64,000 nucleotides of DNA, taken from the NCBI GenBank assembly GCA_003280915.1, contig QCDL01000006.1, positions 1-64,000 on the forward strand, in the 5' to 3' direction. The translations under genes were made by a program, and so were the position numbers. Below are positions 1-64,000 of this stretch, piece after piece. Under the pieces are notes generated by a model that saw only the letters and a list, made by a program, of their open reading frames with translations, did not search any database and was not told where the DNA came from. Every line of letters starts with the position of its first letter. The stretch's first letter is position 1. This DNA is from Prochlorococcus sp. AG-355-I04. Its GTDB lineage: Bacteria > Cyanobacteriota > Cyanobacteriia > PCC-6307 > Cyanobiaceae.

Positions 1-654
1 ATTTTTAAGCAAATTTTTAATTAATTCTTTGCTTAATAAATATCCGCAAGCTGTATTTGTATAAATACCATCAGTCATTATAAACTTATCACTTTTCTCA
101 ATTATCTTATAATTCGGAATTACCTTTTTAAGAGGATATCCTCCTGCTAAGTCGATATATTGATTCTTAATAGGATCATTTTTTAAACTTTTAATTAATT
201 TTTTTAGTATTTTGTTTGAACTCTTTTTGCAAACAATATCATCTTCGAAAACCATTATATATTCTGCAGGACTGCTATTGAAATTTCTCCATGCTCTAAT
301 ATGTTTTTTAGTAACTTCATTTTCAATAAATATTCTTTTTAAGCAATTTGAAATTTCTTTATTGCTATAAAATATAAAATTAAATATAAGCTTAGCTAAA
401 TAGGAAAAACTTAAAAAAATTCTTTTAAGTACTCTTTCTTTATTTTTATGACTTAAATCGAATTCAAACCTCTTATATGAAAAATAGAAAAATTGTAATC
501 TGTTAATAAAATTATTTGAGTTCACAATTACTTCTTCTTGTTTGCTGATCATTTTATACTTAATCATATTTTTTTTAAGAATCTCGCAAATCTTTAACCT
601 CAATAAATACCTATCTTTTGAGTTATTGTGGATTATATAAGCCTTAATAAACAT
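1..654 (-). CDS. GT25-like glycosyltransferase (LPS biosynthesis), C-terminus outside window
   Basis: The reading frame is open from an ATG at 654-652 to the window edge, giving 218 codons. The start MFIKAYIIHNN resembles the N-terminus of family 25 LPS glycosyltransferases. Near residue 134 the segment EYIMVFEDDIV has the hydrophobic-EDD motif of this family, which binds the metal and nucleotide sugar. The later segment DGIYTNTACGYLLSKELI resembles the usual GxxxY-stretch followed by an A-Y/L-lsk helix. It would add a sugar to a surface glycan at the cytoplasmic face. Its ATG overlaps the stop codon of the upstream gene (TAATG), so the two are probably translated together. The acceptor and donor sugar cannot be read from sequence. 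Confidence 0.8.
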   Translation of the reverse strand, partial: MFIKAYIIHNNSKDRYLLRLKICEILKKNMIKYKMISKQEEVIVNSNNFINRLQFFYFSYKRFEFDLSHKNKERVLKRIFLSFSYLAKLIFNFIFYSNKEISNCLKRIFIENEVTKKHIRAWRNFNSSPAEYIMVFEDDIVCKKSSNKILKKLIKSLKNDPIKNQYIDLAGGYPLKKVIPNYKIIEKSDKFIMTDGIYTNTACGYLLSKELIKNLLKN

Positions 655-1514
655 TAATCTAATTTCCCTAAAACATATTTCAATGAAAATTTAATTTCTT
701 TTTTAATTAGGGAGATAAATTTCCTTAAATCCAAGTTTCTTTTTTTTCTATCTTTAGAAATTATTTCTAGGTAGAAATAAAAACTTATAAAGAAAAAATG
801 TAATCTACTTAAAAAATTTCTTGCATAAAAATGATGATAATTTATTTTTTGATTTCCGTACCCAAATGTTGTCCCAATTCCATATTCTGGAAATTCTTCT
901 TTTAAATTCCAAATTGGTTTAAATAATGTTTTTATAGGTTTAAACAAATGTTGATCAATAAGCTCAGGGTAAATCCATGATATTTCTTCACTTACGTCTG
1001 ATCTTTCATTAACTTGCCATGCTTTATCACCCAAAGATTTTACTAAATCTACATTGAAGCACATAAATGATTCTGCAATGAAAATATTTTTATTATTTTC
1101 TATGCAATTTGTTCTTTGCATATTCCCATTAATTCCTTTTAATTTAGCTAGGCTAAAGGAGGTAATAATAGCTAATTCATTTAGTGGGAAAGCATCAATA
1201 TCAATTAATAAACAAAAACTATTCTTCTCTAATAATTTGATTGATTCCGAAATCATATAGGAATGAATAGTATGTTTGCTTTTTTCATATTTGGTTTTTT
1301 CTACCGCCTCTTTGCAATCTCTTAAGTCAAAATCTAAATTAATAATCTTTACTTTTGGAGGAGCTAAATATTTGATAATTCTGTTTCTAAATAAAAATGA
1401 AAAGTTATTTGATATGTTTTTTGTAGTTAATGTACAAATATATAATTCGTTTTTATCTTTGAGAATTAAATCCCATAAATCTAAAATTTCCTTTTTCTTA
1501 AGAAGCCTTTTCAA
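654..1514 (-). CDS. putative glycosyltransferase of the surface-polysaccharide block
   Basis: This 286-residue protein starts two bases after the stop of the epimerase gene and ends in a TAATG overlap with the GT25-like gene, so it is part of one minus-strand operon. Around residues 100-110 the segment LLIDIDAFPLN has a DxD after a hydrophobic strand, as in GT-A fold glycosyltransferases. A Trp/Tyr-rich middle part and a basic C-terminal tail follow. I do not recognise a specific family. A glycosyltransferase role is inferred from the DxD and the company it keeps. Confidence 0.6.
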   Translation of the reverse strand: MKRLLKKKEILDLWDLILKDKNELYICTLTTKNISNNFSFLFRNRIIKYLAPPKVKIINLDFDLRDCKEAVEKTKYEKSKHTIHSYMISESIKLLEKNSFCLLIDIDAFPLNELAIITSFSLAKLKGINGNMQRTNCIENNKNIFIAESFMCFNVDLVKSLGDKAWQVNERSDVSEEISWIYPELIDQHLFKPIKTLFKPIWNLKEEFPEYGIGTTFGYGNQKINYHHFYARNFLSRLHFFFISFYFYLEIISKDRKKRNLDLRKFISLIKKEIKFSLKYVLGKLD

Positions 1515-1516
1515 TG

Positions 1517-2464
1517 TTAATTTTTTATATTTTTAAAAAATTCTATTGTTTTATCTAGTCCAATATTCAAGTCTATTTTAGGTTCCCAATTGAGTTTCTC
1601 TTGAGCTTTTTTAATTATGGGTTTTCTTTGTAAAGGATCATCTTGAGGAAGTTCTTTAAATGTAAACTTTTCTTTGATATTTAATTTCTTTGAAATTAGT
1701 TTTGCAAGATCCAAAATCGTAGTTTCATTGGGATTACCTAAATTTATTGGACCACTTTCTGTGGAATCCATTAGTTTAATTAATCCTTCAATCAAATCAT
1801 CTACGTAGCAAAATGAACGAGTTTGCAGACCATCTCCATATAAAGACATACTTTCACTGCTTAATCCCTGAATTATTAGATTGCTAACAACTCTCCCATC
1901 ATTGGGAAGCATCCTTGGTCCATAAGTATTAAAAATCCTAGCTACTTTTATTTCTATATCATGTGATCTTTTGTAGTCAAAGGTTAATGTTTCCGCAATT
2001 CGTTTCCCTTCGTCATAACAGCTTCTTATTCCAATAGGATTAACATTGCCTCTGTAGGTTTCAGGCTGAGGATGTATCTCGGGATCGCCGTAAATTTCGC
2101 TGGTGCTAGCGAGTAGGAATTTCGCTCCAACTCTTTTAGCCATTCCTAACATGTTATAAGTTCCAAGGAAACTTGTTTTTGCTGTTTTAATGGGATTGAA
2201 CTGATAATGTATTGGTGAAGCAGGACAGGCTAAGTGCCAAATTTTATTTACTTCAAGAGTTATTGGTTTGGTGATATCATGTCTTATTAATTCAAAATTA
2301 GGATTATTAATCCATTTAAGAATATTTATTTTTGTTCCAGTAAAAAAATTATCTAAGCAAATCACCTCTTCTCCCTTTACCATTAAACTATCAATTAAAT
2401 GTGAGCCAAGAAACCCTGCCCCTCCTGTAACTAAATTAACTGTATTTGAATTTCCTTTAGTCAT
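1517..2464 (-). CDS. UDP-glucuronate decarboxylase (UDP-xylose synthase type) / NAD-dependent epimerase
   Basis: This 315-residue extended short-chain dehydrogenase has an N-terminal NAD site [11 protein letters not shown] and the catalytic YDEGKR (YxxxK) near residue 150. The segments [25 protein letters not shown] and [16 protein letters not shown] are typical of UDP-xylose synthase (UXS/ArnA decarboxylase domain) rather than GalE. The expected reaction is UDP-glucuronate to UDP-xylose plus CO2 with enzyme-bound NAD. A UDP-glucose dehydrogenase that makes UDP-glucuronate lies 1 kb away on the same strand, which supports the assignment. The product would feed glycan assembly by the nearby transferases. 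Confidence 0.85.
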
Positions 2465-2555
2465 TTTTAAAGTAACTTTCTTTATTTTGACTGCCTTAAT
2501 TGACTTATGATAACATAACTAACTGTTTTAGAATTGATTAAATTTTACTTATAAA

Positions 2556-3446
2556 CTAAGGATTTTTTTCATTTAATATTTTCTGAAGGTAATTTCCATA
2601 GGGACTATTTAAATATTTACTCGTAATATCTTCAAACTTTTCATCATTGATATATTTCAATCTCCAAGCCACTTCTTCGGGACACCCTATCTTTAAACCT
2701 TGTCGCATCTCTATTGTTTTTATAAATAAGCTGGCATCCTGTAATGATTCAAAAGTGCCTGTATCAAGCCAAGCTATGCCCCTCCCAAGGACTTCAACAT
2801 TTAATTTGTTTTTGCGCATATAAATTTTATTAAGATCTGATATTTCTAATTCTCCTCTTTTTGAAGGTTTTAATTGTTTTGCGAATTCAACTACATTACT
2901 CTTGTATATGTATAAACCAGTTATAGCAAAGTCACTTTTAGATGATTTTGGCTTTTCTTCAATAGATATGGGATGCTGATCCTTATCAAAATTTATAATT
3001 CCAAATCTACTAGGATCTTTTACTCGATATGCGAATATGGTTGCTTCCGAATCTTTATTAACAGAATCAATTAATTGACCTATTAAATAATGTCCATAAA
3101 ATATATTGTCACCTAATATTAAAACTACCTTAGAGTTAATTAAAAATTTTTCTGCCAAAATAAATGCATGAGGAATTCCTAGGGCTTTATCTTGTACTTT
3201 GTAGGAAATTTTAATTCCTAGGTTTTCTCCATTTCCAAGAAGATTTTTAAAAAGAGATTCATCTCTCTTAGTAGTAATTATAAGAATATCTTTTATTCCC
3301 ATAAGCATTAAAGTGCTTAAAGGATAGTAAATCATAGGTTTATCATAAACGGGTAAAAGTTGTTTACTAAATGAATCAGTTAATGGGGAAAGCCTTGAAC
3401 CGTTTCCTCCTGCAAGTATTATTCCTTTTAAATTAGCAATATTCAT
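2556..3446 (-). CDS. rfbA: glucose-1-phosphate thymidylyltransferase
   Basis: The 296-residue protein has the nucleotidyltransferase signature GGNGSRLSPLT at residues 13-23 and the lysine of KQLLPVYDKPMIYYPLS. The metal-binding GDNIFYG and the RmlA-type AIAWLDTG-like segment (GIAWLDTGTFES) are also present. It makes dTDP-glucose from dTTP and glucose-1-phosphate, the first step toward dTDP-rhamnose and other deoxysugars. The length is normal. It starts 6 bases after the stop of the UDP-glucose dehydrogenase gene, so the two are co-transcribed. rmlB, rmlC and rmlD are not in this window, so the later dTDP-sugar steps must be encoded elsewhere. Confidence 0.92.
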   Translation of the reverse strand: MNIANLKGIILAGGNGSRLSPLTDSFSKQLLPVYDKPMIYYPLSTLMLMGIKDILIITTKRDESLFKNLLGNGENLGIKISYKVQDKALGIPHAFILAEKFLINSKVVLILGDNIFYGHYLIGQLIDSVNKDSEATIFAYRVKDPSRFGIINFDKDQHPISIEEKPKSSKSDFAITGLYIYKSNVVEFAKQLKPSKRGELEISDLNKIYMRKNKLNVEVLGRGIAWLDTGTFESLQDASLFIKTIEMRQGLKIGCPEEVAWRLKYINDEKFEDITSKYLNSPYGNYLQKILNEKNP

Positions 3447-3452
3447 TTATTT

Positions 3453-4886
3453 TTATTTTATGATTTTGATATTTGATCCGCATCCAAGTTTCCAAATATT
3501 TAGATCACTTTCAACAAAATGATTAGGGTCAATTATGTCTCTACAATCAAAAATCCACGATGGTTTGCGCATTAATTTTGAAATTCTTGACCATTCAATT
3601 GCCTTGAATTCATCCCATTCAGTTAGGATTATTATGGCATCTGAACCATTTGCTAGTTGCTCATAAGAAGAAGCCATGGAGATACTATCATTAGTTTTAA
3701 ATGAATTATTTTCAGGATTGTTGAAATTTTCTAAAGAATCGGATATTTCTTGAAATTTAACTTTAGGATCAAAAATCGATAACTTCGCTCCCTCTAGTAA
3801 TAAATTGGAACAGATATTTATAGCTGGTGATTCCCTTGTATCGTTTGTATTAGCCTTAAAAGCAAAACCTAGTATCCCAATTTTTTTGTTTGTTACTGTT
3901 CCAAATAATTTTTTTACAATAATATTGGTTAGTCTATTTTGCTGCCAATTGTTTATTTCTAAAACCTCTTTCCAGTAATTTGCTACCTCATTTAAACCGT
4001 ATAATTTGCAAATATAAACCAAATTTAAAATATCCTTCTTAAAGCAGCTTCCTCCAAATCCAGGACCCGATTTTAGAAAGTGTTTACCAATTCTATAGTC
4101 CATCCCAACTGCTTTTGCTACTTCTGATATGTCGGCACCAGTTTTTTCGCATAATGCTGAGATAGAATTAATCGAACTTACTCTCTGAGCTAAAAAGGCA
4201 TTGGCTGTTAATTTTGATAATTCGGAGCTCCAAATATTTGTTTTTATAATTTTTTCTTCACTAACCCAGTTTTTATATATATTTACTAAGGCATCTATTG
4301 AAGTTTTACTCTCTCCTCCAATTAATACTCTGCTTGGATTAATTAAATCATCTATGGCAGTACCTTCTGCTAAAAATTCTGGACTTGATAAAACAGTAAA
4401 AGATTTTGAGGGATTTTTTTCTAAACCCTTTTGAGAGGAAATTAGTATATTTTTGATTACTTCAGCAGTTTTTACTGGTATTGTACTTTTTTCAACAACA
4501 ATTGTATGCCCAACAGCATATTCAGCAATTGATCTCGCGGAACTCTCAATATATTTTAAATTACTTGCCTCTCCAGCTCCTAGTCCGCTTTGTTTAGTTG
4601 GTGTATTTACAGAGATGAACACCATATCTGATTCAGCGATTGATTCTTGTATCTTTGTGCTAAAAAATAAATTTTTATTTCTGCATCTTTTTATTAAATC
4701 TTTTAACCCTGGTTCATAAACAGGTAATTTTGTTAAGTCTGCGTTATTCCAAGAATCAATTTTTACTTTATTAAGATCAACAACTATTACTTTTAAGTAT
4801 TTACATTTATCAGCAATTACGGCCATTGTAGGTCCTCCTACATATCCAGCTCCTATGCAACAAATTGTTTTAACCTCTACACTCAT
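3453..4886 (-). CDS. ugd: UDP-glucose 6-dehydrogenase
   Basis: The 477-residue protein has the N-terminal Rossmann motif GAGYVGGPTMAVIA and the catalytic-cysteine segment GPGFGGSCFKKDI at about residues 268-280. The C-terminal domain contains GFAFKANTNDTRESPA. It oxidises UDP-glucose twice with NAD to UDP-glucuronate. Length and the GGPT/VIVVDLN wording match the longer eukaryote-like UGDH subgroup rather than the roughly 390-450 residue bacterial Ugd/TuaD forms. It precedes rfbA by 6 bases and probably supplies the UDP-xylose synthase two genes on. Confidence 0.92.
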   Translation of the reverse strand: MSVEVKTICCIGAGYVGGPTMAVIADKCKYLKVIVVDLNKVKIDSWNNADLTKLPVYEPGLKDLIKRCRNKNLFFSTKIQESIAESDMVFISVNTPTKQSGLGAGEASNLKYIESSARSIAEYAVGHTIVVEKSTIPVKTAEVIKNILISSQKGLEKNPSKSFTVLSSPEFLAEGTAIDDLINPSRVLIGGESKTSIDALVNIYKNWVSEEKIIKTNIWSSELSKLTANAFLAQRVSSINSISALCEKTGADISEVAKAVGMDYRIGKHFLKSGPGFGGSCFKKDILNLVYICKLYGLNEVANYWKEVLEINNWQQNRLTNIIVKKLFGTVTNKKIGILGFAFKANTNDTRESPAINICSNLLLEGAKLSIFDPKVKFQEISDSLENFNNPENNSFKTNDSISMASSYEQLANGSDAIIILTEWDEFKAIEWSRISKLMRKPSWIFDCRDIIDPNHFVESDLNIWKLGCGSNIKIIK

Positions 4887-4920
4887 TAATATTACAAAAT
4901 TTAGTATCAGTAGGATAATT

Positions 4921-6216
4921 TTAAATCATTGCCGCTCTTAACCCGGCTAATAAGATCCAAGTCATAATACTTATTCTCAAATCAAAATACTGCATATCAA
5001 ATAAATGTGAATATGCAATAAATAATATTGATGAAAACCAAGCCTTCTCAAAAATTAAATCTTCTTTACTGCGATTGATTCTTAATGCTGCATAATTTGC
5101 TATAAATTTATAAAATTTGTATAGGTATTTGAAAACTTTAGAAGAAATAATAAAGGCAGTTAATACTCCGTAATTAAAAGCAAGCTCAAAGATAATATTG
5201 TGTGGATGGCCTATCCATTTATCCTTTAATGTCTCATAAACAATGGGGAAAGAGCCTCCACCCCATCCAAGAAAAGGTCTTTTAATAATATTTTCGATAC
5301 TAAATCTCCAAATCTCCAGTCTTGGATAAGCCTCGCTAAGTTCTACTGATTTATCTGGGAAATTATTAAAAATATTTATAGGAACAAAGGAAACAAAATC
5401 ATTCTTTATTGAAGATGGTAATAAAGAAATAAAAAAAGTTAAGATTATAAAAGACAATAATATTAAAGGAATCAGTAAGGAAATTGTCTCGAATCCCAGC
5501 ATTATTTGAATTGAAATCAACATTCCTAGCCATGAATTTCTTGAGTTGGTCAGCAAAATAGAAGTTATCAATAAAAAACAAATTATTGCACTAATAAGTT
5601 TTTTAGATTTTTTATTACATTTAAGAAAGTAATAAACTGAAAAGGGCCAAACAAGTGTCAACCAAGATCCCGCATAATTAGCATTATTAAATGGACCTGT
5701 TAATCCGTCTGTTAAGGTTATTGGTTTTTGGTACCAGATAATTAATCCGTTTAAAATCTGAAACGGACCTGTTACGTTAAAGAAATATTGGAGAAAACCA
5801 GAAATAACTACAGGTAATGAACCAATAACTAATAATTTTCCGACCATTTTTCTTACCTTTTTCTTTTCCAAATATGGCTGAAAACCCCAAAAACACCAGA
5901 AAAATGGAATCCAATTAATTAAACTAATCCATGACAAATTTCCAATATCTTTTTGGATAAGAATTGGGTTGTTCAAATTATTATATATGCAACTTAAAAT
6001 CATTAATAAAGAAACAATAATAAATGCTTTATTTGTTCTTTCTTTAATAAAATTTATAGGATTATTATTTTTACTAAATAATAAAGATAAAAATAATGTT
6101 AATACAGCAATAACAGGAGCAGTTGGTAATAGGAAAACTCCTATATAAAGTAATTTCAAACCCGTTTTATATATACTTATCTCTCCTTTATTAAAAAAAT
6201 TAAAGTTTTTAAACAT
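4921..6216 (-). CDS. O-antigen ligase/polymerase-like membrane protein (Wzy_C)
   Basis: The 431-residue, strongly hydrophobic protein has roughly ten or more membrane segments. Near residues 315-345 it has the Wzy_C signature: R-PFLGWGGGSFP, then GHPHNIIFELAFNYGV. This family includes WaaL O-antigen ligases, Wzy polymerases and cyanobacterial IctB-like proteins. The position between tRNA-Arg and sugar-nucleotide genes favours transfer or polymerisation of surface polysaccharide in the inner membrane. Ligase versus polymerase cannot be decided from sequence. Confidence 0.8.
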   Translation of the reverse strand: MFKNFNFFNKGEISIYKTGLKLLYIGVFLLPTAPVIAVLTLFLSLLFSKNNNPINFIKERTNKAFIIVSLLMILSCIYNNLNNPILIQKDIGNLSWISLINWIPFFWCFWGFQPYLEKKKVRKMVGKLLVIGSLPVVISGFLQYFFNVTGPFQILNGLIIWYQKPITLTDGLTGPFNNANYAGSWLTLVWPFSVYYFLKCNKKSKKLISAIICFLLITSILLTNSRNSWLGMLISIQIMLGFETISLLIPLILLSFIILTFFISLLPSSIKNDFVSFVPINIFNNFPDKSVELSEAYPRLEIWRFSIENIIKRPFLGWGGGSFPIVYETLKDKWIGHPHNIIFELAFNYGVLTAFIISSKVFKYLYKFYKFIANYAALRINRSKEDLIFEKAWFSSILFIAYSHLFDMQYFDLRISIMTWILLAGLRAAMI

Positions 6217-6303
6217 ATATCATTTAAAGTGAACTTCCATATTCTCCAAAATTAATTAAAGTCGTTATGCATTAGTGCTTTAATAATTTTAATTAAATTT
6301 CAA

Positions 6304-6377
<74 letters not shown>

Positions 6378-6650
6378 TGATGTTTGAGTTTTTGATGAGG
6401 CAGAGAAGGATTATCAGATGATTTAGAAATTTCTCTGTTGTCGTTACCCGAATAACCTTACCATCTTAAAACAGACGCGCACACTCAACAAGTGAATTAC
6501 AAAAAAGAAACACTATATTCTGAATGTTTCCTTCCTATCCCAATTCTTAGATTTGACAATCTATATAAGAAAATTGTTTAAATGAGATTTTTATATGTTT
6601 TTTTTCTAGAATATCAATATCAATATCAATATCAAGGTCTATTTAAATAA
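6378..6650. other. gene-free gap with a long-loop inverted repeat
   Basis: No open frame of note lies here. Positions 6401-6407 (CAGAGAA) and 6431-6437 (TTCTCTG) form a perfect 7-bp inverted repeat around a 23-base loop, 24 to 60 bases upstream of the tRNA-Arg 5' end. A relatively GC-rich patch (CAGACGCGCACACTC) follows near 6470-6485. This could be the tRNA promoter region or a small structured RNA, and I cannot tell which. Confidence 0.3.
6611..6634. repeat. tandem repeat, four exact copies of ATATCA
   Basis: Four perfect head-to-tail copies of a 6-bp unit end 16 bases before the TTG start of the HTH gene. They lie where its promoter or leader would be. Confidence 0.85.
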
Positions 6651-7283
6651 TTGGCAAAACGTCTTTCAATTCAGATTAAAAAAGAAATTTTAAATCTATT
6701 CATGGATAGTAAAGTTAGTATTGATGAATTATCTGATAAATTTGATTGCGCGAAAAGTACTATAATTAGGCATTTAAAAAAAGAGTTAGGAGATGAAAAA
6801 TATAAGGAAATAATTAATTCAAGAAATTCAAACAAGAATTTAAAAACTTTTAATAAAGAAATAAAACTTGAGATACAACAGGAAAAAATATTAACTTTTA
6901 AAAAAGAAGACTCAGAGTTCAATTTTGTTGAATTAGCCCCTCTGGATTATGAGATAGATATTGCTCCAAGAAAGGAACTTTCATCTGTACCTATTCAAGA
7001 GATAAAATTTCCTAATGTTGTTTATATGATTGTTGATAAAAATATTGAATTAGAAATAAAATTACTTAAAGACTATCCACAATGGGAATTCCTCCCAACT
7101 GAAGACTTGAATAGAAAAACAATAGAGATATATTATGATCCAAAAAATGCAAAAAGAAATTGTAGTAAGGACCAAAAAGTTATTAAGGTTCCTAACACAG
7201 ATGTATTTAGAATTGTTTCCCAAATTCTAATTTCAAGAGGTATATCTAGAATTGTTGGCCCCGAGACACTTATATCCCTTTAA
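6651..7283 (+). CDS. conserved protein with N-terminal helix-turn-helix
   Basis: The 210-residue protein starts at a TTG, since no ATG is available at the N-terminus. Residues 1-55 are basic and read as a helix-turn-helix: KKEILNLFMDS, then ELSDKFDCAKSTIIRHLKK, similar to Resolvase/transposase-type HTH domains. A charged linker follows, and a C-terminal domain with VVYMIVDKNIELE and YPQWEFLP that I do not recognise. A DNA-binding regulator is likely. No transposase catalytic domain is present. The six-base tandem repeat just upstream could be its own operator. Confidence 0.7.
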   Translation: MAKRLSIQIKKEILNLFMDSKVSIDELSDKFDCAKSTIIRHLKKELGDEKYKEIINSRNSNKNLKTFNKEIKLEIQQEKILTFKKEDSEFNFVELAPLDYEIDIAPRKELSSVPIQEIKFPNVVYMIVDKNIELEIKLLKDYPQWEFLPTEDLNRKTIEIYYDPKNAKRNCSKDQKVIKVPNTDVFRIVSQILISRGISRIVGPETLISL

Positions 7284-7287
7284 GTGA

Positions 7288-7509
7288 TTAATTTTTTTTA
7301 GTTAAATGAATAGAAATAAGACTTCCTATCAAAGATCCGCTAATAAAACTTGCTCCGCTAATAAAACTTATGGGCAGTTGAACTGTTTCATTCGTTAACA
7401 AATTAACCCTGCTTTTTTTTGTACTATTCTGTATCCCAATCATTAATAAAATGAAAAAACAAAAATTCAAAGTTATCGCATAAATTGCTTGTTTTAATGA
7501 GATTGGCAT
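7288..7509 (-). CDS. small two-helix membrane protein, function unknown
   Basis: The 73-residue protein has a hydrophobic segment at about residues 8-26 and another at 46-68, joined by a polar loop. It is convergent with the HTH gene, with 4 bases between stops, and lies 12 bases downstream of rsmI, so it may be a short operon partner of rsmI. I recognise no family. Confidence 0.55.
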   Translation of the reverse strand: MPISLKQAIYAITLNFCFFILLMIGIQNSTKKSRVNLLTNETVQLPISFISGASFISGSLIGSLISIHLTKKN

Positions 7510-7521
7510 ATTTTTATGACT

Positions 7522-8385
7522 TTAAACTAAATTATAAATTATGCTTTTTTTTATGCCATATTTTTTTGCCAAATACCTTGAAGCCGCTGATAGGGTCAAA
7601 CCTGCGCTAGTTAATTCAATTAGATCCCTTTTCAAGTCTGATTTGTTTATTGCTTGATTCTTCTTTTTGTCAATACCTTTAATTACAAGAGTTATTTCAC
7701 CTATAACTTCTTTTTCTTCAAAAAACTTTAATACATTTTCAATATTATTCCCAACATGTTCTTCATGCTTTTTAGTTAATTCTCTAGCCACTATGATTTC
7801 TCTATTCCCTCCACAGTAATCCAAAAGTTCATTAAGTAATTTCTTTAGACGATGCGGTGACTCATAAATTACAGTTGTCTTTTCATTCTTGCTAATTTCA
7901 AAAAGAATTTTTTCCCTTTCAATTTTTCTTTTAGGGAGAAAGCCTTCAAATATAAATTTAGAAGATGTCATGCCGCTCGTTACTAGGGCAGTTATTGCAG
8001 CGCATGCGCCTGGGATGCATATAACATCAATGCCCTCTGATTTTACTTTATTAACTATATTTTCTCCGGGATCACAAATCCCTGGCATTCCGGCATCGCT
8101 CACAACCGCGATTGATTTCCCTGATTTAAGATCATTAATTAATTTTGGAATTTTATTAAAAGAATTTTCTTTATTAAAGCTTATTAAATTATTAGAAATA
8201 TTAAACTTATGAAATATTTTCCTGGTTTGCCTTGTATCTTCGCAAGCAACTAATGAAACATTTTGTAAGATATTTAATGCTCTGGGCGAGATATCATTTA
8301 AATTTCCAATTGGAGTTCCCACTAAATATAAAATTCCGTTTTCTGGCTCTTCTTTTCTATGAGATAATAAGGAATTATTTGTCAT
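7522..8385 (-). CDS. rsmI: 16S rRNA (cytidine1402-2'-O)-methyltransferase
   Basis: This 287-residue member of the tetrapyrrole-methylase fold family has the RsmI signatures LYLVGTPIGNLNDISPRAL, EDTRQTRKIF, VSDAGMPGICDPG and YESPHRL in the expected order. It methylates the ribose of C1402 in the decoding centre of 16S rRNA using SAM. The family match begins around residue 17, so the first residues MTNNSLLSHRKEEPEN are an extension. The ATG used here lies only 3 bases from the start of the divergent cysQ. Confidence 0.93.
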   Translation of the reverse strand: MTNNSLLSHRKEEPENGILYLVGTPIGNLNDISPRALNILQNVSLVACEDTRQTRKIFHKFNISNNLISFNKENSFNKIPKLINDLKSGKSIAVVSDAGMPGICDPGENIVNKVKSEGIDVICIPGACAAITALVTSGMTSSKFIFEGFLPKRKIEREKILFEISKNEKTTVIYESPHRLKKLLNELLDYCGGNREIIVARELTKKHEEHVGNNIENVLKFFEEKEVIGEITLVIKGIDKKKNQAINKSDLKRDLIELTSAGLTLSAASRYLAKKYGIKKSIIYNLV

Positions 8386-8388
8386 TAA

Positions 8389-9288
8389 GTGATTAAGCTA
8401 CCTTCTGGAATAGATGTTGATAATCTTGTTGATAATCTGAAGAATTTTAGCTGGGAAGCTGCAGATATTTTGTTATCTTATTCAGATGATATTAAAAAAT
8501 CAAAACAAAAAATCAATTTTCTTGAGAATAAAAATAATAACGATCCTGTAACTTTGGCTGATTTAGAAGTTAACGAATTAATTATTAAAAGAATAAATGA
8601 AAACTATCAAAATATTAATTGGGAGATATTGAGCGAAGAAAACTTCAAAAAAACAAATAATTACAATAAAAGTGCAGATTGGATCTGGGTTCTTGATCCT
8701 TTAGATGGCACTAAAGACTTTATTCAAGGGACTGGAAATTATGCAATGCATCTAGCGTTGAACTTTAAAAAAGAACCAATTATTGGAGTAGTTCTTATTC
8801 CAGAAAAGAACGAATTATGGATTACAAATGGTGAGGAGCTTTGGTGTGAGAGAAGAAATGGCAATATTCTCAAACAAAACTTGTCTAAAAAAAATATTCT
8901 TCAAGAGATGACAATTGTGACAAGTAAGAATCATAATAATGAAAAATTAAAGAATTTAATCGAAAGGGTTTCTTTTAAGGAGATTATTGTAATGGGAAGT
9001 ATCGGTTGCAAAATCGCTTCAATTCTTAGAGGAGAAAGTGACATTTATATTTCATTAAGTTTACCTGGTAAAAGTTCTCCAAAAGATTGGGATTTCGCTG
9101 CCCCAGAAGCAATTCTAAAAGCTGCTGGGGGTTCAATAACAAACATTGACAATAGTTCTTTAGTTTATGGGCGAAATGATTTACAACATTCTGGAATAAT
9201 AATTGCTTCTAACGGAAAACAAAATCATAAGAAAATTTGTTCTCAATTAAGAGAAATTATTGAAAAATATGGAATTTATCCTCTTTAA
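8389..9288 (+). CDS. cysQ: 3'(2'),5'-bisphosphate nucleotidase / inositol monophosphatase family
   Basis: The 299-residue protein has the metal-binding signature WVLDPLDGTKDFIQGTGNY (about residues 101-119) and the second motif WDFAAPEAILKAAGG. A Glu of ILSEE completes the site. The wording fits CysQ, which hydrolyses PAP (and PAPS) made during sulfate assimilation, but an inositol-phosphatase role is possible. It starts at GTG. The stop is 2 bases from the convergent pnp stop. Confidence 0.82.
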   Translation: MIKLPSGIDVDNLVDNLKNFSWEAADILLSYSDDIKKSKQKINFLENKNNNDPVTLADLEVNELIIKRINENYQNINWEILSEENFKKTNNYNKSADWIWVLDPLDGTKDFIQGTGNYAMHLALNFKKEPIIGVVLIPEKNELWITNGEELWCERRNGNILKQNLSKKNILQEMTIVTSKNHNNEKLKNLIERVSFKEIIVMGSIGCKIASILRGESDIYISLSLPGKSSPKDWDFAAPEAILKAAGGSITNIDNSSLVYGRNDLQHSGIIIASNGKQNHKKICSQLREIIEKYGIYPL

Positions 9289-9290
9289 TT

Positions 9291-11456
9291 TTAATTAAGC
9301 GGGGCAACTGGAGTAGGAGTTGGTTCTGGATAAGACATTCCACTATTTTGACCTACGCCTCTCAAAGTAAGGTTAATCCTCCCTCTGCTATCAATCTCTC
9401 TAACTCTAACGGTTACCTCATCCCCTTGTCTTACTACATCTTCGACTCTCTCAACCCTTGCCTCAGATAATTGAGAAATGTGAACCATGCCCTCTTTGCC
9501 TGGCAATATTTCCACGAAAGCACCTATAGGTATTATTCGTGTTACGACTCCAGAGAAGATCTCACCTTCATGAACCTTGCGCGTCAATCCCTCTATTATT
9601 TTTTGAGCTTCTTCAGCAGCAGCTCCATCATGAGAAGCAATAGTCACAATACCACCATCTTCTATATCTATTTTTGTATTTGTTCTTTCAGTGATTCCTT
9701 TGATAGTTCTTCCGCCAGGCCCAATAACTGTTCCAATAAGCTCAGGGTCAATTCTAAAACTTAATAGTCGAGGAGCATGTGGAGAAAGAGATTCTTGAGG
9801 TTTATCTATTGCCGCTTGCATCTTTTCTAAAATATGTAATCTTGCAGGACGAGCTTTTTTGATTGCATCAGAAATAATAGAGACTGGTAAGCCTGTAATT
9901 TTCATATCCATTTGTAAAGCTGTTATACCTTTATCAGTACCAGCAACTTTAAAATCCATGTCTCCGAGAAAGTCTTCAATTCCTTGAATATCTGTAAGAA
10001 TTCGTACTTCTTTACCTTCTTTGATTAAGCCCATAGCAGTGCCACTTACAGGAGCTTTTAAAGGAACTCCTGCATCTAATAAAGAAAGGGTGCTGCCACA
10101 TACAGATCCCATTGATGTTGATCCATTGGAACTTAAAACTTCGCTAACTACCCTTAGGACGTATGGGAATGTCTCTTTCCCAGGTAATACAGGGATTATT
10201 GCTCTCTCAGCTAATGCGCCATGACCAATTTCCCTTCTGCCAGGAGTTCTCATTGGTCTTGTTTCTCCAACTGAATAAGGAGGGAAATTATAGTGATGTA
10301 GGTAGGTTTTTTCCGTGCTTGGATTAAGATCATCCATTTCTTGAGCATCACTAGGTGTACCTAATGTGGTTGTAGATAATACCTGAGTTAGACCCCTTTG
10401 AAATAATGCAGAACCATGAACTCTTTTTGGAAGAATTCCTGCGGAAGCTGATATTTTTCTAACTTCGTCAAGATCTCTTCCGTCTACTCTTTTCCCATCG
10501 TTAATGATTTGCGACCTCATTAATTTCTTAGTAAGTTTTTTAAAGTCTGAGCTTAATAACTTATCATTTTCTGAAAGAAGAACTTTTAATTGATTATCAT
10601 CTTTTAAAGATTCAATTTTAATTTGAGTCTCAACTTTTATTTTTTCGAGTTCAAGATCTCTCTCATCTTTTGACTGATCAAATTTCTTTAAGATTAACTC
10701 AATTCCTTTTGTACAATTTTTCTCTAAATAAGAGGGCAATGTTTTATCTTCTTCAGGGGCGGATGGCTTAACCTTTTTTATACCTAAATCTTTTAGCAAA
10801 TCTTCTTGAGATTTAATTAGTTCAGTAACTGCTTCATAGCCAAAATCTATAGCTTCGATAGTGTCTTGCTCTGATAATTGGTTGGCACCTGCTTCAATCA
10901 TTACAATGCCATCAGGTGATCCAGCAACAACAATGTCTAAATCTCCTTTCTCTATTTCTCTATAGCTTGGATTTAAGATGAAATCATCCCCTATTAGTCC
11001 AACTCTAACTGCAGCCATTGGCCCATAAAAGGGTATCTCTCCGAGTAAAGTTGCAATTGAAGCCCCAGTGACAGCTAAAACATCTGCTGGAACCCTTTCA
11101 TCAAGAGAAAGACAAGAGGCTACAATTTGTATTTCATCTCTCATCCATGAGGGAAAAAGTGGCCTCATGGGTCTGTCAATTAATCTTGCGATTAAAGTCG
11201 CTCTTTCTGGAGGGCGACCTTCCCTCCTCATAAACCCACCAGGGATTCTTCCGGCAGCATATAATTTCTCCTCATAGTCGCATATTAGAGGTAGAAAGTC
11301 TGAAGAATCTTTTTTTGTAGTTTTTGTTGCTGTAACTAATAGAGAGGTGTCACCGCACTCGATCATTACTGATCCATTTGCTTGAGGAGCATATAGTCCT
11401 GTAGTTAGTCGTATCTCTCGTCCGTCAAACGTGATCGACTTATTTTGTCCTTCCAC
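9291..11456 (-). CDS. pnp: polyribonucleotide nucleotidyltransferase
   Basis: The 721-residue protein has two RNase PH domains (about 10-230 and 310-550), with the intervening alpha-helical domain. It ends in a KH domain ([15 protein letters not shown] near residue 575) and an S1 domain ([22 protein letters not shown]-like region near 640). The core has [20 protein letters not shown]. It is the trimeric phosphorolytic 3'-5' exonuclease of mRNA decay. A short Pro/Thr-rich tail ends it. Length is typical. Confidence 0.97.
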
Positions 11457-11545
11457 TTTTTAAATTATAAATCTATACATAATTTATTCTTACATTTTAT
11501 AGGGACATATTGAGTAAATTATTTAAATAAACTATAAAAATTCTT

Positions 11546-11569
11546 AAAATTCATCCAAAAATGAATTTT
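11546..11569. terminator. possible hairpin terminator downstream of rpsN
   Basis: AAAATTCAT and ATGAATTTT form a perfect 9-bp stem around a 6-base loop in the 178-bp gap between pnp and rpsN. The run of U on the minus strand is interrupted (AAGAATTTTTATAG), so it could be a weak terminator for rpsN or a processing stem in the pnp leader. Confidence 0.4.
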
Positions 11570-11634
11570 AAAGATTTTTTTTAATTTAACTTTACTATTG
11601 AAATTCAGGAACTAAATAATGAACCTTAATCTTA

Positions 11635-11937
11635 CTACCAACTTGATTTAACTACCCCTGGCAGTTCACCATTATGAGCTCTTTGTCTTAACTGGTTTCT
11701 GCAAAGACCGAAGTCTCTGTAGACTCCCCTTGGTTTACCAGTTGCCCAACATCTATTCCTAACTCTATTTGGTGCAGAGTTCCTAGGTAGACCTTGAATC
11801 TTTCTATGTATTTCTAATCTTTCCATTGGATCTTTGGCAGCATTGAATTGATCCAATAATGATTTTCTTTTTGCAGCATATTTTTGAACAAGCTTTTTGC
11901 GTTTAACTTCTCTAGCAATCATGGACTTTTTAGCCAT
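11635..11937 (-). CDS. rpsN: 30S ribosomal protein S14
   Basis: The 100-residue protein begins [16 protein letters not shown] and ends with the S14 signature [23 protein letters not shown] followed by [11 protein letters not shown]. It is the zinc-independent long form, with no CxxC pairs. It binds 16S rRNA in the head of the small subunit. It stands alone between pnp and rseP. Confidence 0.97.
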
Positions 11938-11999
11938 TTAGTGTAATCTTTAAACTTTTATCTATACTAACAGCTTGGATAACAATTTTTAAAATTTAT

Positions 12000-13079
12000 T
12001 TATTGGTTTAATAATCTTTGTACTACTAAAAGTTGACTAGTATCCCTTATTATAAGCAGCACGCTAAGTCCAACTAAAAGAAAGAAACTGGATTGAGTTA
12101 CAACCATTTGTATTTTAACCGGTACTGGTTTGCCCCTAAACCCCTCAATCAAAGTGAAGACAAGTTGACCTCCATCGAGCAGAGGTAAAGGTAAAGAATT
12201 GAGAACTGCAAGATTTATAGAAATTAGTGCGGCAAATAATAAAATACCTGTGCCTCCTTGCTGTGAAAGTTGAGCTCCAATTTCAACTATTTTTACGGGC
12301 CCACTTAGTTGTTGAGCTGTTGAAGAGAAATTTGTAATTAATCCTCTATAACCTTGTATTGTTTTTACCAAAAGTGATGAAAATTCATTATTAGCATATT
12401 TAAAAAGTTCGAAGATGTTTTTTGTCTTTTTAGTTTCTTTTTTTATATTAGGTTGTAATTGAGCTCCTATTGTGCCCTTCCCATCAATATTTTTTGGTAC
12501 CAAGGTTAAATCTTTCAGAACCCCATCTCTATCAATTGTTATCAAGATTGGTTTGTCTGATGAATTTTGAATATCATTAACTAAACCAGAAAGAGCTTGA
12601 TCCCCAACCCCTAAAGTACTGCTTTCAATTTTAAGGATTTTATCTCCAGGTTCTAATCCAGCAAGAGAAGCAGCTTTTTCAGGTTGGGTGGCTAAAACTA
12701 AGATACCTGGCTCTGGATCAAATGGGATACCAACAGTCGTTACATTTACGATTAAGATAGTGTAAGCGAGAATTAAGTTGGCGAATACACCAGCAGATAT
12801 AACAATAACTCTTTGAATAACTGGCCTATTTTTTAGAAGATTTGGATCTTTAGGGTCTATATTATTTAGCTCTTCATCAGGGAAAGAAACAAAGCCCCCT
12901 AAAGGAAAGGCTCTTAATGAATATGTGATATCTTTATATTTTTTCTGAATTATTGATGGTCCAAAACCAATTGAGAATCCATCAACATAGATACCTTGTA
13001 AAATTGCTGCAAGAAAATGTCCCATCTCATGAAAAAAAATGAGAAATCCCAGAACTGTTATTGAGGTTAAAACATTCAT
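12000..13079 (-). CDS. rseP: RIP-type site-2 metalloprotease
   Basis: The 359-residue membrane protein has the zinc motif HEMGH at residues 17-21 in the first membrane helix. A PDZ domain follows around residues 110-190 (PGILVLATQPEKAASLAGLEPGD-like region). The third zinc ligand lies in LPLLDGGQLVF near residue 305. It cleaves membrane proteins within the bilayer, typically anti-sigma factors. It lies 9 bases downstream of serS and is probably co-transcribed with it. Confidence 0.93.
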   Translation of the reverse strand: MNVLTSITVLGFLIFFHEMGHFLAAILQGIYVDGFSIGFGPSIIQKKYKDITYSLRAFPLGGFVSFPDEELNNIDPKDPNLLKNRPVIQRVIVISAGVFANLILAYTILIVNVTTVGIPFDPEPGILVLATQPEKAASLAGLEPGDKILKIESSTLGVGDQALSGLVNDIQNSSDKPILITIDRDGVLKDLTLVPKNIDGKGTIGAQLQPNIKKETKKTKNIFELFKYANNEFSSLLVKTIQGYRGLITNFSSTAQQLSGPVKIVEIGAQLSQQGGTGILLFAALISINLAVLNSLPLPLLDGGQLVFTLIEGFRGKPVPVKIQMVVTQSSFFLLVGLSVLLIIRDTSQLLVVQRLLNQ

Positions 13080-13088
13080 TAGTTTATA

Positions 13089-14366
13089 CTAAGCAGTTTT
13101 TAAAAAATTTGATCCAAAATATGGAACTAGAGCATCTGGAATTTTTACGCTCCCATCAGTTTGTTGGCCATTCTCTAAAATTGCAGCCATAGTTCTTCCA
13201 ATAGCAAGCCCACTACCATTTAAGGTATGAAGATAAGTATTTTTTTTATCAATTTTTGATCTTATTGATGATCTGCGGGCTTGAAAGTCTAAACAATTGC
13301 TACAACTTGAAATTTCCCTGTAACATTTACTATTTGGTAGCCAGACTTCAAGATCAAAAGTTCTGCTTGAAGAAAAACCTAGATCTCCAGTACAAATATC
13401 AACCAATCTGTAAGGTAGATTAAGCTTTCTTAAAATACTTTCTGCATCTGAAGTGATCTTTTTATGAGCTTCTCTGGATTTACTTGGATCGCAAAACCAA
13501 TATAGTTCAACTTTATTAAATTGATGAAGTCTTATTAGACCTTTAGTATCCCTTCCATAACTTCCAGCTTCTCTTCTGAAACAGGGGCTATATGCAACAT
13601 ACTTAAGGGGTAATTTCTCGGGATCAATAATCTCATTTCTATGAAAAGCTGTCAGCGGAACTTCAGCTGTAGGAGAAAGCCATAGGTCATCATTAGAACA
13701 CTTAAAACTTTCATTTGAAAATTTAGGTAATTGACCAGATCCGGTAAGACTTTCTGAATTTACTAAAGCTGGAGGCATTAACTCTAAATAACCATTTTTA
13801 GTATGCATGTCGAGCATGAAATTTATTAATGCTCTCTCTAATCTGGCCCCATTACCAATAAGGGTAATAAAACGACTTTTTGATACTTTAGTTGATTTAA
13901 CAGAATCAAAAAGATTAAGACTTTCGCCAATTTCCCAGTGAGATTTAGGATTTTCTGTTGTTAAAGGCTCTCCCCAAGTTTTTAATTGGATATTATGACT
14001 TTCATCTTTTCCAATAGGAGCATCTTTGCTAGGTAAATTTGGTAAATTACAAATTTCATGATGTATTTTTTTATCTAAGGTTCTTTTTTTTTCTTCAAAT
14101 TCTGAAATTTTGGTTCTCAATTCATTCCCTTTTTTCTTTAAATTATTCACTTCTGGAGAATCATTGTTTTTAGACTTGCTGATTTCTTGACCGATTAATT
14201 TGCTTAACTTTTTACTTTCAGATTGTAGATTGGATATTTCTATATCAATTTCTTTTTTTTGAAGAGTTAATTCTTGTATTTGAGAAATATTAAAACTTTT
14301 TCCTCTTAGGGATAAACTTTCTTCAACTGAAGTTGGATTTTCTCTTATTAATTTTTGATCTAACAC
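13089..14366 (-). CDS. serS: seryl-tRNA synthetase
   Basis: The 425-residue class II synthetase has an N-terminal long coiled coil (about 25-110) that contacts the tRNA-Ser variable arm. The catalytic core has the [14 protein letters not shown] motif, [19 protein letters not shown] (motif 2) and [17 protein letters not shown] (motif 3). It charges tRNA-Ser, including the tRNA-Ser(CGA) encoded at 35.9 kb. Length is normal. Confidence 0.97.
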
Positions 14367-14485
14367 TATTTTTTTTATGCCTTAGTTAAAATAATTAATC
14401 TACATATATTTTTAGAGATTTTTGACTAAAATTTAACTAAATTAATGATTCCTAACTTACGGAGAATTTTTATTTCAATATTTAG

Positions 14486-15955
14486 CTAAGATGCAGATCG
14501 AGCCCTCCCTGTAGATGACCATTCTTTTAGTAAATTAATTTGCTCTTTAGCTGTTCTGGATAGGGGAACTAATTCTGAAACTGCCTTTATTAAATCTTTC
14601 TCCATAAGCTCTCTATTCTCAGAAAATGAAATATGCATTCCTTCTATTACTGCTTGTTCAAGTTCTGCGCCTGAGAATCCATCTGTTCTGTCAATGATAG
14701 TAGATAGAGGAAAACTATAACTTGGTCTTCTTCTTCTTAAGTGCAAATCCAGAATACTTAATCTTTCTTCAGAATTTGGTAAATCAAGAAAAAATATCTC
14801 ATCAAATCTACCTTTCCTTAATAACTCGGCGGGGAGCTTATCTATAGCATTTGCGGTGGCTATAACAAATACGGCGGATTCTTTTTCAGCCATCCAAGTT
14901 AGCAAACTGGCCAAAACCCTTTGACTTGTTCCTCCATCACTTCTAGCATCGCCTCCAAAGCCCTTATCAATTTCATCGATCCAAAGGATACAGGGAGACA
15001 TGGCCTCTGCTCTAAGTATTGTTTCTCTTGTTCTTGCCTCGCTTGAACCAACAAGGCTAGAAAATAGTCTTCCAACATCTAATCTAAGCAGTGGCATCGA
15101 CCAACTCTTAGAAATTGATTTTGCAGTAAGTGATTTACCTGTCCCTTGAGCTCCAACGAGTAAAACTCCTTTGGGAATAGGTAATCCATAGTCTCTAGCT
15201 TCTTTAGAAAAGGCTCTGTATCTTTGATTAAGCCAAATTTTTAAAACATTTAAACCACCAATATCATCTTGACTTGACTTGGCTTCGAAAAATTCTAAAA
15301 TTTCACTTCTGGCGATCACTTGTTTTTTCTCTTCAAGAATATCTTTAATATCTTCTTTACTTATTTTTCCTCTTTGCGCAAGGGCCTTTGCAGTAACTTG
15401 TTTTACTTTTATTTCCGTTAATCCACTTGAAGCTATAGAAAGTTCGTTTAAATCTTGTTCCTCAAGATTTGAATTGGTATTGATAGCAATTTTTTTTATA
15501 AGATTTTTCAATTCTTTTTGATCAGGTAAAGGTAAATTTAAAATGGTCATTAATTCATCCAACTCTTCTGATGAAGGAAATAAATAAGAACTAATAATTA
15601 AATTATGACTAGTTTTCTTAAGCGAAGAAGATAGTTCTTTAATAGTTCTATTGATAGATGGATCATCATAAAATTTATGAAAATCTTTGACTAATAAAAC
15701 TGTCGAAAATTCAGAACTTTGTTCTTTGAGCCAATTAAGCACTCCTAACGGATTATTAGAAAATTTACCTTCTTCATTTATCAATCCTTTTATACCGCTA
15801 ACACAATCCCAACAAACGAATCTTTTAATATTTAGTTTTTCACAAGAAAATTTAACCAATTTTTCTAACCTTTCCTCTTCTTTAGTTCTGATCCAGATTA
15901 ATGAGGTTCTTGATTTTATGAGCAATTCTAAATTTCTACACCAAGAATTCATCAC
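14486..15955 (-). CDS. ycf46: Ycf46 family AAA+ ATPase
   Basis: The 489-residue protein has an N-terminal domain (1-220) without clear motifs, then one AAA+ module. The module has Walker A GAQGTGKSLTAKS, Walker B CILWIDEIDKG, an arginine-finger region GGTSQRVL and sensor 1 FVIATANAI. Plastid and cyanobacterial Ycf46 have this arrangement. A role in regulating carbon use has been reported for the Synechocystis protein, but the biochemical target is not firmly known. It lies between yidC (12 bases upstream) and serS. Confidence 0.88.
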   Translation of the reverse strand: MMNSWCRNLELLIKSRTSLIWIRTKEEERLEKLVKFSCEKLNIKRFVCWDCVSGIKGLINEEGKFSNNPLGVLNWLKEQSSEFSTVLLVKDFHKFYDDPSINRTIKELSSSLKKTSHNLIISSYLFPSSEELDELMTILNLPLPDQKELKNLIKKIAINTNSNLEEQDLNELSIASSGLTEIKVKQVTAKALAQRGKISKEDIKDILEEKKQVIARSEILEFFEAKSSQDDIGGLNVLKIWLNQRYRAFSKEARDYGLPIPKGVLLVGAQGTGKSLTAKSISKSWSMPLLRLDVGRLFSSLVGSSEARTRETILRAEAMSPCILWIDEIDKGFGGDARSDGGTSQRVLASLLTWMAEKESAVFVIATANAIDKLPAELLRKGRFDEIFFLDLPNSEERLSILDLHLRRRRPSYSFPLSTIIDRTDGFSGAELEQAVIEGMHISFSENRELMEKDLIKAVSELVPLSRTAKEQINLLKEWSSTGRARSAS

Positions 15956-15967
15956 TAAAGATACAGA

Positions 15968-17110
15968 TTATTTTTTACTATTAGGTTCAAAAGGTAATCT
16001 TTTATCTGTAATAGTTGAAGCAGAAGTGGTTATTACTTCATTTTTGGCTAGTAATTGTTGATCCAAGATTTTCTGTAAATTCTCAGGAAGAGCTTCTTTA
16101 TTAAGTAAGAATGTCTGAAATGCTTGGAAAATATTAGCAACGACCATGTAAAGTAAAACTCCTGCTGGAAGTGGGAAAAACAGAAACATTCCAGTAATCA
16201 TAACTGGTGTAATTTTGTTTGCTGTTGATTGCTGTGGATTCGCAGGCATCCCCTGACTAGATAAAACTTGAGAAAGAAGTAGTGTTAATCCAAAGGCACC
16301 TACTAATGCGGCAATATCCCAATTAATTGCACCATCAACATAAAAACCAACTTGTCCAAGAGCTTTAATAAATAAAAAACCGCTTTTAGCAGCTAAACCA
16401 GGGATTTTTGCCTCAATTGTTGCATCCCCCGGTTTAATTGCCGTTACAGTACCGTCCTGAGAAACTTTAAGATTTTCGGATCCTTTAGAAACGCTCCAAG
16501 TGGGAAGAAATTTTGATCCGTTGTCGTATTTAGATAAAACGTCCGAATAGCTATTACCATTTGTTGTTTGTAAATTTATTTTTATGGATTCTTCTGTTCC
16601 TAATTTTGTTCCATTAGAAATTGTAGCTACTACAGGAAAATGTGATTTTTCTGTGATGAATATAGAGTGTCTTGGGGATTTGTAAGGTTTTGGATCAATG
16701 GCTGCTATTTGATCCTGTGGAACGACCTTGAGATTAATGTTGTACGGCACATCAGCGAATGGAGATCCCCTTAGAGTTGCAAATAATGCAAATAGCACAG
16801 GCATTTGTACAATCAATGGAAGGCATCCTGCGAGAGGACTGCCAAATTCATTCATTAATTTTCCAAGTTCTTCTTGCTGTTTCTTTGGATCACCTGAAAA
16901 CTTAGATTTTATTTCTGCTTGCCTTTTTTGCATTACTGGTTGGGCAATCTTCATCCTCCTTGCGCTTCTTATCGAGCCAGCGCTTAGAGGGAAAAGTGCA
17001 ATTCTAATTACGACTGTCAATGCAACAATTGCTAAACCATAACTAGGGACTAAACCGTAGAAAAAATCCAGAATCGGGATAAGTAGTTTTTCAGAAATGA
17101 ACCCTATCAC
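15968..17110 (-). CDS. yidC: YidC/Oxa1/Alb3 membrane protein insertase
   Basis: The 380-residue protein has a first membrane segment at 7-35, the conserved basic loop [20 protein letters not shown], and [21 protein letters not shown]. The last membrane pair has [20 protein letters not shown]. Between the second and third membrane parts lies a soluble insert of about 130 residues. It inserts thylakoid and plasma membrane proteins with or without SecYEG. It follows rnpA and the PH-domain gene, the usual rpmH-rnpA-yidC order. Confidence 0.95.
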
Positions 17111-17182
17111 GATATTAAAGAGAGTGTAATTTTACTAGACATTTTATTTTACAGGAAAAAAAGGTTTTTGTAATTAATTTAA

Positions 17183-17596
17183 TTAGGTTTTAGTAGCAAA
17201 TCCTTCTACCTCGTTGAGATTTGGGATTTGTGATCTTTTATTTATATTTTCTTCAATAAATTTTTGCTTTTCTCTGAATAAAGGTAAAGATTTCATTTCA
17301 ACCTTCGATCGATCATTCAGTATAAGAACCATATCACCATATGAACCGAATCCTCTTGGAATAGATCTGATTTCTTCAATATTACTTAAAGAAACTTGTG
17401 TTTTGTTTTTGCCAAACCATCCACCATCTATTGTAATTCTTTTATTTGTAATTTTATATCTCAACCACAATGCTCTAACTATTGCGGCAAAGGTAAATGG
17501 CAAACCAAGAATAGTTATTCCTGCTAGTAAATTTATTATTAAATCACTTTTAGCAGGACCACCTTCATAAAAGGTTTCTTCATTCATGTTAATCAT
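17183..17596 (-). CDS. PH-domain (DUF304-like) membrane-associated protein
   Basis: The 137-residue protein has one or two membrane segments at about residues 19-42, then a bacterial PH domain beginning at YKITNKRITIDGGWFGK with SLSNIEEIRSIPRGFG. It sits between rnpA and yidC, as in many cyanobacteria. Its ATG overlaps the rnpA stop by 4 bases (ATGA type), indicating translational coupling. The function is unknown. The position suggests a role linked to membrane insertion. Confidence 0.75.
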   Translation of the reverse strand: MINMNEETFYEGGPAKSDLIINLLAGITILGLPFTFAAIVRALWLRYKITNKRITIDGGWFGKNKTQVSLSNIEEIRSIPRGFGSYGDMVLILNDRSKVEMKSLPLFREKQKFIEENINKRSQIPNLNEVEGFATKT

Positions 17597-17979
17597 TTGA
17601 TTAGACGAGATTTGAACATTAAGTTTTGAAATTCCTCCAAAAGTTTGCTTTTATCATTGCAGAAATCTCCAATTTTTAGGTTAACAAGTAACCAATAAGG
17701 TTTGTGGTTATTAATTTTTTGAATGTTAGTTAATAACCATTCCTGCAGAATCCTTCTTAATTTATTTCTTTCTACAGCTTTTTTTGAAACTTTTTTGCTA
17801 ATAGCAATTGCAACCCTAAATTTGTTCGAGGTATTTGTTAATTTATGGGTTAAGAATATTTCTGGATTTGATCTTGCAACTTTAAATGTCATTAATTTTC
17901 CATGATATATTTTGGAATTTTTATGAATGTAATTAAAAGTCCTGTGACCTTTTAAACGCATATCCTTAGGTAAGGCCAT
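17593..17979 (-). CDS. rnpA: ribonuclease P protein component
   Basis: The 128-residue basic protein begins MALPKDMRLKGHRTFNYIHK and has the RNR-type signature KKAVERNKLRRILQEWL. Phe and Arg residues that line the RNase P leader-binding cleft are present. It is the protein partner of RnpB RNA in tRNA 5' maturation. It is encoded 12 bases downstream of rpmH and overlaps the PH-domain gene. Confidence 0.94.
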   Translation of the reverse strand: MALPKDMRLKGHRTFNYIHKNSKIYHGKLMTFKVARSNPEIFLTHKLTNTSNKFRVAIAISKKVSKKAVERNKLRRILQEWLLTNIQKINNHKPYWLLVNLKIGDFCNDKSKLLEEFQNLMFKSRLIK

Positions 17980-17991
17980 TTAAATTTGAAG

Positions 17992-18129
17992 TTATACAGC
18001 TATTCTTTCTCTACCTTTTTGTCTTCTGCTTCTGATAACCCTTCTGCCTGTATGCGAACGCATTCTTACTCTAAAACCAGATACACGTTTTCTTTTTCTT
18101 GAAGTTCCGCCAAAAGTTCTTTTAGTCAT
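17992..18129 (-). CDS. rpmH: 50S ribosomal protein L34
   Basis: This 45-residue protein, translated by hand, starts [20 protein letters not shown] and ends [11 protein letters not shown]. It is very basic and matches L34 over its whole length. It heads the rpmH-rnpA-PH-yidC string on the minus strand. The ATG is at 18129-18127 and the TAA at 17994-17992. Confidence 0.96.
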
Positions 18130-18159
18130 TTGTTTAATTATCCTTATTTAATTTATCAT

Positions 18160-18738
18160 TTAATCGATCACTATAGTCCAGCTTCCTAAATAACTTGAAA
18201 ATGATTTCCCTTTAGGTTGCCCAAATGAATGAAATTGATATAAACCTGATTTTTTTGGATTAAAGATTTTAAAGACTATTGAATAACTGTCTTTGTTGGA
18301 AGGAATTGGGCTGTATGGGTAAATATCTAGTGAACGTAGGCCTGATTCATCAGTCTTAATTTCGAAATCAGCTGGAATATCTTCTAAACATTTAGTTCTA
18401 CCCTCAAAACCACCAATTTCTACCCTGCAAAAACTAATTTTTTCATTATTTAAAGTGGATTTAAAAGTCTTAGGAATTGCTAGGTTAATCTTTAAGAGAT
18501 CAGCTCTTCTGTCAGATGGCCTCAAGAAAAAATAAATTGTATTTCTAAATCTTTTTTTATTTTCTTTTTGAAACCACTTTAATCTTCTATAACTATCGTC
18601 TTGATCCCACTGGAATTCAAGCCCCGCTTTAGCCTTTTGGATGTTATCAAAAAAAGGAGTAAAAACTAAAATTGTTGGGATAATAAAAAATCTTAAAATT
18701 TTAAGATTTAAAGTAAGTTTCTTTGAGATTTTTAACAT
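18160..18738 (-). CDS. DUF2808-type secreted protein
   Basis: The 192-residue protein has a signal peptide (basic start, hydrophobic stretch at about 15-28, cleavage probably after QKAKA). A mature domain follows with TIYFFLRPSDRRADLLKINLAIPK and a C-terminal GLYQFHSFGQPKGKSFSSYLGSW. This matches the cyanobacterial DUF2808 family of unknown function. Two cysteines at about 114 and 127 may form a disulfide in the periplasm. Confidence 0.7.
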   Translation of the reverse strand: MLKISKKLTLNLKILRFFIIPTILVFTPFFDNIQKAKAGLEFQWDQDDSYRRLKWFQKENKKRFRNTIYFFLRPSDRRADLLKINLAIPKTFKSTLNNEKISFCRVEIGGFEGRTKCLEDIPADFEIKTDESGLRSLDIYPYSPIPSNKDSYSIVFKIFNPKKSGLYQFHSFGQPKGKSFSSYLGSWTIVID

Positions 18739-18808
18739 TAAGGCAATGGAATTTAAAGATTGAGTTCGTGCTATTCAAATAGCAAGCAGAAAAATAATTT
18801 CACTAAGG

Positions 18809-19192
18809 TTAACATCTATCTGCCCTTAATTTTGAAGCGCCTTTTAAATAAGGGTGCTTTATTACGTAATTTGGTGGCAATAAAACTTGAGCCATTATTC
18901 TTATGCAAAAATCAACATCATTGGATACATGCATTTGTTGGCAGTCTAAAAAGGCAACTGAATCAAGCCCATTGAATTTCCTTGCAATTGAAGCGGGGAA
19001 ACATGCATTTAAATCTTTTGTCGCTGTAAATGTAATGGATAGTATGTTTGTCTTAATTAGATTGTTTCGTGAAATTAATTCATCAATTAATTCCACTACG
19101 GCAACTTCTATTTCCTTAACAGAATTCCCAGATGCTGTTGTAGCACCACGAATAAATGAAATTTTATAATTCTCTTTCATTTTTTCATACAT
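18809..19192 (-). CDS. aroH: chorismate mutase, AroH class
   Basis: The 127-residue protein begins with a short extension, then SFIRGATTASGNSVKEIEVA, the start of the trimeric Bacillus-type AroH fold. SITFTATKDLNACFPA and a FLDCQQMHV segment follow. It rearranges chorismate to prephenate for Phe and Tyr synthesis. Length is right for this class. It starts 6 bases from the end of sppA and is probably in its operon. Confidence 0.9.
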   Translation of the reverse strand: MYEKMKENYKISFIRGATTASGNSVKEIEVAVVELIDELISRNNLIKTNILSITFTATKDLNACFPASIARKFNGLDSVAFLDCQQMHVSNDVDFCIRIMAQVLLPPNYVIKHPYLKGASKLRADRC

Positions 19193-19198
19193 ATCTAT

Positions 19199-20008
19199 TT
19201 AAGGCTTATATAACCAAAGTATTTTATTAGATGAGTCAAACTCAAAAAAGATATTATTGATAATTTTCTCAATGATTCTACTTCCAGGAATTAGTCCAAG
19301 TATTTTTTTCTTCTTCTTCCCAAATGTTAAGGGCTGAATTTTAGGATCAATATTAACCATTTCCGCAGCAAGCTCCCTTGCAACAAATTCATCTCCAACC
19401 TTATCAACAAGACCAAGTTCGAGTGCTTGTGTTCCAGTGAAAATTCTTCCATCAGCAAATTTTCTTACTTCTTCAACAGGTAAATTCCTTCCTTCAGAAA
19501 CAGCTTCAGTAAATTGTTTATAACTTTCATCTATAAGCCCTTGGAGTATTCCTCTACCTTCATCACTTAGAGGTTTATCTGGAGACAGAATGTCTTTAAA
19601 TACACCGCTTTTAACAGTCTCAAATTTAATGCCGATTTTATCTAACAATTCAGATAAATTATTTCCTCTTATAATCACACCAATAGATCCTGTAATTGTG
19701 CCTGGATTAGCAACTATTTTGTCAGATGCGACACCAATGTAAACTCCTCCAGATGCTGAAATGTTCCCAAAACTAGCAATGACTTTACATCCTTTATCTT
19801 TTAGTCTTTTAATAGCAGAGTATATTTCTTGGCTATCCCCAACAGTACCTCCTGGAGAATCAATTCTCACGATTAAAGCAGGAAATTCTCTATCCTCAAT
19901 TTGTTTAAGGGCTTTAAGGACTGAAACTCTTGTTGAACTTGTAATAGGCTCATCAATTACTATACGAGCTATTCTTTTTTTTGACTTTCGTCTAAAAGGC
20001 CAAATCAT
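19199..20008 (-). CDS. sppA: signal peptide peptidase SppA (short form)
   Basis: The 269-residue protein has VRIDSPGGTVGDSQEIY and the serine segment FGNISASGGVYIGVASDKI, then NPGTITGSIGVI. The lysine of SGVFKDILSPDKP is the other half of the Ser/Lys dyad. It degrades leftover signal peptides in the membrane. Length matches the roughly 36-kDa bacterial short form rather than the double-length protease IV. The hydrophobic N-terminal anchor is weak here. Confidence 0.9.
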   Translation of the reverse strand: MIWPFRRKSKKRIARIVIDEPITSSTRVSVLKALKQIEDREFPALIVRIDSPGGTVGDSQEIYSAIKRLKDKGCKVIASFGNISASGGVYIGVASDKIVANPGTITGSIGVIIRGNNLSELLDKIGIKFETVKSGVFKDILSPDKPLSDEGRGILQGLIDESYKQFTEAVSEGRNLPVEEVRKFADGRIFTGTQALELGLVDKVGDEFVARELAAEMVNIDPKIQPLTFGKKKKKILGLIPGSRIIEKIINNIFFEFDSSNKILWLYKP

Positions 20009-20060
20009 TCTTTTAAGGTAAATTCATAAAACTACTTTAAAAAGATTATCAGCAGACCTA

Positions 20061-21002
20061 ATGAATTCAATCCTAAATTGGTTTTTAATGATACTCCCTT
20101 TTGCACTTTGGGGTACTTCAATGGCGGCAATGACCCCTTTAGTATCAAGTGCTGGACCAGAGTTTGTGGCATCTTTAAGATTACTTCCTGCAGGGATTCT
20201 TGTTCTAATAACAACATATTTGTTTAAAAGAGATTTAAAAATTTATAGGTGCGATTTGAAGTGGTTTTTTGTTTTTACGATTGTTGATGCCACTTTTTTT
20301 CAGTTGTTTTTAACTTATGGAATTGAAAAAACTGGTGCAGGTTTAGGTTCTGTCTTAATTGATTCTCAACCGCTTTTGGTAGCTATTTTAGCGAGGGCAG
20401 TTTTTGGAAATTTAATTAATCCAATAGGTTGGTTAGGACTACTTTTTGGCTTGGGAGGAATAGTATTTTTAGGAGTTCCACAAGAATTTTTAGGGAATTG
20501 GTGGTTAATGTCTGATAAGTATATAAATGATGTTTCTTTTAACTTTGGAGAACTCTGGATGCTTGCAGCTTCACTAGCTATGGCATTAGGAACAATTTTA
20601 ATTAGATTTACTTGTACTAAAAGTGATCCAGTGGCAGTTACAGGTTGGCATATGGTTTTAGGGAGTTTGCCCTTAATTATTAAACACTGCTTACAATCAA
20701 ATTTCAGATTAATCCCAGATTGGTCGATATTTGACTGGGGACTTATGTCATTTGCAAGTATTTTTGGAGGAGCAATAGCTTATGGATTGTTTTTTTACTT
20801 TGCCAATAATAAAGAAATAACTGGATTTAGCACTCTTGCATTTTTAACACCTGTATTTGCTCTTCTTAGTGGAGGTGTTTGGTTAGATGAAAGACTTACT
20901 ATTGTGCAGTGGATAGGGGTGGTGTTTGTTCTTATCTCAGTATTTTTTGTTAGCCAGAGAAAGAGTTTATGGGAAAATAAATTTTCTGATACTACTATTT
21001 AA
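20061..21002 (+). CDS. EamA/DMT family transporter
   Basis: The 313-residue protein has about ten membrane segments in two EamA repeats (about 1-145 and 165-300). The repeat ends GLFFYFANNKEITGFSTLAF and LDERLTIVQWIGVVFVLI are typical. The substrate is unknown. It reads toward a GT4 gene 28 bases downstream, so a role in exporting or flipping a lipid or sugar-linked compound is possible but unproven. It is divergent from sppA, with 52 bases between starts. Confidence 0.85.
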   Translation: MNSILNWFLMILPFALWGTSMAAMTPLVSSAGPEFVASLRLLPAGILVLITTYLFKRDLKIYRCDLKWFFVFTIVDATFFQLFLTYGIEKTGAGLGSVLIDSQPLLVAILARAVFGNLINPIGWLGLLFGLGGIVFLGVPQEFLGNWWLMSDKYINDVSFNFGELWMLAASLAMALGTILIRFTCTKSDPVAVTGWHMVLGSLPLIIKHCLQSNFRLIPDWSIFDWGLMSFASIFGGAIAYGLFFYFANNKEITGFSTLAFLTPVFALLSGGVWLDERLTIVQWIGVVFVLISVFFVSQRKSLWENKFSDTTI

Positions 21003-21030
21003 TTAGTTTCGTTTTGTAAAAAACCTTATA

Positions 21031-22113
21031 ATGCGAATAGTTTTGATTAGTACTCCAATAGGGTTCTTAGGGAGTGGTAAAGGTGGTGGAGTTGAATTAA
21101 CTTTAAATTCTCTAGTTTCAGGTTTAATTTCTTTAGGTCATTCTGTTGAGGTTGTAGCTCCAAAAAATTCTAAGTTACATGAAAGAAATATAAAAGCAAA
21201 ATTACATTTTGTGGAAGGTGAAGATCAAATTAGCTGGCAGCATCAAAATTATAATTCTCCTGTAAGTATCCCTGACAATTCTCTTTTAGCAGGAATGCTT
21301 GAAAAGGGATTAGATCTCGCTAAAGATGCAGATGTATTGTTGAACATGTCCTATGATTGGTTGCCTATCTGGATGACTTTAAATTTTGAGATACCCATTG
21401 CTCATATTATTAGTATGGGTTCTGAAAGTTCAGTAATTAGTAATTTAATCTCTAAGGTTTATGCTAAGTATCCAAATAATTTTGCTTTTCATTCGAAAAT
21501 GCAAGCTAATGATTATCCATTCATAAAAAAACCAATAATTATTGGGAATGGGTTTAATTTAGATAATTATATTTTTCAAGATTCAGTAAAGGGACCGTTG
21601 GCATGGGTTGGAAGAGTGGCTCCGGAGAAAGGTTTGGAGGATGCAGTTTATGTGGCAAATCAACTTGGCGAAAAATTAAAAGTTTGGGGATTTATAGAAG
21701 ATGAGATGTATGCCTCAAAGATAGAAAAATCATTCCCTCAAGGAACTATAGATTGGATGGGGTTTTTATCAACCGAAGAATTACAAAAAGAACTTGGTAA
21801 ATGTAGAGGTTTGCTAAATACCCCAAAATGGAATGAAGCATATGGGAACGTGATTGTTGAAGCTTTAGCCTGTGGGGTGCCTGTTGTAGCTTATAAAAGG
21901 GGAGGACCTAGTGAAATTATTCAGCATGGCCAAACAGGTTATCTTGCTGATCCTGATGATAAAAAAAATATGCTTTCTTATGTTGAGATTATTGAAAAAA
22001 TAAAGCGCCAGAAATGTAGAGAATGGGTAGAAAAAAATGCCTCCGCAGATATATTTGCTAACAAGGTTGTGAACTGGCTTAATAAGGTAACGCATAGATA
22101 TAAAAAATATTAA
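21031..22113 (+). CDS. glycosyltransferase family 4
   Basis: The 360-residue protein has an N-terminal Rossmann half with GFLGSGKGGGVELTLNSLVS and a C-terminal GT-B half with LAWVGRVAPEKGLEDAV. The E-x7-E site is in NEAYGNVIVEALACGVPVVA. It is a retaining GT-B transferase that probably uses a nucleotide sugar at the cytoplasmic membrane face. The stop is followed immediately by the ATG of the ArnT-like gene (no spacer), showing tight coupling. Confidence 0.88.
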   Translation: MRIVLISTPIGFLGSGKGGGVELTLNSLVSGLISLGHSVEVVAPKNSKLHERNIKAKLHFVEGEDQISWQHQNYNSPVSIPDNSLLAGMLEKGLDLAKDADVLLNMSYDWLPIWMTLNFEIPIAHIISMGSESSVISNLISKVYAKYPNNFAFHSKMQANDYPFIKKPIIIGNGFNLDNYIFQDSVKGPLAWVGRVAPEKGLEDAVYVANQLGEKLKVWGFIEDEMYASKIEKSFPQGTIDWMGFLSTEELQKELGKCRGLLNTPKWNEAYGNVIVEALACGVPVVAYKRGGPSEIIQHGQTGYLADPDDKKNMLSYVEIIEKIKRQKCREWVEKNASADIFANKVVNWLNKVTHRYKKY

Positions 22114-23919
22114 ATGATTCTTCTTAACACAAAAAAAAGGTTTATTAACTTATTGATAGTTTTAGTTTGCGGGATCATTGTATTTATCTTAGGTTTAGGC
22201 ACTACAGGATTGGTAGATGAAACTCCTCCTTTATTTGCCGCTGCAGCACGGGCAATGAGTGAATCTGGTGATTGGTTAACTCCAAAGGTAAATGGAATAT
22301 TCCGTTTTGATAAGCCTCCACTGATATATTGGATGATGGGTTTTTTTTACTCATTACCGAAAAATGAGATTTGGGATGGTTTCGGTACACTCTCAGCAAG
22401 ACTCCCCTCAGCTTTGGGATCATTATTTTTAATGTTGATGATTGGAGATACTTTGTTTTGTTGGCCTCAAAAGGGTGATAAGCAATTTCTCACTCCAATA
22501 GTTGCATCATTAGGCTTTGCTTTGTCACCACTGATCATTATCTGGAGTAGAACTGCCGTGAGTGATGCTCTTTTAACTGGAACCTTAGGGATTAGCCTGC
22601 TTTTGTTCTGGAGAAGAATGGCAAGTGAAGGTAATGATCAATGCATTTTAGCTTGGGTATTTTTAGGGCTCGCAATTTTAACTAAGGGACCTGTTGCATT
22701 TGTTTTGGCATTATTGACTATTACCTCTTTTTTGTTAAGTCAGAAGAACTGGAAAATGTTGCTCCGTAAGATAAATCCTAAGAAAGGTTTTTTAATAACA
22801 ATACTAATAAGTATTCCATGGTACATTTTAGAATTTATAAAAGAGGGAAAGCCTTTTTGGGATAATTTTTTTGGCTACCATAATTTTCAAAGATACACCT
22901 CAGTTGTAAACAATCATTCTGAACCATTCTGGTTTTTTCTTTACATAATGATATTGGCTTCATTGCCATTTACTCCTTTTTTGTATTATGGGATATTCAA
23001 GGCCTTTAAGGATTTCTTGAAAAGTTCAAAAGAAAGTTGCAACATAACTGACACCCTTTATACCTATTCTCTATGTTGGTTAACATCTGTTTTAATCTTT
23101 TTTAGTCTTTCTGCTACAAAACTACCAAGTTATTGGCTGCCAGCAATTCCTGCGGCGGCATTATTAATAAGTAATAGCTTTATAAGCTTAAAAAATATAA
23201 GTAAAAGTTACTTATTTTTCTGGATTTTCAACATTTTAGTATTGTTTGGCTTCTCAGTAGCATTCTTTTTCTCGAATATTTGGTTGAGTTCAATCAATGA
23301 TCCCGAAATGCCTAATCTTGCTTCCGAACTTATAAGCTCTGGGATTATTTTTAAAGCCAAATTGTTCTTCTCTTCATTTACCCTTCTTGCAATAATCTTA
23401 TTTTCTTTAAAATCTAAAAATATCCTTCTTTATCTTCAGATTTTACTTTTAATTGGACAATTTTATTTAATGTCGCCAATAAGAAAATTAGCAGATACTT
23501 CAAGGCAATTACCTTTAAGGAATATCTCAAAATTAATTTTAGATATTCGCGAGGGAAGGGAAACCTTAGCAATGATCGGGATAAGAAAACCTTCATTGCA
23601 TTATTATTCGAGACAAATAGTCTTTTATGAACCAAACACTGAAGAGGGATTAATTAATCTTTCAGAAAGGCTAAATACTGATAGGAGAGAGAATTATGAT
23701 GATCAACCCGATTATGAATATAAATCTTTATTGGTCGTGATAGATGAATACTCTACCGGTCGACAGCAATGGTCAAAAATTAATCATCAAAAATTGGGCA
23801 AATTTGGAATTTATAATTTATGGCGAATTCAAAAAAGTGATTTAAATAAGTATTCGAGATTTTTAGTTAAAAGTGGTTATAAATCTGACTGGGAAAATAG
23901 AAAAGTTGAAAAATTTTAA
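22114..23919 (+). CDS. ArnT-like (GT83/PMT family) membrane glycosyltransferase
   Basis: The 601-residue protein has about eleven membrane segments. The first periplasmic loop has DETPPLFAAAARAMSESGDW and GIFRFDKPPLIYWMMG, the acidic and basic residues that act in lipid-linked sugar transfer by ArnT and PMT enzymes. A soluble C-terminal tail of about 110 residues follows. It would transfer a sugar from a polyprenyl-phosphate donor to lipid A or another surface acceptor. The acceptor is unknown. It is the last gene of the DMT-GT4-GT83 string. Confidence 0.85.
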   Translation: MILLNTKKRFINLLIVLVCGIIVFILGLGTTGLVDETPPLFAAAARAMSESGDWLTPKVNGIFRFDKPPLIYWMMGFFYSLPKNEIWDGFGTLSARLPSALGSLFLMLMIGDTLFCWPQKGDKQFLTPIVASLGFALSPLIIIWSRTAVSDALLTGTLGISLLLFWRRMASEGNDQCILAWVFLGLAILTKGPVAFVLALLTITSFLLSQKNWKMLLRKINPKKGFLITILISIPWYILEFIKEGKPFWDNFFGYHNFQRYTSVVNNHSEPFWFFLYIMILASLPFTPFLYYGIFKAFKDFLKSSKESCNITDTLYTYSLCWLTSVLIFFSLSATKLPSYWLPAIPAAALLISNSFISLKNISKSYLFFWIFNILVLFGFSVAFFFSNIWLSSINDPEMPNLASELISSGIIFKAKLFFSSFTLLAIILFSLKSKNILLYLQILLLIGQFYLMSPIRKLADTSRQLPLRNISKLILDIREGRETLAMIGIRKPSLHYYSRQIVFYEPNTEEGLINLSERLNTDRRENYDDQPDYEYKSLLVVIDEYSTGRQQWSKINHQKLGKFGIYNLWRIQKSDLNKYSRFLVKSGYKSDWENRKVEKF

Positions 23920-24167
23920 CATAGTCTTTTTTTAAGAAGAGCATTTTTTAAATCATCGATGCTGCACTTGCTTGGGATATCAACCTTATTTAAATCTTCC
24001 ATTAATTCGAGATCAATAACAGAATCTTCAGCTAAAAAACTAAAAACTTCATTAATGCTTATTCCCATATCTTGCGCCATCTCTGAGATAAGCCTTAGAG
24101 TATCCCTCCTCACAGAAATCCTTAGATCTAAAGGGATATATTCATTTTCAGGATTTGCTGACTTCAT
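23916..24167 (-). CDS. small protein with ribbon-helix-helix-like centre
   Basis: The 83-residue protein has IPLDLRISVRRDTLRLISEM followed by AQDMGISINEVFSFLAEDS, a strand-helix-helix pattern like CopG/Arc regulators. The C-terminal part is acidic and then basic. It converges with, and overlaps by 4 bases, the ArnT-like gene. No toxin partner is adjacent. A small DNA-binding role is a guess. Confidence 0.6.
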   Translation of the reverse strand: MKSANPENEYIPLDLRISVRRDTLRLISEMAQDMGISINEVFSFLAEDSVIDLELMEDLNKVDIPSKCSIDDLKNALLKKRLC

Positions 24168-24252
24168 AACCTAAATCTTAAGACATTATTTAGTTATCAG
24201 GATATAATCTTTACAATATTCATTAATCATGCATCAAAAATATTAATTTCAT

Positions 24253-25182
24253 TCAAGTCTTCTGAATAAATAAATTAATAAACATTTTTAATATAGGAAT
24301 TGTAATTAATGAAATTAGGGTTGTAGTAAAAAGAGTTTTTGAAGCTATTTTTTGTTTCACACCATAAGCCTCTGCCATTAATATTGTAGATATTGCTGTT
24401 GGAGTTGCTGCCTGAAGAATTACTGCAGATGATTCATAGAAGTTAAAATTTAAGAATTTGCATACTAAAAAAATAATAAAGGGAAGAAAAAATAATTTTA
24501 ATAAAATTGAAAATTTAATTTCTTCATTTAGATCCAAAATTCTCTCATTTTGATTTGTGATTATTCCAAGTCTTGTTCCCACAATTATTATTGCCAATGC
24601 GATAACTATTCTTGCCGGAATCCAAAGATAATTGCCTAAAACTTCATCTATTTGAAAAAGATATGCAATAAGTACACCAATGATTCCTCTTGATGCAGGG
24701 CTATTTATCAATGCATTAAATAGACCTTTGATGTTTAGGATGTTATTGCTGTTTGACTTTTCTTGAAGAAAAAAAGGTCCAAATATCCAAGCGAAAAGTG
24801 TTGTTCCTAAATCAAATCCAATAGTAAAATTAATAGTTTTTGAAGGTAGAAGTGCTAGTGCGATTGGGATTCCAAGAAATGATGTATTACCTATTAAGCC
24901 TGCTAGCTGTAATGTGTAATTTGGAAGCCTCTTCTTAAATATTGGGATTATATTTATTAAAGTTATTAAAATTCCAATTATAGAGAATGCCAAAAATGAA
25001 CTTTTAATTAGGTTTATATCTATACCCTCCTTTAATAAAAGACCCATTACACTTAATGGAATACCAAATCTTATTAGAGGTCTTGCTATATATTTTGAAA
25101 TCTTTGGATTCTTTTTCCCTAGAAGAAAACCAAAGATTAAAAAAGGGATAATATTTATAAAAAGAGAGTAGATGGTATTAAT
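24253..25182 (-). CDS. AEC family (auxin efflux carrier-like) permease, non-canonical start
   Basis: The frame encodes a hydrophobic protein with about ten membrane segments, including LAGLIGNTSFLGIPIALAL and VILQAATPTAISTILMAEAYG, which are AEC family signatures. The first ATG (25047) would give 264 residues and lose the first membrane helix. In frame upstream, from the ATT at 25182, comes NTIYSLFINIIPFLIFGFLL, a good first helix. This raises the length to 309, normal for AEC. The upstream stretch back to a stop at 25206 has no ATG, GTG or TTG. I therefore set the start at the ATT with reserve. The substrate is unknown. Confidence 0.7.
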   Translation of the reverse strand: MNTIYSLFINIIPFLIFGFLLGKKNPKISKYIARPLIRFGIPLSVMGLLLKEGIDINLIKSSFLAFSIIGILITLINIIPIFKKRLPNYTLQLAGLIGNTSFLGIPIALALLPSKTINFTIGFDLGTTLFAWIFGPFFLQEKSNSNNILNIKGLFNALINSPASRGIIGVLIAYLFQIDEVLGNYLWIPARIVIALAIIIVGTRLGIITNQNERILDLNEEIKFSILLKLFFLPFIIFLVCKFLNFNFYESSAVILQAATPTAISTILMAEAYGVKQKIASKTLFTTTLISLITIPILKMFINLFIQKT

Positions 25183-25252
25183 TAAAAATTTATTAAAGCA
25201 ATATTAACTCGCCGTAGTGCAGTCAAAAAGTTTTTTATTATTTATTGAGAAT

Positions 25253-25477
25253 TTAAATTATTTTCCAGATTGCTTTGTCAGGAATTAGAGGAGATTTATA
25301 TAAATTTTCTGGTTCTTTAGTCAAAACTCTCCATGTAGGAACCCTACAAGTTACGTAAGCTGGACTTTCTATTAAAACTCCTGGGTTCTCATCAAAAGTA
25401 CATGTAAAACCTTCTTTCCAATATCCACCCTTGTTAAGGCTTCCTTTAAACCAAACCCAGCATTTTGAAGTTTTCAA
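25253..25477 (-). CDS. small conserved protein, function unknown
   Basis: The 74-residue soluble protein is rich in Trp and Cys (KCWVWFKGSLNKGGYWKEGF near the start, VTCRVPTWRVL later). It lacks a signal peptide. I recognise no family. It has its own gap on both sides. Confidence 0.5.
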   Translation of the reverse strand: MKTSKCWVWFKGSLNKGGYWKEGFTCTFDENPGVLIESPAYVTCRVPTWRVLTKEPENLYKSPLIPDKAIWKII

Positions 25478-25561
25478 GATTAGTAAAATTTTTGTTCTAT
25501 TTTAATCAAGATTTAAGTTATAAATCTAAAGTTAATTACTTTTAAAAAAATTTTAATCATT

Positions 25562-25819
25562 TTAGTTTTTTGAAAAATATATTTTAGAGATTAATATCAA
25601 TAAATTTAAGATCAGGGTAATTAAATTTGCTAACAATATTGGTGTAGAAGAAATTTTATAACCGTAAATAATCCAAGACAAAACACCGATAATAAACATT
25701 ATTAAAGTTGTCAAAGAAACATCATCTGCTTTTTTTGTTCTTAAAGTTTTTATCAATTGAGGAAGAAATGCTGCTGTTGTTAAAATCGCTGCAAAATATC
25801 CAAATATATCTACATTCAT
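25562..25819 (-). CDS. SemiSWEET (PQ-loop, MtN3-like) transporter
   Basis: The 85-residue protein has three membrane helices and the PQ-loop motif AAFLPQLIKTLRTKKADDVS. A single three-helix unit is the bacterial SemiSWEET architecture, which works as a dimer in sugar transport. It is 16 bases downstream of the thioredoxin-fold gene, probably in the same transcript. The substrate is unknown. Confidence 0.85.
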   Translation of the reverse strand: MNVDIFGYFAAILTTAAFLPQLIKTLRTKKADDVSLTTLIMFIIGVLSWIIYGYKISSTPILLANLITLILNLLILISKIYFSKN

Positions 25820-25835
25820 AAAAATATTTTAAAAA

Positions 25836-26570
25836 CTATTCTTTAATTAAATTAGTCAAAAATTCCAAGGGTTCCCTCATGTTTGATGAATATCCAAGTA
25901 CATCTTTTGAAAAAAATTTATAAATAATTTGATTTTTATTATTTAATAAAAAAGAAGCCCCTCTTTGAGGAAGGTATTCTTCATTAAGAATATAATCACT
26001 CCAATTTTGAATTATTTCATTCATATTATTTAGTCTAAATGTTGCTAATTCAAATGGTCTCAAATAACCATCCCCGAAAACTTTTTTAAAAGAATTACCT
26101 GAAAATTTTAAAAATTTTAAAATATCAATTTTGTCAAATTCCGAATAGATTTTCTTTGCTTTTCGGTCGCCGGTATAACCTCTAATAACTTCTTTAATTG
26201 TTTTAAAAGAATTTATCCCCGATAACATTAAAAGCATATTAATCCAACCTCCTAAACCAATATCTAATCCTCTTGAGAGGCTAAGATTATTATGGATTTG
26301 ATTATCAGAAACAACTATTAAATTTTCTTTGTGAAAGCCAGTAAATTTACAGAATTTTTCTTTCCCATTTTGGCTCCCAATAGCAATTGCAAAAATATCT
26401 AAATTTTTATCTTGATTATTATCCATAAAACTTTTCAAATTTATTGCATATTCAAAGCTATCAAAATCTCCCAATAAACCAAATAAAACAATTAATTTGA
26501 ATTTTTTATGCCCATTAAAGTTAAATTCTTCAATAAGATTTTTAATATCAATTTGAAATTTGTCAGTCAC
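25836..26570 (-). CDS. AhpC/TSA-like (thioredoxin-fold) protein lacking the usual active-site cysteine
   Basis: The 244-residue protein resembles a cyanobacterial group annotated as AhpC/TSA or peroxiredoxin-like: LGDFDSFEYAINLKSFM, then RGLDIGLGGWINMLLMLSGI, RGYTGDR, RPFELATFRLNNM and LPQRGASFLLNN. At the place where a peroxidatic cysteine would be expected it has GDFDSFEYA. The only nearby cysteine is in KFCKFTGF. Redox activity is therefore doubtful. It is divergent from flavodoxin across a 139-bp gap that holds a Fur-box-like sequence. Confidence 0.65.
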   Translation of the reverse strand: MTDKFQIDIKNLIEEFNFNGHKKFKLIVLFGLLGDFDSFEYAINLKSFMDNNQDKNLDIFAIAIGSQNGKEKFCKFTGFHKENLIVVSDNQIHNNLSLSRGLDIGLGGWINMLLMLSGINSFKTIKEVIRGYTGDRKAKKIYSEFDKIDILKFLKFSGNSFKKVFGDGYLRPFELATFRLNNMNEIIQNWSDYILNEEYLPQRGASFLLNNKNQIIYKFFSKDVLGYSSNMREPLEFLTNLIKE

Positions 26571-26586
26571 GATGGATTAAATTTTT

Positions 26587-26601
26587 TATAAATTATTCTC
26601 A
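26587..26601. promoter_or_regulatory. Fur-box-like sequence between thioredoxin-fold gene and flavodoxin
   Basis: TATAAATTATTCTCA matches 12 of 15 positions of the TGAGAATNATTCTCA iron-regulator consensus, with one half-site intact and the other poor. It lies 16 bases before the divergent gene's start and 108 bases before flavodoxin. Given how AT-rich the region is, a chance match is quite possible. Confidence 0.3.
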
Positions 26602-26709
26602 AAAAATTTTTCTTACCTTGATTAGTATAAAATTTTACATGAAAAAGTTTTTAAAGAAATTAATTTAACGTTTTTAGATTTTATTATTTTAATGTAAACA
26701 TTTTAAGTT

Positions 26710-27234
26710 ATGACTGTAGGAATTTATTACGCAACTACAACTGGAAAAACTGAAGACGTAGCTGATCGTCTTCACAACTTTATCCCTTCAGCAGAAGCAC
26801 CTAAAGATGTATCTGATGTGGATGATCTTTCGGAATTTGAAGGTCTTGATGGAATTATCTGCGGGATACCTACTTGGAATACTGGTGCCGATGAAGAAAG
26901 ATCTGGAACTGCATGGGATTCAATCTTAGAGGACATTAGTGAGCTAAGTTTATCAGGAAAAAAAGTTGCAATTTTTGGTTTAGGAGATTCTTCTACATAT
27001 ACAGAAAACTATTGTGATGCAATGGAAGAACTTCACAGCTACTTCACAAAAGCAGGCGCCGAAATGGTCGGTTACGTAGATAAATCTTCTTATACATTTG
27101 ATGAGTCTAAAAGTGTTATAGGGGAAAGTTTTTGTGGATTACCTCTTGATGAGGATAGTGAATCTGATTTGACCGATTCGCGTCTTGAAACATGGGCTTC
27201 TCAGCTTAAGGGTGAAATCCCTTCATTGTCGTAA
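26710..27234 (+). CDS. isiB: flavodoxin
   Basis: The 174-residue protein has the FMN phosphate loop YYATTTGKTEDVA at residues 6-18. It also has ICGIPTWNTGADEERSGTAW and FGLGDSSTYTENYCDAMEEL, both FMN-contact loops of long-chain flavodoxins. It replaces ferredoxin in photosynthetic electron transfer when iron is short. The protein is acidic. A Pcb antenna gene follows on the same strand after 143 bases, recalling the isiA-isiB pair of other cyanobacteria. Confidence 0.95.
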   Translation: MTVGIYYATTTGKTEDVADRLHNFIPSAEAPKDVSDVDDLSEFEGLDGIICGIPTWNTGADEERSGTAWDSILEDISELSLSGKKVAIFGLGDSSTYTENYCDAMEELHSYFTKAGAEMVGYVDKSSYTFDESKSVIGESFCGLPLDEDSESDLTDSRLETWASQLKGEIPSLS

Positions 27235-27377
27235 GCTTTCTCAGATATTACTTCCCTAATTTGTAACATTTGTTCTTTCACAATATGTTTTTTTTACATA
27301 AGTAATTAAATCTGTAAACAACTTGTAAAAACAATACTGATAAGCAATATGCTCAATTTGCTGTTTACTTAAATCAA

Positions 27378-28436
27378 GTGTTACAAACTTACGGAAAATC
27401 TGATGTCACCTATGACTGGTATGCAGGAAATTCTGGTGTAGTTGGCCGTTCAGGTAAATTCATTGCTGCCCATGCTGCTCATGCAGGACTAATGATGTTT
27501 TGGGCAGGAGCTTTTGGATTATTTGAATTAGCTCGTTACGACGCCAGTATTCCAATGGGGGCTCAGAAAGCAATTGTTTTGCCTCACCTAGCGGGTATTG
27601 GAATTGGTGGCGTTGAAAATGGTGTTATTACAGAACCATATGGAATTGTTGTAATTTGCACATTACATCTAATTTTCTCAGCAGTATTGGGAGCTGGGGG
27701 ATTATTACATTCCAACAAATTTGCAGGTGATCTTGGAGATTACCCAGAAAATAGTAAGCCACAAAAATTTGATTTCGAATGGGATGACCCAGATAAATTA
27801 ACTTTTATTCTTGGTCATCATCTAATTTTTCTTGGGCTTGGAGCAATTATGTTCGTCGAATGGGCTCGTATTCATGGAATTTACGACCCAGCAATAGGAT
27901 CTACAAGACAAGTAATTTACAATTTAGATATTGCTGCTATCTGGAATCATCAATTTGATTTTTTAAAAATAGATAGTCTTGAAGACGTTATGGGAGGACA
28001 TGCTTTTCTAGCTTTCCTGGAAATAATTGGAGGTGTTTTCCATATTTGTACTAAACAATTTGGAGAATATACAGAATTTAAAGGTAAAGGATTACTTGGA
28101 GCTGAGGCAATATTGTCATACTCAGTTGTTGGTGTTTCTTATATGGCTTTTGTTGCGGCTTTTTGGTGTGCTTCAAATACAACCATATATCCAGTTGATT
28201 TATATGGAGAACCCTTGAAGCTTCAATTTGAATTCGCCCCTTATTTTACTGATACAGTAGATTTAGGTTCAGGAACGTATAGCTCAAGGGCTTGGCTTGC
28301 TAATACTCATTTTTATTTGGGTTTCTTTTTCTTACAAGGTCATCTTTGGCACGCACTAAGATCAATGGGATTTGACTTTAAGAAAATTGGTCAAGCTTTT
28401 GACAATATTGAAAATACAAAAATTACTCAAAACTAG
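27378..28436 (+). CDS. pcb: Pcb chlorophyll a/b-binding light-harvesting protein (IsiA-like)
   Basis: The 352-residue protein has six membrane segments of the CP43-like antenna family, with conserved histidines in AAHAAHAGLMMFWAGA, LPHLAGIGIG, LGHHLIFLGLG, GGHAFLAFLEIIGGVFHI and LQGHLWHALRSMGF. It lacks the large lumenal loop of CP43. It starts at GTG. It binds divinyl chlorophylls around photosystems. Neighbouring flavodoxin suggests the iron-stress PSI-ring type rather than the constitutive PcbA. That is an inference, and sequence alone does not settle which photosystem it serves. Confidence 0.92.
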   Translation: MLQTYGKSDVTYDWYAGNSGVVGRSGKFIAAHAAHAGLMMFWAGAFGLFELARYDASIPMGAQKAIVLPHLAGIGIGGVENGVITEPYGIVVICTLHLIFSAVLGAGGLLHSNKFAGDLGDYPENSKPQKFDFEWDDPDKLTFILGHHLIFLGLGAIMFVEWARIHGIYDPAIGSTRQVIYNLDIAAIWNHQFDFLKIDSLEDVMGGHAFLAFLEIIGGVFHICTKQFGEYTEFKGKGLLGAEAILSYSVVGVSYMAFVAAFWCASNTTIYPVDLYGEPLKLQFEFAPYFTDTVDLGSGTYSSRAWLANTHFYLGFFFLQGHLWHALRSMGFDFKKIGQAFDNIENTKITQN

Positions 28437-28449
28437 TTTAATTTAATGA

Positions 28450-28480
28450 AAAACCTCTCTTCTTAAAGGGAGGTTTTTTT
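28450..28480 (+). terminator. rho-independent terminator of the pcb gene
   Basis: AAAACCTCTC pairs with GGGAGGTTTT (one wobble) and is followed directly by T7. It begins 13 bases after the pcb stop. Confidence 0.85.
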
Positions 28481-28513
28481 CTGTAGAATTGTTTCACAAA
28501 ACCAATAAAGTTA

Positions 28514-29167
28514 ATGGTTAATCTAAAAGAAATTAATTGTAAAGAGATTTTTAAAAAGGCGTATGAAAATCGTTACACTTGGAAGAATAATTTTCATGGT
28601 TACCAAGGTAAATGCATTTTTTTGACTAAAAATAATATTCATAAAGGTGAATTCGTATTAGGTAAGGACTTTAAACCAAATATTCAAAAAATAGAAGATG
28701 AGAAAGTTGTTAAAAGTATTGCCTCTCAATTATTTGAAGTATGTATACATAGGGTAAAGAGAGAATTTGAATCAGTACACTCAGAAAATAATTTTAATTT
28801 TCTTAAAAATTCTGAAAGTGGGATTGAAATGAGTGTATCAGGTAAGAATCAAGGAGATAGATATAGAGTTAAAAATAGCTGCATTAATATGGTCTACAGA
28901 AAGATTCATGGAACTATAATAGAAATTTTTGTTGAAGAATTTTTAGATACAGGGTCAGGTTCGCTTAGTAAAAAATATAGTAGTCAACAAATTGATCCAG
29001 ATACTCTTGAGACGAATTCTCAAAAATTGGAATACGAGGATGAATTTCTAAATATGGGTAAAGACGATTATTGGATATTAAATTCGAGGACAATAAAATA
29101 CTTAAACCAAAACCAAGAAGAAGAAACACAAAAGTTTATCTTTGAGGATTTATGTTTATTAAATTAG
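28514..29167 (+). CDS. DUF3386-like conserved cyanobacterial protein
   Basis: The 217-residue soluble protein has AYENRYTWKNNFHGYQGKCI near residues 15-35, DRYRVKNSCINMVYRKIHGT in the middle and DDYWILNSRTIKYLNQ near the end. This is the pattern I associate with DUF3386, a family of unknown function found in cyanobacteria and plastids. There is no signal peptide. It follows the pcb terminator, so it has its own promoter. Confidence 0.6.
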   Translation: MVNLKEINCKEIFKKAYENRYTWKNNFHGYQGKCIFLTKNNIHKGEFVLGKDFKPNIQKIEDEKVVKSIASQLFEVCIHRVKREFESVHSENNFNFLKNSESGIEMSVSGKNQGDRYRVKNSCINMVYRKIHGTIIEIFVEEFLDTGSGSLSKKYSSQQIDPDTLETNSQKLEYEDEFLNMGKDDYWILNSRTIKYLNQNQEEETQKFIFEDLCLLN

Positions 29168-29173
29168 AATTTT

Positions 29174-29419
29174 TTATTCAACCAATCTAAACCCTTTATC
29201 AAGTAGTTTTTGATATAAGAGTCTTGCTCTAAAAGCAAGAATTTGCTCTTCATTTTCATTACTAATTACATGAAAATAATTATTATCTAATTTATTTTTG
29301 CTAAAGCATACATTTGCTTCACCCAATCTTAAAGTCCAGTTATCTTCTTTTGCTAAATGTTGATTAGGGCCAAGATCCCAAGGACATTTTTCAGGATATT
29401 TTTCTCTTTTGGAACCCAT
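29174..29419 (-). CDS. small conserved protein, function unknown
   Basis: The 81-residue soluble protein starts MGSKREKYPEKCPWDLGPNQ and ends with a helix ending LLDKGFRLVE. It converges with the DUF3386-like gene. I recognise no family. Compactness and codon usage like its neighbours argue for a real gene. Confidence 0.5.
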   Translation of the reverse strand: MGSKREKYPEKCPWDLGPNQHLAKEDNWTLRLGEANVCFSKNKLDNNYFHVISNENEEQILAFRARLLYQKLLDKGFRLVE

Positions 29420-29526
29420 ATGATTAAATTTAACTACCCAATATTAGTAAAAATTTAAAAGTATGGCTATGAAAATTGTTGATAACTTTTTCATAGAGTT
29501 GTCTTTTAATGAGATGTAATTAAAAA

Positions 29527-30165
29527 TTACTCTTTGGTTGCGATTAAACAATAAAATGGGTCTTTTTTTAAAAAATTAAAAATATTAAGTGCTGGTTCAG
29601 TAAACTTTTTGATAATTTTTGGCTCATTAAATCCGTTTGAGATTAATACTTTTCTTACATATTTAACCCTATCTTCTTCATTAGATGAAGTCCATATATT
29701 AGGAGCTTTATGCCAAAATGCTCTGTTTGAAAAGGCAATAATAATCTTGCCATTTCTGTTTAATATTCTTGCAATTTCTTGGGTTAAATTCTCTGGATAT
29801 TGTAAATATTGCCATGCTGCTACCATCAAGCAATAATCAACGCTTTCTTTATCTAGCGGAAGTTGTTGACTTAAATTAAAATTCTGGATCCAATAAGAAT
29901 CAAAAATTTTGTTTCGTTCAAGTTCTTGTTTGTTTAAACCATGTCCAATAATTTTTTTATATTTTTTCTTTTTAGGTAAATAACTATCCCAACTAGACAT
30001 TAAATCAAGGACAGTTGAATAATTATCAATTTCTCTTTCATATAAATCTGATAGATTTTGCCTGAAGTTTGCGTCTAGATGATAAACAAATTTTGGATCA
30101 GAATAAAATTCCTCATCATTGCTTTCATCAAGTTTCTTCCTTTGATAATTATTTAAAACTTCCAA
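29527..30165 (-). CDS. SAM-dependent methyltransferase-like protein
   Basis: The 212-residue protein has a divergent class I fold. Motif I is replaced by STVLDLMSSWDSYLP, and the later part has PLDKESVDYCLMVAAWQYLQYPENLTQEIARILNRNGKIIIAFSNR, the usual post-motif II-III pattern. Plant and cyanobacterial relatives carry DLMSSWVSHLP at the same place. The loss of the glycine-rich loop makes SAM binding uncertain. The substrate is unknown. Confidence 0.7.
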   Translation of the reverse strand: MEVLNNYQRKKLDESNDEEFYSDPKFVYHLDANFRQNLSDLYEREIDNYSTVLDLMSSWDSYLPKKKKYKKIIGHGLNKQELERNKIFDSYWIQNFNLSQQLPLDKESVDYCLMVAAWQYLQYPENLTQEIARILNRNGKIIIAFSNRAFWHKAPNIWTSSNEEDRVKYVRKVLISNGFNEPKIIKKFTEPALNIFNFLKKDPFYCLIATKE

Positions 30166-30314
30166 GATAAGTACTCTAATATCTGTATGTCAAATCTAGT
30201 AAATAGAAATTCTAATTGTGTATTAGAGATTTATTACATGTATTAAATTAAAAATTCTCAAAAAAACTAGACATCTATTCAAAAAAAGTTAAATTATAAG
30301 TTAATTATTTATTA

Positions 30315-30488
30315 ATGATGATTGAGTTCAAAAGGAGTAAAAAGAATAGGTCTAAAAATGCTCTTTTCAATCCCTATAAAAACGGAATAAGTTCATACGA
30401 TATGGCATATCTTTCATCAAAAAGAAATTTAAAAAATAAAACTACTCTACTAAAAATTGATTCTAAAAAAGATTATTTTGCTGCATAG
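30315..30488 (+). CDS. 57-residue basic protein, function unknown
   Basis: A short frame from ATG at 30315 (a second ATG follows directly) to TAG at 30486-30488 gives a Lys/Ser/Asn-rich peptide starting MMIEFKRSKKNRSKNALFNP. Its stop is 2 bases before the ATG of the tautomerase gene, the spacing of a co-translated pair. I recognise no homologue. Position is the main support. Confidence 0.45.
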   Translation: MMIEFKRSKKNRSKNALFNPYKNGISSYDMAYLSSKRNLKNKTTLLKIDSKKDYFAA

Positions 30489-30490
30489 AG

Positions 30491-30823
30491 ATGCCTTATA
30501 TTAATGTTTCCACTTCAGCAAAATTAAATGATAAAGATAAATTGCTCGAAGAAATTTCAATTTTAATTTCATCTTTAACTAACAAATCAAAAAAATTTGT
30601 TATGGCGAAAATCGATGATGATTGCCAAATATATTTTGATGACGTAAAACCATCTTGCTTTTTAGAAATCAAATCAATAGGTTCTCTAAATCCTTCAGAA
30701 ATAGCAAAGCCAATATCAGATTTTGTATATGAAAAAATGGGAATTCCAATTGATAGGATTTATATTTCCTTCGAGGATGTACCAGCTTCATTGTGGGCTT
30801 GGAATGGAAGAACATTTGGTTAA
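30491..30823 (+). CDS. MIF-like tautomerase
   Basis: The 110-residue protein begins MPYINVSTSA, so Pro is the first residue after Met removal, the catalytic base of the tautomerase superfamily. The middle has KFVMAKIDDDCQIYF, and the end has IPIDRIYISFEDVPASLWAWNGRTFG, which closely follows MIF, including the Asn-Gly near the C-terminus. Phenylpyruvate tautomerase activity is known for Prochlorococcus MIF homologues. The physiological role is not established. Confidence 0.9.
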   Translation: MPYINVSTSAKLNDKDKLLEEISILISSLTNKSKKFVMAKIDDDCQIYFDDVKPSCFLEIKSIGSLNPSEIAKPISDFVYEKMGIPIDRIYISFEDVPASLWAWNGRTFG

Positions 30824-30845
30824 GAATTTTTAATTTTTTAATTAT

Positions 30846-31232
30846 ATGGAAATAAGTAAATTAGTCGATTTAAATAATCTAAGAACTGCACCACAATTAA
30901 GTAATAGGCAAGAAAAAAAACTTTTAGAGGAACTAGAAGCGAATATATTAAATGCCGATTGGATAACTATAGGAATAATGGCATCTTGCGATAATGAGGC
31001 TATTGAAGCATTACGATCAATTTCTAAGAAATATTCCTCAATTAAATTTGGTGATTTAGAATCTCTTCATGCTGATGGAGGTGTTTTTTTAAAAGCTAAT
31101 CAAAAAACTGGCAATGTTTTTGTGAGATCTGAAAATGGCCTTGGAGAAGGAATTTTAATAACATCTCAGTTTGAAGAAGATGCTAAAGAATCTAATACTT
31201 TTGGACCGTTGCCATTAGATTTTTTTACATAA
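30846..31232 (+). CDS. DUF1824 family protein
   Basis: The 128-residue soluble protein has LLEELEANILNADWITIGIMA, ALRSISKKYSSIKFGDLE and GVFLKANQKTGNVFVRSENGLGEGI-type segments of the cyanobacterial DUF1824 family. The function is unknown. It follows the tautomerase gene by 22 bases and is likely in the same transcript. Confidence 0.7.
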   Translation: MEISKLVDLNNLRTAPQLSNRQEKKLLEELEANILNADWITIGIMASCDNEAIEALRSISKKYSSIKFGDLESLHADGGVFLKANQKTGNVFVRSENGLGEGILITSQFEEDAKESNTFGPLPLDFFT

Positions 31233-31381
31233 TTAATTGCTCATTTTTTTTCAAGGATCTAATTTAATGACAGCTTTTATGGATGATATTTTGAGAACTT
31301 GGATTTAAAGATATTTTTACTTTAAAGCTTTGTTATTATGACTACTGGCACTGATCTAAATTTTTTCACTATTTTAATTTA

Positions 31382-32251
31382 ATGTTTTTTCAGGATATAA
31401 TTAAAAATTTAAATAATTTTTGGTCAGAAGAAGGTTGTTTGATTATGCAGCCATACGATACCGAAAAAGGTGCTGGAACAATGAATCCCCATACTTTTTT
31501 AAGGGCTATTGGACCAGAGCCCTGGAGTGTAGCATATGCAGAGCCATGTAGAAGACCTACAGATGGACGTTTTGGCGAAAATCCTAACAGGGCGCAACAT
31601 TACTTTCAATATCAAGTAATAATTAAACCTTCACCGAAAGGAATTCAGGAAAAATATTTGACATCTCTAGAATCTCTTGGAATTAATCCTAGAAATCATG
31701 ACATAAGATTTGTGGAAGATAATTGGGAGTCCCCAACACTTGGAGCTTGGGGTGTAGGGTGGGAAGTCTGGTTGGACGGAATGGAAGTTACTCAATTTAC
31801 TTATTTTCAACAATGCGGGGGTATAGACTGTAACCCAATCCCAATTGAAATCACTTATGGACTAGAGAGGATTGCAATGTTTCTGCAAGATAAAGAAAGT
31901 ATCTGGGACTTAAATTGGAACAAAGATTTGAAATATAGTGATATTTGGCTTCAATTTGAAAAAAGTCAATGCTCCTATAATTTTACTGAATCTAGTGCTA
32001 ACAACCTCAGGAAACTCTTTGAAATTTACCAAGCTGAGGCAAATAATTTAATCGAAAAGAAATTAACTTATCCAGCTCTAGATTTTGTTCTGAAATGTAG
32101 TCATACATTTAATCTTCTTGATGCTAGAGGAGTTATTTCAGTTACAGATCGTGCCCAATATATTGAAAAGATTCGAAAATTAGCCAAGGAAGTTGCTTCA
32201 TCATGGGTAGATGAAAGAGAAACCCTTAATTTCCCATTGATAAAAAATTAA
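31382..32251 (+). CDS. glyQ: glycyl-tRNA synthetase alpha subunit
   Basis: The 289-residue protein has [40 protein letters not shown] and [13 protein letters not shown], the class II motifs of the bacterial alpha2beta2 enzyme. It forms the aminoacylation site. glyS, which encodes the beta subunit, is not adjacent and must be elsewhere, which is normal in cyanobacteria. The 150-bp gap upstream has no supported gene. Confidence 0.96.
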
Positions 32252-32355
32252 CCTTACAAAATTTTTAAACCAAAAAAAGTAAATGTATAAAAAGTTACAC
32301 CATCTTGAAACTTATAGTTCTTTCCTTTTTTGTTACGCTCGATACAGTATAGATA

Positions 32356-32370
32356 CCCAAATTATTTGGG
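32356..32370 (+). promoter_or_regulatory. 5'-leader hairpin of the porin gene
   Basis: CCCAAA and TTTGGG form a perfect 6-bp stem around TTA, 20 bases upstream of the porin ATG. A plausible -10 (TATAGAT at 32348) lies just upstream, so the hairpin would be at or near the mRNA 5' end. A GAGG ribosome-binding sequence lies between hairpin and ATG. Confidence 0.45.
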
Positions 32371-32390
32371 CTACTTTAGTGTGAGGTAAA

Positions 32391-33689
32391 ATGAAACTCT
32401 TCCAACAAATGTTGGTTGCAGGAGCATCTTTGAGCTTATTAGCTCCAGTTGTTGCTCAAGCTTCCGACGTTGTCAATATTGAAGAAATGAATAGCTATGC
32501 ACGTAGCCAATCAAAATCTTCGAAACTTGACAGTAAAACATTCATTAACGAAGTTAGTGAAGATATAGCTACCTTAAAAGGCCGTGTTGATGGCCTTGAA
32601 GTTAAGCAACAAGAATTTGAAGCTGGTGGTTTCTCAGATACAACTGTAATGGATCAAAAAGTTGTATTTGATTTTGGTGCAATTGATTACAGTGAAAATG
32701 ATTCAACAAGATTAAACAATTCATCTTCTGAGGCATATAAATTTGCCTACTCTTACAGAATGAATCTTAATACAAGCTTCACTGGTGATGACAACATGTA
32801 TATCAGAATTCTTTCTGGTAATCATAGTGATTGGATGAAAGATTCAAATGACGGAGGTTATTTAACTTCAGTTGGTAAGAGTAACAGCTTAACAGTTGAT
32901 AAGATTTGGTACGAATTTCCTGTTGGTGATAACAATACTGTATGGATAGGTCCAAAGATTGAAAACTATTACATGCATGGTACTGCCCCTTCAATCTATA
33001 AGCCTGTTACAAAACAATTTACACTTGGTGGAAATGGTAATGCTTATGGAGCAAGTACTGATACTGGCGCTGGTTGGGCTTACAAAGCAGATAATGGATT
33101 TGCTATTAGTTCAAACATTGGTACAAAATCTAAAACTACTACCAGTGGAAAGGACACAGGTCTTTTGACAGATGGTTCAAAAACAAGTTGGGCAACTCAG
33201 GTTGGTTACACTCAGGAAAGATACTCAGTTTCTGCAATTGTTAACGCAAAGTTCAACGGTTGGGCAGATGGTTACTTACATACCGCTTCAGCTGACGATG
33301 CTTTAGTATCCGGGGGAAATCACACAGCAGTTGGTTTAAGAGGTTGGTGGAGACCAGAAGAAACTGGAACTGCTACTCCATCTATTTCTGTTGGTTATGA
33401 CACTACTACATATGATGGTGTAACTTCTGGAACGGATACTTCTGATATGTGGTTTGTGGGTCTTCAGTGGGCAGATATGATCAATCCTGATGATAAAATC
33501 GGCTTAGCTTTAGCTCAGCCTACAAAGCATGACGATGAAACTTCTGAACCTTTTGCATATGAACTTTATTATTCATATAAAGCAAACGACAATGTAACTG
33601 TAACACCAACCATTTTTGGTGGTACTAATAGAGATGGCGGAACAGAAGATGTTTTCGGAGGACTTATTCAAACTACATTTAAATTCTAA
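32391..33689 (+). CDS. outer-membrane porin
   Basis: The 432-residue protein has a signal peptide ending near VAQAS. A short coiled segment (DIATLKGRVDGLEVKQQEFE) replaces a full SLH domain. It then forms a long beta-barrel with alternating aromatic strands that ends in FGGLIQTTFKF, with the terminal Phe recognised by the BAM machinery. This is the picocyanobacterial porin family. Base use here is richer in C and G than in its neighbours, as for highly expressed genes. It has its own leader hairpin and terminator. Confidence 0.9.
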   Translation: MKLFQQMLVAGASLSLLAPVVAQASDVVNIEEMNSYARSQSKSSKLDSKTFINEVSEDIATLKGRVDGLEVKQQEFEAGGFSDTTVMDQKVVFDFGAIDYSENDSTRLNNSSSEAYKFAYSYRMNLNTSFTGDDNMYIRILSGNHSDWMKDSNDGGYLTSVGKSNSLTVDKIWYEFPVGDNNTVWIGPKIENYYMHGTAPSIYKPVTKQFTLGGNGNAYGASTDTGAGWAYKADNGFAISSNIGTKSKTTTSGKDTGLLTDGSKTSWATQVGYTQERYSVSAIVNAKFNGWADGYLHTASADDALVSGGNHTAVGLRGWWRPEETGTATPSISVGYDTTTYDGVTSGTDTSDMWFVGLQWADMINPDDKIGLALAQPTKHDDETSEPFAYELYYSYKANDNVTVTPTIFGGTNRDGGTEDVFGGLIQTTFKF

Positions 33690-33704
33690 ATGTAGTGAAT
33701 AAAT

Positions 33705-33733
33705 AAAAAAACACCCTAACGGGTGTTTTTTTT
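33705..33733 (+). terminator. rho-independent terminator of the porin gene
   Basis: AAAAAACACCC, a TAAC loop and GGGTGTTTTTTTT form a near-perfect stem with a T8 run. It begins 16 bases after the porin stop. Confidence 0.92.
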
Positions 33734-33762
33734 GTTTTTTTATTTATAAAAAATTTAAGTTT

Positions 33763-34002
33763 TTACCAACAATTTTCTCCTTCCCCAATAGGAACACAAG
33801 TACTTGATTTTGCAGCTTCATCAGCTATTTTTTGGGCTGCCGAATCTAATTTGAAATCTGCATCTAAAGGCATATCAGTATTCCATTCTTTTAATCCACC
33901 TAAATCATTTTCACCTGATTTAACTGAATTACTATCCGCTGTTGAAATAGCTAATGCGCTTGTGGCTGCGATAAAAATTGCAATTGAACTTCTTTTTGGC
34001 AT
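33763..34002 (-). CDS. small secreted protein
   Basis: The 79-residue protein has a signal peptide (MPKRSSIAIFIAATSALAIS) and an acidic mature part ending STCVPIGEGENCW, with two cysteines that could pair. It is read toward the porin terminator. I recognise no family. Confidence 0.6.
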   Translation of the reverse strand: MPKRSSIAIFIAATSALAISTADSNSVKSGENDLGGLKEWNTDMPLDADFKLDSAAQKIADEAAKSSTCVPIGEGENCW

Positions 34003-34074
34003 TCGATAGTTAGTTTTATAATATATTAATCAATTTCAAGTTTATATTCTTTTTGTTGTATAAAATGATTCTTT

Positions 34075-34746
34075 TTAATCCCCAATAACTCTTAAAAGAT
34101 TTGAATAAGATTTAAAAATAAGATCAAGTTCATCAGATCTGCCATGCTTTGCAAGTAAACTTCTTGCACCTGCGTCTAAATCAAATAAATATTCTCTTTT
34201 TTCAGTAGATTTAACATAACTCTCTATCCAACCCACACATACTAATCTTTCACCATTATTTACTTCATTCACTGCATGCAAGTAAGAACTGGGATATAAA
34301 ATTATCTCTCCAGCATTTAATTTAAATTTCTCTTCTTTATTCATTGTTTCAATAACTAATTCTCCACCTTTATAAAAATCTTTATTCGTTAATGAGAGGG
34401 TAAATGATAAATCTGATCTACCAGAAGACATGTATGGATTGTCAATATGTCTACCATAATGCATATTTGTTGATGATTTTGTAAACATTATTCCATGTAT
34501 TCTTTTTGGTAAAGAAAAACTTTTTATTAATTGACTTGAAAGGATCTTTTTATTTACAAATTGCGAGAACTTTTTTGATATTTCAGAATTTCTATTTAAT
34601 TGCAAATTATTTTTTACGATTGAGGCATGACTGCCAGCAGTTTTCCCCCCATCTTCCCAATTTTGAGTTTCATCCTCTAAATCTTTTTTTATAAGGTTGA
34701 TTTCTTCAGCATTTAATAACTGTTGAGTTAAATAATTCATATGCAC
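34075..34746 (-). CDS. PKHD-type Fe(II)/2-oxoglutarate hydroxylase (PiuC/YbiX-like)
   Basis: The 223-residue protein has the iron-binding HxD in HYGRHIDNPYM, the distal His in YPSSYLHAVNEV and the 2-oxoglutarate-binding Arg in GERLVCVGWIES. The start has EDGGKTAGSHA, typical of the PiuC/YbiX group. Such genes are often next to iron uptake genes in bacteria. Here the gene is divergent from the iron-binding protein FutA across 96 bases. The substrate is not known. Confidence 0.88.
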   Translation of the reverse strand: MHMNYLTQQLLNAEEINLIKKDLEDETQNWEDGGKTAGSHASIVKNNLQLNRNSEISKKFSQFVNKKILSSQLIKSFSLPKRIHGIMFTKSSTNMHYGRHIDNPYMSSGRSDLSFTLSLTNKDFYKGGELVIETMNKEEKFKLNAGEIILYPSSYLHAVNEVNNGERLVCVGWIESYVKSTEKREYLFDLDAGARSLLAKHGRSDELDLIFKSYSNLLRVIGD

Positions 34747-34757
34747 TATAAAAAATG

Positions 34758-34773
34758 ATACATCTTTGTGTAT
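34758..34773. promoter_or_regulatory. inverted repeat in the hydroxylase/futA divergent promoter
   Basis: ATACA and TGTAT are separated by 6 bases in the 96-bp gap between the two start codons. It could be a regulator site that controls both genes. It is not a recognisable Fur box or NtcA site. Confidence 0.35.
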
Positions 34774-34842
34774 AGAAGATCGCTTTTAGATTTTTAACAG
34801 TTTTGATAGGTATAAAGTAACCATAGATACTAATTTTAAAAA

Positions 34843-35865
34843 GTGCAAAATCTCAAAAAAATTTTTTATTCAGCACTAACATGTACATTTTTGCTAAACG
34901 TTAATATACCCGCTAATTCCACAGAAAAAGAAGTCAAAGTTTATTCTGGTAGACATTACAACACAGATAGAAGTATTTATAAAAAGTTTGCAGATGAAAC
35001 AGGAATAAAAGTCAGGCTTATAGAGGCAGCAGGAATTTCTTTAATCGAAAGATTGAAACGTGAAGGGAAGAATTCTCAAGCAGATTTAATATTGTTAGTA
35101 GATGCTGCAAGAATTACTAATGCAGCCAAAGCTGGGTTACTGCAACCAATAAATTCTTCTAATTTAGAAAATGATGTTCCTATTGGATTAAAAGATCCAA
35201 ATAAAGAATGGTATGCATTAACAAGAAGAGTAAGAGTTATGATAGCTAATCCAAAAGTGGTAGATGTTAGCCAGATTAATGATTATACTGATTTGGCTGA
35301 TCCTTCTTTAAAAGGGAAAGTATGTTTAAGAAATAGAAAAAGTCCATATAATCAATCTTTAGTTGCCAATCAAATAATTAACAAAGGTCAATCAGAAACT
35401 AAAGCTTGGTTAAGCGGGATGATTTCAAATGTTTCTCAACCATTTTTCCCAGGTGATATTTCAATAATTAGAGCAGTTTCTAAGAAAAAATGCGGAGTAG
35501 GAATTGTTAATCATTATTACGTAGCAAGAATGTTAGCAGGCGTTAATGGAAGGAGAGATGCCTTGTATGCAAAAAAGACAAAGGTTCTTACGCCTAATCC
35601 TGCACACATAAATATTAGTGCTGGTGGTGTTGCAAAATATGCAACAAATAAAAATGAAGCTATTCAGCTGCTTGAATTCTTAGCATCTCCCAAAGGAAGT
35701 AAAGGTTTAGCTGCACCTACTTTTGAACATCCCTTGAAGGAAGTTAATCAGAATGAAATAGTAAAGAACTTTGGAGAGTTTACGCCTGATAGTGTAACCG
35801 TAGAAGACCTTGGAGAAAAAAATTCTCTAGCTATTAAATTGATGAAAGATGCAGGATGGAATTAA
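34843..35865 (+). CDS. futA: iron(III) ABC transporter substrate-binding protein
   Basis: The 340-residue protein starts at GTG and has a signal peptide of about 27 residues. The mature part has VKVYSGRHYNTDRSIYKKF, the FutA/IdiA hallmark, with tyrosines that bind Fe3+ (HYN near the start, NHYYVARML near residue 228). It captures ferric iron in the periplasm for an ABC importer. The permease and ATPase genes are not adjacent. It is also known as idiA, and neighbouring iron-stress genes fit this role. Confidence 0.93.
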   Translation: MQNLKKIFYSALTCTFLLNVNIPANSTEKEVKVYSGRHYNTDRSIYKKFADETGIKVRLIEAAGISLIERLKREGKNSQADLILLVDAARITNAAKAGLLQPINSSNLENDVPIGLKDPNKEWYALTRRVRVMIANPKVVDVSQINDYTDLADPSLKGKVCLRNRKSPYNQSLVANQIINKGQSETKAWLSGMISNVSQPFFPGDISIIRAVSKKKCGVGIVNHYYVARMLAGVNGRRDALYAKKTKVLTPNPAHINISAGGVAKYATNKNEAIQLLEFLASPKGSKGLAAPTFEHPLKEVNQNEIVKNFGEFTPDSVTVEDLGEKNSLAIKLMKDAGWN

Positions 35866-35927
35866 AAATTAAGATAATTATATAGTTCATAATTTTCTCA
35901 TTATTAAGTGCATACTTATAAACAGGC

Positions 35928-36012
35928 GGAGAGGTGGCTGAGTGGTCGAAAGCGAACGACTCGAAATCGTTTAATAGGAAACTATTCGTGGGTTCGAATC
36001 CCACCCTCTCCG
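35928..36012 (+). tRNA. tRNA-Ser(CGA)
   Basis: The acceptor arms GGAGAGG and CCTCTCC pair fully. The anticodon loop CTCGAAA gives CGA. A long variable arm (class II, between AATCGTTTAATAGGAAACTATTCGTGG) and the T-arm GGGTTCGAATCCC follow. The discriminator base is G and CCA is not encoded. The 3' end has a degenerate copy 2 kb downstream. Confidence 0.97.
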
Positions 36013-36239
36013 TATGATTTTAAATCTTGCTATTTCACGGACAAACAATTATTTTGTACCCTTGAAGAATCAGCTCTTTGTGTTAATTTCAGATTTTAAA
36101 TATCTAATACAAAGTTTAAATTTTGTTTAAAAGAGAAGTAGCTTTTGGCGGTTTTGTTAGCGGGTTTTATGAATTTATTTTTTATAAAAGTCTCGACAAA
36201 ACTTTTAAAAGTGAGATGCTGAGTAAGAATCGCTCAATT

Positions 36240-36995
36240 ATGAAACGTAAAAAAATTTTTGAAAAAAAAAATAGTTTTCATAATAAACAAGAAGGATATA
36301 CAATCGTTGAAATTCTTTTAGTAACATTAGTTATTGGCTTAACTTTTAGTGTATCCCTCCCATTGTTTGGTGCTGTAATTAATAAGGCAAGGCAAAAAGA
36401 GGCAACTCTAATAGTTAATAGTGTTCTTAAAGCAGTAAAGGCTAGTTATGCTTTGGATTCATTCTTACCATCTAAAATAAAATCACTCGAAAAATTTGCT
36501 TCATTTCAAAAGTGTATCTCTGAAGAAGTTGCGATAAAAGGTAGAGAAGTTTGTGATTTAAATACTATTGCAAAAACTGATGCAAATGATAAATATTTTT
36601 ATTCTCCATCTGGAAACTATAAAGTAGAATTCAAGACTACTGGGATTAGTAATTCTGATATTATTTTTCAAGTAAGAGCTATTCCAAATGGAGTCATTTA
36701 TAGAAATAAGGGCAGTAGTGTGACTGGGTGCTTTAATCCAATAGAGGGAATATCAAGTATTAAGGAATATTCTTTCTTTAATGTTGGAGAAAAAGAATTT
36801 ATTTCTTGTTTCACCTCATTTCAAATCAATAAAGCGGAGGAAGCAAGGAAAGCGGAGGAAGCAAGAAAAGCGGAGGAAGCAAGAAGAGCGGAGGAAGCAA
36901 GAAGAGCGGAGGAGGCAAGGAAAGCTGAGGAAGCAAAACCTAAGTGTATTTATTGGAATCCAAGAAATCCATCTCAATGTTTTAGATATAGGTAA
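36240..36995 (+). CDS. type IV pilin-like protein with KAEEAR repeat tail
   Basis: From ATG at 36240 the protein has 251 residues. A basic leader ends KQEG, followed by YTIVEILLVTLVIGLTFSVS, the class III prepilin pattern with Gly at -1 and Glu at +5. A globular part with Cys-X-Cys pairs follows. Six tandem KAEEAR/RAEEAR units (about 198-233) precede a Cys-containing end CIYWNPRNPSQCFRYR. A longer frame opens at TTG 36123, but the leader would then be 58 residues, unlike pilins. It probably goes to the periplasm or surface through a pilus-type system. The function of the repeats is unknown. Confidence 0.8.
   Translation: MKRKKIFEKKNSFHNKQEGYTIVEILLVTLVIGLTFSVSLPLFGAVINKARQKEATLIVNSVLKAVKASYALDSFLPSKIKSLEKFASFQKCISEEVAIKGREVCDLNTIAKTDANDKYFYSPSGNYKVEFKTTGISNSDIIFQVRAIPNGVIYRNKGSSVTGCFNPIEGISSIKEYSFFNVGEKEFISCFTSFQINKAEEARKAEEARKAEEARRAEEARRAEEARKAEEAKPKCIYWNPRNPSQCFRYR
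36831..36938 (+). repeat. six tandem 18-bp units encoding KAEEAR
   Basis: Six units of the form AAAGCGGAGGAAGCAAGR run in frame near the 3' end of the pilin-like gene. They differ at a few bases, such as AGAGCG for AAAGCG. The encoded helix is highly charged and TolA-like. Slippage could change the copy number without breaking the frame. Confidence 0.95.
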
Positions 36996-37025
36996 TCAAA
37001 GAGATTGCTTTGAAATTTATTATTT

Positions 37026-37877
37026 TTAAATTATTTTCCTGAATCCAACTTGTACCCCTGAAGAATCAAAGCCATCTTTAGCTTCGTAGGTGTAAGGTGT
37101 CCCCAATCCATCATTGGTAGTGTGGGATTTTGCATCCCTTTTGAATCCCTCGATGTAAAAGATGTTTTTATCGGAAAACTTATAACTCAAACCCGCTTTT
37201 AACTGCGTAACAAAAGCTTGTCTTACGTATTCAGGAATAAAAGGAGCCGAATCTTGGACACTGTTAACGAATCCAATTCCTAAGCCAATGAATGGCGAGA
37301 ATTTTTTACTATCTCTGAAATCGTAATAAGTATTAATTATGTAAAAGTCTTTATGCAATTCCCCTCTATCGTTTTCAATTTTCGTAATGCTGTTGTCGAA
37401 ATAGGTAAGGTATTCATCAAATCTCCCATCTTCTTGAGCATATGATAATTCTGTTCTTATTTTTCCAAAGTCATAACCTATACCTATTTCTATTGAACGC
37501 CCTAATTCTGTATATCTATCGTCCCATATTGCTTTATTAGTGGAAGTATTGTAGACATCATAATTTTTTAAACTTGAGTATCCAATAGAAAAGTTTAGAT
37601 AAAAGTTTTTACTATAATTCTCAAAACTTTTAACTTGTTGATCATTTTCTATTATCATTTGTATTGACTTATTTTGCTTAAAAGTTGTTTCATTAATATT
37701 TAACTCTTCATCTAAAATTTCTTTTTCTTTTCCCTCTATTACATTTGATATTTTCTTCTCTTCAGGAGTAGTTTGGGTTTCAATTTGATTGATTTTAGTA
37801 TTATTTTTTTTTAATGAGCAGGACGATAGAGGTATGCTTAAGAAAAAAATTAAAAATAAAATTTTCCTTTTAATCAT
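37026..37877 (-). CDS. outer-membrane beta-barrel lipoprotein
   Basis: The 283-residue protein has a lipobox in IPLSSCSLKKN, so Cys is lipidated. A charged linker (about 25-85) follows, then an eight-strand-like barrel with alternating strands such as FYLNFSIGYSSL, SIEIGIGYDFGKIRTELSYA and FSPFIGLGIGFVNS, ending GVQVGFRKI. This resembles OmpA/P44-like surface antigen barrels. It is convergent with the pilin-like gene, 30 bases apart, and both lie between tRNA-Ser and its degenerate 3' copy. Confidence 0.8.
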   Translation of the reverse strand: MIKRKILFLIFFLSIPLSSCSLKKNNTKINQIETQTTPEEKKISNVIEGKEKEILDEELNINETTFKQNKSIQMIIENDQQVKSFENYSKNFYLNFSIGYSSLKNYDVYNTSTNKAIWDDRYTELGRSIEIGIGYDFGKIRTELSYAQEDGRFDEYLTYFDNSITKIENDRGELHKDFYIINTYYDFRDSKKFSPFIGLGIGFVNSVQDSAPFIPEYVRQAFVTQLKAGLSYKFSDKNIFYIEGFKRDAKSHTTNDGLGTPYTYEAKDGFDSSGVQVGFRKII

Positions 37878-38068
37878 TTTTAGTTAACTTTTACATCCTT
37901 TGAATCTTCTTAATCCAATTACAACTATAAAAATATTGAAAGTCAAAGGATCAAAGTTTTAGAAATAAATTTAAATTAGGTTGCAATTTTTGTTGGCGGG
38001 AAATTCTTTTTCGATATGAAAAACCTGTTCAGACGTGTTCTATAGTATTCTCTAAGTTTAAAATCGTT

Positions 38069-38089
38069 CCACCCTCTCAGTATAATTTT
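38069..38089 (+). repeat. degenerate copy of the tRNA-Ser(CGA) 3' end
   Basis: 19 of 21 bases match 36001-36021: CCACCCTCTC, one mismatch, GTAT, one mismatch, ATTTT. The copy covers the last 12 bases of the tRNA and 9 bases beyond. It is in the same orientation 2068 bp downstream, the layout of an att-site pair for an element that targets a tRNA gene. Confidence 0.55.
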
Positions 38090-38106
38090 TGATCCTTATA
38101 CCTTTT

Positions 38107-38224
38107 GTTGTGGTAATTAATCCTCCTAAATGCCTGCAAATTAACCATAGTTTATTAAATATAGATTTAAAGTTTATATTGTCATTTTGAATTTAACGCA
38201 ATAACTCCCATCAAAATATGGTGG
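38107..38224 (+). repeat. dispersed intergenic element, copy A
   Basis: It is related along about 118 bases to 46126-46243. Both begin with the identical 15-mer GTTGTGGTAATTAAT, share TAGATTTAAA and ATTGTCAT in the middle, and end near CCCATCAAAAT. I estimate clear identity over most of the length with two single-base indels. The function is unknown. Confidence 0.75.
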
Positions 38225-38381
38225 ATAAAGAAAAATAAATCTACCTTTCTTTGTCCCGCTCTTATAGTGGATTCTAAATATATGTAGCTCTCGAAAAAGA
38301 AAAATTCTTTTTCCCTGAACATTCTTTGGATTAGAAAGTTATACTCCCTACTTAAAAATCTTTAAAGTTATTTTGGGAAAA

Positions 38382-40511
38382 TTACCTTACCATTGCAGCA
38401 ACATTTCCACCATCTACAGTCAAAAGAGCACCTGTAGTTTTTTCCATTTCAGCTAATGCCAAAAAAGCTTTTGCCACGTCTAAGGCTAAAACCTCTGATT
38501 GTAATAAATTGCCAGACATGTATTCGTTCTCTGAAATTCCTCTAGATACTGCTCTTTTTTTTATCATTTCTTCATTTAACAAACCAGATTTAATCCTATC
38601 GGCATTTATCCCATTTGCCCTGATTTTATTTAAACCCTCTTCAATTGAAATTTGTCTCATTAAAGCAAGCAGTGCAGCTTTAGATATTCCATAAGAACCA
38701 AAGTTTGGGCCAGGATTAATCGCTTGTTTACTAATGTTAAATAATATTTGCCCCCCAATTAAATTTTTTTTATCTTCCTCGCAAAAATCTTGTGAATGGA
38801 AAATATTGATTGCAAATTTTGAAACGTAATAATGAGCGAATAGATTTATTTCCATACTTTTTCTAAAAAGAGATTCATTCATTTTTGATATACTTCCTTC
38901 CCAAGCAGCTCCAGCATTTGAAATTAAAATATCTAGTCCTCCAAAATTCCTAATAATCTCATCAAAAGTATTCTCTAATGCTTTTTTATTGGTAATATCA
39001 CACCCTATTGCTAAGGTGTTATCTCCAATACTGTTAGCTATTAAATTAGCTGATTTCTTATCTAAATCAATCGCTACAACCTCTGCTCCAGCATTCTTGA
39101 ATTGTCTTGCGATCTGAGAACCAATCACTCCTCCAGCACCAGTTATTGCAATGATTTTACCACTTAAAAGTGGGGGTTTGTTCTTGCCTAGTTTTGCCTG
39201 TTCTAAACTCCAATATTCTAAATCAAACGTATCTTTTTCACAAACTGGATTAAAATCTCCAATTGAAGTTGCAGATAAAACTGTTTCTATCCATGCTTGA
39301 CCAATATCAGCAGCAACTTTAGAAGATTTCTTATTGATTCCTATCCCAATTAGACCAATACCAGGAATTAATATTAAACGAGGCAAAGGATCTAATTGTG
39401 TCTTAGCCTCTTTAGAAAATTTAGAGTTTCTCTCGAAATAATCTTCATACTCCATTATGTATTTATTGATTTTTTCTTTCGCATTATGAACCCAATTATA
39501 AATTTTTTCCTCGAAGCTTTTATTTTTGTCCGGGACAAAACTCTCCAATAAAAGTGGTTTTGCTTTGGTTCTAATTACATGATCTGGGGTCGCTACACCT
39601 TTGTTGATAAGTGAGTTTAATTCTTGATGACAAAAAAGCTCTTTTGTATTCTCATTATTTCTGATATCAAAAATCCAATTATTATTTGTACAGTATTTTT
39701 TTGAAAGTCTCCCGATTAGACCTCTCAAATAAGGAATAATAATGTTGGAATTATTAGATGATTCTGAAGAGTTGGTGAAATCAAGATTAACTTTTCTTTT
39801 AAGTGCTTTTTCAGCAGTATTTACTAAATTAATCATCCTTTGATAACTTAACTTAGCCGTTTCTCCAAATGAGAATATTCCATGGTTTTTCAAGATAATT
39901 CCTTCTAATTCAATACCCTCTAACAAAGCAGTTTTGTTTGCTTTATTAAATTCTTTAAATGCTTCTTTGGCTAAGTTAAAACCTGGCATAACATATGGAA
40001 CTATGGCCACCCTTTTACCAAATATTGCTTTACATAATTCGATAGCATTTGGTTGATTTGCGAGTGCAAGTATAGATAATGAGTGAGTATGATCGATATA
40101 CTTGTGAGGAATAAATGCATGTAAGAGTGTCTCTACTGAAGGATTTGGAGAATTAGGATTCAGTAAATTTTGTCTTTGTGCTGCAACCATATCTTCATCA
40201 CTTAATTCGTTTAATTCTTTGAGTTTTATCAAAGGGTTAAGTTTTACAGCAGGGTGACCCTCTGGCTCGATTGTGGAAAGGTCCCATCCTGATCCTTTAA
40301 CATGTAGAACATCTATTTCATTCCCTAAAATATCTTTCAAAGTGCTTTTAAGAGAAGTGTTACCTCCACCATGCAAAACTAGCTCAGGATCAGAACCTAA
40401 TAATCTTGCTGAAAAAGTTCTTAATGCAAGATCTTCAGAAATACCTATTGCTTTATATTTAGCTACATATTTTTTCGCTTCATCATCGGACCAATTATTT
40501 TTACATGCCAT
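38382..40511 (-). CDS. bifunctional class II aldolase / short-chain dehydrogenase (rhamnulose-1-phosphate aldolase type)
   Basis: This is a 709-residue fusion. The N-terminal class II aldolase (about 1-400) has LHGGGNTSLK, the zinc ligands in PHKYIDHTHSLS and the third His in LKNHGIFSF. The C-terminal short-chain dehydrogenase (about 440-705) has TGAGGVIGSQIA, NAGAA and the active site SYGISKAAL. The aldolase would split a 5-deoxy- or methylthio-ribulose-1-phosphate (or rhamnulose-1-phosphate) to DHAP and an aldehyde, and the dehydrogenase would oxidise or reduce the aldehyde. Neighbouring mtnA, apt and mtnP favour the methylthioribose or deoxyribose substrate. Substrate choice is inferred. 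Confidence 0.88.
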   Translation of the reverse strand: MACKNNWSDDEAKKYVAKYKAIGISEDLALRTFSARLLGSDPELVLHGGGNTSLKSTLKDILGNEIDVLHVKGSGWDLSTIEPEGHPAVKLNPLIKLKELNELSDEDMVAAQRQNLLNPNSPNPSVETLLHAFIPHKYIDHTHSLSILALANQPNAIELCKAIFGKRVAIVPYVMPGFNLAKEAFKEFNKANKTALLEGIELEGIILKNHGIFSFGETAKLSYQRMINLVNTAEKALKRKVNLDFTNSSESSNNSNIIIPYLRGLIGRLSKKYCTNNNWIFDIRNNENTKELFCHQELNSLINKGVATPDHVIRTKAKPLLLESFVPDKNKSFEEKIYNWVHNAKEKINKYIMEYEDYFERNSKFSKEAKTQLDPLPRLILIPGIGLIGIGINKKSSKVAADIGQAWIETVLSATSIGDFNPVCEKDTFDLEYWSLEQAKLGKNKPPLLSGKIIAITGAGGVIGSQIARQFKNAGAEVVAIDLDKKSANLIANSIGDNTLAIGCDITNKKALENTFDEIIRNFGGLDILISNAGAAWEGSISKMNESLFRKSMEINLFAHYYVSKFAINIFHSQDFCEEDKKNLIGGQILFNISKQAINPGPNFGSYGISKAALLALMRQISIEEGLNKIRANGINADRIKSGLLNEEMIKKRAVSRGISENEYMSGNLLQSEVLALDVAKAFLALAEMEKTTGALLTVDGGNVAAMVR

Positions 40512-40604
40512 TTTTAGTTAATAATTTAATACAATCTAATAAATTTTTTATTTATGTTTTTGATCATATGTTTATTAAAAAACAATTTATAACAAACTAA
40601 AATG

Positions 40605-41705
40605 TTATTTCTTTTTGTAAAACTTACTTATTTCAGATTTATTAGCTTTGCATATACCTCTTTCAGTAATTAAGCCCGTAATTAAATTATTTGGAGTTAC
40701 ATCAAATCCTGGATTAAAACCATGAGTACCTTGTGGAACTAATTTCACTGTCTCTATATTTCCACTATCATTCAATCCAGAAATATGTGTGACTTCTCTT
40801 TCTGATCGCGCTTCAATAACTATTTCACTAAGGCCATCTTCAAGTTCCCAATCAAGAGTTGAAATAGGTAATGCAGCATAAAAAGGAATGTCATTATCAT
40901 TGGCTGCCAATGCTTTTAAATAAGTTCCAATTTTATTGCAAACATCTCCTTGAGAAGTTGTTCTATCACTACCTACTATTACGAGATCAACAAGACCATG
41001 CTGCATCAAATGTCCTCCTGCGTTATCAACAATAACTGTATGAGGTATACCTTCATTCTTTAATTCAAAAGCTGTAAGACTTGCTCCTTGATTCCTCGGT
41101 CTAGTCTCATCAACCCAAATATGTAAATTCAGTCCGGCTCTATGTGCTTTATATATAGGAGCTAAAGCAGTTCCCCAATTTACAGTAGCTAACCATCCAG
41201 CATTGCAATGTGTAAGAATGTTGATTACTTTTTTCTCATTTTTGATAATTTTCCTATCATAAATTTCTTGAATTATTTTTAATCCATTATCCCCAATTAA
41301 TGAACACATTTCGATATCTTCCTTTTCAATAATACATGCTTCCTTCATTGCGGCATTTAGTCTATCTACTTGACTCAAATCTTTTACTTTTTGGAAAATT
41401 CTGTCAAGAGACCATTTTAAATTAACAGCAGTTGGCCGAGTAGCAAGTAATGTTTCATAAGTTTTCTCTAAATTTGAAGATGAAGGGTTTTCTCGTAATC
41501 CGAGCATTAATCCATAAGCCCCCATCACACCTATTAAAGGAGCTCCCCTTATAACCATTTGGCTTATTGCATTGGCAGCTTCAAATGAATTATTTATAAC
41601 TTTCACTTCGAACTTGTGAGGTAATTTTGTTTGATCAATAACCTCAATTTTTTGAGTTTCTTTATTCAGCCATATAGTGTGCCATTCTTTATTTTCTATC
41701 AACAT
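40605..41705 (-). CDS. mtnA: S-methyl-5-thioribose-1-phosphate isomerase
   Basis: The 366-residue protein has MVIRGAPLIGVMGAYGL near residue 50, the catalytic Cys of THCNAGWLATVNWGTALAP and the Asp of IVGSDRTTSQGDVCNKIGT. It converts methylthioribose-1-phosphate to the ribulose isomer, and homologues also take 5-deoxyribose-1-phosphate. Length is typical of MtnA. It lies between apt and the aldolase-dehydrogenase on the same strand. Confidence 0.94.
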   Translation of the reverse strand: MLIENKEWHTIWLNKETQKIEVIDQTKLPHKFEVKVINNSFEAANAISQMVIRGAPLIGVMGAYGLMLGLRENPSSSNLEKTYETLLATRPTAVNLKWSLDRIFQKVKDLSQVDRLNAAMKEACIIEKEDIEMCSLIGDNGLKIIQEIYDRKIIKNEKKVINILTHCNAGWLATVNWGTALAPIYKAHRAGLNLHIWVDETRPRNQGASLTAFELKNEGIPHTVIVDNAGGHLMQHGLVDLVIVGSDRTTSQGDVCNKIGTYLKALAANDNDIPFYAALPISTLDWELEDGLSEIVIEARSEREVTHISGLNDSGNIETVKLVPQGTHGFNPGFDVTPNNLITGLITERGICKANKSEISKFYKKK

Positions 41706-41747
41706 TGTTTTCTTGAATAGAGTTTTTAATTGGATTAATAAAAGTAT

Positions 41748-42272
41748 TTATAGAGTAATTTGACTTTTTACTTCACAATGTAATTTATTTTTTCCCTGCA
41801 ATTCTTCAAGCTCTACTACTACAACTAATTCATGTACTTGTTTATCTTGATTTAAAAGCATTTTTTCTACACAAGCAGCGGTCCCTCCTGTTGCTAACAA
41901 ATCATCTACAATTGAGAAACTTTTATATTTCTTAATTGATTCACTTTGTATACATAGGGTATTTTTGCCATATTCAAGACTATAAGAATCGCTAATTAAA
42001 TGTCCTGGAAGTTTTCCAGGTTTGCGTGCAAAAATAAGTGGTTTTTTAGTATGTAAAGAAATTGCTGTTCCAAAAATAAATCCACGCGCATCAATCGCAA
42101 CAATAGCATCTGAATTTTTAATTCCTTCTGATTGACTCATGCTTTGTATTAATTCATGAAACACCTCTGGATCTTGGAGGACAGGAAGAATATCACAAAA
42201 AACTATACCTTCCTTAGGAAAGTTTTTATAACTTCCAAATAAATTAAGTAAATTTCTCTCTAACTGATTCAT
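41748..42272 (-). CDS. apt: adenine phosphoribosyltransferase
   Basis: The 174-residue protein has FPKEGIVFCDILPVL, DAIVAIDARGFIFGTAI and the PRPP loop SIVDDLLATGGTAAC. ARKPGKLPG is the Apt hood segment. It converts adenine and PRPP to AMP. Beside mtnP and mtnA, it would recycle the adenine released from methylthioadenosine or deoxyadenosine. It is divergent from mtnP across 48 bases. Confidence 0.93.
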   Translation of the reverse strand: MNQLERNLLNLFGSYKNFPKEGIVFCDILPVLQDPEVFHELIQSMSQSEGIKNSDAIVAIDARGFIFGTAISLHTKKPLIFARKPGKLPGHLISDSYSLEYGKNTLCIQSESIKKYKSFSIVDDLLATGGTAACVEKMLLNQDKQVHELVVVVELEELQGKNKLHCEVKSQITL

Positions 42273-42320
42273 ATAATCAATTTTTAGATATTATATTATC
42301 TTAGTACGTTAAAAAGGAAT

Positions 42321-43211
42321 ATGGATTTTGAAAATACAGCCACTTCAAAGTTAGGCGTATTTGGAGGTAGTGGTGTTTATTCCATTGATAATTTAAAAAA
42401 TATTCAAGAATTATCAATAGATACTCCATATGGTAAAACTTCGGACAACCTTATAGTTGGAGAACTAGAGGGAATTGAGACCGTATTCCTTGCAAGACAT
42501 GGTAAGCATCATACTTTCACCCCAACAGAGGTCCCATACAGAGCTAATATTTGGGCGATGAAATCATTGGGAGTAAAATGGATAATTTCAGCATCGGCTG
42601 TTGGATCTCTAAAGGAAGAGATAAAGCCTTTAGATATGGTTTTACCTGATCAATTTATTGATAGAACAAATAATAGGCCTATGACTTTTTTTGGCGAAGG
42701 AATTGTTGCTCACGTTGCAATGGCTGATCCATTCTGTCCTAAACTTACTGGCATTTTAAAAGAAGTTACTGAACCACTTATTCCAGATGGATCCAATCTA
42801 CATGTAGGGGGAACATATTTATGTATGGAGGGCCCTGCCTTCTCGACAAGAGCAGAATCATTTTTTTATAGGTCTTTAGGATGTTCAATAATTGGTATGA
42901 CCAATCATACAGAAGCAAGATTATGTAAAGAGGCAGAAATTGCTTATGTAAGTCTCTCTATGTCAACAGATTATGATTGTTGGCATGAAGATCATGAAGA
43001 CGTTTCTGTAGAAATGATAATTAAAAATCTAAATAAAAATGCTGAATTAGCCAAAAGGATAATAACCGCTGCTGCCAAGGTAATTGGTGAAGAAAGACCA
43101 AAAAGTTTAGCTCATAGTGCATTAAAGGATGCGCTGATTACGCCAAAAGATAAAGTACCTAAAAAGACCTTAAAAAAGATAGAGTTATTTACTCAAAAGT
43201 ATTGGAATTAA
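42321..43211 (+). CDS. mtnP: 5'-methylthioadenosine phosphorylase
   Basis: The 296-residue protein has FGGSGVYSID, HGKHHTFTPTEVPYRAN and GMTNHTEARLCKEAEIAY. The TDYDCWHEDHEDVS near the end is the MTA-phosphorylase signature instead of the Asn/Asp of plain PNPs. It splits MTA to adenine and methylthioribose-1-phosphate, and family members also split 5'-deoxyadenosine. An AAGGA sequence lies just before the ATG. Confidence 0.93.
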   Translation: MDFENTATSKLGVFGGSGVYSIDNLKNIQELSIDTPYGKTSDNLIVGELEGIETVFLARHGKHHTFTPTEVPYRANIWAMKSLGVKWIISASAVGSLKEEIKPLDMVLPDQFIDRTNNRPMTFFGEGIVAHVAMADPFCPKLTGILKEVTEPLIPDGSNLHVGGTYLCMEGPAFSTRAESFFYRSLGCSIIGMTNHTEARLCKEAEIAYVSLSMSTDYDCWHEDHEDVSVEMIIKNLNKNAELAKRIITAAAKVIGEERPKSLAHSALKDALITPKDKVPKKTLKKIELFTQKYWN

Positions 43212-43364
43212 TTAATCTATTTCATATTTCCCAGTTCTAAATTATAAGAATTACTTTTAAAATTAGACTTAAATTAACTAATTAAGCTCTAATTAAATAG
43301 GAAAAAGATAAAAACTTTTGGAAACGAAATTTTTAATTTATTTAAAAATTTCTTGAATAATAAT

Positions 43365-44819
43365 TTAAGTTAAAACGAAAGACTCTAAAGGTAACTTTGC
43401 AGGGTCAGTACTTACTCCTCTATGTGATTTTTTCCCAAAAAAATCTTCTCTGCTAGAGGCTAAAACTTCTTTACTAACTAATGAAGCAAGATAATCTTTA
43501 TTGTCACAATTTTGAAGCAATTCATTAACAGTTAAATTAGAAGATTCATCATGTGCCTTCTTTATTGCTTGGAAAAGATTATTTTCAACCTCAATTGTAT
43601 TGCCCCATCGAATATTTATAAGACCAAAGCCATCTTCTTGTCTAAATCTTAGGGAAGGATTCGTATAAACAGTATTATTTGGATTATCCATAATTTCTCT
43701 ATGAGATTTATCTGCAATAGCTTTTATATGATGCGTAATGTGTTCTGAACCAAGCATTAATGGGTCTTTGCCATCAATGTTCCCTGTAGTTGCCAAGGCA
43801 GACATTCTACAACCAGTCTGACAAACATTTATATATTCACAGGATTTGCAGCCTTCATAGAAAACACTATTGTCTCGCCAAAATTGTGTTTTAGCATATG
43901 TAGCTTTAAGACCATTTTTGAATATATCACCATAAGAAGCATCTTCCATAACACATGTATGAGAATCTCCTGAAGCTTGTATGCTGAACCTATGGCCTGA
44001 TTGAGAGGGACAACCTCTTCCAACAAAGTCACTGTATTTTTCCAGATCTCCAATCATACAAAGTGGGTACCCAATTAAAGTAGATACATTAATGGAGTAT
44101 TCTTTTTTTAATCTTAATAAAATATCTAAAGTATCTTTAGCTTCATTTGCTTCAAGATTATTAGCAGGGTTCTTTTCTTTTAAAGCTCTTTCATAAGCCG
44201 GTGGTATTACTCTGTGAGCAATAAATTGCTGAACTCCTAATTCCGCTAAGAACTTTCCAGCCTCATAAACTGAATTTATTGTGTGCGAAGTTACTATAGT
44301 ATTAACACTCATTCTGATCCCTGCTTCTACACAAGTTTTTATCCCTTCGATGACCTTATCTTGTGCTCCTTTAACTTGAGTTATATGACTAGTAGTATTA
44401 GGATCAGTAGAGTACCAAGAAGCTAATATATGATCTAAGCCAAGATCTCTCAACTGCTTGGCTTTATCTTTTGTTATTAGTGAAACATTTGAATTGAGTG
44501 AGATGGAGATATTATTTTCTAATAATTTCGGTATTGCGTATAGAAGAAGCTTGTAATTTACTAATGGTTCACCACCAGAGAGTACAACGTGGAAAACTCC
44601 ATTGGTAATAAACTCTTCAAGAAGATAATCAAATTGATCTATAGTAAGATGATTTTTACCTGCAGATACCTCTCTCCACGGGTTATAGCAATGCAAACAT
44701 TTAAAATTACAACCTTCTGTTATTTCTAGATTTATAACAGTTGGTGCAGAATAAACTCTCTTAATATAATTACTTTGAGTGGACCACTTTTTATCAGTAT
44801 TGATCCACGTATAGTCCAT
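43365..44819 (-). CDS. radical SAM/SPASM maturase-like protein with PqqD-like tail
   Basis: The 484-residue protein has the radical SAM cluster motif in EGCNFKCLHCYNP (CxxxCxxC) near residue 36, and LSGGEP near residue 81. The SPASM region has GCKSCEYINVCQTGCRMSALA, which binds extra iron-sulfur clusters. The tail from about residue 390 (SLRFRQEDGFGLINIRWGN, VENNLFQAIKKA, LTVNELLQNC) resembles PqqD/RRE peptide-binding domains. SPASM enzymes usually modify peptides or proteins. No precursor gene is seen. The RRE reading is a pattern judgement. Confidence 0.85.
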   Translation of the reverse strand: MDYTWINTDKKWSTQSNYIKRVYSAPTVINLEITEGCNFKCLHCYNPWREVSAGKNHLTIDQFDYLLEEFITNGVFHVVLSGGEPLVNYKLLLYAIPKLLENNISISLNSNVSLITKDKAKQLRDLGLDHILASWYSTDPNTTSHITQVKGAQDKVIEGIKTCVEAGIRMSVNTIVTSHTINSVYEAGKFLAELGVQQFIAHRVIPPAYERALKEKNPANNLEANEAKDTLDILLRLKKEYSINVSTLIGYPLCMIGDLEKYSDFVGRGCPSQSGHRFSIQASGDSHTCVMEDASYGDIFKNGLKATYAKTQFWRDNSVFYEGCKSCEYINVCQTGCRMSALATTGNIDGKDPLMLGSEHITHHIKAIADKSHREIMDNPNNTVYTNPSLRFRQEDGFGLINIRWGNTIEVENNLFQAIKKAHDESSNLTVNELLQNCDNKDYLASLVSKEVLASSREDFFGKKSHRGVSTDPAKLPLESFVLT

Positions 44820-45224
44820 ATTAGTTTAAAAATTTTAATAATATTAATTCCTATGATGTTAGATGTCAATAAAATAATGTGTTTAAATTACCATTTGCAC
44901 TACATTTTTGAATCCGCGAGATTCTCATAAAAAATTAAATTTTAATTTATTAAATTACTTTATTTTCAAAACAAGGATTTTTTGATTAATTTCCTTAATC
45001 CAAAAAACCTTATTAACTATTAAAAGAAATACTTATAAAACATTGGTTCTTTTATTCATGAAAAAAAATTCTACATATTTCATGATTGATGATTTTTAAA
45101 ATTTATATTTTTGAGGAAATGATTAAATAATATAAATTAGTAATTATGCTTTAAGTTATTATTTAATTTTGAAACTAAAGTTAAAGTTTTGTGATTCATC
45201 ATTGTAAAGAAAAATTTATCCCTA
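44820..45224. other. 405-bp divergent gap between radical SAM gene and methyltransferase
   Basis: Very AT-rich. The only notable structures are a 5-bp perfect hairpin GAATC/GATTC around CGCGA at 44910-44924 and a 25-codon frame at 44853-44930 (plus strand). I see no supported gene. Promoters for both flanking genes must lie here. Confidence 0.55.
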
Positions 45225-45995
45225 ATGACAAATTTCGATAACAAGAAAACTCTAAGAGAATTAATGCAAGAGCTTTTGCTGACAGGCGATTATTTTGTAA
45301 AAAGAGAAATTCAAAAACAGGAAACTTCTTATTGGGGAGACGAAGCGATAGTTAATGATCCAGATGGGAACATAAGAAATCTATTGAGTAAAGATGAAAT
45401 CGATAAAAGGGTGCAAAACTATGAATATATAATTAAATTCGTCCAAGATTTATCTCCAGAATCTGTTTTAGATCTTGGGTGTGGTTTAGGAGATATGCTT
45501 CTTAATCTTGATGGAGTAAAATTCAGAACAGGGGTTGATTCAGATGTAAAACTTGCCCAAAAAAGATCCAATAAAATTTCTTGGATAGAATCTGATGTAG
45601 AATTTTTTGAAAAAGTTAGCAATTATGAAGTGATAATTTGTCATCATGTTATTGAGCATTTAGATGACCCTGTAAATTTTATTAAAAGGATTTATTTGGC
45701 AATGAAAAAGGATTCTGTGTTAATAGTAGGAACTCCTGATTTTGATTGTGGTGCTGCCAGATTATTTGATAAGAAATTTAGAATGTTAGATGATCCAACA
45801 CATCAATCTCTTTTTAGTTTGGATAGTTTAACTAGGCTATTAAGAGACACTGGCTTTATTCTTATTGATTCAGATTATCCTTTTTTTGAGACTAATTACT
45901 TTAACCAAGAAAATTTAATGAAATTATTTAATAAGGACGATTATTCGCCTGCATTCTATGGGAATTGGTTTACATTATTTGCTAAGAAAAAATAA
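45225..45995 (+). CDS. class I SAM-dependent methyltransferase
   Basis: The 256-residue protein has SAM motif I SVLDLGCGLGDMLLNLDG (about 78-95) and the acidic end of beta 2 in TGVDSDVKLA. The later motif ICHHVIEHLDDPVNFIKRIY is typical of Methyltransf_11/23 types in surface-glycan and small-molecule pathways. An N-terminal part of about 75 residues precedes the domain. The substrate is unknown. Confidence 0.85.
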   Translation: MTNFDNKKTLRELMQELLLTGDYFVKREIQKQETSYWGDEAIVNDPDGNIRNLLSKDEIDKRVQNYEYIIKFVQDLSPESVLDLGCGLGDMLLNLDGVKFRTGVDSDVKLAQKRSNKISWIESDVEFFEKVSNYEVIICHHVIEHLDDPVNFIKRIYLAMKKDSVLIVGTPDFDCGAARLFDKKFRMLDDPTHQSLFSLDSLTRLLRDTGFILIDSDYPFFETNYFNQENLMKLFNKDDYSPAFYGNWFTLFAKKK

Positions 45996-46387
45996 ACAAT
46001 TTATAGTTAAGATTTTTCCACTCAATCTTTAGATAATCACTTGTTAAATTATAAGAATCTTGAATATCCTTACTAATGACATATTATTTGAAGAATTCTA
46101 AAGGTATCTTGAAACAAAAATATGCGTTGTGGTAATTAATTCTGCAAAATGCTTGTAAAAAAGAAATACTTGATTTGAGATAGATTTAAATATTTAGATT
46201 GTCATATTGAAATTAAAGCTATGACTAACCCATCAAAATGTGGTTTTTTTTTGACTAAAGCCATTTTAAATTGTTGAGATTATATTATTGATTAATTGAC
46301 TAAAGTTTTTTTACAGTTTACGATAACAAAAAAAAATTTTTAATTCATGCCTAAAATAAACCAAGTAAATAGCAGATTTTTGAGTGT
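45996..46387. other. 392-bp gap with dispersed element copy B
   Basis: No supported open frame. The gap is taken up mainly by the element at 46126-46243, followed by an AT-rich stretch up to the next methyltransferase start. Confidence 0.55.
46126..46243 (+). repeat. dispersed intergenic element, copy B
   Basis: It is the partner of 38107-38224 in the same orientation. Its end folds as CCAT-CAAAAT-GTGG (with a T.G wobble where copy A has ATGG) and is followed by nine T residues, like an intrinsic terminator. The compensating wobble hints that the hairpin matters. A small RNA is one reading, a decayed mobile or coding remnant another. Confidence 0.75.
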
Positions 46388-47161
46388 ATGTTGAATTTTA
46401 AAACTAACCGATCAAAAAAAGAACATGATGCCTATGAGAAGGGTTTGCAAAGAGATTTATGGAAGCATTTCAAGCTGGCAGGTTTTCTAGAGAAGAAAAA
46501 TAGACATAGAATAATTAAAAATTTAATTAATGAGGAAAATTTAAAGAATCTTAAGATTTTAGAAATTGGTTGTAAAGAATGGGTAAAGTTAATTCATGAT
46601 AATTTCAAAACGAATCCAGCAGCATTAGATTGTATAAATATTTCTCCATCCGAAATTAGTGATGCAAAAAAAAATGCAAATAAATTGGATTTAAGATATT
46701 TGCCTAACTGGATACTTATGGATGCTCATGAATTAGATTATGAAGATGAAAGCATGGATTTAATAATAGGTATGGGAATCCTTCATCATTTATCTCTCAC
46801 CGAAGTATATAGTGAAATCAATAGAGTGCTTAAACCTGGCGGGATTGCATTTTTTTCTGAACCATTAGATATAAATCCCTTACTAACTCTAGCTAGAGTA
46901 TTAACACCAAAATCAAGAACAGTTGACGAAGAACCATTTAAAATAAAACACCTTAACTTGACAAAGAAATATTTTCCAAAAACAAACTTTGTATATCAAG
47001 AATTTTTTACATTTTTCTTTTCACCATTTCTAGGATTAATGCCTAAAAGAATAGCAAATCTAATAATGATAATACTTTATAAAATTGATTGTTTTCTACT
47101 TAAAATCTTTCCAATTTTTGGTTATTTATATAGAACCGTTTTTATAATAATGAGAAAGTGA
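46388..47161 (+). CDS. class I SAM-dependent methyltransferase
   Basis: The 257-residue protein has KILEIGCKEWVKLIHDNF as motif I, with a non-standard KEW where G-x-G would be. SPSEISDAKKNANK and LIIGMGILHHLSLTEVYSEINRVLKPGGIAFF follow. The C-terminal part is hydrophobic and aromatic. The substrate is unknown. It follows the first methyltransferase after a 392-bp gap that holds repeat copy B. Confidence 0.8.
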   Translation: MLNFKTNRSKKEHDAYEKGLQRDLWKHFKLAGFLEKKNRHRIIKNLINEENLKNLKILEIGCKEWVKLIHDNFKTNPAALDCINISPSEISDAKKNANKLDLRYLPNWILMDAHELDYEDESMDLIIGMGILHHLSLTEVYSEINRVLKPGGIAFFSEPLDINPLLTLARVLTPKSRTVDEEPFKIKHLNLTKKYFPKTNFVYQEFFTFFFSPFLGLMPKRIANLIMIILYKIDCFLLKIFPIFGYLYRTVFIIMRK

Positions 47162-47183
47162 CTTAAAACTATTTAAAAAAGTA

Positions 47184-47387
47184 ATGAATAGAAGACTTAA
47201 AGTACTTCTAATGATTTTACTGGAATCTGTTATTCCAATACTTTTTTTAATTTATAAATATGGTCTAATTCAACTAGGCGAATTACTTCTAAGAAATTAC
47301 TTTATCCATTCTTCCAAAAATTGGTTGAAATGTTTGCATAGAGTATCATTATTTAAGAATGATTTACCAAATCTGAGAAGTTTTTGA
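47184..47387 (+). CDS. 67-residue hydrophobic/basic small protein
   Basis: It begins MNRRLKVLLMILLESVIPIL and has one membrane helix (about 5-24) and a basic tail. The TGA is 1 base before the ATG of the barrel gene. It may be a real small membrane protein or the remnant of a longer enzyme. I recognise no family. Confidence 0.45.
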   Translation: MNRRLKVLLMILLESVIPILFLIYKYGLIQLGELLLRNYFIHSSKNWLKCLHRVSLFKNDLPNLRSF

Positions 47388-47388
47388 A

Positions 47389-49212
47389 ATGAGGTTAGTA
47401 TTTTATATTTTTATATTTTCTCAATTTTTTCACTTTCTAAATATTTTTGCCGAAAACATTAAAAATGATTCTTCTGAATTTAATTCTATTAAGTGGGAAA
47501 AGGTAGAGGAAACTAAATCTAAAACATTTAAAAAGATTATCTGGAGATCTTACAAAAATGATGAATCTTATTTTGAAAATAAAAAAAAAGAAAGTTCAAT
47601 AATAAAAAGCACTAAATCATCAAACAAAGAGAGTATATCTGAATCCTCAAAAAACTCAGGTTCTTCAATTACTGAAATTGAACCTTTTTTACCACTCAAT
47701 AATTTCCTTGAATATGGTAATTTTCGAACCTCCGTAAGGTGGAAATCCTCTTTTGATGGGGGTTTGGCGGAAGGAACTGGCCAACAGAACCCCTCATTTG
47801 TATTAGATTATGGGATTTCAGATTCTTCCTTAATGACCATTTATTTTGCGGAAGCTGATGATGATTTATACAACTTAATCAATGGACAAAGAGTAAACTA
47901 CCATTGGCAAAACTATGCTCTGTCATTTAAGAAAGAATTATTAAATGACAAAGTAAATGGTTTTAGGATGTCTTTAAGACCAACCATTGAGTATTGGAGG
48001 CAAGCTAGTGGATCTCAATTCTCTAAAAGTATTTATAATCAAAAAGATAATTTAGCCGGTAGAGATAGATTTGACAATTTGATCGGATCATTGTCCTTAC
48101 CAATATCAAAAAAGTTTAACGAAAACTTTACTGCTTTAATTGCCCCTGGGATTTCATTCTTGCCTGAGAAGTTAGGTTCAAAAGCAATTAACAAAAACGC
48201 CTATGGTAATAATTTTTATATCGGCAGTGGTCTTGTCTTTGATTTGGAGGAAGATCTTAATCTACTTTTCTCATATACAACTCCTTTAGGTCCAGGTACT
48301 AATTATTTTGATAGCGACCTTAACTTTGGAAGAAAGCCAATTTATAGTATTGGTTTGGGATGGGATATTAATCCTAAGATTGGAATTGAAGGGAAAATAA
48401 CAAACTCATTTGGGGCCACCCCATCTACTGGATTACTAACTATCCCATCAGATAATCTGCTTCTTTACTCTGCTTATATTAATTATAGACCTTACGAAAA
48501 TGATACATACCTTAAGCCCCTAAATAAAAGAGATAAATCTATTAGTAACGGTGGAATTACTGTAAATAATGCCTTAATACCAACAGCTGGAGTTTCGCAA
48601 ATTAAATTTAACTATGATAGTAGAGGAAATTTGTTCGGTTTTTATGGATATTCTTTATCAAATATATTTCAATTAGAGCTTTTAAATATAGGTAGTTTTA
48701 ATGATTTGAACTTTAGCGGAAGCAGAAATTCAAATTTGTATTCAACCTATTTAGATGAAAATAATTTTAATTATCGATTAGGCGGAAAGCTATTAATATT
48801 TAGTCCCCAAAAAGATGACCTTTTTTGGCTTACATTAAGATCATCTGTTGGAAGAAATGACGATAGTAATCAAGGGTATTTATTTACAGAATTTATTAAT
48901 ACTTTTAGATTAAATAATTGGTTGGCATTTAATATAAGTCCTAAATACTTTTTTAGTGGGGTGGAAAGTTTTGGTGGGTTAGGCTGCTCAAGTTATATAA
49001 ATTTATCAGATAATTTGATGCTTATCCCAGAAATAAATACATCAATTAAAAATGATTCGGATCTAAATTCTACACTTGCATTGAGATATTCTTTCTCGCC
49101 TGAAAAGTCATTAGATTTATATTATTCTAATGCTGTAGGAGTACAAGACATTGGACAACTTCTTAAAAATAAAGAATATAGGTTTGGAATAAAGTGGAAC
49201 TTTTTATTATAA
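47389..49212 (+). CDS. large outer-membrane beta-barrel protein, function unknown
   Basis: The 607-residue protein has a signal peptide (about 1-22, ending IFAEN), a Ser/Lys-rich low-complexity stretch (about 55-95) and then a barrel. Barrel strands such as FRTSVRWKSSFDGG, NFYIGSGLVFDL and LLFSYTTPLGPGTNYF lead to the end EYRFGIKWNFLL. This looks like an outer-membrane porin or assembly factor with a long soluble N-terminus. I do not recognise the family. Confidence 0.75.
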   Translation: MRLVFYIFIFSQFFHFLNIFAENIKNDSSEFNSIKWEKVEETKSKTFKKIIWRSYKNDESYFENKKKESSIIKSTKSSNKESISESSKNSGSSITEIEPFLPLNNFLEYGNFRTSVRWKSSFDGGLAEGTGQQNPSFVLDYGISDSSLMTIYFAEADDDLYNLINGQRVNYHWQNYALSFKKELLNDKVNGFRMSLRPTIEYWRQASGSQFSKSIYNQKDNLAGRDRFDNLIGSLSLPISKKFNENFTALIAPGISFLPEKLGSKAINKNAYGNNFYIGSGLVFDLEEDLNLLFSYTTPLGPGTNYFDSDLNFGRKPIYSIGLGWDINPKIGIEGKITNSFGATPSTGLLTIPSDNLLLYSAYINYRPYENDTYLKPLNKRDKSISNGGITVNNALIPTAGVSQIKFNYDSRGNLFGFYGYSLSNIFQLELLNIGSFNDLNFSGSRNSNLYSTYLDENNFNYRLGGKLLIFSPQKDDLFWLTLRSSVGRNDDSNQGYLFTEFINTFRLNNWLAFNISPKYFFSGVESFGGLGCSSYINLSDNLMLIPEINTSIKNDSDLNSTLALRYSFSPEKSLDLYYSNAVGVQDIGQLLKNKEYRFGIKWNFLL

Positions 49213-49222
49213 AAAAAGAAAT

Positions 49223-49474
49223 TTAGTTTTCCCAAAAGGGATCTGAAGTTAAAGAAACTTTTAATAAACTTTTTTTATTACTTTTAATATCACTTACACA
49301 AGCTCTCACCGTATTACCATTAACGTCTATTTCGCAAGCACCGCAACTTCCTGTTAGACAGCCAGATGGAATTTCTAAACCTGCTTTTTCTGCAGCAGAG
49401 AACCAATCATCTCCCTCAGAGACAAATGTTTCATTATTATTCGACCATATAATTTTTATGTTTCTTTTTTTCAA
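49223..49474 (-). CDS. 2Fe-2S ferredoxin
   Basis: The 83-residue protein has the plant-type cluster motif SGCLTGSCGACEIDV (C-x4-C-x2-C), with the fourth Cys in RACVSD. The acidic loop around helix 2 of photosynthetic PetF is shortened, so it is a minor ferredoxin. It overlaps the end of cobQ by 4 bases, so it is in the same transcript. Confidence 0.9.
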   Translation of the reverse strand: MKKRNIKIIWSNNNETFVSEGDDWFSAAEKAGLEIPSGCLTGSCGACEIDVNGNTVRACVSDIKSNKKSLLKVSLTSDPFWEN

Positions 49475-51000
49475 CTTAAAAATGATTTGAGATTTAAATG
49501 ATTATCGAATTCATTAGCAAGATTATCAATAATGTATTCTCTCTTATTTTTATAAGATATTGATTTTTTATTTAATAATGGTAAATTTTTACTCTTCCTT
49601 ATTAAATTTATATATTGATCTCTCCAATTGTCATTCTCAAATATTCCATGAATATAAGTACCTGCGGTTGTTCCACCTTCTTTATTTTCTTTGTACCATC
49701 CAAGATTTAAGTCTTTAAAGATAGGTTTAACCTCTATTGAGGTTTGAGTATTTTCCAATTCAGTTTGGCCATTATGAATTTCAAATCCATTAATTTCTGA
49801 TTGGCATGGCCATATAGATTTAGAGTTGATTTGACGTGTTAATTTTTTTTTAAAGAAAGTCGTTTTTAATGGTAGTAATCCAATGCCTTTAATTTTTTGT
49901 TCAGTATGATTTTTGGAACCCTCTTTAAAATAAGGATCTTCAAGTGTAGTCCCTAACATTTGTAAACCGCCACATATTCCAATAATATTTCCCTCGTTAT
50001 TTGAATAGTTCCTTATATCCTGAGATAAGCCAGAATTTTCAAGAAAGATTTGATCTTTAATCGTTTGTTTACTGCCCGGTAGAATAATGAAGTCATACTT
50101 ACTTAGGTTTTGTGATTTTCTAATCCATTCAATTAATATTGTTTCTTCATTTTCTAGGGGATCAAAGTCCGAGAAGTTACTAATAGATGGTAATTTTATA
50201 ATGCCAACTTTGATTTCAGGATTTTTAGAAAGTGATTTTTTTTCTATTAAATCTAAAGAATCCTCTGGCGGAAATGAATCATTTAACCAAGGAATAATTC
50301 CAATAACAGGGATTTGAGTTTTATTTTCTATCCAATTTTTTCCAGTTTTAAATAATGAAAGGTCTCCCCTGAATCTATTTATAATAATTCCCTTAATAAG
50401 TTTCTTTTCTTCAGGCTTCATTAATTCAAGAGTACCAATTATTTGTGCAAATACACCTCCTCTTTCAATATCAGTAACTAATATGCAATTTGCTTTTAAA
50501 TATTTTGCAATTCTTAAATTAGTAAGGTCTCTATGAATTAAATTCATTTCTACTGGACTGCCAGCCCCTTCGATAATTAAGCGGCAATTTGGATTTTGTT
50601 CGTAAATAAACTTTAAACTTTTTTTAATTACTTCCCAGCCTGGAATAAACCAATCTTTATAGTAATTTTGTGCAGTTGTGGTCCCTATGCTTTTGCCAAG
50701 GTGAATTACCTCGCTTATTGAGTTTCCTTGTGGTTTTAATAAAATGGGATTCATCTCTGCAGAGGGATTAATACCACAAGCAAAAGCTTGAAGTGCCTGT
50801 GAATATGCCATCTCTCCACCTTCCCAATCAACCCAAGCGTTGTTACTCATATTTTGACCTTTAAAAGGTATTGGCTTTTCTCCTAAATTTTTAAGAATCC
50901 TGCAAATAGCAGTAACCGTTAACGATTTCCCTGCTCCACTGGAAGTGCCTAGGACCATTATTGGTTTCCTTATTTCATGTAATTTTGCTTCTAAATCCAT
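49471..51000 (-). CDS. cobQ: cobyric acid synthase
   Basis: The 509-residue protein has the ATP loop VLGTSSGAGKSLTVTAICR at residues 16-34. The C-terminal glutaminase domain has the nucleophile in IIGICGGLQMLG and the His of YIHGIF. It amidates four carboxylates of the adenosylcobyrinate ring to make cobyric acid in B12 synthesis. Prochlorococcus makes pseudocobalamin. Length is normal. Confidence 0.95.
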   Translation of the reverse strand: MDLEAKLHEIRKPIMVLGTSSGAGKSLTVTAICRILKNLGEKPIPFKGQNMSNNAWVDWEGGEMAYSQALQAFACGINPSAEMNPILLKPQGNSISEVIHLGKSIGTTTAQNYYKDWFIPGWEVIKKSLKFIYEQNPNCRLIIEGAGSPVEMNLIHRDLTNLRIAKYLKANCILVTDIERGGVFAQIIGTLELMKPEEKKLIKGIIINRFRGDLSLFKTGKNWIENKTQIPVIGIIPWLNDSFPPEDSLDLIEKKSLSKNPEIKVGIIKLPSISNFSDFDPLENEETILIEWIRKSQNLSKYDFIILPGSKQTIKDQIFLENSGLSQDIRNYSNNEGNIIGICGGLQMLGTTLEDPYFKEGSKNHTEQKIKGIGLLPLKTTFFKKKLTRQINSKSIWPCQSEINGFEIHNGQTELENTQTSIEVKPIFKDLNLGWYKENKEGGTTAGTYIHGIFENDNWRDQYINLIRKSKNLPLLNKKSISYKNKREYIIDNLANEFDNHLNLKSFLS

Positions 51001-51066
51001 TAGTAATTTATATTAATTTTAAAATTAATTAATTATTAAATTGAATTATAATTTGATTAAAAATTT

Positions 51067-51678
51067 GTGTTAATTCTAGCCTCTGCTTCTCAATCTAGAA
51101 AGAAATTACTAGAAAATTGTCAAATCGAATTTATCCAAATATCAAGTGACTTTGATGAAACTACTATTCAAGAAAAGAATATATTTAATCTAGCTTTGGA
51201 ATTATCTTTTCAAAAGGCTAATAGTTTATCTGAAAATATTCAAAACTTATCATTGCCCGAAAAATTTAATTATGGTCCTTTGGAAATACTTGGGTGCGAT
51301 TCAATTTTTGAATTTAAAGGAGAAGCTTATGGAAAACCACTTAATAAAGAGGAAGCCTTTATTAGATGGAAAAAAATGTCTGGAGAATTTGGATTTTTAC
51401 ACACTGGTCATACTCTAATAATTGGAAATTTTGATTCAACTTCCAAAATTTTTAAAATGATTGAAATTATTAAAAAAACAGTAAGTTCAAAAGTTTATTT
51501 TTCTAATTTGGAAGATTGGGAAATCAAGAGTTATGTAGATACAAATGAACCTTTATACTGCGCAGGAGGATTTGCCTTGGAAGGTATAGGCGGTAAATAT
51601 ATAGAAAAAATAGAGGGTTGCTACAGTAATGTAATGGGATTAAGTTTGCCATGGCTTAGAGAAAATTTATATAGATAA
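51067..51678 (+). CDS. maf: Maf-like nucleotide pyrophosphatase
   Basis: The 203-residue protein starts at GTG with [15 protein letters not shown], the Maf phosphate-binding signature, and has [20 protein letters not shown] and [13 protein letters not shown]. It hydrolyses non-canonical or some canonical NTPs to NMPs. It is divergent from cobQ and convergent with psbC, with a shared terminator. Confidence 0.92.
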
Positions 51679-51689
51679 TAAAATTGAAC

Positions 51690-51724
51690 AAAAAAAAACC
51701 CTATCGGAAGATAGGGCTTTTTTT
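51690..51724. terminator. bidirectional terminator between maf and psbC
   Basis: CCCTATC, a GGAA loop and GATAGGG form a 7-bp stem with an A8 run before it and a T7 run after it. It can end transcripts from both maf (plus) and psbC (minus). Confidence 0.92.
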
Positions 51725-51737
51725 GTTTAGATAGAAA

Positions 51738-53120
51738 TTAATCTAAATCTGGCATTTCTAGAGCTGGTTCACTCTTTCTGTCGATTCCTTTTTCGAAACC
51801 AGCAGCGGCTGCTCTAGCACGTCCAGCATGCCAAAGATGACCAATGAATGTAAACCATCCTAGGAAGAATTGGGCTGCAGCTAACCATTGTCTTAAGTTG
51901 ACGAAGTTAACAGCATTCGGCTCTGTAATGATTCCACCAACAGAGTTGATAGAAGCGTTTGGAGCATGAGTCATATATTCAGCTGCTCTTCTTACCTGCC
52001 AAGGCTGAATATCATTTTGGATTTTCTCAAGGCTCAATCCATTAGGTCCTCTTAGAGGCTCTAACCATGGCCCTCTGAAATCCCAAAATCTCATTGTTTC
52101 ACCACCAAATATAATTTCACCAGTAGGAGATCTCATGAGATACTTACCTAGACCTGTTGGTCCCATTGTTGAACCTACGTTAGCTCCAATTCTTTGATCT
52201 CTCACTAGGAAAGTAAAGCTTTGTGCCTGTGAAGCTTCAGCATTTGTTGGGCCATAAAACTCTGAAGGGTAAGCAGTGTTGTTAAACCAGATAAAAGTTG
52301 AAGCAATAAAACTTGCTACACAAATTCCACCAAGAGCATAACTTAATAATCCTTCACCATTCCAGATAAAAGCTCTTCTAGCCCATCCGAAAGGTTTGGT
52401 AAAGATATGGAATATTCCTCCAATAATTGCAGTAATACCCACATAAACATGTCCACCAACAATATCTTCAATGGAGTTAACACCGATTATTGAACCAGCT
52501 CCTCCCCATGGAGATCTGAATAGATAACCAAGGATAACTCTTGGATCTAAGGTTGGATTTACAAGTCTGACTTCACCACCACCTGGTGCCCATGTGTCAT
52601 ATGCACCGCCAATAAAACACCAGTTAACTGACCATGCTAGTGCACCTACACCTAAAACAATCAAATGATATCCAAGGATATTTGTCATTTGATTTTTATC
52701 TCTCCAGTCGGTTGAGAAAAATGGAAAATCTTCTTCAAGTTTTTCTGGACCTGCTAATGAATGGTAAATACCACCAAATCCAAGTACAGCAGAAGCTATC
52801 AAGTGAACCACGCCTGCTTGGAAGAAAGGCATGATATCAGTAACTTCACCACCTGGGCCTATTCCATAGCCAAACATTGCAACGTGTGGCATACAGATTA
52901 AACCTTGCTCCCACATTGGTTTATCAAAAGTAAAATGATTAACCTCAAAGAGCATCATTGCTCCAGCCCAAAAGACTATTAGTCCAGAGTGAGCAATGTG
53001 AGCTCCTAATAAACGTCCAGATAAATTGATTAATCTAGCGTTACCTACATACCAGGCATAACCAGTTTCCTCAATACTTTGGTTTGGAGCTCTTAATAAA
53101 TTATTAAAGGGCGTTTCCAC
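51738..53120 (-). CDS. psbC: photosystem II CP43 reaction centre antenna protein
   Basis: The 460-residue protein has six membrane helices and a large lumenal loop, with chlorophyll-binding histidines, for example in [16 protein letters not shown] and [14 protein letters not shown]. The start is the GTG at 53120, just inside psbD. The sequence [14 protein letters not shown] and a strong Shine-Dalgarno (TGAGGAGG) 9 bases upstream support it. An upstream TTG in the same frame is less likely. It overlaps psbD by 17 bases, as in other cyanobacteria. CP43 binds chlorophyll a and the Mn cluster on its lumenal loop. Confidence 0.97.
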
Positions 53121-54180
53121 GTGGAAGAACCTCCTCAGGGAATACAAAGTTTTCGTGTGGTTGATCCACAGAAGACATCCATGCTCGCATACCTTCGTTC
53201 AAAAGTATATTTTTTGTATAGAAAGTTTCAAATTCTGGATCTTCTGCTGCACGGATTTCTTGGCTTACGAAATCATAAGCTCTTAAATTTAGTGCTAAGC
53301 CTACAATACCAATTGAAGATGTCCACATACCCATAACAGGTACAAATAGCATCAAGAAATGTAAGAAACGTTTGTTTGAGAAAGCAATACCGAAGATTTG
53401 ACTCCAGAATCTATTCGCTGTAATCATTGAATAAGTTTCTTCTTCTTGAGTTGGGTCAAAAGCTCTAAATGTTGAACTTTGAACCTTACCATCTGTATAA
53501 ATACTTGTATCTTCATACAAAGTGTTTTGTACTGTAGCTCCATGGATAGCGCAAAGTAGAGCACCACCAAGAATTCCAGCAACACCCATCATGTGGAAAG
53601 GATTTAAAGTGATATTGTGAAAACCTTGAATGAACAGAATGTAGCGGAAGATTGCTGCAACACCGAATGAAGGTGCGAAGAACCAACTATGCTGTCCTAA
53701 AGGATAAATAAGGAAAATACTTGTGAATACTGCAATTACAGCTGAGAATGCTAAAGCGTTGTATGGTCTAATTCCTACAAGGCCAGCAATTTCAAACTGA
53801 CGAAGCATAAAACCAATTAGGCCAAATACTCCATGTAATGCAACGAAGTTCCAAAGTCCACCAAGTTGTAGCCATCTTACGAAACTACCTTGGGCTTCAG
53901 GACCCCATAAAAATAGAAGACTGTGTCCCATGGCATCACCAGGGGTACTTACAGCTGCTGTTAAAAAGTTACAACCTTCAAGGTATGAGCTTGCAACTCC
54001 ATGTGTGTACCATGAGGTAACAAATGTTGTTCCGACGAACCAACCACCTATAGCAAGATATGCACAAGGAAGTAGGAGTAGTCCGGACCAACCAATAAAT
54101 ACAAAGCGGTCGCGCTTCAACCAATCATCGAGGACATCAAACCATCCTCTTTGTGGGGCGCTACCAACTGCGATCGTCAT
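53104..54180 (-). CDS. psbD: photosystem II D2 reaction centre protein
   Basis: The 358-residue protein begins [20 protein letters not shown] and has five membrane helices. The P680 and pheophytin region and [20 protein letters not shown] contain the histidines for chlorophyll and non-heme iron. It forms the D1/D2 heart of photosystem II. The last 17 bases overlap psbC. Sequence conservation is very high. Confidence 0.98.
53130..53137 (-). promoter_or_regulatory. ribosome-binding site of psbC inside psbD
   Basis: TGAGGAGG (minus strand) is followed 9 bases later by the GTG of psbC. Strong Shine-Dalgarno sequences are rare in this window. It decides the start of psbC. Confidence 0.9.
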
Positions 54181-54363
54181 GAGAAATCGTTTTTTAGCTT
54201 CGGGATACGCAGTGACTGTAACAAAGATTGAGAGTAATGTGGGGAAATATTTGTATATCTGAAATGCCTTGTAAAGCTTTCCTGACTTTTTTATTAAAAA
54301 TTAGGTAAGAATACTCCCTTAGTTTGTTAAATTATCTGAACTAGGCTCAAAAAAAAGATAAAA

Positions 54364-54921
54364 ATGAATTCAGACCTCACTTCATTCGATAAAATCGAAC
54401 AAAAAATTGGTGGATCAAGAAAAATTTCAAATTATATTATTGGAGGAATGTTGACTATTGGAGGTATTGGTTTTCTTTTGGCCTCTATATCTAGCTATAC
54501 AGGAAGAGATTTATTACCTTTAGGAAATCCTTCAACTTTGTTGTTTATCCCTCAAGGAATAATAATGGGAGCATACGGAGTAATAGCTAATTTATTAAAT
54601 TTTTACTTGTGGTATTTGGTTTACATAAACTTTGGTTCAGGAAGTAATTATTTTGATAAATCATCAAAATCTGTAGAAATAAAAAGAAAGGGATTATTTA
54701 AAGATGTTGAGGTTAAATTAAATTTTGATGAAATTAAATCTGTTAAGTTGGATATAAGTGAGGGATTTAATCCTAGAAGAAGAATTGCCCTAGTATTAAA
54801 AGGCAGAAAAAAACCTCTCCCTTTAAGCGGAGCAGGTGAACTTAAACCACTGCTTCAGGTTGAAGAAGAAGGAGCTCGTCTAGCTAAATTTTTAGATGTT
54901 AATTTGGAGGGCCTAAAATAA
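54364..54921 (+). CDS. ycf4: photosystem I assembly protein Ycf4
   Basis: The 185-residue protein has two membrane segments (about 22-43 and 60-82) and a C-terminal soluble part with KRKGLFKDVEVKLNFDEIKS and LPLSGAGELKPLLQVEEEGARL. Ycf4 helps assemble photosystem I in the thylakoid. It lies divergent from psbD across a 183-bp gap that must hold both promoters. Confidence 0.95.
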   Translation: MNSDLTSFDKIEQKIGGSRKISNYIIGGMLTIGGIGFLLASISSYTGRDLLPLGNPSTLLFIPQGIIMGAYGVIANLLNFYLWYLVYINFGSGSNYFDKSSKSVEIKRKGLFKDVEVKLNFDEIKSVKLDISEGFNPRRRIALVLKGRKKPLPLSGAGELKPLLQVEEEGARLAKFLDVNLEGLK

Positions 54922-54962
54922 AAAAAAAATATTTTTTAAAAACATTATCTTTAATACAGGTT

Positions 54963-55574
54963 TTGTTTTTGGTTCAAGCTTGTAGTTATAAAAGTGAGAT
55001 TGATTCAAATTATTACTGCCAAAAACTTAAATTTAGTTGTATTCAGAGTAATAAAGTAGTTAATTTTAAAACTTCAAAAGGTGATTTTGAGGTAAAATTA
55101 TTTGGTAAAGATAACCCAGTAACAGTATCAAATTTTCTGGAGAACATAGACAATAATATTTATGAAAATAAAAAATTTTATAAAATAATAAATTATCCCC
55201 AAATAAGGTTTATACATGGCGGCGTTAATCCAGAAAATAAATCTTATATAGAACGAAAACAAATCCTGAATAAGACAAGTCCAACAATACCTTTAGAAAT
55301 AAAATTCAAAGAAGAAATAAAACCAAGATATAATTATCAAATAAAAAATCCTAGTGAAACAGTAAATTTAGTTAATACTTTTGAGAGTGGATCAATCGCT
55401 ATGGTTAAAAGCGGTAAGAATAAGTCTTCATCTACTGAATTTTTTTTTGTAACGACTAAGATCCCAGAACTAGATGGAAGATATTCGATTTTTGGAAAGA
55501 TCATTAAAGGATTAGACGTTCTCGAAAAAATCAATAAAGAAGACTACATCAAGGCAGTCCAGATATCTAATTAA
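54963..55574 (+). CDS. cyclophilin-type peptidyl-prolyl cis-trans isomerase, probably a lipoprotein
   Basis: The 203-residue protein has a cyclophilin core with [56 protein letters not shown] and [13 protein letters not shown]. The first canonical start is this TTG, but then only LVQACS would remain of a signal. In frame upstream, [20 protein letters not shown] completes a lipoprotein signal with lipobox VQAC. The true start may be an ATA at 54918 that overlaps the ycf4 stop. The catalytic Arg of human cyclophilin A seems not conserved. Confidence 0.78.
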
Positions 55575-56095
55575 ATTTCTAGAGAATATTTATTTATTTT
55601 CAACATTTCTGTATTAACTCCTGAAGAGCGTTTAAGAGCTACCTTACCAGTTCTCGCTATTTCAAGGATGCCGTATGGCTCGAGTAATTTCTCTAGAGCA
55701 ACTAACTTCCCAGGATCTCCAACTACCTCGAGAGTTAAGGCCATATCTGATACATCAACAACTTTTGCACGGAAAATCTGTACTATATCAAGGATATTAC
55801 TCCTAGTATCTTCTTTCGATGAGACTTTTAGTAACATCAATTCCCTCTCAACAGCTGCGAGATTAGTAAAATCTACAACTCCCAGAACATTAAATAACTT
55901 ATTAAGTTGCTTAGTCATTTGTTGAAGAGTTTCATCATCACCCTCTACTACCATTGTTAACCTTGAAATCCCTTTAGATTCTGCAGGCCCTACTGCAAGG
56001 CTATCTATGTTGAATCCCCTTCTAGCGAAGAGACCTGAGATTCTACTCAAGGCTCCAGATTCATCTTCTACAAGAACTGATAATGTATGTTTCAT
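55571..56095 (-). CDS. ilvH: acetolactate synthase small (regulatory) subunit
   Basis: The 174-residue protein begins [32 protein letters not shown]-type ACT domain and continues with a second ACT-like domain. It binds valine and controls the catalytic subunit IlvB. It overlaps the cyclophilin stop by 4 bases on the opposite strand. It starts 3 bases from the hydrolase stop. Confidence 0.95.
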
Positions 56096-56098
56096 ATT

Positions 56099-57040
56099 TT
56101 AAAAGGTTTTTAAATCTTTAATCCATTCATAAGAAATTCTATTGAATACTGAAGGGTCTTCATCATGGATACAATGACCTGAATTGGATACTATTTTTAA
56201 TTTTACCCATCTATGGAAATTTGCAATCTTTTTACCAACAAACAAAGGTATGAAATTATCTTTTTCACCCCAAATCAATAAAAAAGGAACTTTTTTTGAG
56301 GCGCTAAGTTTTCTCAAAAGGTGAGAAGCTTTAAATTTTTCATCTCTTGAAGACATTCCAATACACATTGCTCTTAATGATCTAGCTGAAGTTCTCCTTA
56401 AAACTGGTTTTGTAACCAAATCAATTAGTTCGCGATCAATATTATCTTTTTTGAAATATGCAGAATTTAGTCCCAGTTGAACAACCCCTAATTTAGTTAT
56501 TAAAAATAAAATAATCTCCAAAGGGAAAAATAAAAAAAATATTGTTATGAATCTATCTTGAAATTTCTTAAATGATGATTTTTTTGTTGTGGACTTTTTA
56601 TTTTCTTGAATTTGATCTGGCAAAGGCGATGCAATAACTGTTGCAATCTGATCCTCTAATGAAACAGCACATGTTAAAGCAACTAGTGACCCAAGGGAAT
56701 TGCCAATAAGAATTACTTTCCCAGAATTCTTTGGTCTTATTACCTGTGAAATAAAGTCTTTCACTTGATCACACCAAATTTCATTATTTAATTTTCCAAT
56801 TTGTCTAATCCCAGGTTGATCTGAATCCCCAAATCCTATTAAATCCAGAGAATAAGAGGCAAAATTCTTTTTCGCAAAATACTCTAAATTGTTTCTCCAA
56901 TGTTTTCGACTTGCCCCAAATCCATGGAGAAAGATAATTGGAATCTCATTTTCTTCACCTGTAACACTCCAACAAATTTTAAAACCATTCCAATTCCAGT
57001 AATTAGGAACGTTTATATTTTTTTTAAAATTATTATTCAT
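56099..57040 (-). CDS. alpha/beta hydrolase
   Basis: The 313-residue protein has the oxyanion segment HGFGASRKHW, the nucleophile elbow LIGNSLGSLVAL (GxSxG), the acid in IWGEKDNFIP and the His in SNSGHCIHDEDP. A lid domain lies at about 150-230. The substrate is unknown. It probably shares a transcript with ilvH. Confidence 0.88.
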   Translation of the reverse strand: MNNNFKKNINVPNYWNWNGFKICWSVTGEENEIPIIFLHGFGASRKHWRNNLEYFAKKNFASYSLDLIGFGDSDQPGIRQIGKLNNEIWCDQVKDFISQVIRPKNSGKVILIGNSLGSLVALTCAVSLEDQIATVIASPLPDQIQENKKSTTKKSSFKKFQDRFITIFFLFFPLEIILFLITKLGVVQLGLNSAYFKKDNIDRELIDLVTKPVLRRTSARSLRAMCIGMSSRDEKFKASHLLRKLSASKKVPFLLIWGEKDNFIPLFVGKKIANFHRWVKLKIVSNSGHCIHDEDPSVFNRISYEWIKDLKTF

Positions 57041-57134
57041 ATATTCAAAAAATTTTCAAGATATTTGAATTATCTACATTTTTAACAAATAAATGTATTT
57101 TGAATGTAAATTATAGTAATCATTCAATTTTACT

Positions 57135-57233
57135 ATGGCTAAAGAAATTTTTAGTATTGCGGCAGTTTTTTGGATACTTATACCAATAGGATTAGTTGGT
57201 GGTGCTTTGTTATTAAAGTTTCAGGGAGACTGA
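57135..57233 (+). CDS. petM: cytochrome b6f complex subunit VII
   Basis: This 32-residue single-helix protein, translated by hand, starts [20 protein letters not shown] and ends LLLKFQGD, an almost exact PetM. It sits on the outer edge of the cytochrome b6f complex in the thylakoid. ATG is at 57135 and TGA at 57231. Confidence 0.94.
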
Positions 57234-57290
57234 TTCTCACGGATACATCACAATTTGAGTTATGGTCTTAAAGTTAAGTAAATCTTAAGT

Positions 57291-58253
57291 ATGAAGATTC
57301 TTTTAGTAGGAGCAACAGGGACACTTGGTAGACAAATAGCAAAGCAAGCTATAGAAGAGGGACATGAAGTAAGATGCTTTGTAAGAAATCCAAGAAAAGC
57401 TTCCTTTCTACAAGAATGGGGTTGTGAGCTAACAAAAGGTAATTTGTTAAATTCTTCTGATATCGAATATGCATTGCAAGATATTGAAGTAGTTATTGAT
57501 GCAGCGACTAGTAGGCCAGATGATCCTAAAAGTATTTATGAAATTGATTGGGATGGAAAACTTAACTTATTCAATGCTTGCGAATCTTTAAACGTAAAAA
57601 GGGTAATATTCCTTTCTATCCTCCTAACAGAAAAGTTTAGAAATGTTCCTTTAATGGACATTAAATTTTGCACTGAAAAACTTCTTGAAAAATCTGATTT
57701 AGACTATACAATCTTCAAATGTGCAGCTTTTATGCAAGGAGTTATTGGTCAATTCGCAATCCCAATCTTGGATAGTCAAGCAGTATGGATGAGTGGGACT
57801 CCAACTAAAATTGCTTATATGAATACTCAAGATATGGCGAAAGTTGTTGTAGCAGCAGTAAATAATCCAAAAACTCACAGAACATCATTGCCATTAGTAG
57901 GTCCCAAAGCATGGGATTCAAATGAAGTTATATCTTTATGTGAAAAATTTAGTGAAAAAAAGGCGAAAATTTTTAGAGTTTCCCCCTTCCTTATTACGGT
58001 CACTCAAAAAGTAGTTTCCTTTTTCCAAGATTCTCTTAATGTTGCTGAGCGATTGGCCTTTGCTGAAGTAACTAGTAGTGGTGAATCATTAGATGCTGAC
58101 ATGAGCAAAACTTACGAAATATTGGAACTTAAAAAAGAGGATATAACCTCTCTAGAGAGTTATATAAAGGAGTACTATCAACAAATACTTAAAAGATTAA
58201 GGGAAATGGAAGCAGATCTTAATATTGAAGAAAAAAAGAGATTACCTTTTTAA
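57291..58253 (+). CDS. ycf39: Ycf39-type NmrA-like NAD(P)-binding protein
   Basis: The 320-residue protein has the NAD(P) loop VGATGTLGRQIAKQAIEEG at residues 5-23 and RCFVRNPRKASFLQEWGCEL, as in atypical SDR Ycf39/HCF244. The Tyr/Lys catalytic pair of classic SDRs is not apparent. It works with Hlip proteins in delivering chlorophyll to the D1 protein during photosystem II assembly. It follows petM by 57 bases. Confidence 0.93.
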   Translation: MKILLVGATGTLGRQIAKQAIEEGHEVRCFVRNPRKASFLQEWGCELTKGNLLNSSDIEYALQDIEVVIDAATSRPDDPKSIYEIDWDGKLNLFNACESLNVKRVIFLSILLTEKFRNVPLMDIKFCTEKLLEKSDLDYTIFKCAAFMQGVIGQFAIPILDSQAVWMSGTPTKIAYMNTQDMAKVVVAAVNNPKTHRTSLPLVGPKAWDSNEVISLCEKFSEKKAKIFRVSPFLITVTQKVVSFFQDSLNVAERLAFAEVTSSGESLDADMSKTYEILELKKEDITSLESYIKEYYQQILKRLREMEADLNIEEKKRLPF

Positions 58254-58309
58254 TATTGCAATTTTAGAATCAGATAGTATATTTGTACTATAATAAATAT
58301 TATTGACCT

Positions 58310-58522
58310 ATGTCTGTTTCTAAGTCTAAAAACCTTGAGAGAAAACTAGATAATTTTGCAAAAGAAGCAAAAAATGAATTGAATAATGTTTGCGGATCTT
58401 CATTATGGGAAAGCCTTGGGTTTGTTTTTTTTGATCAATTAGAAGATTCTGAAAAAATTGCGAAAGCAAATTTTTACTATGGACAACTGCAAATAATTAA
58501 TGAAATTAAATTTTCAATTTGA
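58310..58522 (+). CDS. small conserved protein, function unknown
   Basis: The 70-residue protein reads as two or three helices (LERKLDNFAKEAKNELNN, SEKIAKANFYYGQLQIINE) and is soluble. It has no signal peptide. I recognise no family. It follows ycf39 by 56 bases and may be on its transcript. Confidence 0.5.
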   Translation: MSVSKSKNLERKLDNFAKEAKNELNNVCGSSLWESLGFVFFDQLEDSEKIAKANFYYGQLQIINEIKFSI

Positions 58523-58614
58523 ATTGAATTGCATATTTTTACGTATGTAATTTTTTTTAAATCAATTTTGGCTAATCTTTTTCTGATAATATGTACTTAG
58601 TAAAAGATTAATTA

Positions 58615-58881
58615 ATGATTGAAACTTCAGGTGTAATAGAAAAAGAGCAGGGGAATGGATTTTATTTGGTTACTTTAGAACAACCTGAAGGACATCAATG
58701 TTTATGTAGAGCTGCGGGTAAATTGACTAAATTTAGAATTAAATTATTAGCTGGAGATAAAGTGTTAGTTGAGATAAGTCCTTATGATCTATCTAGAGGG
58801 AGGATAACTTATCGAGAAAGAAATGCAGGTAATGCTAGACCTACTACGAATAAAAATAATCCTAAGAGAAATAATAAATAA
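58615..58881 (+). CDS. infA: translation initiation factor IF-1
   Basis: The 88-residue protein is an S1/OB fold beginning MIETSGVIEKEQGNGFYLV, with GDKVLVEISPYDLSRGRITYR as the typical IF-1 end. A basic Asn-rich tail of about 18 residues (PTTNKNNPKRNNK) follows, longer than the approximately 72-residue standard IF-1. It binds the A site of the 30S subunit in initiation. Confidence 0.88.
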   Translation: MIETSGVIEKEQGNGFYLVTLEQPEGHQCLCRAAGKLTKFRIKLLAGDKVLVEISPYDLSRGRITYRERNAGNARPTTNKNNPKRNNK

Positions 58882-58890
58882 AAAGTTACT

Positions 58891-60267
58891 TTAGATAATA
58901 TTTTTTATCGCTTCTTTAAATTCACTTCTTTGTTTAACACCTTGCCATTGTTTTTTTAATAATTTTTCTTTAAAAAGTTGAACTGTTGGTGTGCCGTTAA
59001 TGCCAGCTTGCTTTGCAATATCTTGATCTTTATCAATATCTATTTCAACGCCAAGAACTGCACCATCAAGTTCCTTAATTACTCTTTTTAACTGAGGTTT
59101 CAAAACATGACATGGGCCGCAGCTTGGGGAACTAAAAATTACTAAGATAGGTTTTTTACTCTCGTGATAAAGTTTCCTTAGTGCATAACTGCCTTTTTGC
59201 CATTCAGAATTTGAATCGAAGGTATCTTCATTAACTTCTTCTTCATTAAAATTTGATGAATTAAGTTTTTTTTCTGGTTGGGGTGTTTCTCTGACGATAG
59301 TTTTTGCTAAGTTTTTCTCGGCTAGCCACCTTTCGGTAGCTAATGCTGCCATGCATCCAGTTCCTGCAGCGGTAACTCCTTGTCTCCACTCAGAATCAAC
59401 AACGTCACCTGCCGCAAAGATGCCTTCAATAGATGTTTCTGGCCTTCCTGATTTGCAAGCAATATAGCCTTTATTATCTAAATCAATTTTGTTGCCTAAG
59501 AATTTCGTATTTGGTGTGTGCCCAATCGCGTAAAAAAGACCTTTTATATTGATTTCCCCTTTACCTTCTTGAGAGTGAATAGTTTCTATTCTCTCAAGCC
59601 ATTCAGAGCCATCCGCTTTATCAACTTTTGTGTTCCAATGAATTTCTATCTTTGGATTAGCTTTTACTCTATCTACCATTGCTGCGCTAGCTCTTAATTT
59701 TTCTGATCTAACAATCAAATGTACTTTGCTTCCATATTTTGTGAGATATGCTGCTTCTTCGCATGCAGAGTCGCCACCTCCAATGACAGCTAATTCTTCA
59801 TTTCTAAATTGTGGGGTTGCTCCATCACATATTGCACAAGCACTTATTCCTTTACTCCAGAATTTATCTTCATTTATCACTCCTAATCTATTTGCACTTG
59901 CTCCAGTTGCAATAATAATTGAGTTAGACTTTATAGTTCCTTCTAAAGTTTTTAATTCAAAGGGATGTGAATCAGTATTTATTGAGACAACATCACTTTC
60001 GTATAAATTAGTGCCCCATCTTTCTGCTTGAGCCTTCATAAGATCCATCAATTCAGGACCTAATACTCCATCTGGAAAACCTGGATAATTTTCAACAAAT
60101 GTTGTAGTCATTAATTGCCCACCAGGAATGCCTCCAGAATTAAATCCTGTTACCAGCAATGGTTGAAGATTTGCTCGCGCGGCATATATTGCAGCAGTGT
60201 AACCTGCAGGCCCCGAACCTATAATTACAACATTTTCTACATTTGGAATCTTCTCTTTATTTTCCAT
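58891..60267 (-). CDS. trxB: NADPH thioredoxin reductase with C-terminal thioredoxin domain (NTRC)
   Basis: The 458-residue fusion protein has a reductase (about 1-320) with IIGSGPAGYTAAIYAARANL, the redox pair in SACAICDGA, and GGGDSACEEAAYL. A linker joins it to a thioredoxin domain (about 345-458) with FSSPSCGPCHVLKP (CGPC). It is the one-protein system that reduces 2-Cys peroxiredoxins and enzymes of the Calvin cycle and chlorophyll synthesis using NADPH. Such fusions are normal in cyanobacteria and plastids. Confidence 0.96.
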   Translation of the reverse strand: MENKEKIPNVENVVIIGSGPAGYTAAIYAARANLQPLLVTGFNSGGIPGGQLMTTTFVENYPGFPDGVLGPELMDLMKAQAERWGTNLYESDVVSINTDSHPFELKTLEGTIKSNSIIIATGASANRLGVINEDKFWSKGISACAICDGATPQFRNEELAVIGGGDSACEEAAYLTKYGSKVHLIVRSEKLRASAAMVDRVKANPKIEIHWNTKVDKADGSEWLERIETIHSQEGKGEINIKGLFYAIGHTPNTKFLGNKIDLDNKGYIACKSGRPETSIEGIFAAGDVVDSEWRQGVTAAGTGCMAALATERWLAEKNLAKTIVRETPQPEKKLNSSNFNEEEVNEDTFDSNSEWQKGSYALRKLYHESKKPILVIFSSPSCGPCHVLKPQLKRVIKELDGAVLGVEIDIDKDQDIAKQAGINGTPTVQLFKEKLLKKQWQGVKQRSEFKEAIKNII

Positions 60268-60346
60268 TTATTTGCTAATTTCACTATTAATAATAATAAA
60301 CAACCCAAAATAATGTAGGGCGGATTTCACTCGATTGATTTTATAT

Positions 60347-60604
60347 TTAATCGTTGACTTTTTGGTCTAATAACTTTTTTAATTCCTTTGGGAAGTTTAA
60401 AACAGAATCTTTTAAATTTTCGTTCTTTTCTCCAATATGTAATATCCACTCTCTAAATTCTTCTGCGATTGCATAACTATCTTCATACCTTTCTAAAGTG
60501 TCCATTGCAGAAATTCTGTTAGTAGCCCAACAAGTGGCAATGTCGATCCTTTTTCTAATGAAATTGTCCATTGAAAATTTTAAGTTGTATATAGGTAAAC
60601 ACAT
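60347..60604 (-). CDS. small helical protein, function unknown
   Basis: The 85-residue frame probably starts at the internal ATG (60571), where MDNFIRKRIDIATCWATNRI begins a helical, conserved-looking part. The first 11 residues are atypical. The rest has AMDTLERYEDSYAIAEEFREW. I recognise no family. Confidence 0.5.
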   Translation of the reverse strand: MCLPIYNLKFSMDNFIRKRIDIATCWATNRISAMDTLERYEDSYAIAEEFREWILHIGEKNENLKDSVLNFPKELKKLLDQKVND

Positions 60605-60725
60605 TAGAGATCCTATGTATTGTCTAATAAGTTACAACTTTGTACTTCCAAACAATAATTTAATCTTTAATTTATATTTGAGCCAATTTTTGGGCTAATT
60701 ATAAAGAAAATATAAAGAAATAGAG

Positions 60726-61304
60726 TTAGACTGCCTCGCTGTGATTTGCAAGTAGCCTTTCAACTTCTTCAAAACCCTCTTTAGCTGAATTTATTGCAAG
60801 TTCCTCGCTAACTTTTTCTTCTGATATTAATTTTGCGGATATTTTCTTTAAAAGAGTTTCTTTCTTTTCTCTTAGTGAACTAACAATTTCTTCTTCAATG
60901 ATAGATTTTATTGCTTTAGAAATTATTTTTTTATCATTTGCTTCCTCAAAGGTGCCCTGAACTAATTCTTGAATAAATAATCGATGAACCTCACTACTCC
61001 TAAGAAAGCTTTCTGTGGCATTAATAATTCCTTCAACAAGAGCTTCATCAGGTTCAGAATCATTTTCTGCCAGCTTAAATTCCCAATCTAAATGTCTTCT
61101 TTGCCAACCTGCAGAGTGGAGACTGGGCATGACTGTCTGTGAATAAGTATCAACTGACATTTCATAAATTCTCTCTGCTAATTTCTCGCACCAGTCTTTA
61201 CCATGCTTTTCTAGATTTTTCTGCATAGCTTGCCTTGGAACAGCATGACCACCATGATGACTGTGGCACACTCCATCAGGACATTCGATTGCTTTTATAC
61301 TCAT
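60726..61304 (-). CDS. conserved cyanobacterial protein with N-terminal Cys/His patch
   Basis: The 192-residue protein begins with ECPDGVCHSHHGGHAVPRQ, a cluster of two Cys and four His that could bind a metal. The rest is helical, with AGWQRRHLDWEFKLAEND and an acidic coiled-looking C-terminus. It is divergent from the transhydrogenase operon across 127 bases. I recognise no functional family. Confidence 0.6.
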   Translation of the reverse strand: MSIKAIECPDGVCHSHHGGHAVPRQAMQKNLEKHGKDWCEKLAERIYEMSVDTYSQTVMPSLHSAGWQRRHLDWEFKLAENDSEPDEALVEGIINATESFLRSSEVHRLFIQELVQGTFEEANDKKIISKAIKSIIEEEIVSSLREKKETLLKKISAKLISEEKVSEELAINSAKEGFEEVERLLANHSEAV

Positions 61305-61431
61305 TGGATTATTTAGTACTTATATATTCTAGATAGCTATTTTTTATAGAAAAGAAAATATATTTTTAACAAAAATCCAAGACTTTTGACTTTCTTCAAT
61401 TTATATTTAGTATGTTAAAAAAATAAATAAA

Positions 61432-62562
61432 TTGACAAAGATACTTATTCCTTCCGAAACAAGCTCTGGTGAAAGGAGAGTTTCAGCTACACCAGAAGCG
61501 GTAAAGAAATTAAAAAGCCTTGGATGTGATGTTTACATTGAAAGTTCAGCAGGAAAATTATCAGGATTTAGTGACTTATCATATGAAGAATCGGGCGGAA
61601 TAATAATAAACAACTTAGATCAAAAAACTTGGGGTGAAGCGGACTTAATATTTTGTGTTCAAACTCCATCAGAGTATAATTTAACTAGGTTAAAGAAAGG
61701 TGCTGTTCTTCTTGGTCTTCTTAACCCATATGGTAATAAGGAGCTTCTTAGGATTATAAATAGTAATAAGATTTCAGCTTTATCACTTGAGTTGCTTCCT
61801 AGGATTAGTAGAGCACAATCTTCTGATGTTCTTTCTTCACAAGCCAATATTGCTGGATACAAAGCAGTTCTTTTGGCTGCAAGTGAGTTAGATAGATATT
61901 TCCCAATGCTTATGACTGCAGCAGGGACAGTTCAACCTGCAAAAGTAGTGGTTCTTGGTGGAGGCGTTGCAGGATTACAGGCAGTTGCGACAGCAAAAAG
62001 ACTTGGAGCAATAGTATTTGTATCTGATATTAGACCTGCTGTTAAAGAACAAGTAGAGTCCCTCGGAGCAAGATTTATAGAACTTCCTGAAGTTGAGGAA
62101 AAGCCAGGAGAGACAGGAGGTTATGCAAAAGCTGTAACACCCGAATTCCTTTCAAAACAGAAGGCAACTTTAACTAAATATTTATCTGAAGCTGATGTTG
62201 CGATATGTACTGCGCAAGTTCTAGGTAAAAAGGCCCCTGTTTTAATAGACTCTCCCATGATTGAAAAAATGAGGGCTGGTGCAGTAATTATTGATTTAGC
62301 AGTTTCTCAGGGAGGGAATTGCGAAGGATCAAAATCAAATGAAACTATTATCAAAGATGGGGTAAAACTTATAGGAGCCGGCGAATTACCCTCTTCAGTT
62401 CCTTATGATGCAAGTTCACTTTATGCTAAGAACTTAACATCTTTGATTACACCATTTATAAAAGATGGTGTAATTAAATTAGATAAAGAGGATGAACTCA
62501 TTTCTGGATGTTTATTAAGCGATGAAGGAGTTGTTCTTCAAAATAATGTTTTTGAAAATTGA
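61432..62562 (+). CDS. pntAA: NAD(P) transhydrogenase subunit alpha part 1
   Basis: The 376-residue protein is the soluble NAD(H)-binding domain I, with ETSSGERRVSATPEAVKKLK at the start and VLGGGVAGLQAVATAKRLGA as the dinucleotide loop. DVAICTAQVLGKKAPVL follows. It starts at TTG. With the next two genes it forms the proton-pumping transhydrogenase that makes NADPH from NADH. In split-subunit organisms alpha is encoded by two genes, as here. Confidence 0.96.
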   Translation: MTKILIPSETSSGERRVSATPEAVKKLKSLGCDVYIESSAGKLSGFSDLSYEESGGIIINNLDQKTWGEADLIFCVQTPSEYNLTRLKKGAVLLGLLNPYGNKELLRIINSNKISALSLELLPRISRAQSSDVLSSQANIAGYKAVLLAASELDRYFPMLMTAAGTVQPAKVVVLGGGVAGLQAVATAKRLGAIVFVSDIRPAVKEQVESLGARFIELPEVEEKPGETGGYAKAVTPEFLSKQKATLTKYLSEADVAICTAQVLGKKAPVLIDSPMIEKMRAGAVIIDLAVSQGGNCEGSKSNETIIKDGVKLIGAGELPSSVPYDASSLYAKNLTSLITPFIKDGVIKLDKEDELISGCLLSDEGVVLQNNVFEN

Positions 62563-62574
62563 GGTTTTAAAATT

Positions 62575-62868
62575 ATGTCTTTTATAAGTCTTCTTTGGGT
62601 TCTTTTACTTGGTAGTTTATTAGGCCTCGAGTTAATTGGAAAAGTTCCCCCTACTCTTCACACACCTCTAATGAGTGGAGCAAATGCAATTTCAGGAATA
62701 ACAATGCTTGCAGCCTTGACTTTAATTGTAAAAGCAGAAGGTAATGTACCACTTTTAATCATTGGTTCAGTTTCTCTTGGATTTGCTCTTTTCAACGTTG
62801 TAGGCGGTTTCTTTGTAACTGATCGAATGCTCGCGATGTTTAGTCGTAAACCATCAAATAAGAAGTAA
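62575..62868 (+). CDS. pntAB: NAD(P) transhydrogenase subunit alpha part 2
   Basis: The 97-residue protein has three membrane helices. The line GLELIGKVPPTLHTPLMSGA and GFALFNVVGGFFVTDRMLAMF are the hallmarks of the membrane part of the alpha subunit. It follows pntAA by 12 bases. Confidence 0.95.
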   Translation: MSFISLLWVLLLGSLLGLELIGKVPPTLHTPLMSGANAISGITMLAALTLIVKAEGNVPLLIIGSVSLGFALFNVVGGFFVTDRMLAMFSRKPSNKK

Positions 62869-62876
62869 TTTTTAAC

Positions 62877-64000
62877 ATGAATCTACCTGTAATCATTAAA
62901 TTCGTTATTGACCTTCTAGCAGTACTTTTACTGGCTTTGGGAATAAAAGGATTGTCAAAAGTAAAATCAGCAAGGGATGCCAATAGATTAGCTGCATTTG
63001 CAATGTCGCTATCAGTAGTAGGATTACTTTCTTATTATTTAGGTACTTCTGGAATTGCTATTCAGTCTTGGATTTGGATAATAATTGGATCAATAATAGG
63101 TAGTTTATTCGGCGCAATTCTTGCAAAAAAAGTACCTATGACCTCCATGCCTGAAACTGTGGCATTGTTCAATGGTTGTGGAGGAATGTCATCACTTTTG
63201 GTGGCTTTAGGTGTAGCTATTTTTCCTATATCTGGTGGCCAAGAAAATTTTGATTTTTTTAAGTCACTAATAAACGAAGTTTCAATATCTGTTTCTATAT
63301 TTGTCGGGGCCATAACTTTCACAGGTTCAATTGTGGCGATGGCAAAATTACAGGGTTGGCTGTCAACTCCAGGATGGACTCAGAGCAAAGTTAGACATTT
63401 TGTAAATATTGTTTTTGCAGTTGCTTCCTTGATAGCCTTTTTTGATTTGATAAACGGCAATACAAGTTCTATTTGGCTTTTAGTTATAGTTTCTTCTTTA
63501 TTAGGTATTGGAGTTACTTTGCCAATTGGTGGAGCTGATATGCCAGTAGTTATATCTTTATTAAATAGCTATTCAGGGATTGCAGCAGCAGCAGCTGGTT
63601 TTGTTGTAGATAGTCAGCTTTTGATAGTAGCAGGCGCAATGGTTGGAGCGGCAGGTCTAATACTTACTCAAGTAATGTGCAAGGGTATGAATAGATCATT
63701 GGTCTCAGTTCTTTTTGGAGGATCTTTATCGTCTCAAAGTACTGCCTCTTCTGGTTCAGGAGAATATACAAATATAACTTCTTGCAGTGTTGAAGAATGC
63801 GCATTGACTTTAGAGGCAGCCAACAAGGTAATTATTGTTCCTGGTTATGGTCTGGCAGTAGCTCAAGCTCAACATACTTTAAGGGAAGTAACAAAAAAAC
63901 TAGAGCAAAATGGTATTGAAGTTGTTTACGCAATTCATCCTGTAGCAGGGAGGATGCCTGGACATATGAATGTACTTTTAGCAGAAGCAGATGTTCCTTA
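62877..64000 (+). CDS. pntB: NAD(P) transhydrogenase subunit beta, 3' end outside window
   Basis: The frame starts at ATG 62877, 8 bases after pntAB, and stays open for 374 codons to the window edge. The first part is a row of membrane helices with IGSLFGAILAKKVPMTSMPE. The last visible part is domain III, with the NADP site beginning IIVPGYGLAVAQAQHTLRE and HPVAGRMPGHMNVLLAEADVP. About 100 residues are missing. Confidence 0.95.
   Translation, partial: MNLPVIIKFVIDLLAVLLLALGIKGLSKVKSARDANRLAAFAMSLSVVGLLSYYLGTSGIAIQSWIWIIIGSIIGSLFGAILAKKVPMTSMPETVALFNGCGGMSSLLVALGVAIFPISGGQENFDFFKSLINEVSISVSIFVGAITFTGSIVAMAKLQGWLSTPGWTQSKVRHFVNIVFAVASLIAFFDLINGNTSSIWLLVIVSSLLGIGVTLPIGGADMPVVISLLNSYSGIAAAAAGFVVDSQLLIVAGAMVGAAGLILTQVMCKGMNRSLVSVLFGGSLSSQSTASSGSGEYTNITSCSVEECALTLEAANKVIIVPGYGLAVAQAQHTLREVTKKLEQNGIEVVYAIHPVAGRMPGHMNVLLAEADVP

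Follow-up and report, generated by a model that had tools for sequence, protein, structure and literature searches.

The intergenic element that occurs twice in this window (the whole stretch of 64,000 nucleotides from Prochlorococcus sp. AG-355-I04 analysed here) is probably, with a likelihood of about 0.8, the conserved left end of a family of small integrative units that have a specific insertion site, the 3' end of tRNA-Ser(CGA), in Prochlorococcus. Across the genus a unit with two ends, repeats of a core taken from the tRNA, precise empty sites and insertion before two different flanks were identified, with no integrase gene at the site. An earlier note on this DNA had proposed a small-RNA family or a mobile or regulatory remnant; of these it is the mobile remnant that stands, and strongly, in the form of the tRNA-side end of a site-specific integrative unit. 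The relevant features are listed below, with the kind of evidence in brackets.

34843..35865 (+), conserved gene of an iron-binding periplasmic protein, which we take to be futA/idiA-like, upstream of the tRNA (ORF)
35927..36013 (+), tRNA-Ser(CGA), intact, the putative integration target (ARAGORN, Rfam tRNA)
36002..36012 (+), 11-bp core CACCCTCTCCG at the tRNA 3' end, the putative crossover region (33 repeats on the tRNA strand)
36014..38069 (+), apparently younger inserted unit of ~2.05 kb between the tRNA and copy A (comparison)
36123..36995 (+), pseudopilin-like protein of 290 aa, cargo (ORF; weak match to TIGR01710, 24.7 bits, below the cut-off)
37026..37877 (-), lipoprotein/outer-membrane-like protein of 283 aa, cargo (ORF; no Pfam or NCBIfam match)
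38070..38080 (+), decayed core CACCCTCTCAG, 10/11 identical to the tRNA 3' end (sequence comparison)
38081..38106 (+), left spacer of the element's unit (aligns with the 24-27 nt behind the tRNA in eight genomes)
38107..38225 (+), copy A, probable left-end arm of the unit (alignment, model search)
38217..38271 (+), decayed direct repeats, TATGGTGGA at 38217 and TATAGTGGA at 38263 (motif count)
38382..43211, cargo formed by a bifunctional aldolase/SDR (709 aa, -), mtnA (-), apt (-) and mtnP (+) (ORFs, family searches)
43365..44819 (-), radical SAM/SPASM-type protein of 484 aa (ORF, family searches)
45225..45995 (+), SAM-dependent methyltransferase of 256 aa (ORF, family search)
46126..46244 (+), copy B of the element, with no detectable core or repeats on either side (alignment, model search)
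46388..47161 (+), second SAM-dependent methyltransferase, 257 aa, rare in the genus (ORF, family search)

Copies A and B were identified where the earlier note had placed them, at 38107-38225 and 46126-46244, in the same orientation and 8,019 bp apart, both in gaps where no ORF reaches 70 aa and with the salvage genes and the radical SAM gene between them. They are 78% identical over 119 bp (E 4.8e-20, far beyond chance), with differences that include indels of 1 and 2 bases, and the exact 15-mer described as common to both, GTTGTGGTAATTAAT, is their longest identical run. The end motif is also as described, CCAT-CAAAAT-ATGG in A and CCAT-CAAAAT-GTGG in B, the latter followed directly by nine T. 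Recombination between the two copies, which had been put forward as well, is unsupported: 15 bp is the longest identical run available to it and the junction expected from an A-B deletion was seen in no genome. The placement of the copies holds but the left boundary of A does not, as its homology to other genomes does not begin at 38107: on the left it continues for 26 bp and enters a decayed tRNA-Ser 3' end (38070-38080), on the right it extends to ~38271, and copy B retains the 119-bp core only. What follows the decayed core corresponds to the sequence directly behind the tRNA in eight genomes (88% identity to G610), and positions 38070-38106 are identical to the tRNA/unit junction of G610 at 33/37 positions, a result as good being reached by none of 3000 shuffles.

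A sequence-only model was built from five element copies and searched against 266 genomes of the genus, most of them draft assemblies and some incomplete; the study comprises one tRNA. Copy A scored 104.8 bits and copy B 90.2 bits, and no further clear copy was identified in the 1.56-Mb genome, where the note had suggested that others be looked for. A third, weak match in this genome (G000:C21:798-898, 19.3 bits) is of the order of the chance matches in other genera. Single copies had been identified by BLAST in G015 and G033; in these neighbourhoods the element lies directly after tRNA-Ser(CGA), the tRNA located in the window 2 kb upstream of copy A, and the BLAST pieces of the comparison with the window overlap in the tRNA 3' end. 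The search of sister genomes, also suggested in the note, yielded eight carriers besides this one, with one strong copy each, and all eight single copies lie 24-27 nt past tRNA-Ser(CGA). Nearly all loci compared have the futA-like gene upstream of the tRNA. Conservation of the element is not strong, A differing by 10% from G610 where the futA-like gene differs by 5%.

One further weak match was identified in the genus (G542, 20.8 bits), matches in other genera scored 17-20 bits, which is the noise level, and none of the five loci of other genera that were checked (picked by nucleotide search) is near a tRNA. No match to copy B was present in the phage records searched, nor was the element or its right junction detected when viral contigs were scanned with exact degenerate patterns. 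The 14-mer TTGTGGTAATTAAT was tried as a probe on genome contigs and viral contigs and was discarded as too short, its matches being chance. The many copies at unrelated genome places that characterize dispersed repeats of the REP/MITE type were not found: clear copies are two here and one in each other carrier genome, all the single ones at one tRNA.

The complete arrangement is found in G610 and G531, where a gene-free unit of ~213-236 bp comprises the element, the direct repeats and a right end GATGA, ending in a copy of the 11-bp tRNA 3' end, CACCCTCTCCG, at +236 and +217 respectively, and followed by the flank. That flank is the one that directly follows the tRNA in ~21 other genomes (94.6% identity for G610 and 98.7% for G531, beginning inside the core), and it was also identified behind the last core in nine loci. 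In G554 a near-identical unit (element core 98-99% identical) precedes another flank, that of cluster 3, with 82% identity to the flank of locus L302 when counted from the final 9 nt of the tRNA onwards. The core repeat together with two different flanks indicates that the ~213-236 bp piece is an inserted unit with at least two right neighbours, and because it sits exactly between tRNA and flank, the element is best read as the left end of a site-specific integrative unit. Empty sites are equally precise: G531 and G476 share 599 bp upstream of the tRNA at 100% identity and differ by the unit, the empty site for the cargo unit of L320 (1.7 kb, of a distant element type) is 100% identical over 249 bp, and the one for L338, which carries two tandem units, is 99.6% identical. 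The bases before the core track the left-end family, being ATGA with the present element, CTNA in cluster 2 and mostly ATTT in cluster 3.

The alternative that survives best, although we consider it improbable, is that the element is simply the native 3' flank of tRNA-Ser(CGA), perhaps with a terminator, and that copies arose by tandem duplication or accretion during island integration. Such a flank would be expected where the element lies directly after the tRNA, as in the eight genomes, and no intact core separates the element from the next genes in G513, G033, G015 and G560. However, a core copy and a different flank stand behind the element in G610 and G531, and this flank is the better candidate for the native one, given its occurrence both at the tRNA and behind last cores in the other genomes.

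The site as a whole was compared in ~88 loci of the genus, in which between 126 bp and >12 kb separate the tRNA from the next conserved gene, encoding a 607-aa protein. The sequences directly after the tRNA fall into recurring families. The exact 11-bp core is repeated 33 times on the tRNA strand and 0 times on the opposite one within 9 kb, the repeats being present in 28 of the ~88 loci. Shuffled 11-mers gave a mean of 0.15 exact matches, with one that reached 34; for a 15-mer with three mismatches the strand ratio was 31 to 1, and 11/400 shuffled 15-mers equalled the core in approximate matches. The strand test is the stronger one for the core, since some shuffles matched its counts. The mark of a tRNA-targeted integrative element, insertion at a tRNA 3' end with that end directly repeated at the far border, is thus present, as core repeats and empty sites.

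The core-bounded units range from 0.2 to 3.7 kb and contain 0-2 genes. Gene-free units of ~213-245 bp were identified in G531, G610, L295, L289 and L353, and cargo, named by inspection, includes a 326-aa secreted protein, a TPR protein, a MORN-repeat protein, a 1103-aa helicase-like protein and a cytosine-methyltransferase-like protein. The last two belong to L338 (G355), where positions 1-6200 past the tRNA comprise tandem units with the 1103-aa helicase/restriction-like protein and the cytosine-methyltransferase-like protein, each core-bounded, possibly a defence system split over two units. Locus L353 (G248) is a gene-free stack, with cores at 249, 721 and 947 past the tRNA and no ORFs of 70 aa. 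The gene upstream of the tRNA occurs as two alleles ~70% identical in DNA, with near-identical sequences (96-100%) inside one allele group, and recombination at this locus is likely.

Under the preferred reading a unit would comprise the 11-bp core, a spacer of ~26 bp, the 119-bp element, the TGTRGTGGA repeats, optional cargo and, ahead of the next core, a right end (...GATGA) that is specific to the unit. The tRNA would stay intact on insertion and a second core would be left at the far end, so that units would stack with the newest next to the tRNA. The order in the window would then be tRNA, younger 2.05-kb unit, decayed core, copy A, salvage/radical SAM cargo and copy B, a later unit of ~2 kb having pushed copy A off the tRNA; the unit at 36014..38069 is absent in the eight genomes with the element directly at the tRNA. 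An excised circular unit would have the joined-end junction GATGACACCCTCTCCGTAAAATC. No right end for the unit of copy A could be located in the window. For copy B, whose origin is less certain than that of A, the most likely source is the end of an older unit of this family with its core decayed, or of a truncated one; B shows neither core nor spacer and is assigned by the element itself. A look-alike of the core before copy B (ATGACA...) was not above shuffles (p ~0.34 to 0.68), and the single closer relative of the neighbouring 257-aa methyltransferase (51%, in G536) occurs without the element.

The direct repeats are a second component of the left end. Repeats of the TGTRGTGGA type follow the element in G513 (6), G033 (5) and G015 (3), where ~0.03 would be expected per 450 bp, and in these three they lie on one strand only; intact arrays were identified in G513, G033, G610 and G554. 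Related motifs, TTGGTGGA, TTGGGGGA and TTGGCGGG, are present in other left-end families at 113-202 nt from the tRNA, often spaced 12 nt. Counted over the first 350 bp in all families, the motifs reach 2.0 per kb on the tRNA strand and 0.39 per kb on the opposite one (5x). Repeats of the form KTGGNGGA were not found in integrase-bearing islands at other tRNAs. The direct repeats may be arm-type binding sites of the recombinase or of an accessory protein.

They also bear on the terminal hairpin, which is disrupted in 2/10 sequences (G015 and G560), one compensated change each in 2/4 of its pairs being weak evidence of structure. A better explanation for the hairpin half ATGTGG is that it begins the series of TGTRGTGGA direct repeats. 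A small-RNA gene with its own terminator, duplicated here and owing its position behind the tRNA to cotranscription, would account for the 119 bp that are conserved, for copy B retaining just that stretch before its nine T, and for the two compensated pairs; it is nevertheless very unlikely. No Rfam match to the element was identified at curated or permissive thresholds, the RNAalifold covariation terms (+1.96 and +0.34) are unfavourable to a conserved covarying structure, the single copies fold no better than shuffles, and promoter and terminator scans gave the reading no support. No terminator-like site was found; the note had likened the run of T behind copy B to an intrinsic terminator. 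The element is moreover carried by only 9/266 genomes and stands before different flanks. That the pair is a decayed protein-coding fragment was rejected as hardly credible: a minus-strand frame is open across the element in G610, G531, G554, G513 and G594, but it contains stops in G015, G033, G560, A and B, and A and B differ by indels of 1 and 2 bases; reading frames are not conserved.

If the element is a left end, a recombinase has to act on it, and the proposal is that a tyrosine recombinase would be supplied in trans. No match to PF00589 was identified within 13 kb of tRNA-Ser(CGA) in 80 genomes, and an element-encoded recombinase, the hallmark of an autonomous member, was not identified; small serine-resolvase-like ORFs (by inspection) are present in two examined loci only, L340 and L324. 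The sole PF00589 match in this genome is a 389-aa protein (L394:1971-3140, G000 contig C3), flanked by hemH and a cobalamin adenosyltransferase-like gene (neighbours named by inspection). This tyrosine recombinase is a nearly universal single-copy core gene, identified in most of 80 genomes, and its catalytic half is nearly invariant among 17 sequences. It is a candidate for acting in trans on the units. The units, which lack the recombinase they need, look like cassettes moved by an enzyme encoded elsewhere; with no recombinase near the site, the family may also be inactive. The full proposal, that tRNA-Ser(CGA) is a platform for cassettes with no integrase on site and that the conserved 389-aa recombinase beside hemH serves it in trans, is a speculative one that we hold to be rather unlikely.

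The cargo behind copy A is unusual in the genus. The cluster of aldolase/SDR, mtnA, apt and mtnP, adjoined by the radical SAM gene, resembles the DHAP shunt for 5'-deoxynucleosides (PMC10986504). Of 265 genomes of the genus, 5 (counting this one) carry the aldolase/SDR, and its combination with mtnP and mtnA occurs in only four other genomes searched, three of which also have apt. The salvage cluster lies at or near other tRNAs in three genomes, beside tRNA-Ser(UGA) in G504 (L389) and within 3-5 kb of tRNA-Ala in G380 and G008. Elsewhere in the window two Rfam matches to IsrR were identified, at 52523-52706 (+) and 27780-27951 (-), with 150 bits (strong) and 53.7 bits (gathering threshold 52). 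An IsrR match, the photosystem genes nearby and the size of the genome all fit Prochlorococcus.

Genomic islands behind tRNA genes drive gene turnover in Prochlorococcus. Tycheposons of this genus are reportedly the subject of Hackl et al. 2023. They are described as cargo at tRNA 3' ends in Prochlorococcus genomic islands, as in the present case, but with a tyrosine recombinase and a size of 4-200 kbp (PMC10872708). The present units are far smaller, and no such hallmark gene was identified within 13 kb of the site in 80 genomes. The putative attachment region of P-SS2 at tRNA-Met of Prochlorococcus MIT9313 is similar in its several partial tRNA copies and in the hypervariable island behind the tRNA gene, and differs in the tRNA and in the agents proposed, transposases and a phage integrase (PMC2784084). 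The nearest described case is that of the Dehalococcoides ssrA islands, also in tandem behind one RNA gene and bounded by short direct repeats of its 3' end; at one site 16 islands carry serine-recombinase integration modules, and 15 are without an integration module and were discussed as possible cis-mobilizable elements (PMC3146451). Unlike there, no tyrosine recombinase was found at the present site in 80 genomes, and its units are of 0.2-3.7 kb, some of them gene-free.

Integron cassettes are alike in outline, being units of one or two genes stacked at one site with the newest nearest to it, but the core here is the tRNA 3' end, folding of the element brought out no conserved fold or attC-like hairpin, and no integron integrase or other local tyrosine recombinase was identified at the site. 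With cis-mobilizable elements (CIMEs) the units share two att-like borders and the lack of recombination or transfer genes of their own. CIMEs are normally relics that adjoin a related integrase-bearing element. No integrase-bearing relative was seen here, and units of ~235 bp comprise little beyond site and arm.

These ~235 bp site-plus-arm units with precise empty sites define what a mobile unit needs in cis, and the near-identical genomes with empty sites make the question of the enzyme directly testable. Among the cargo at the site are restriction-modification-like genes and, in the present genome, a rare cluster for the salvage of 5'-deoxynucleosides. If the 389-aa recombinase does act in trans, these streamlined cells would share an integron-like system in which enzyme and cassettes are kept at separate places.
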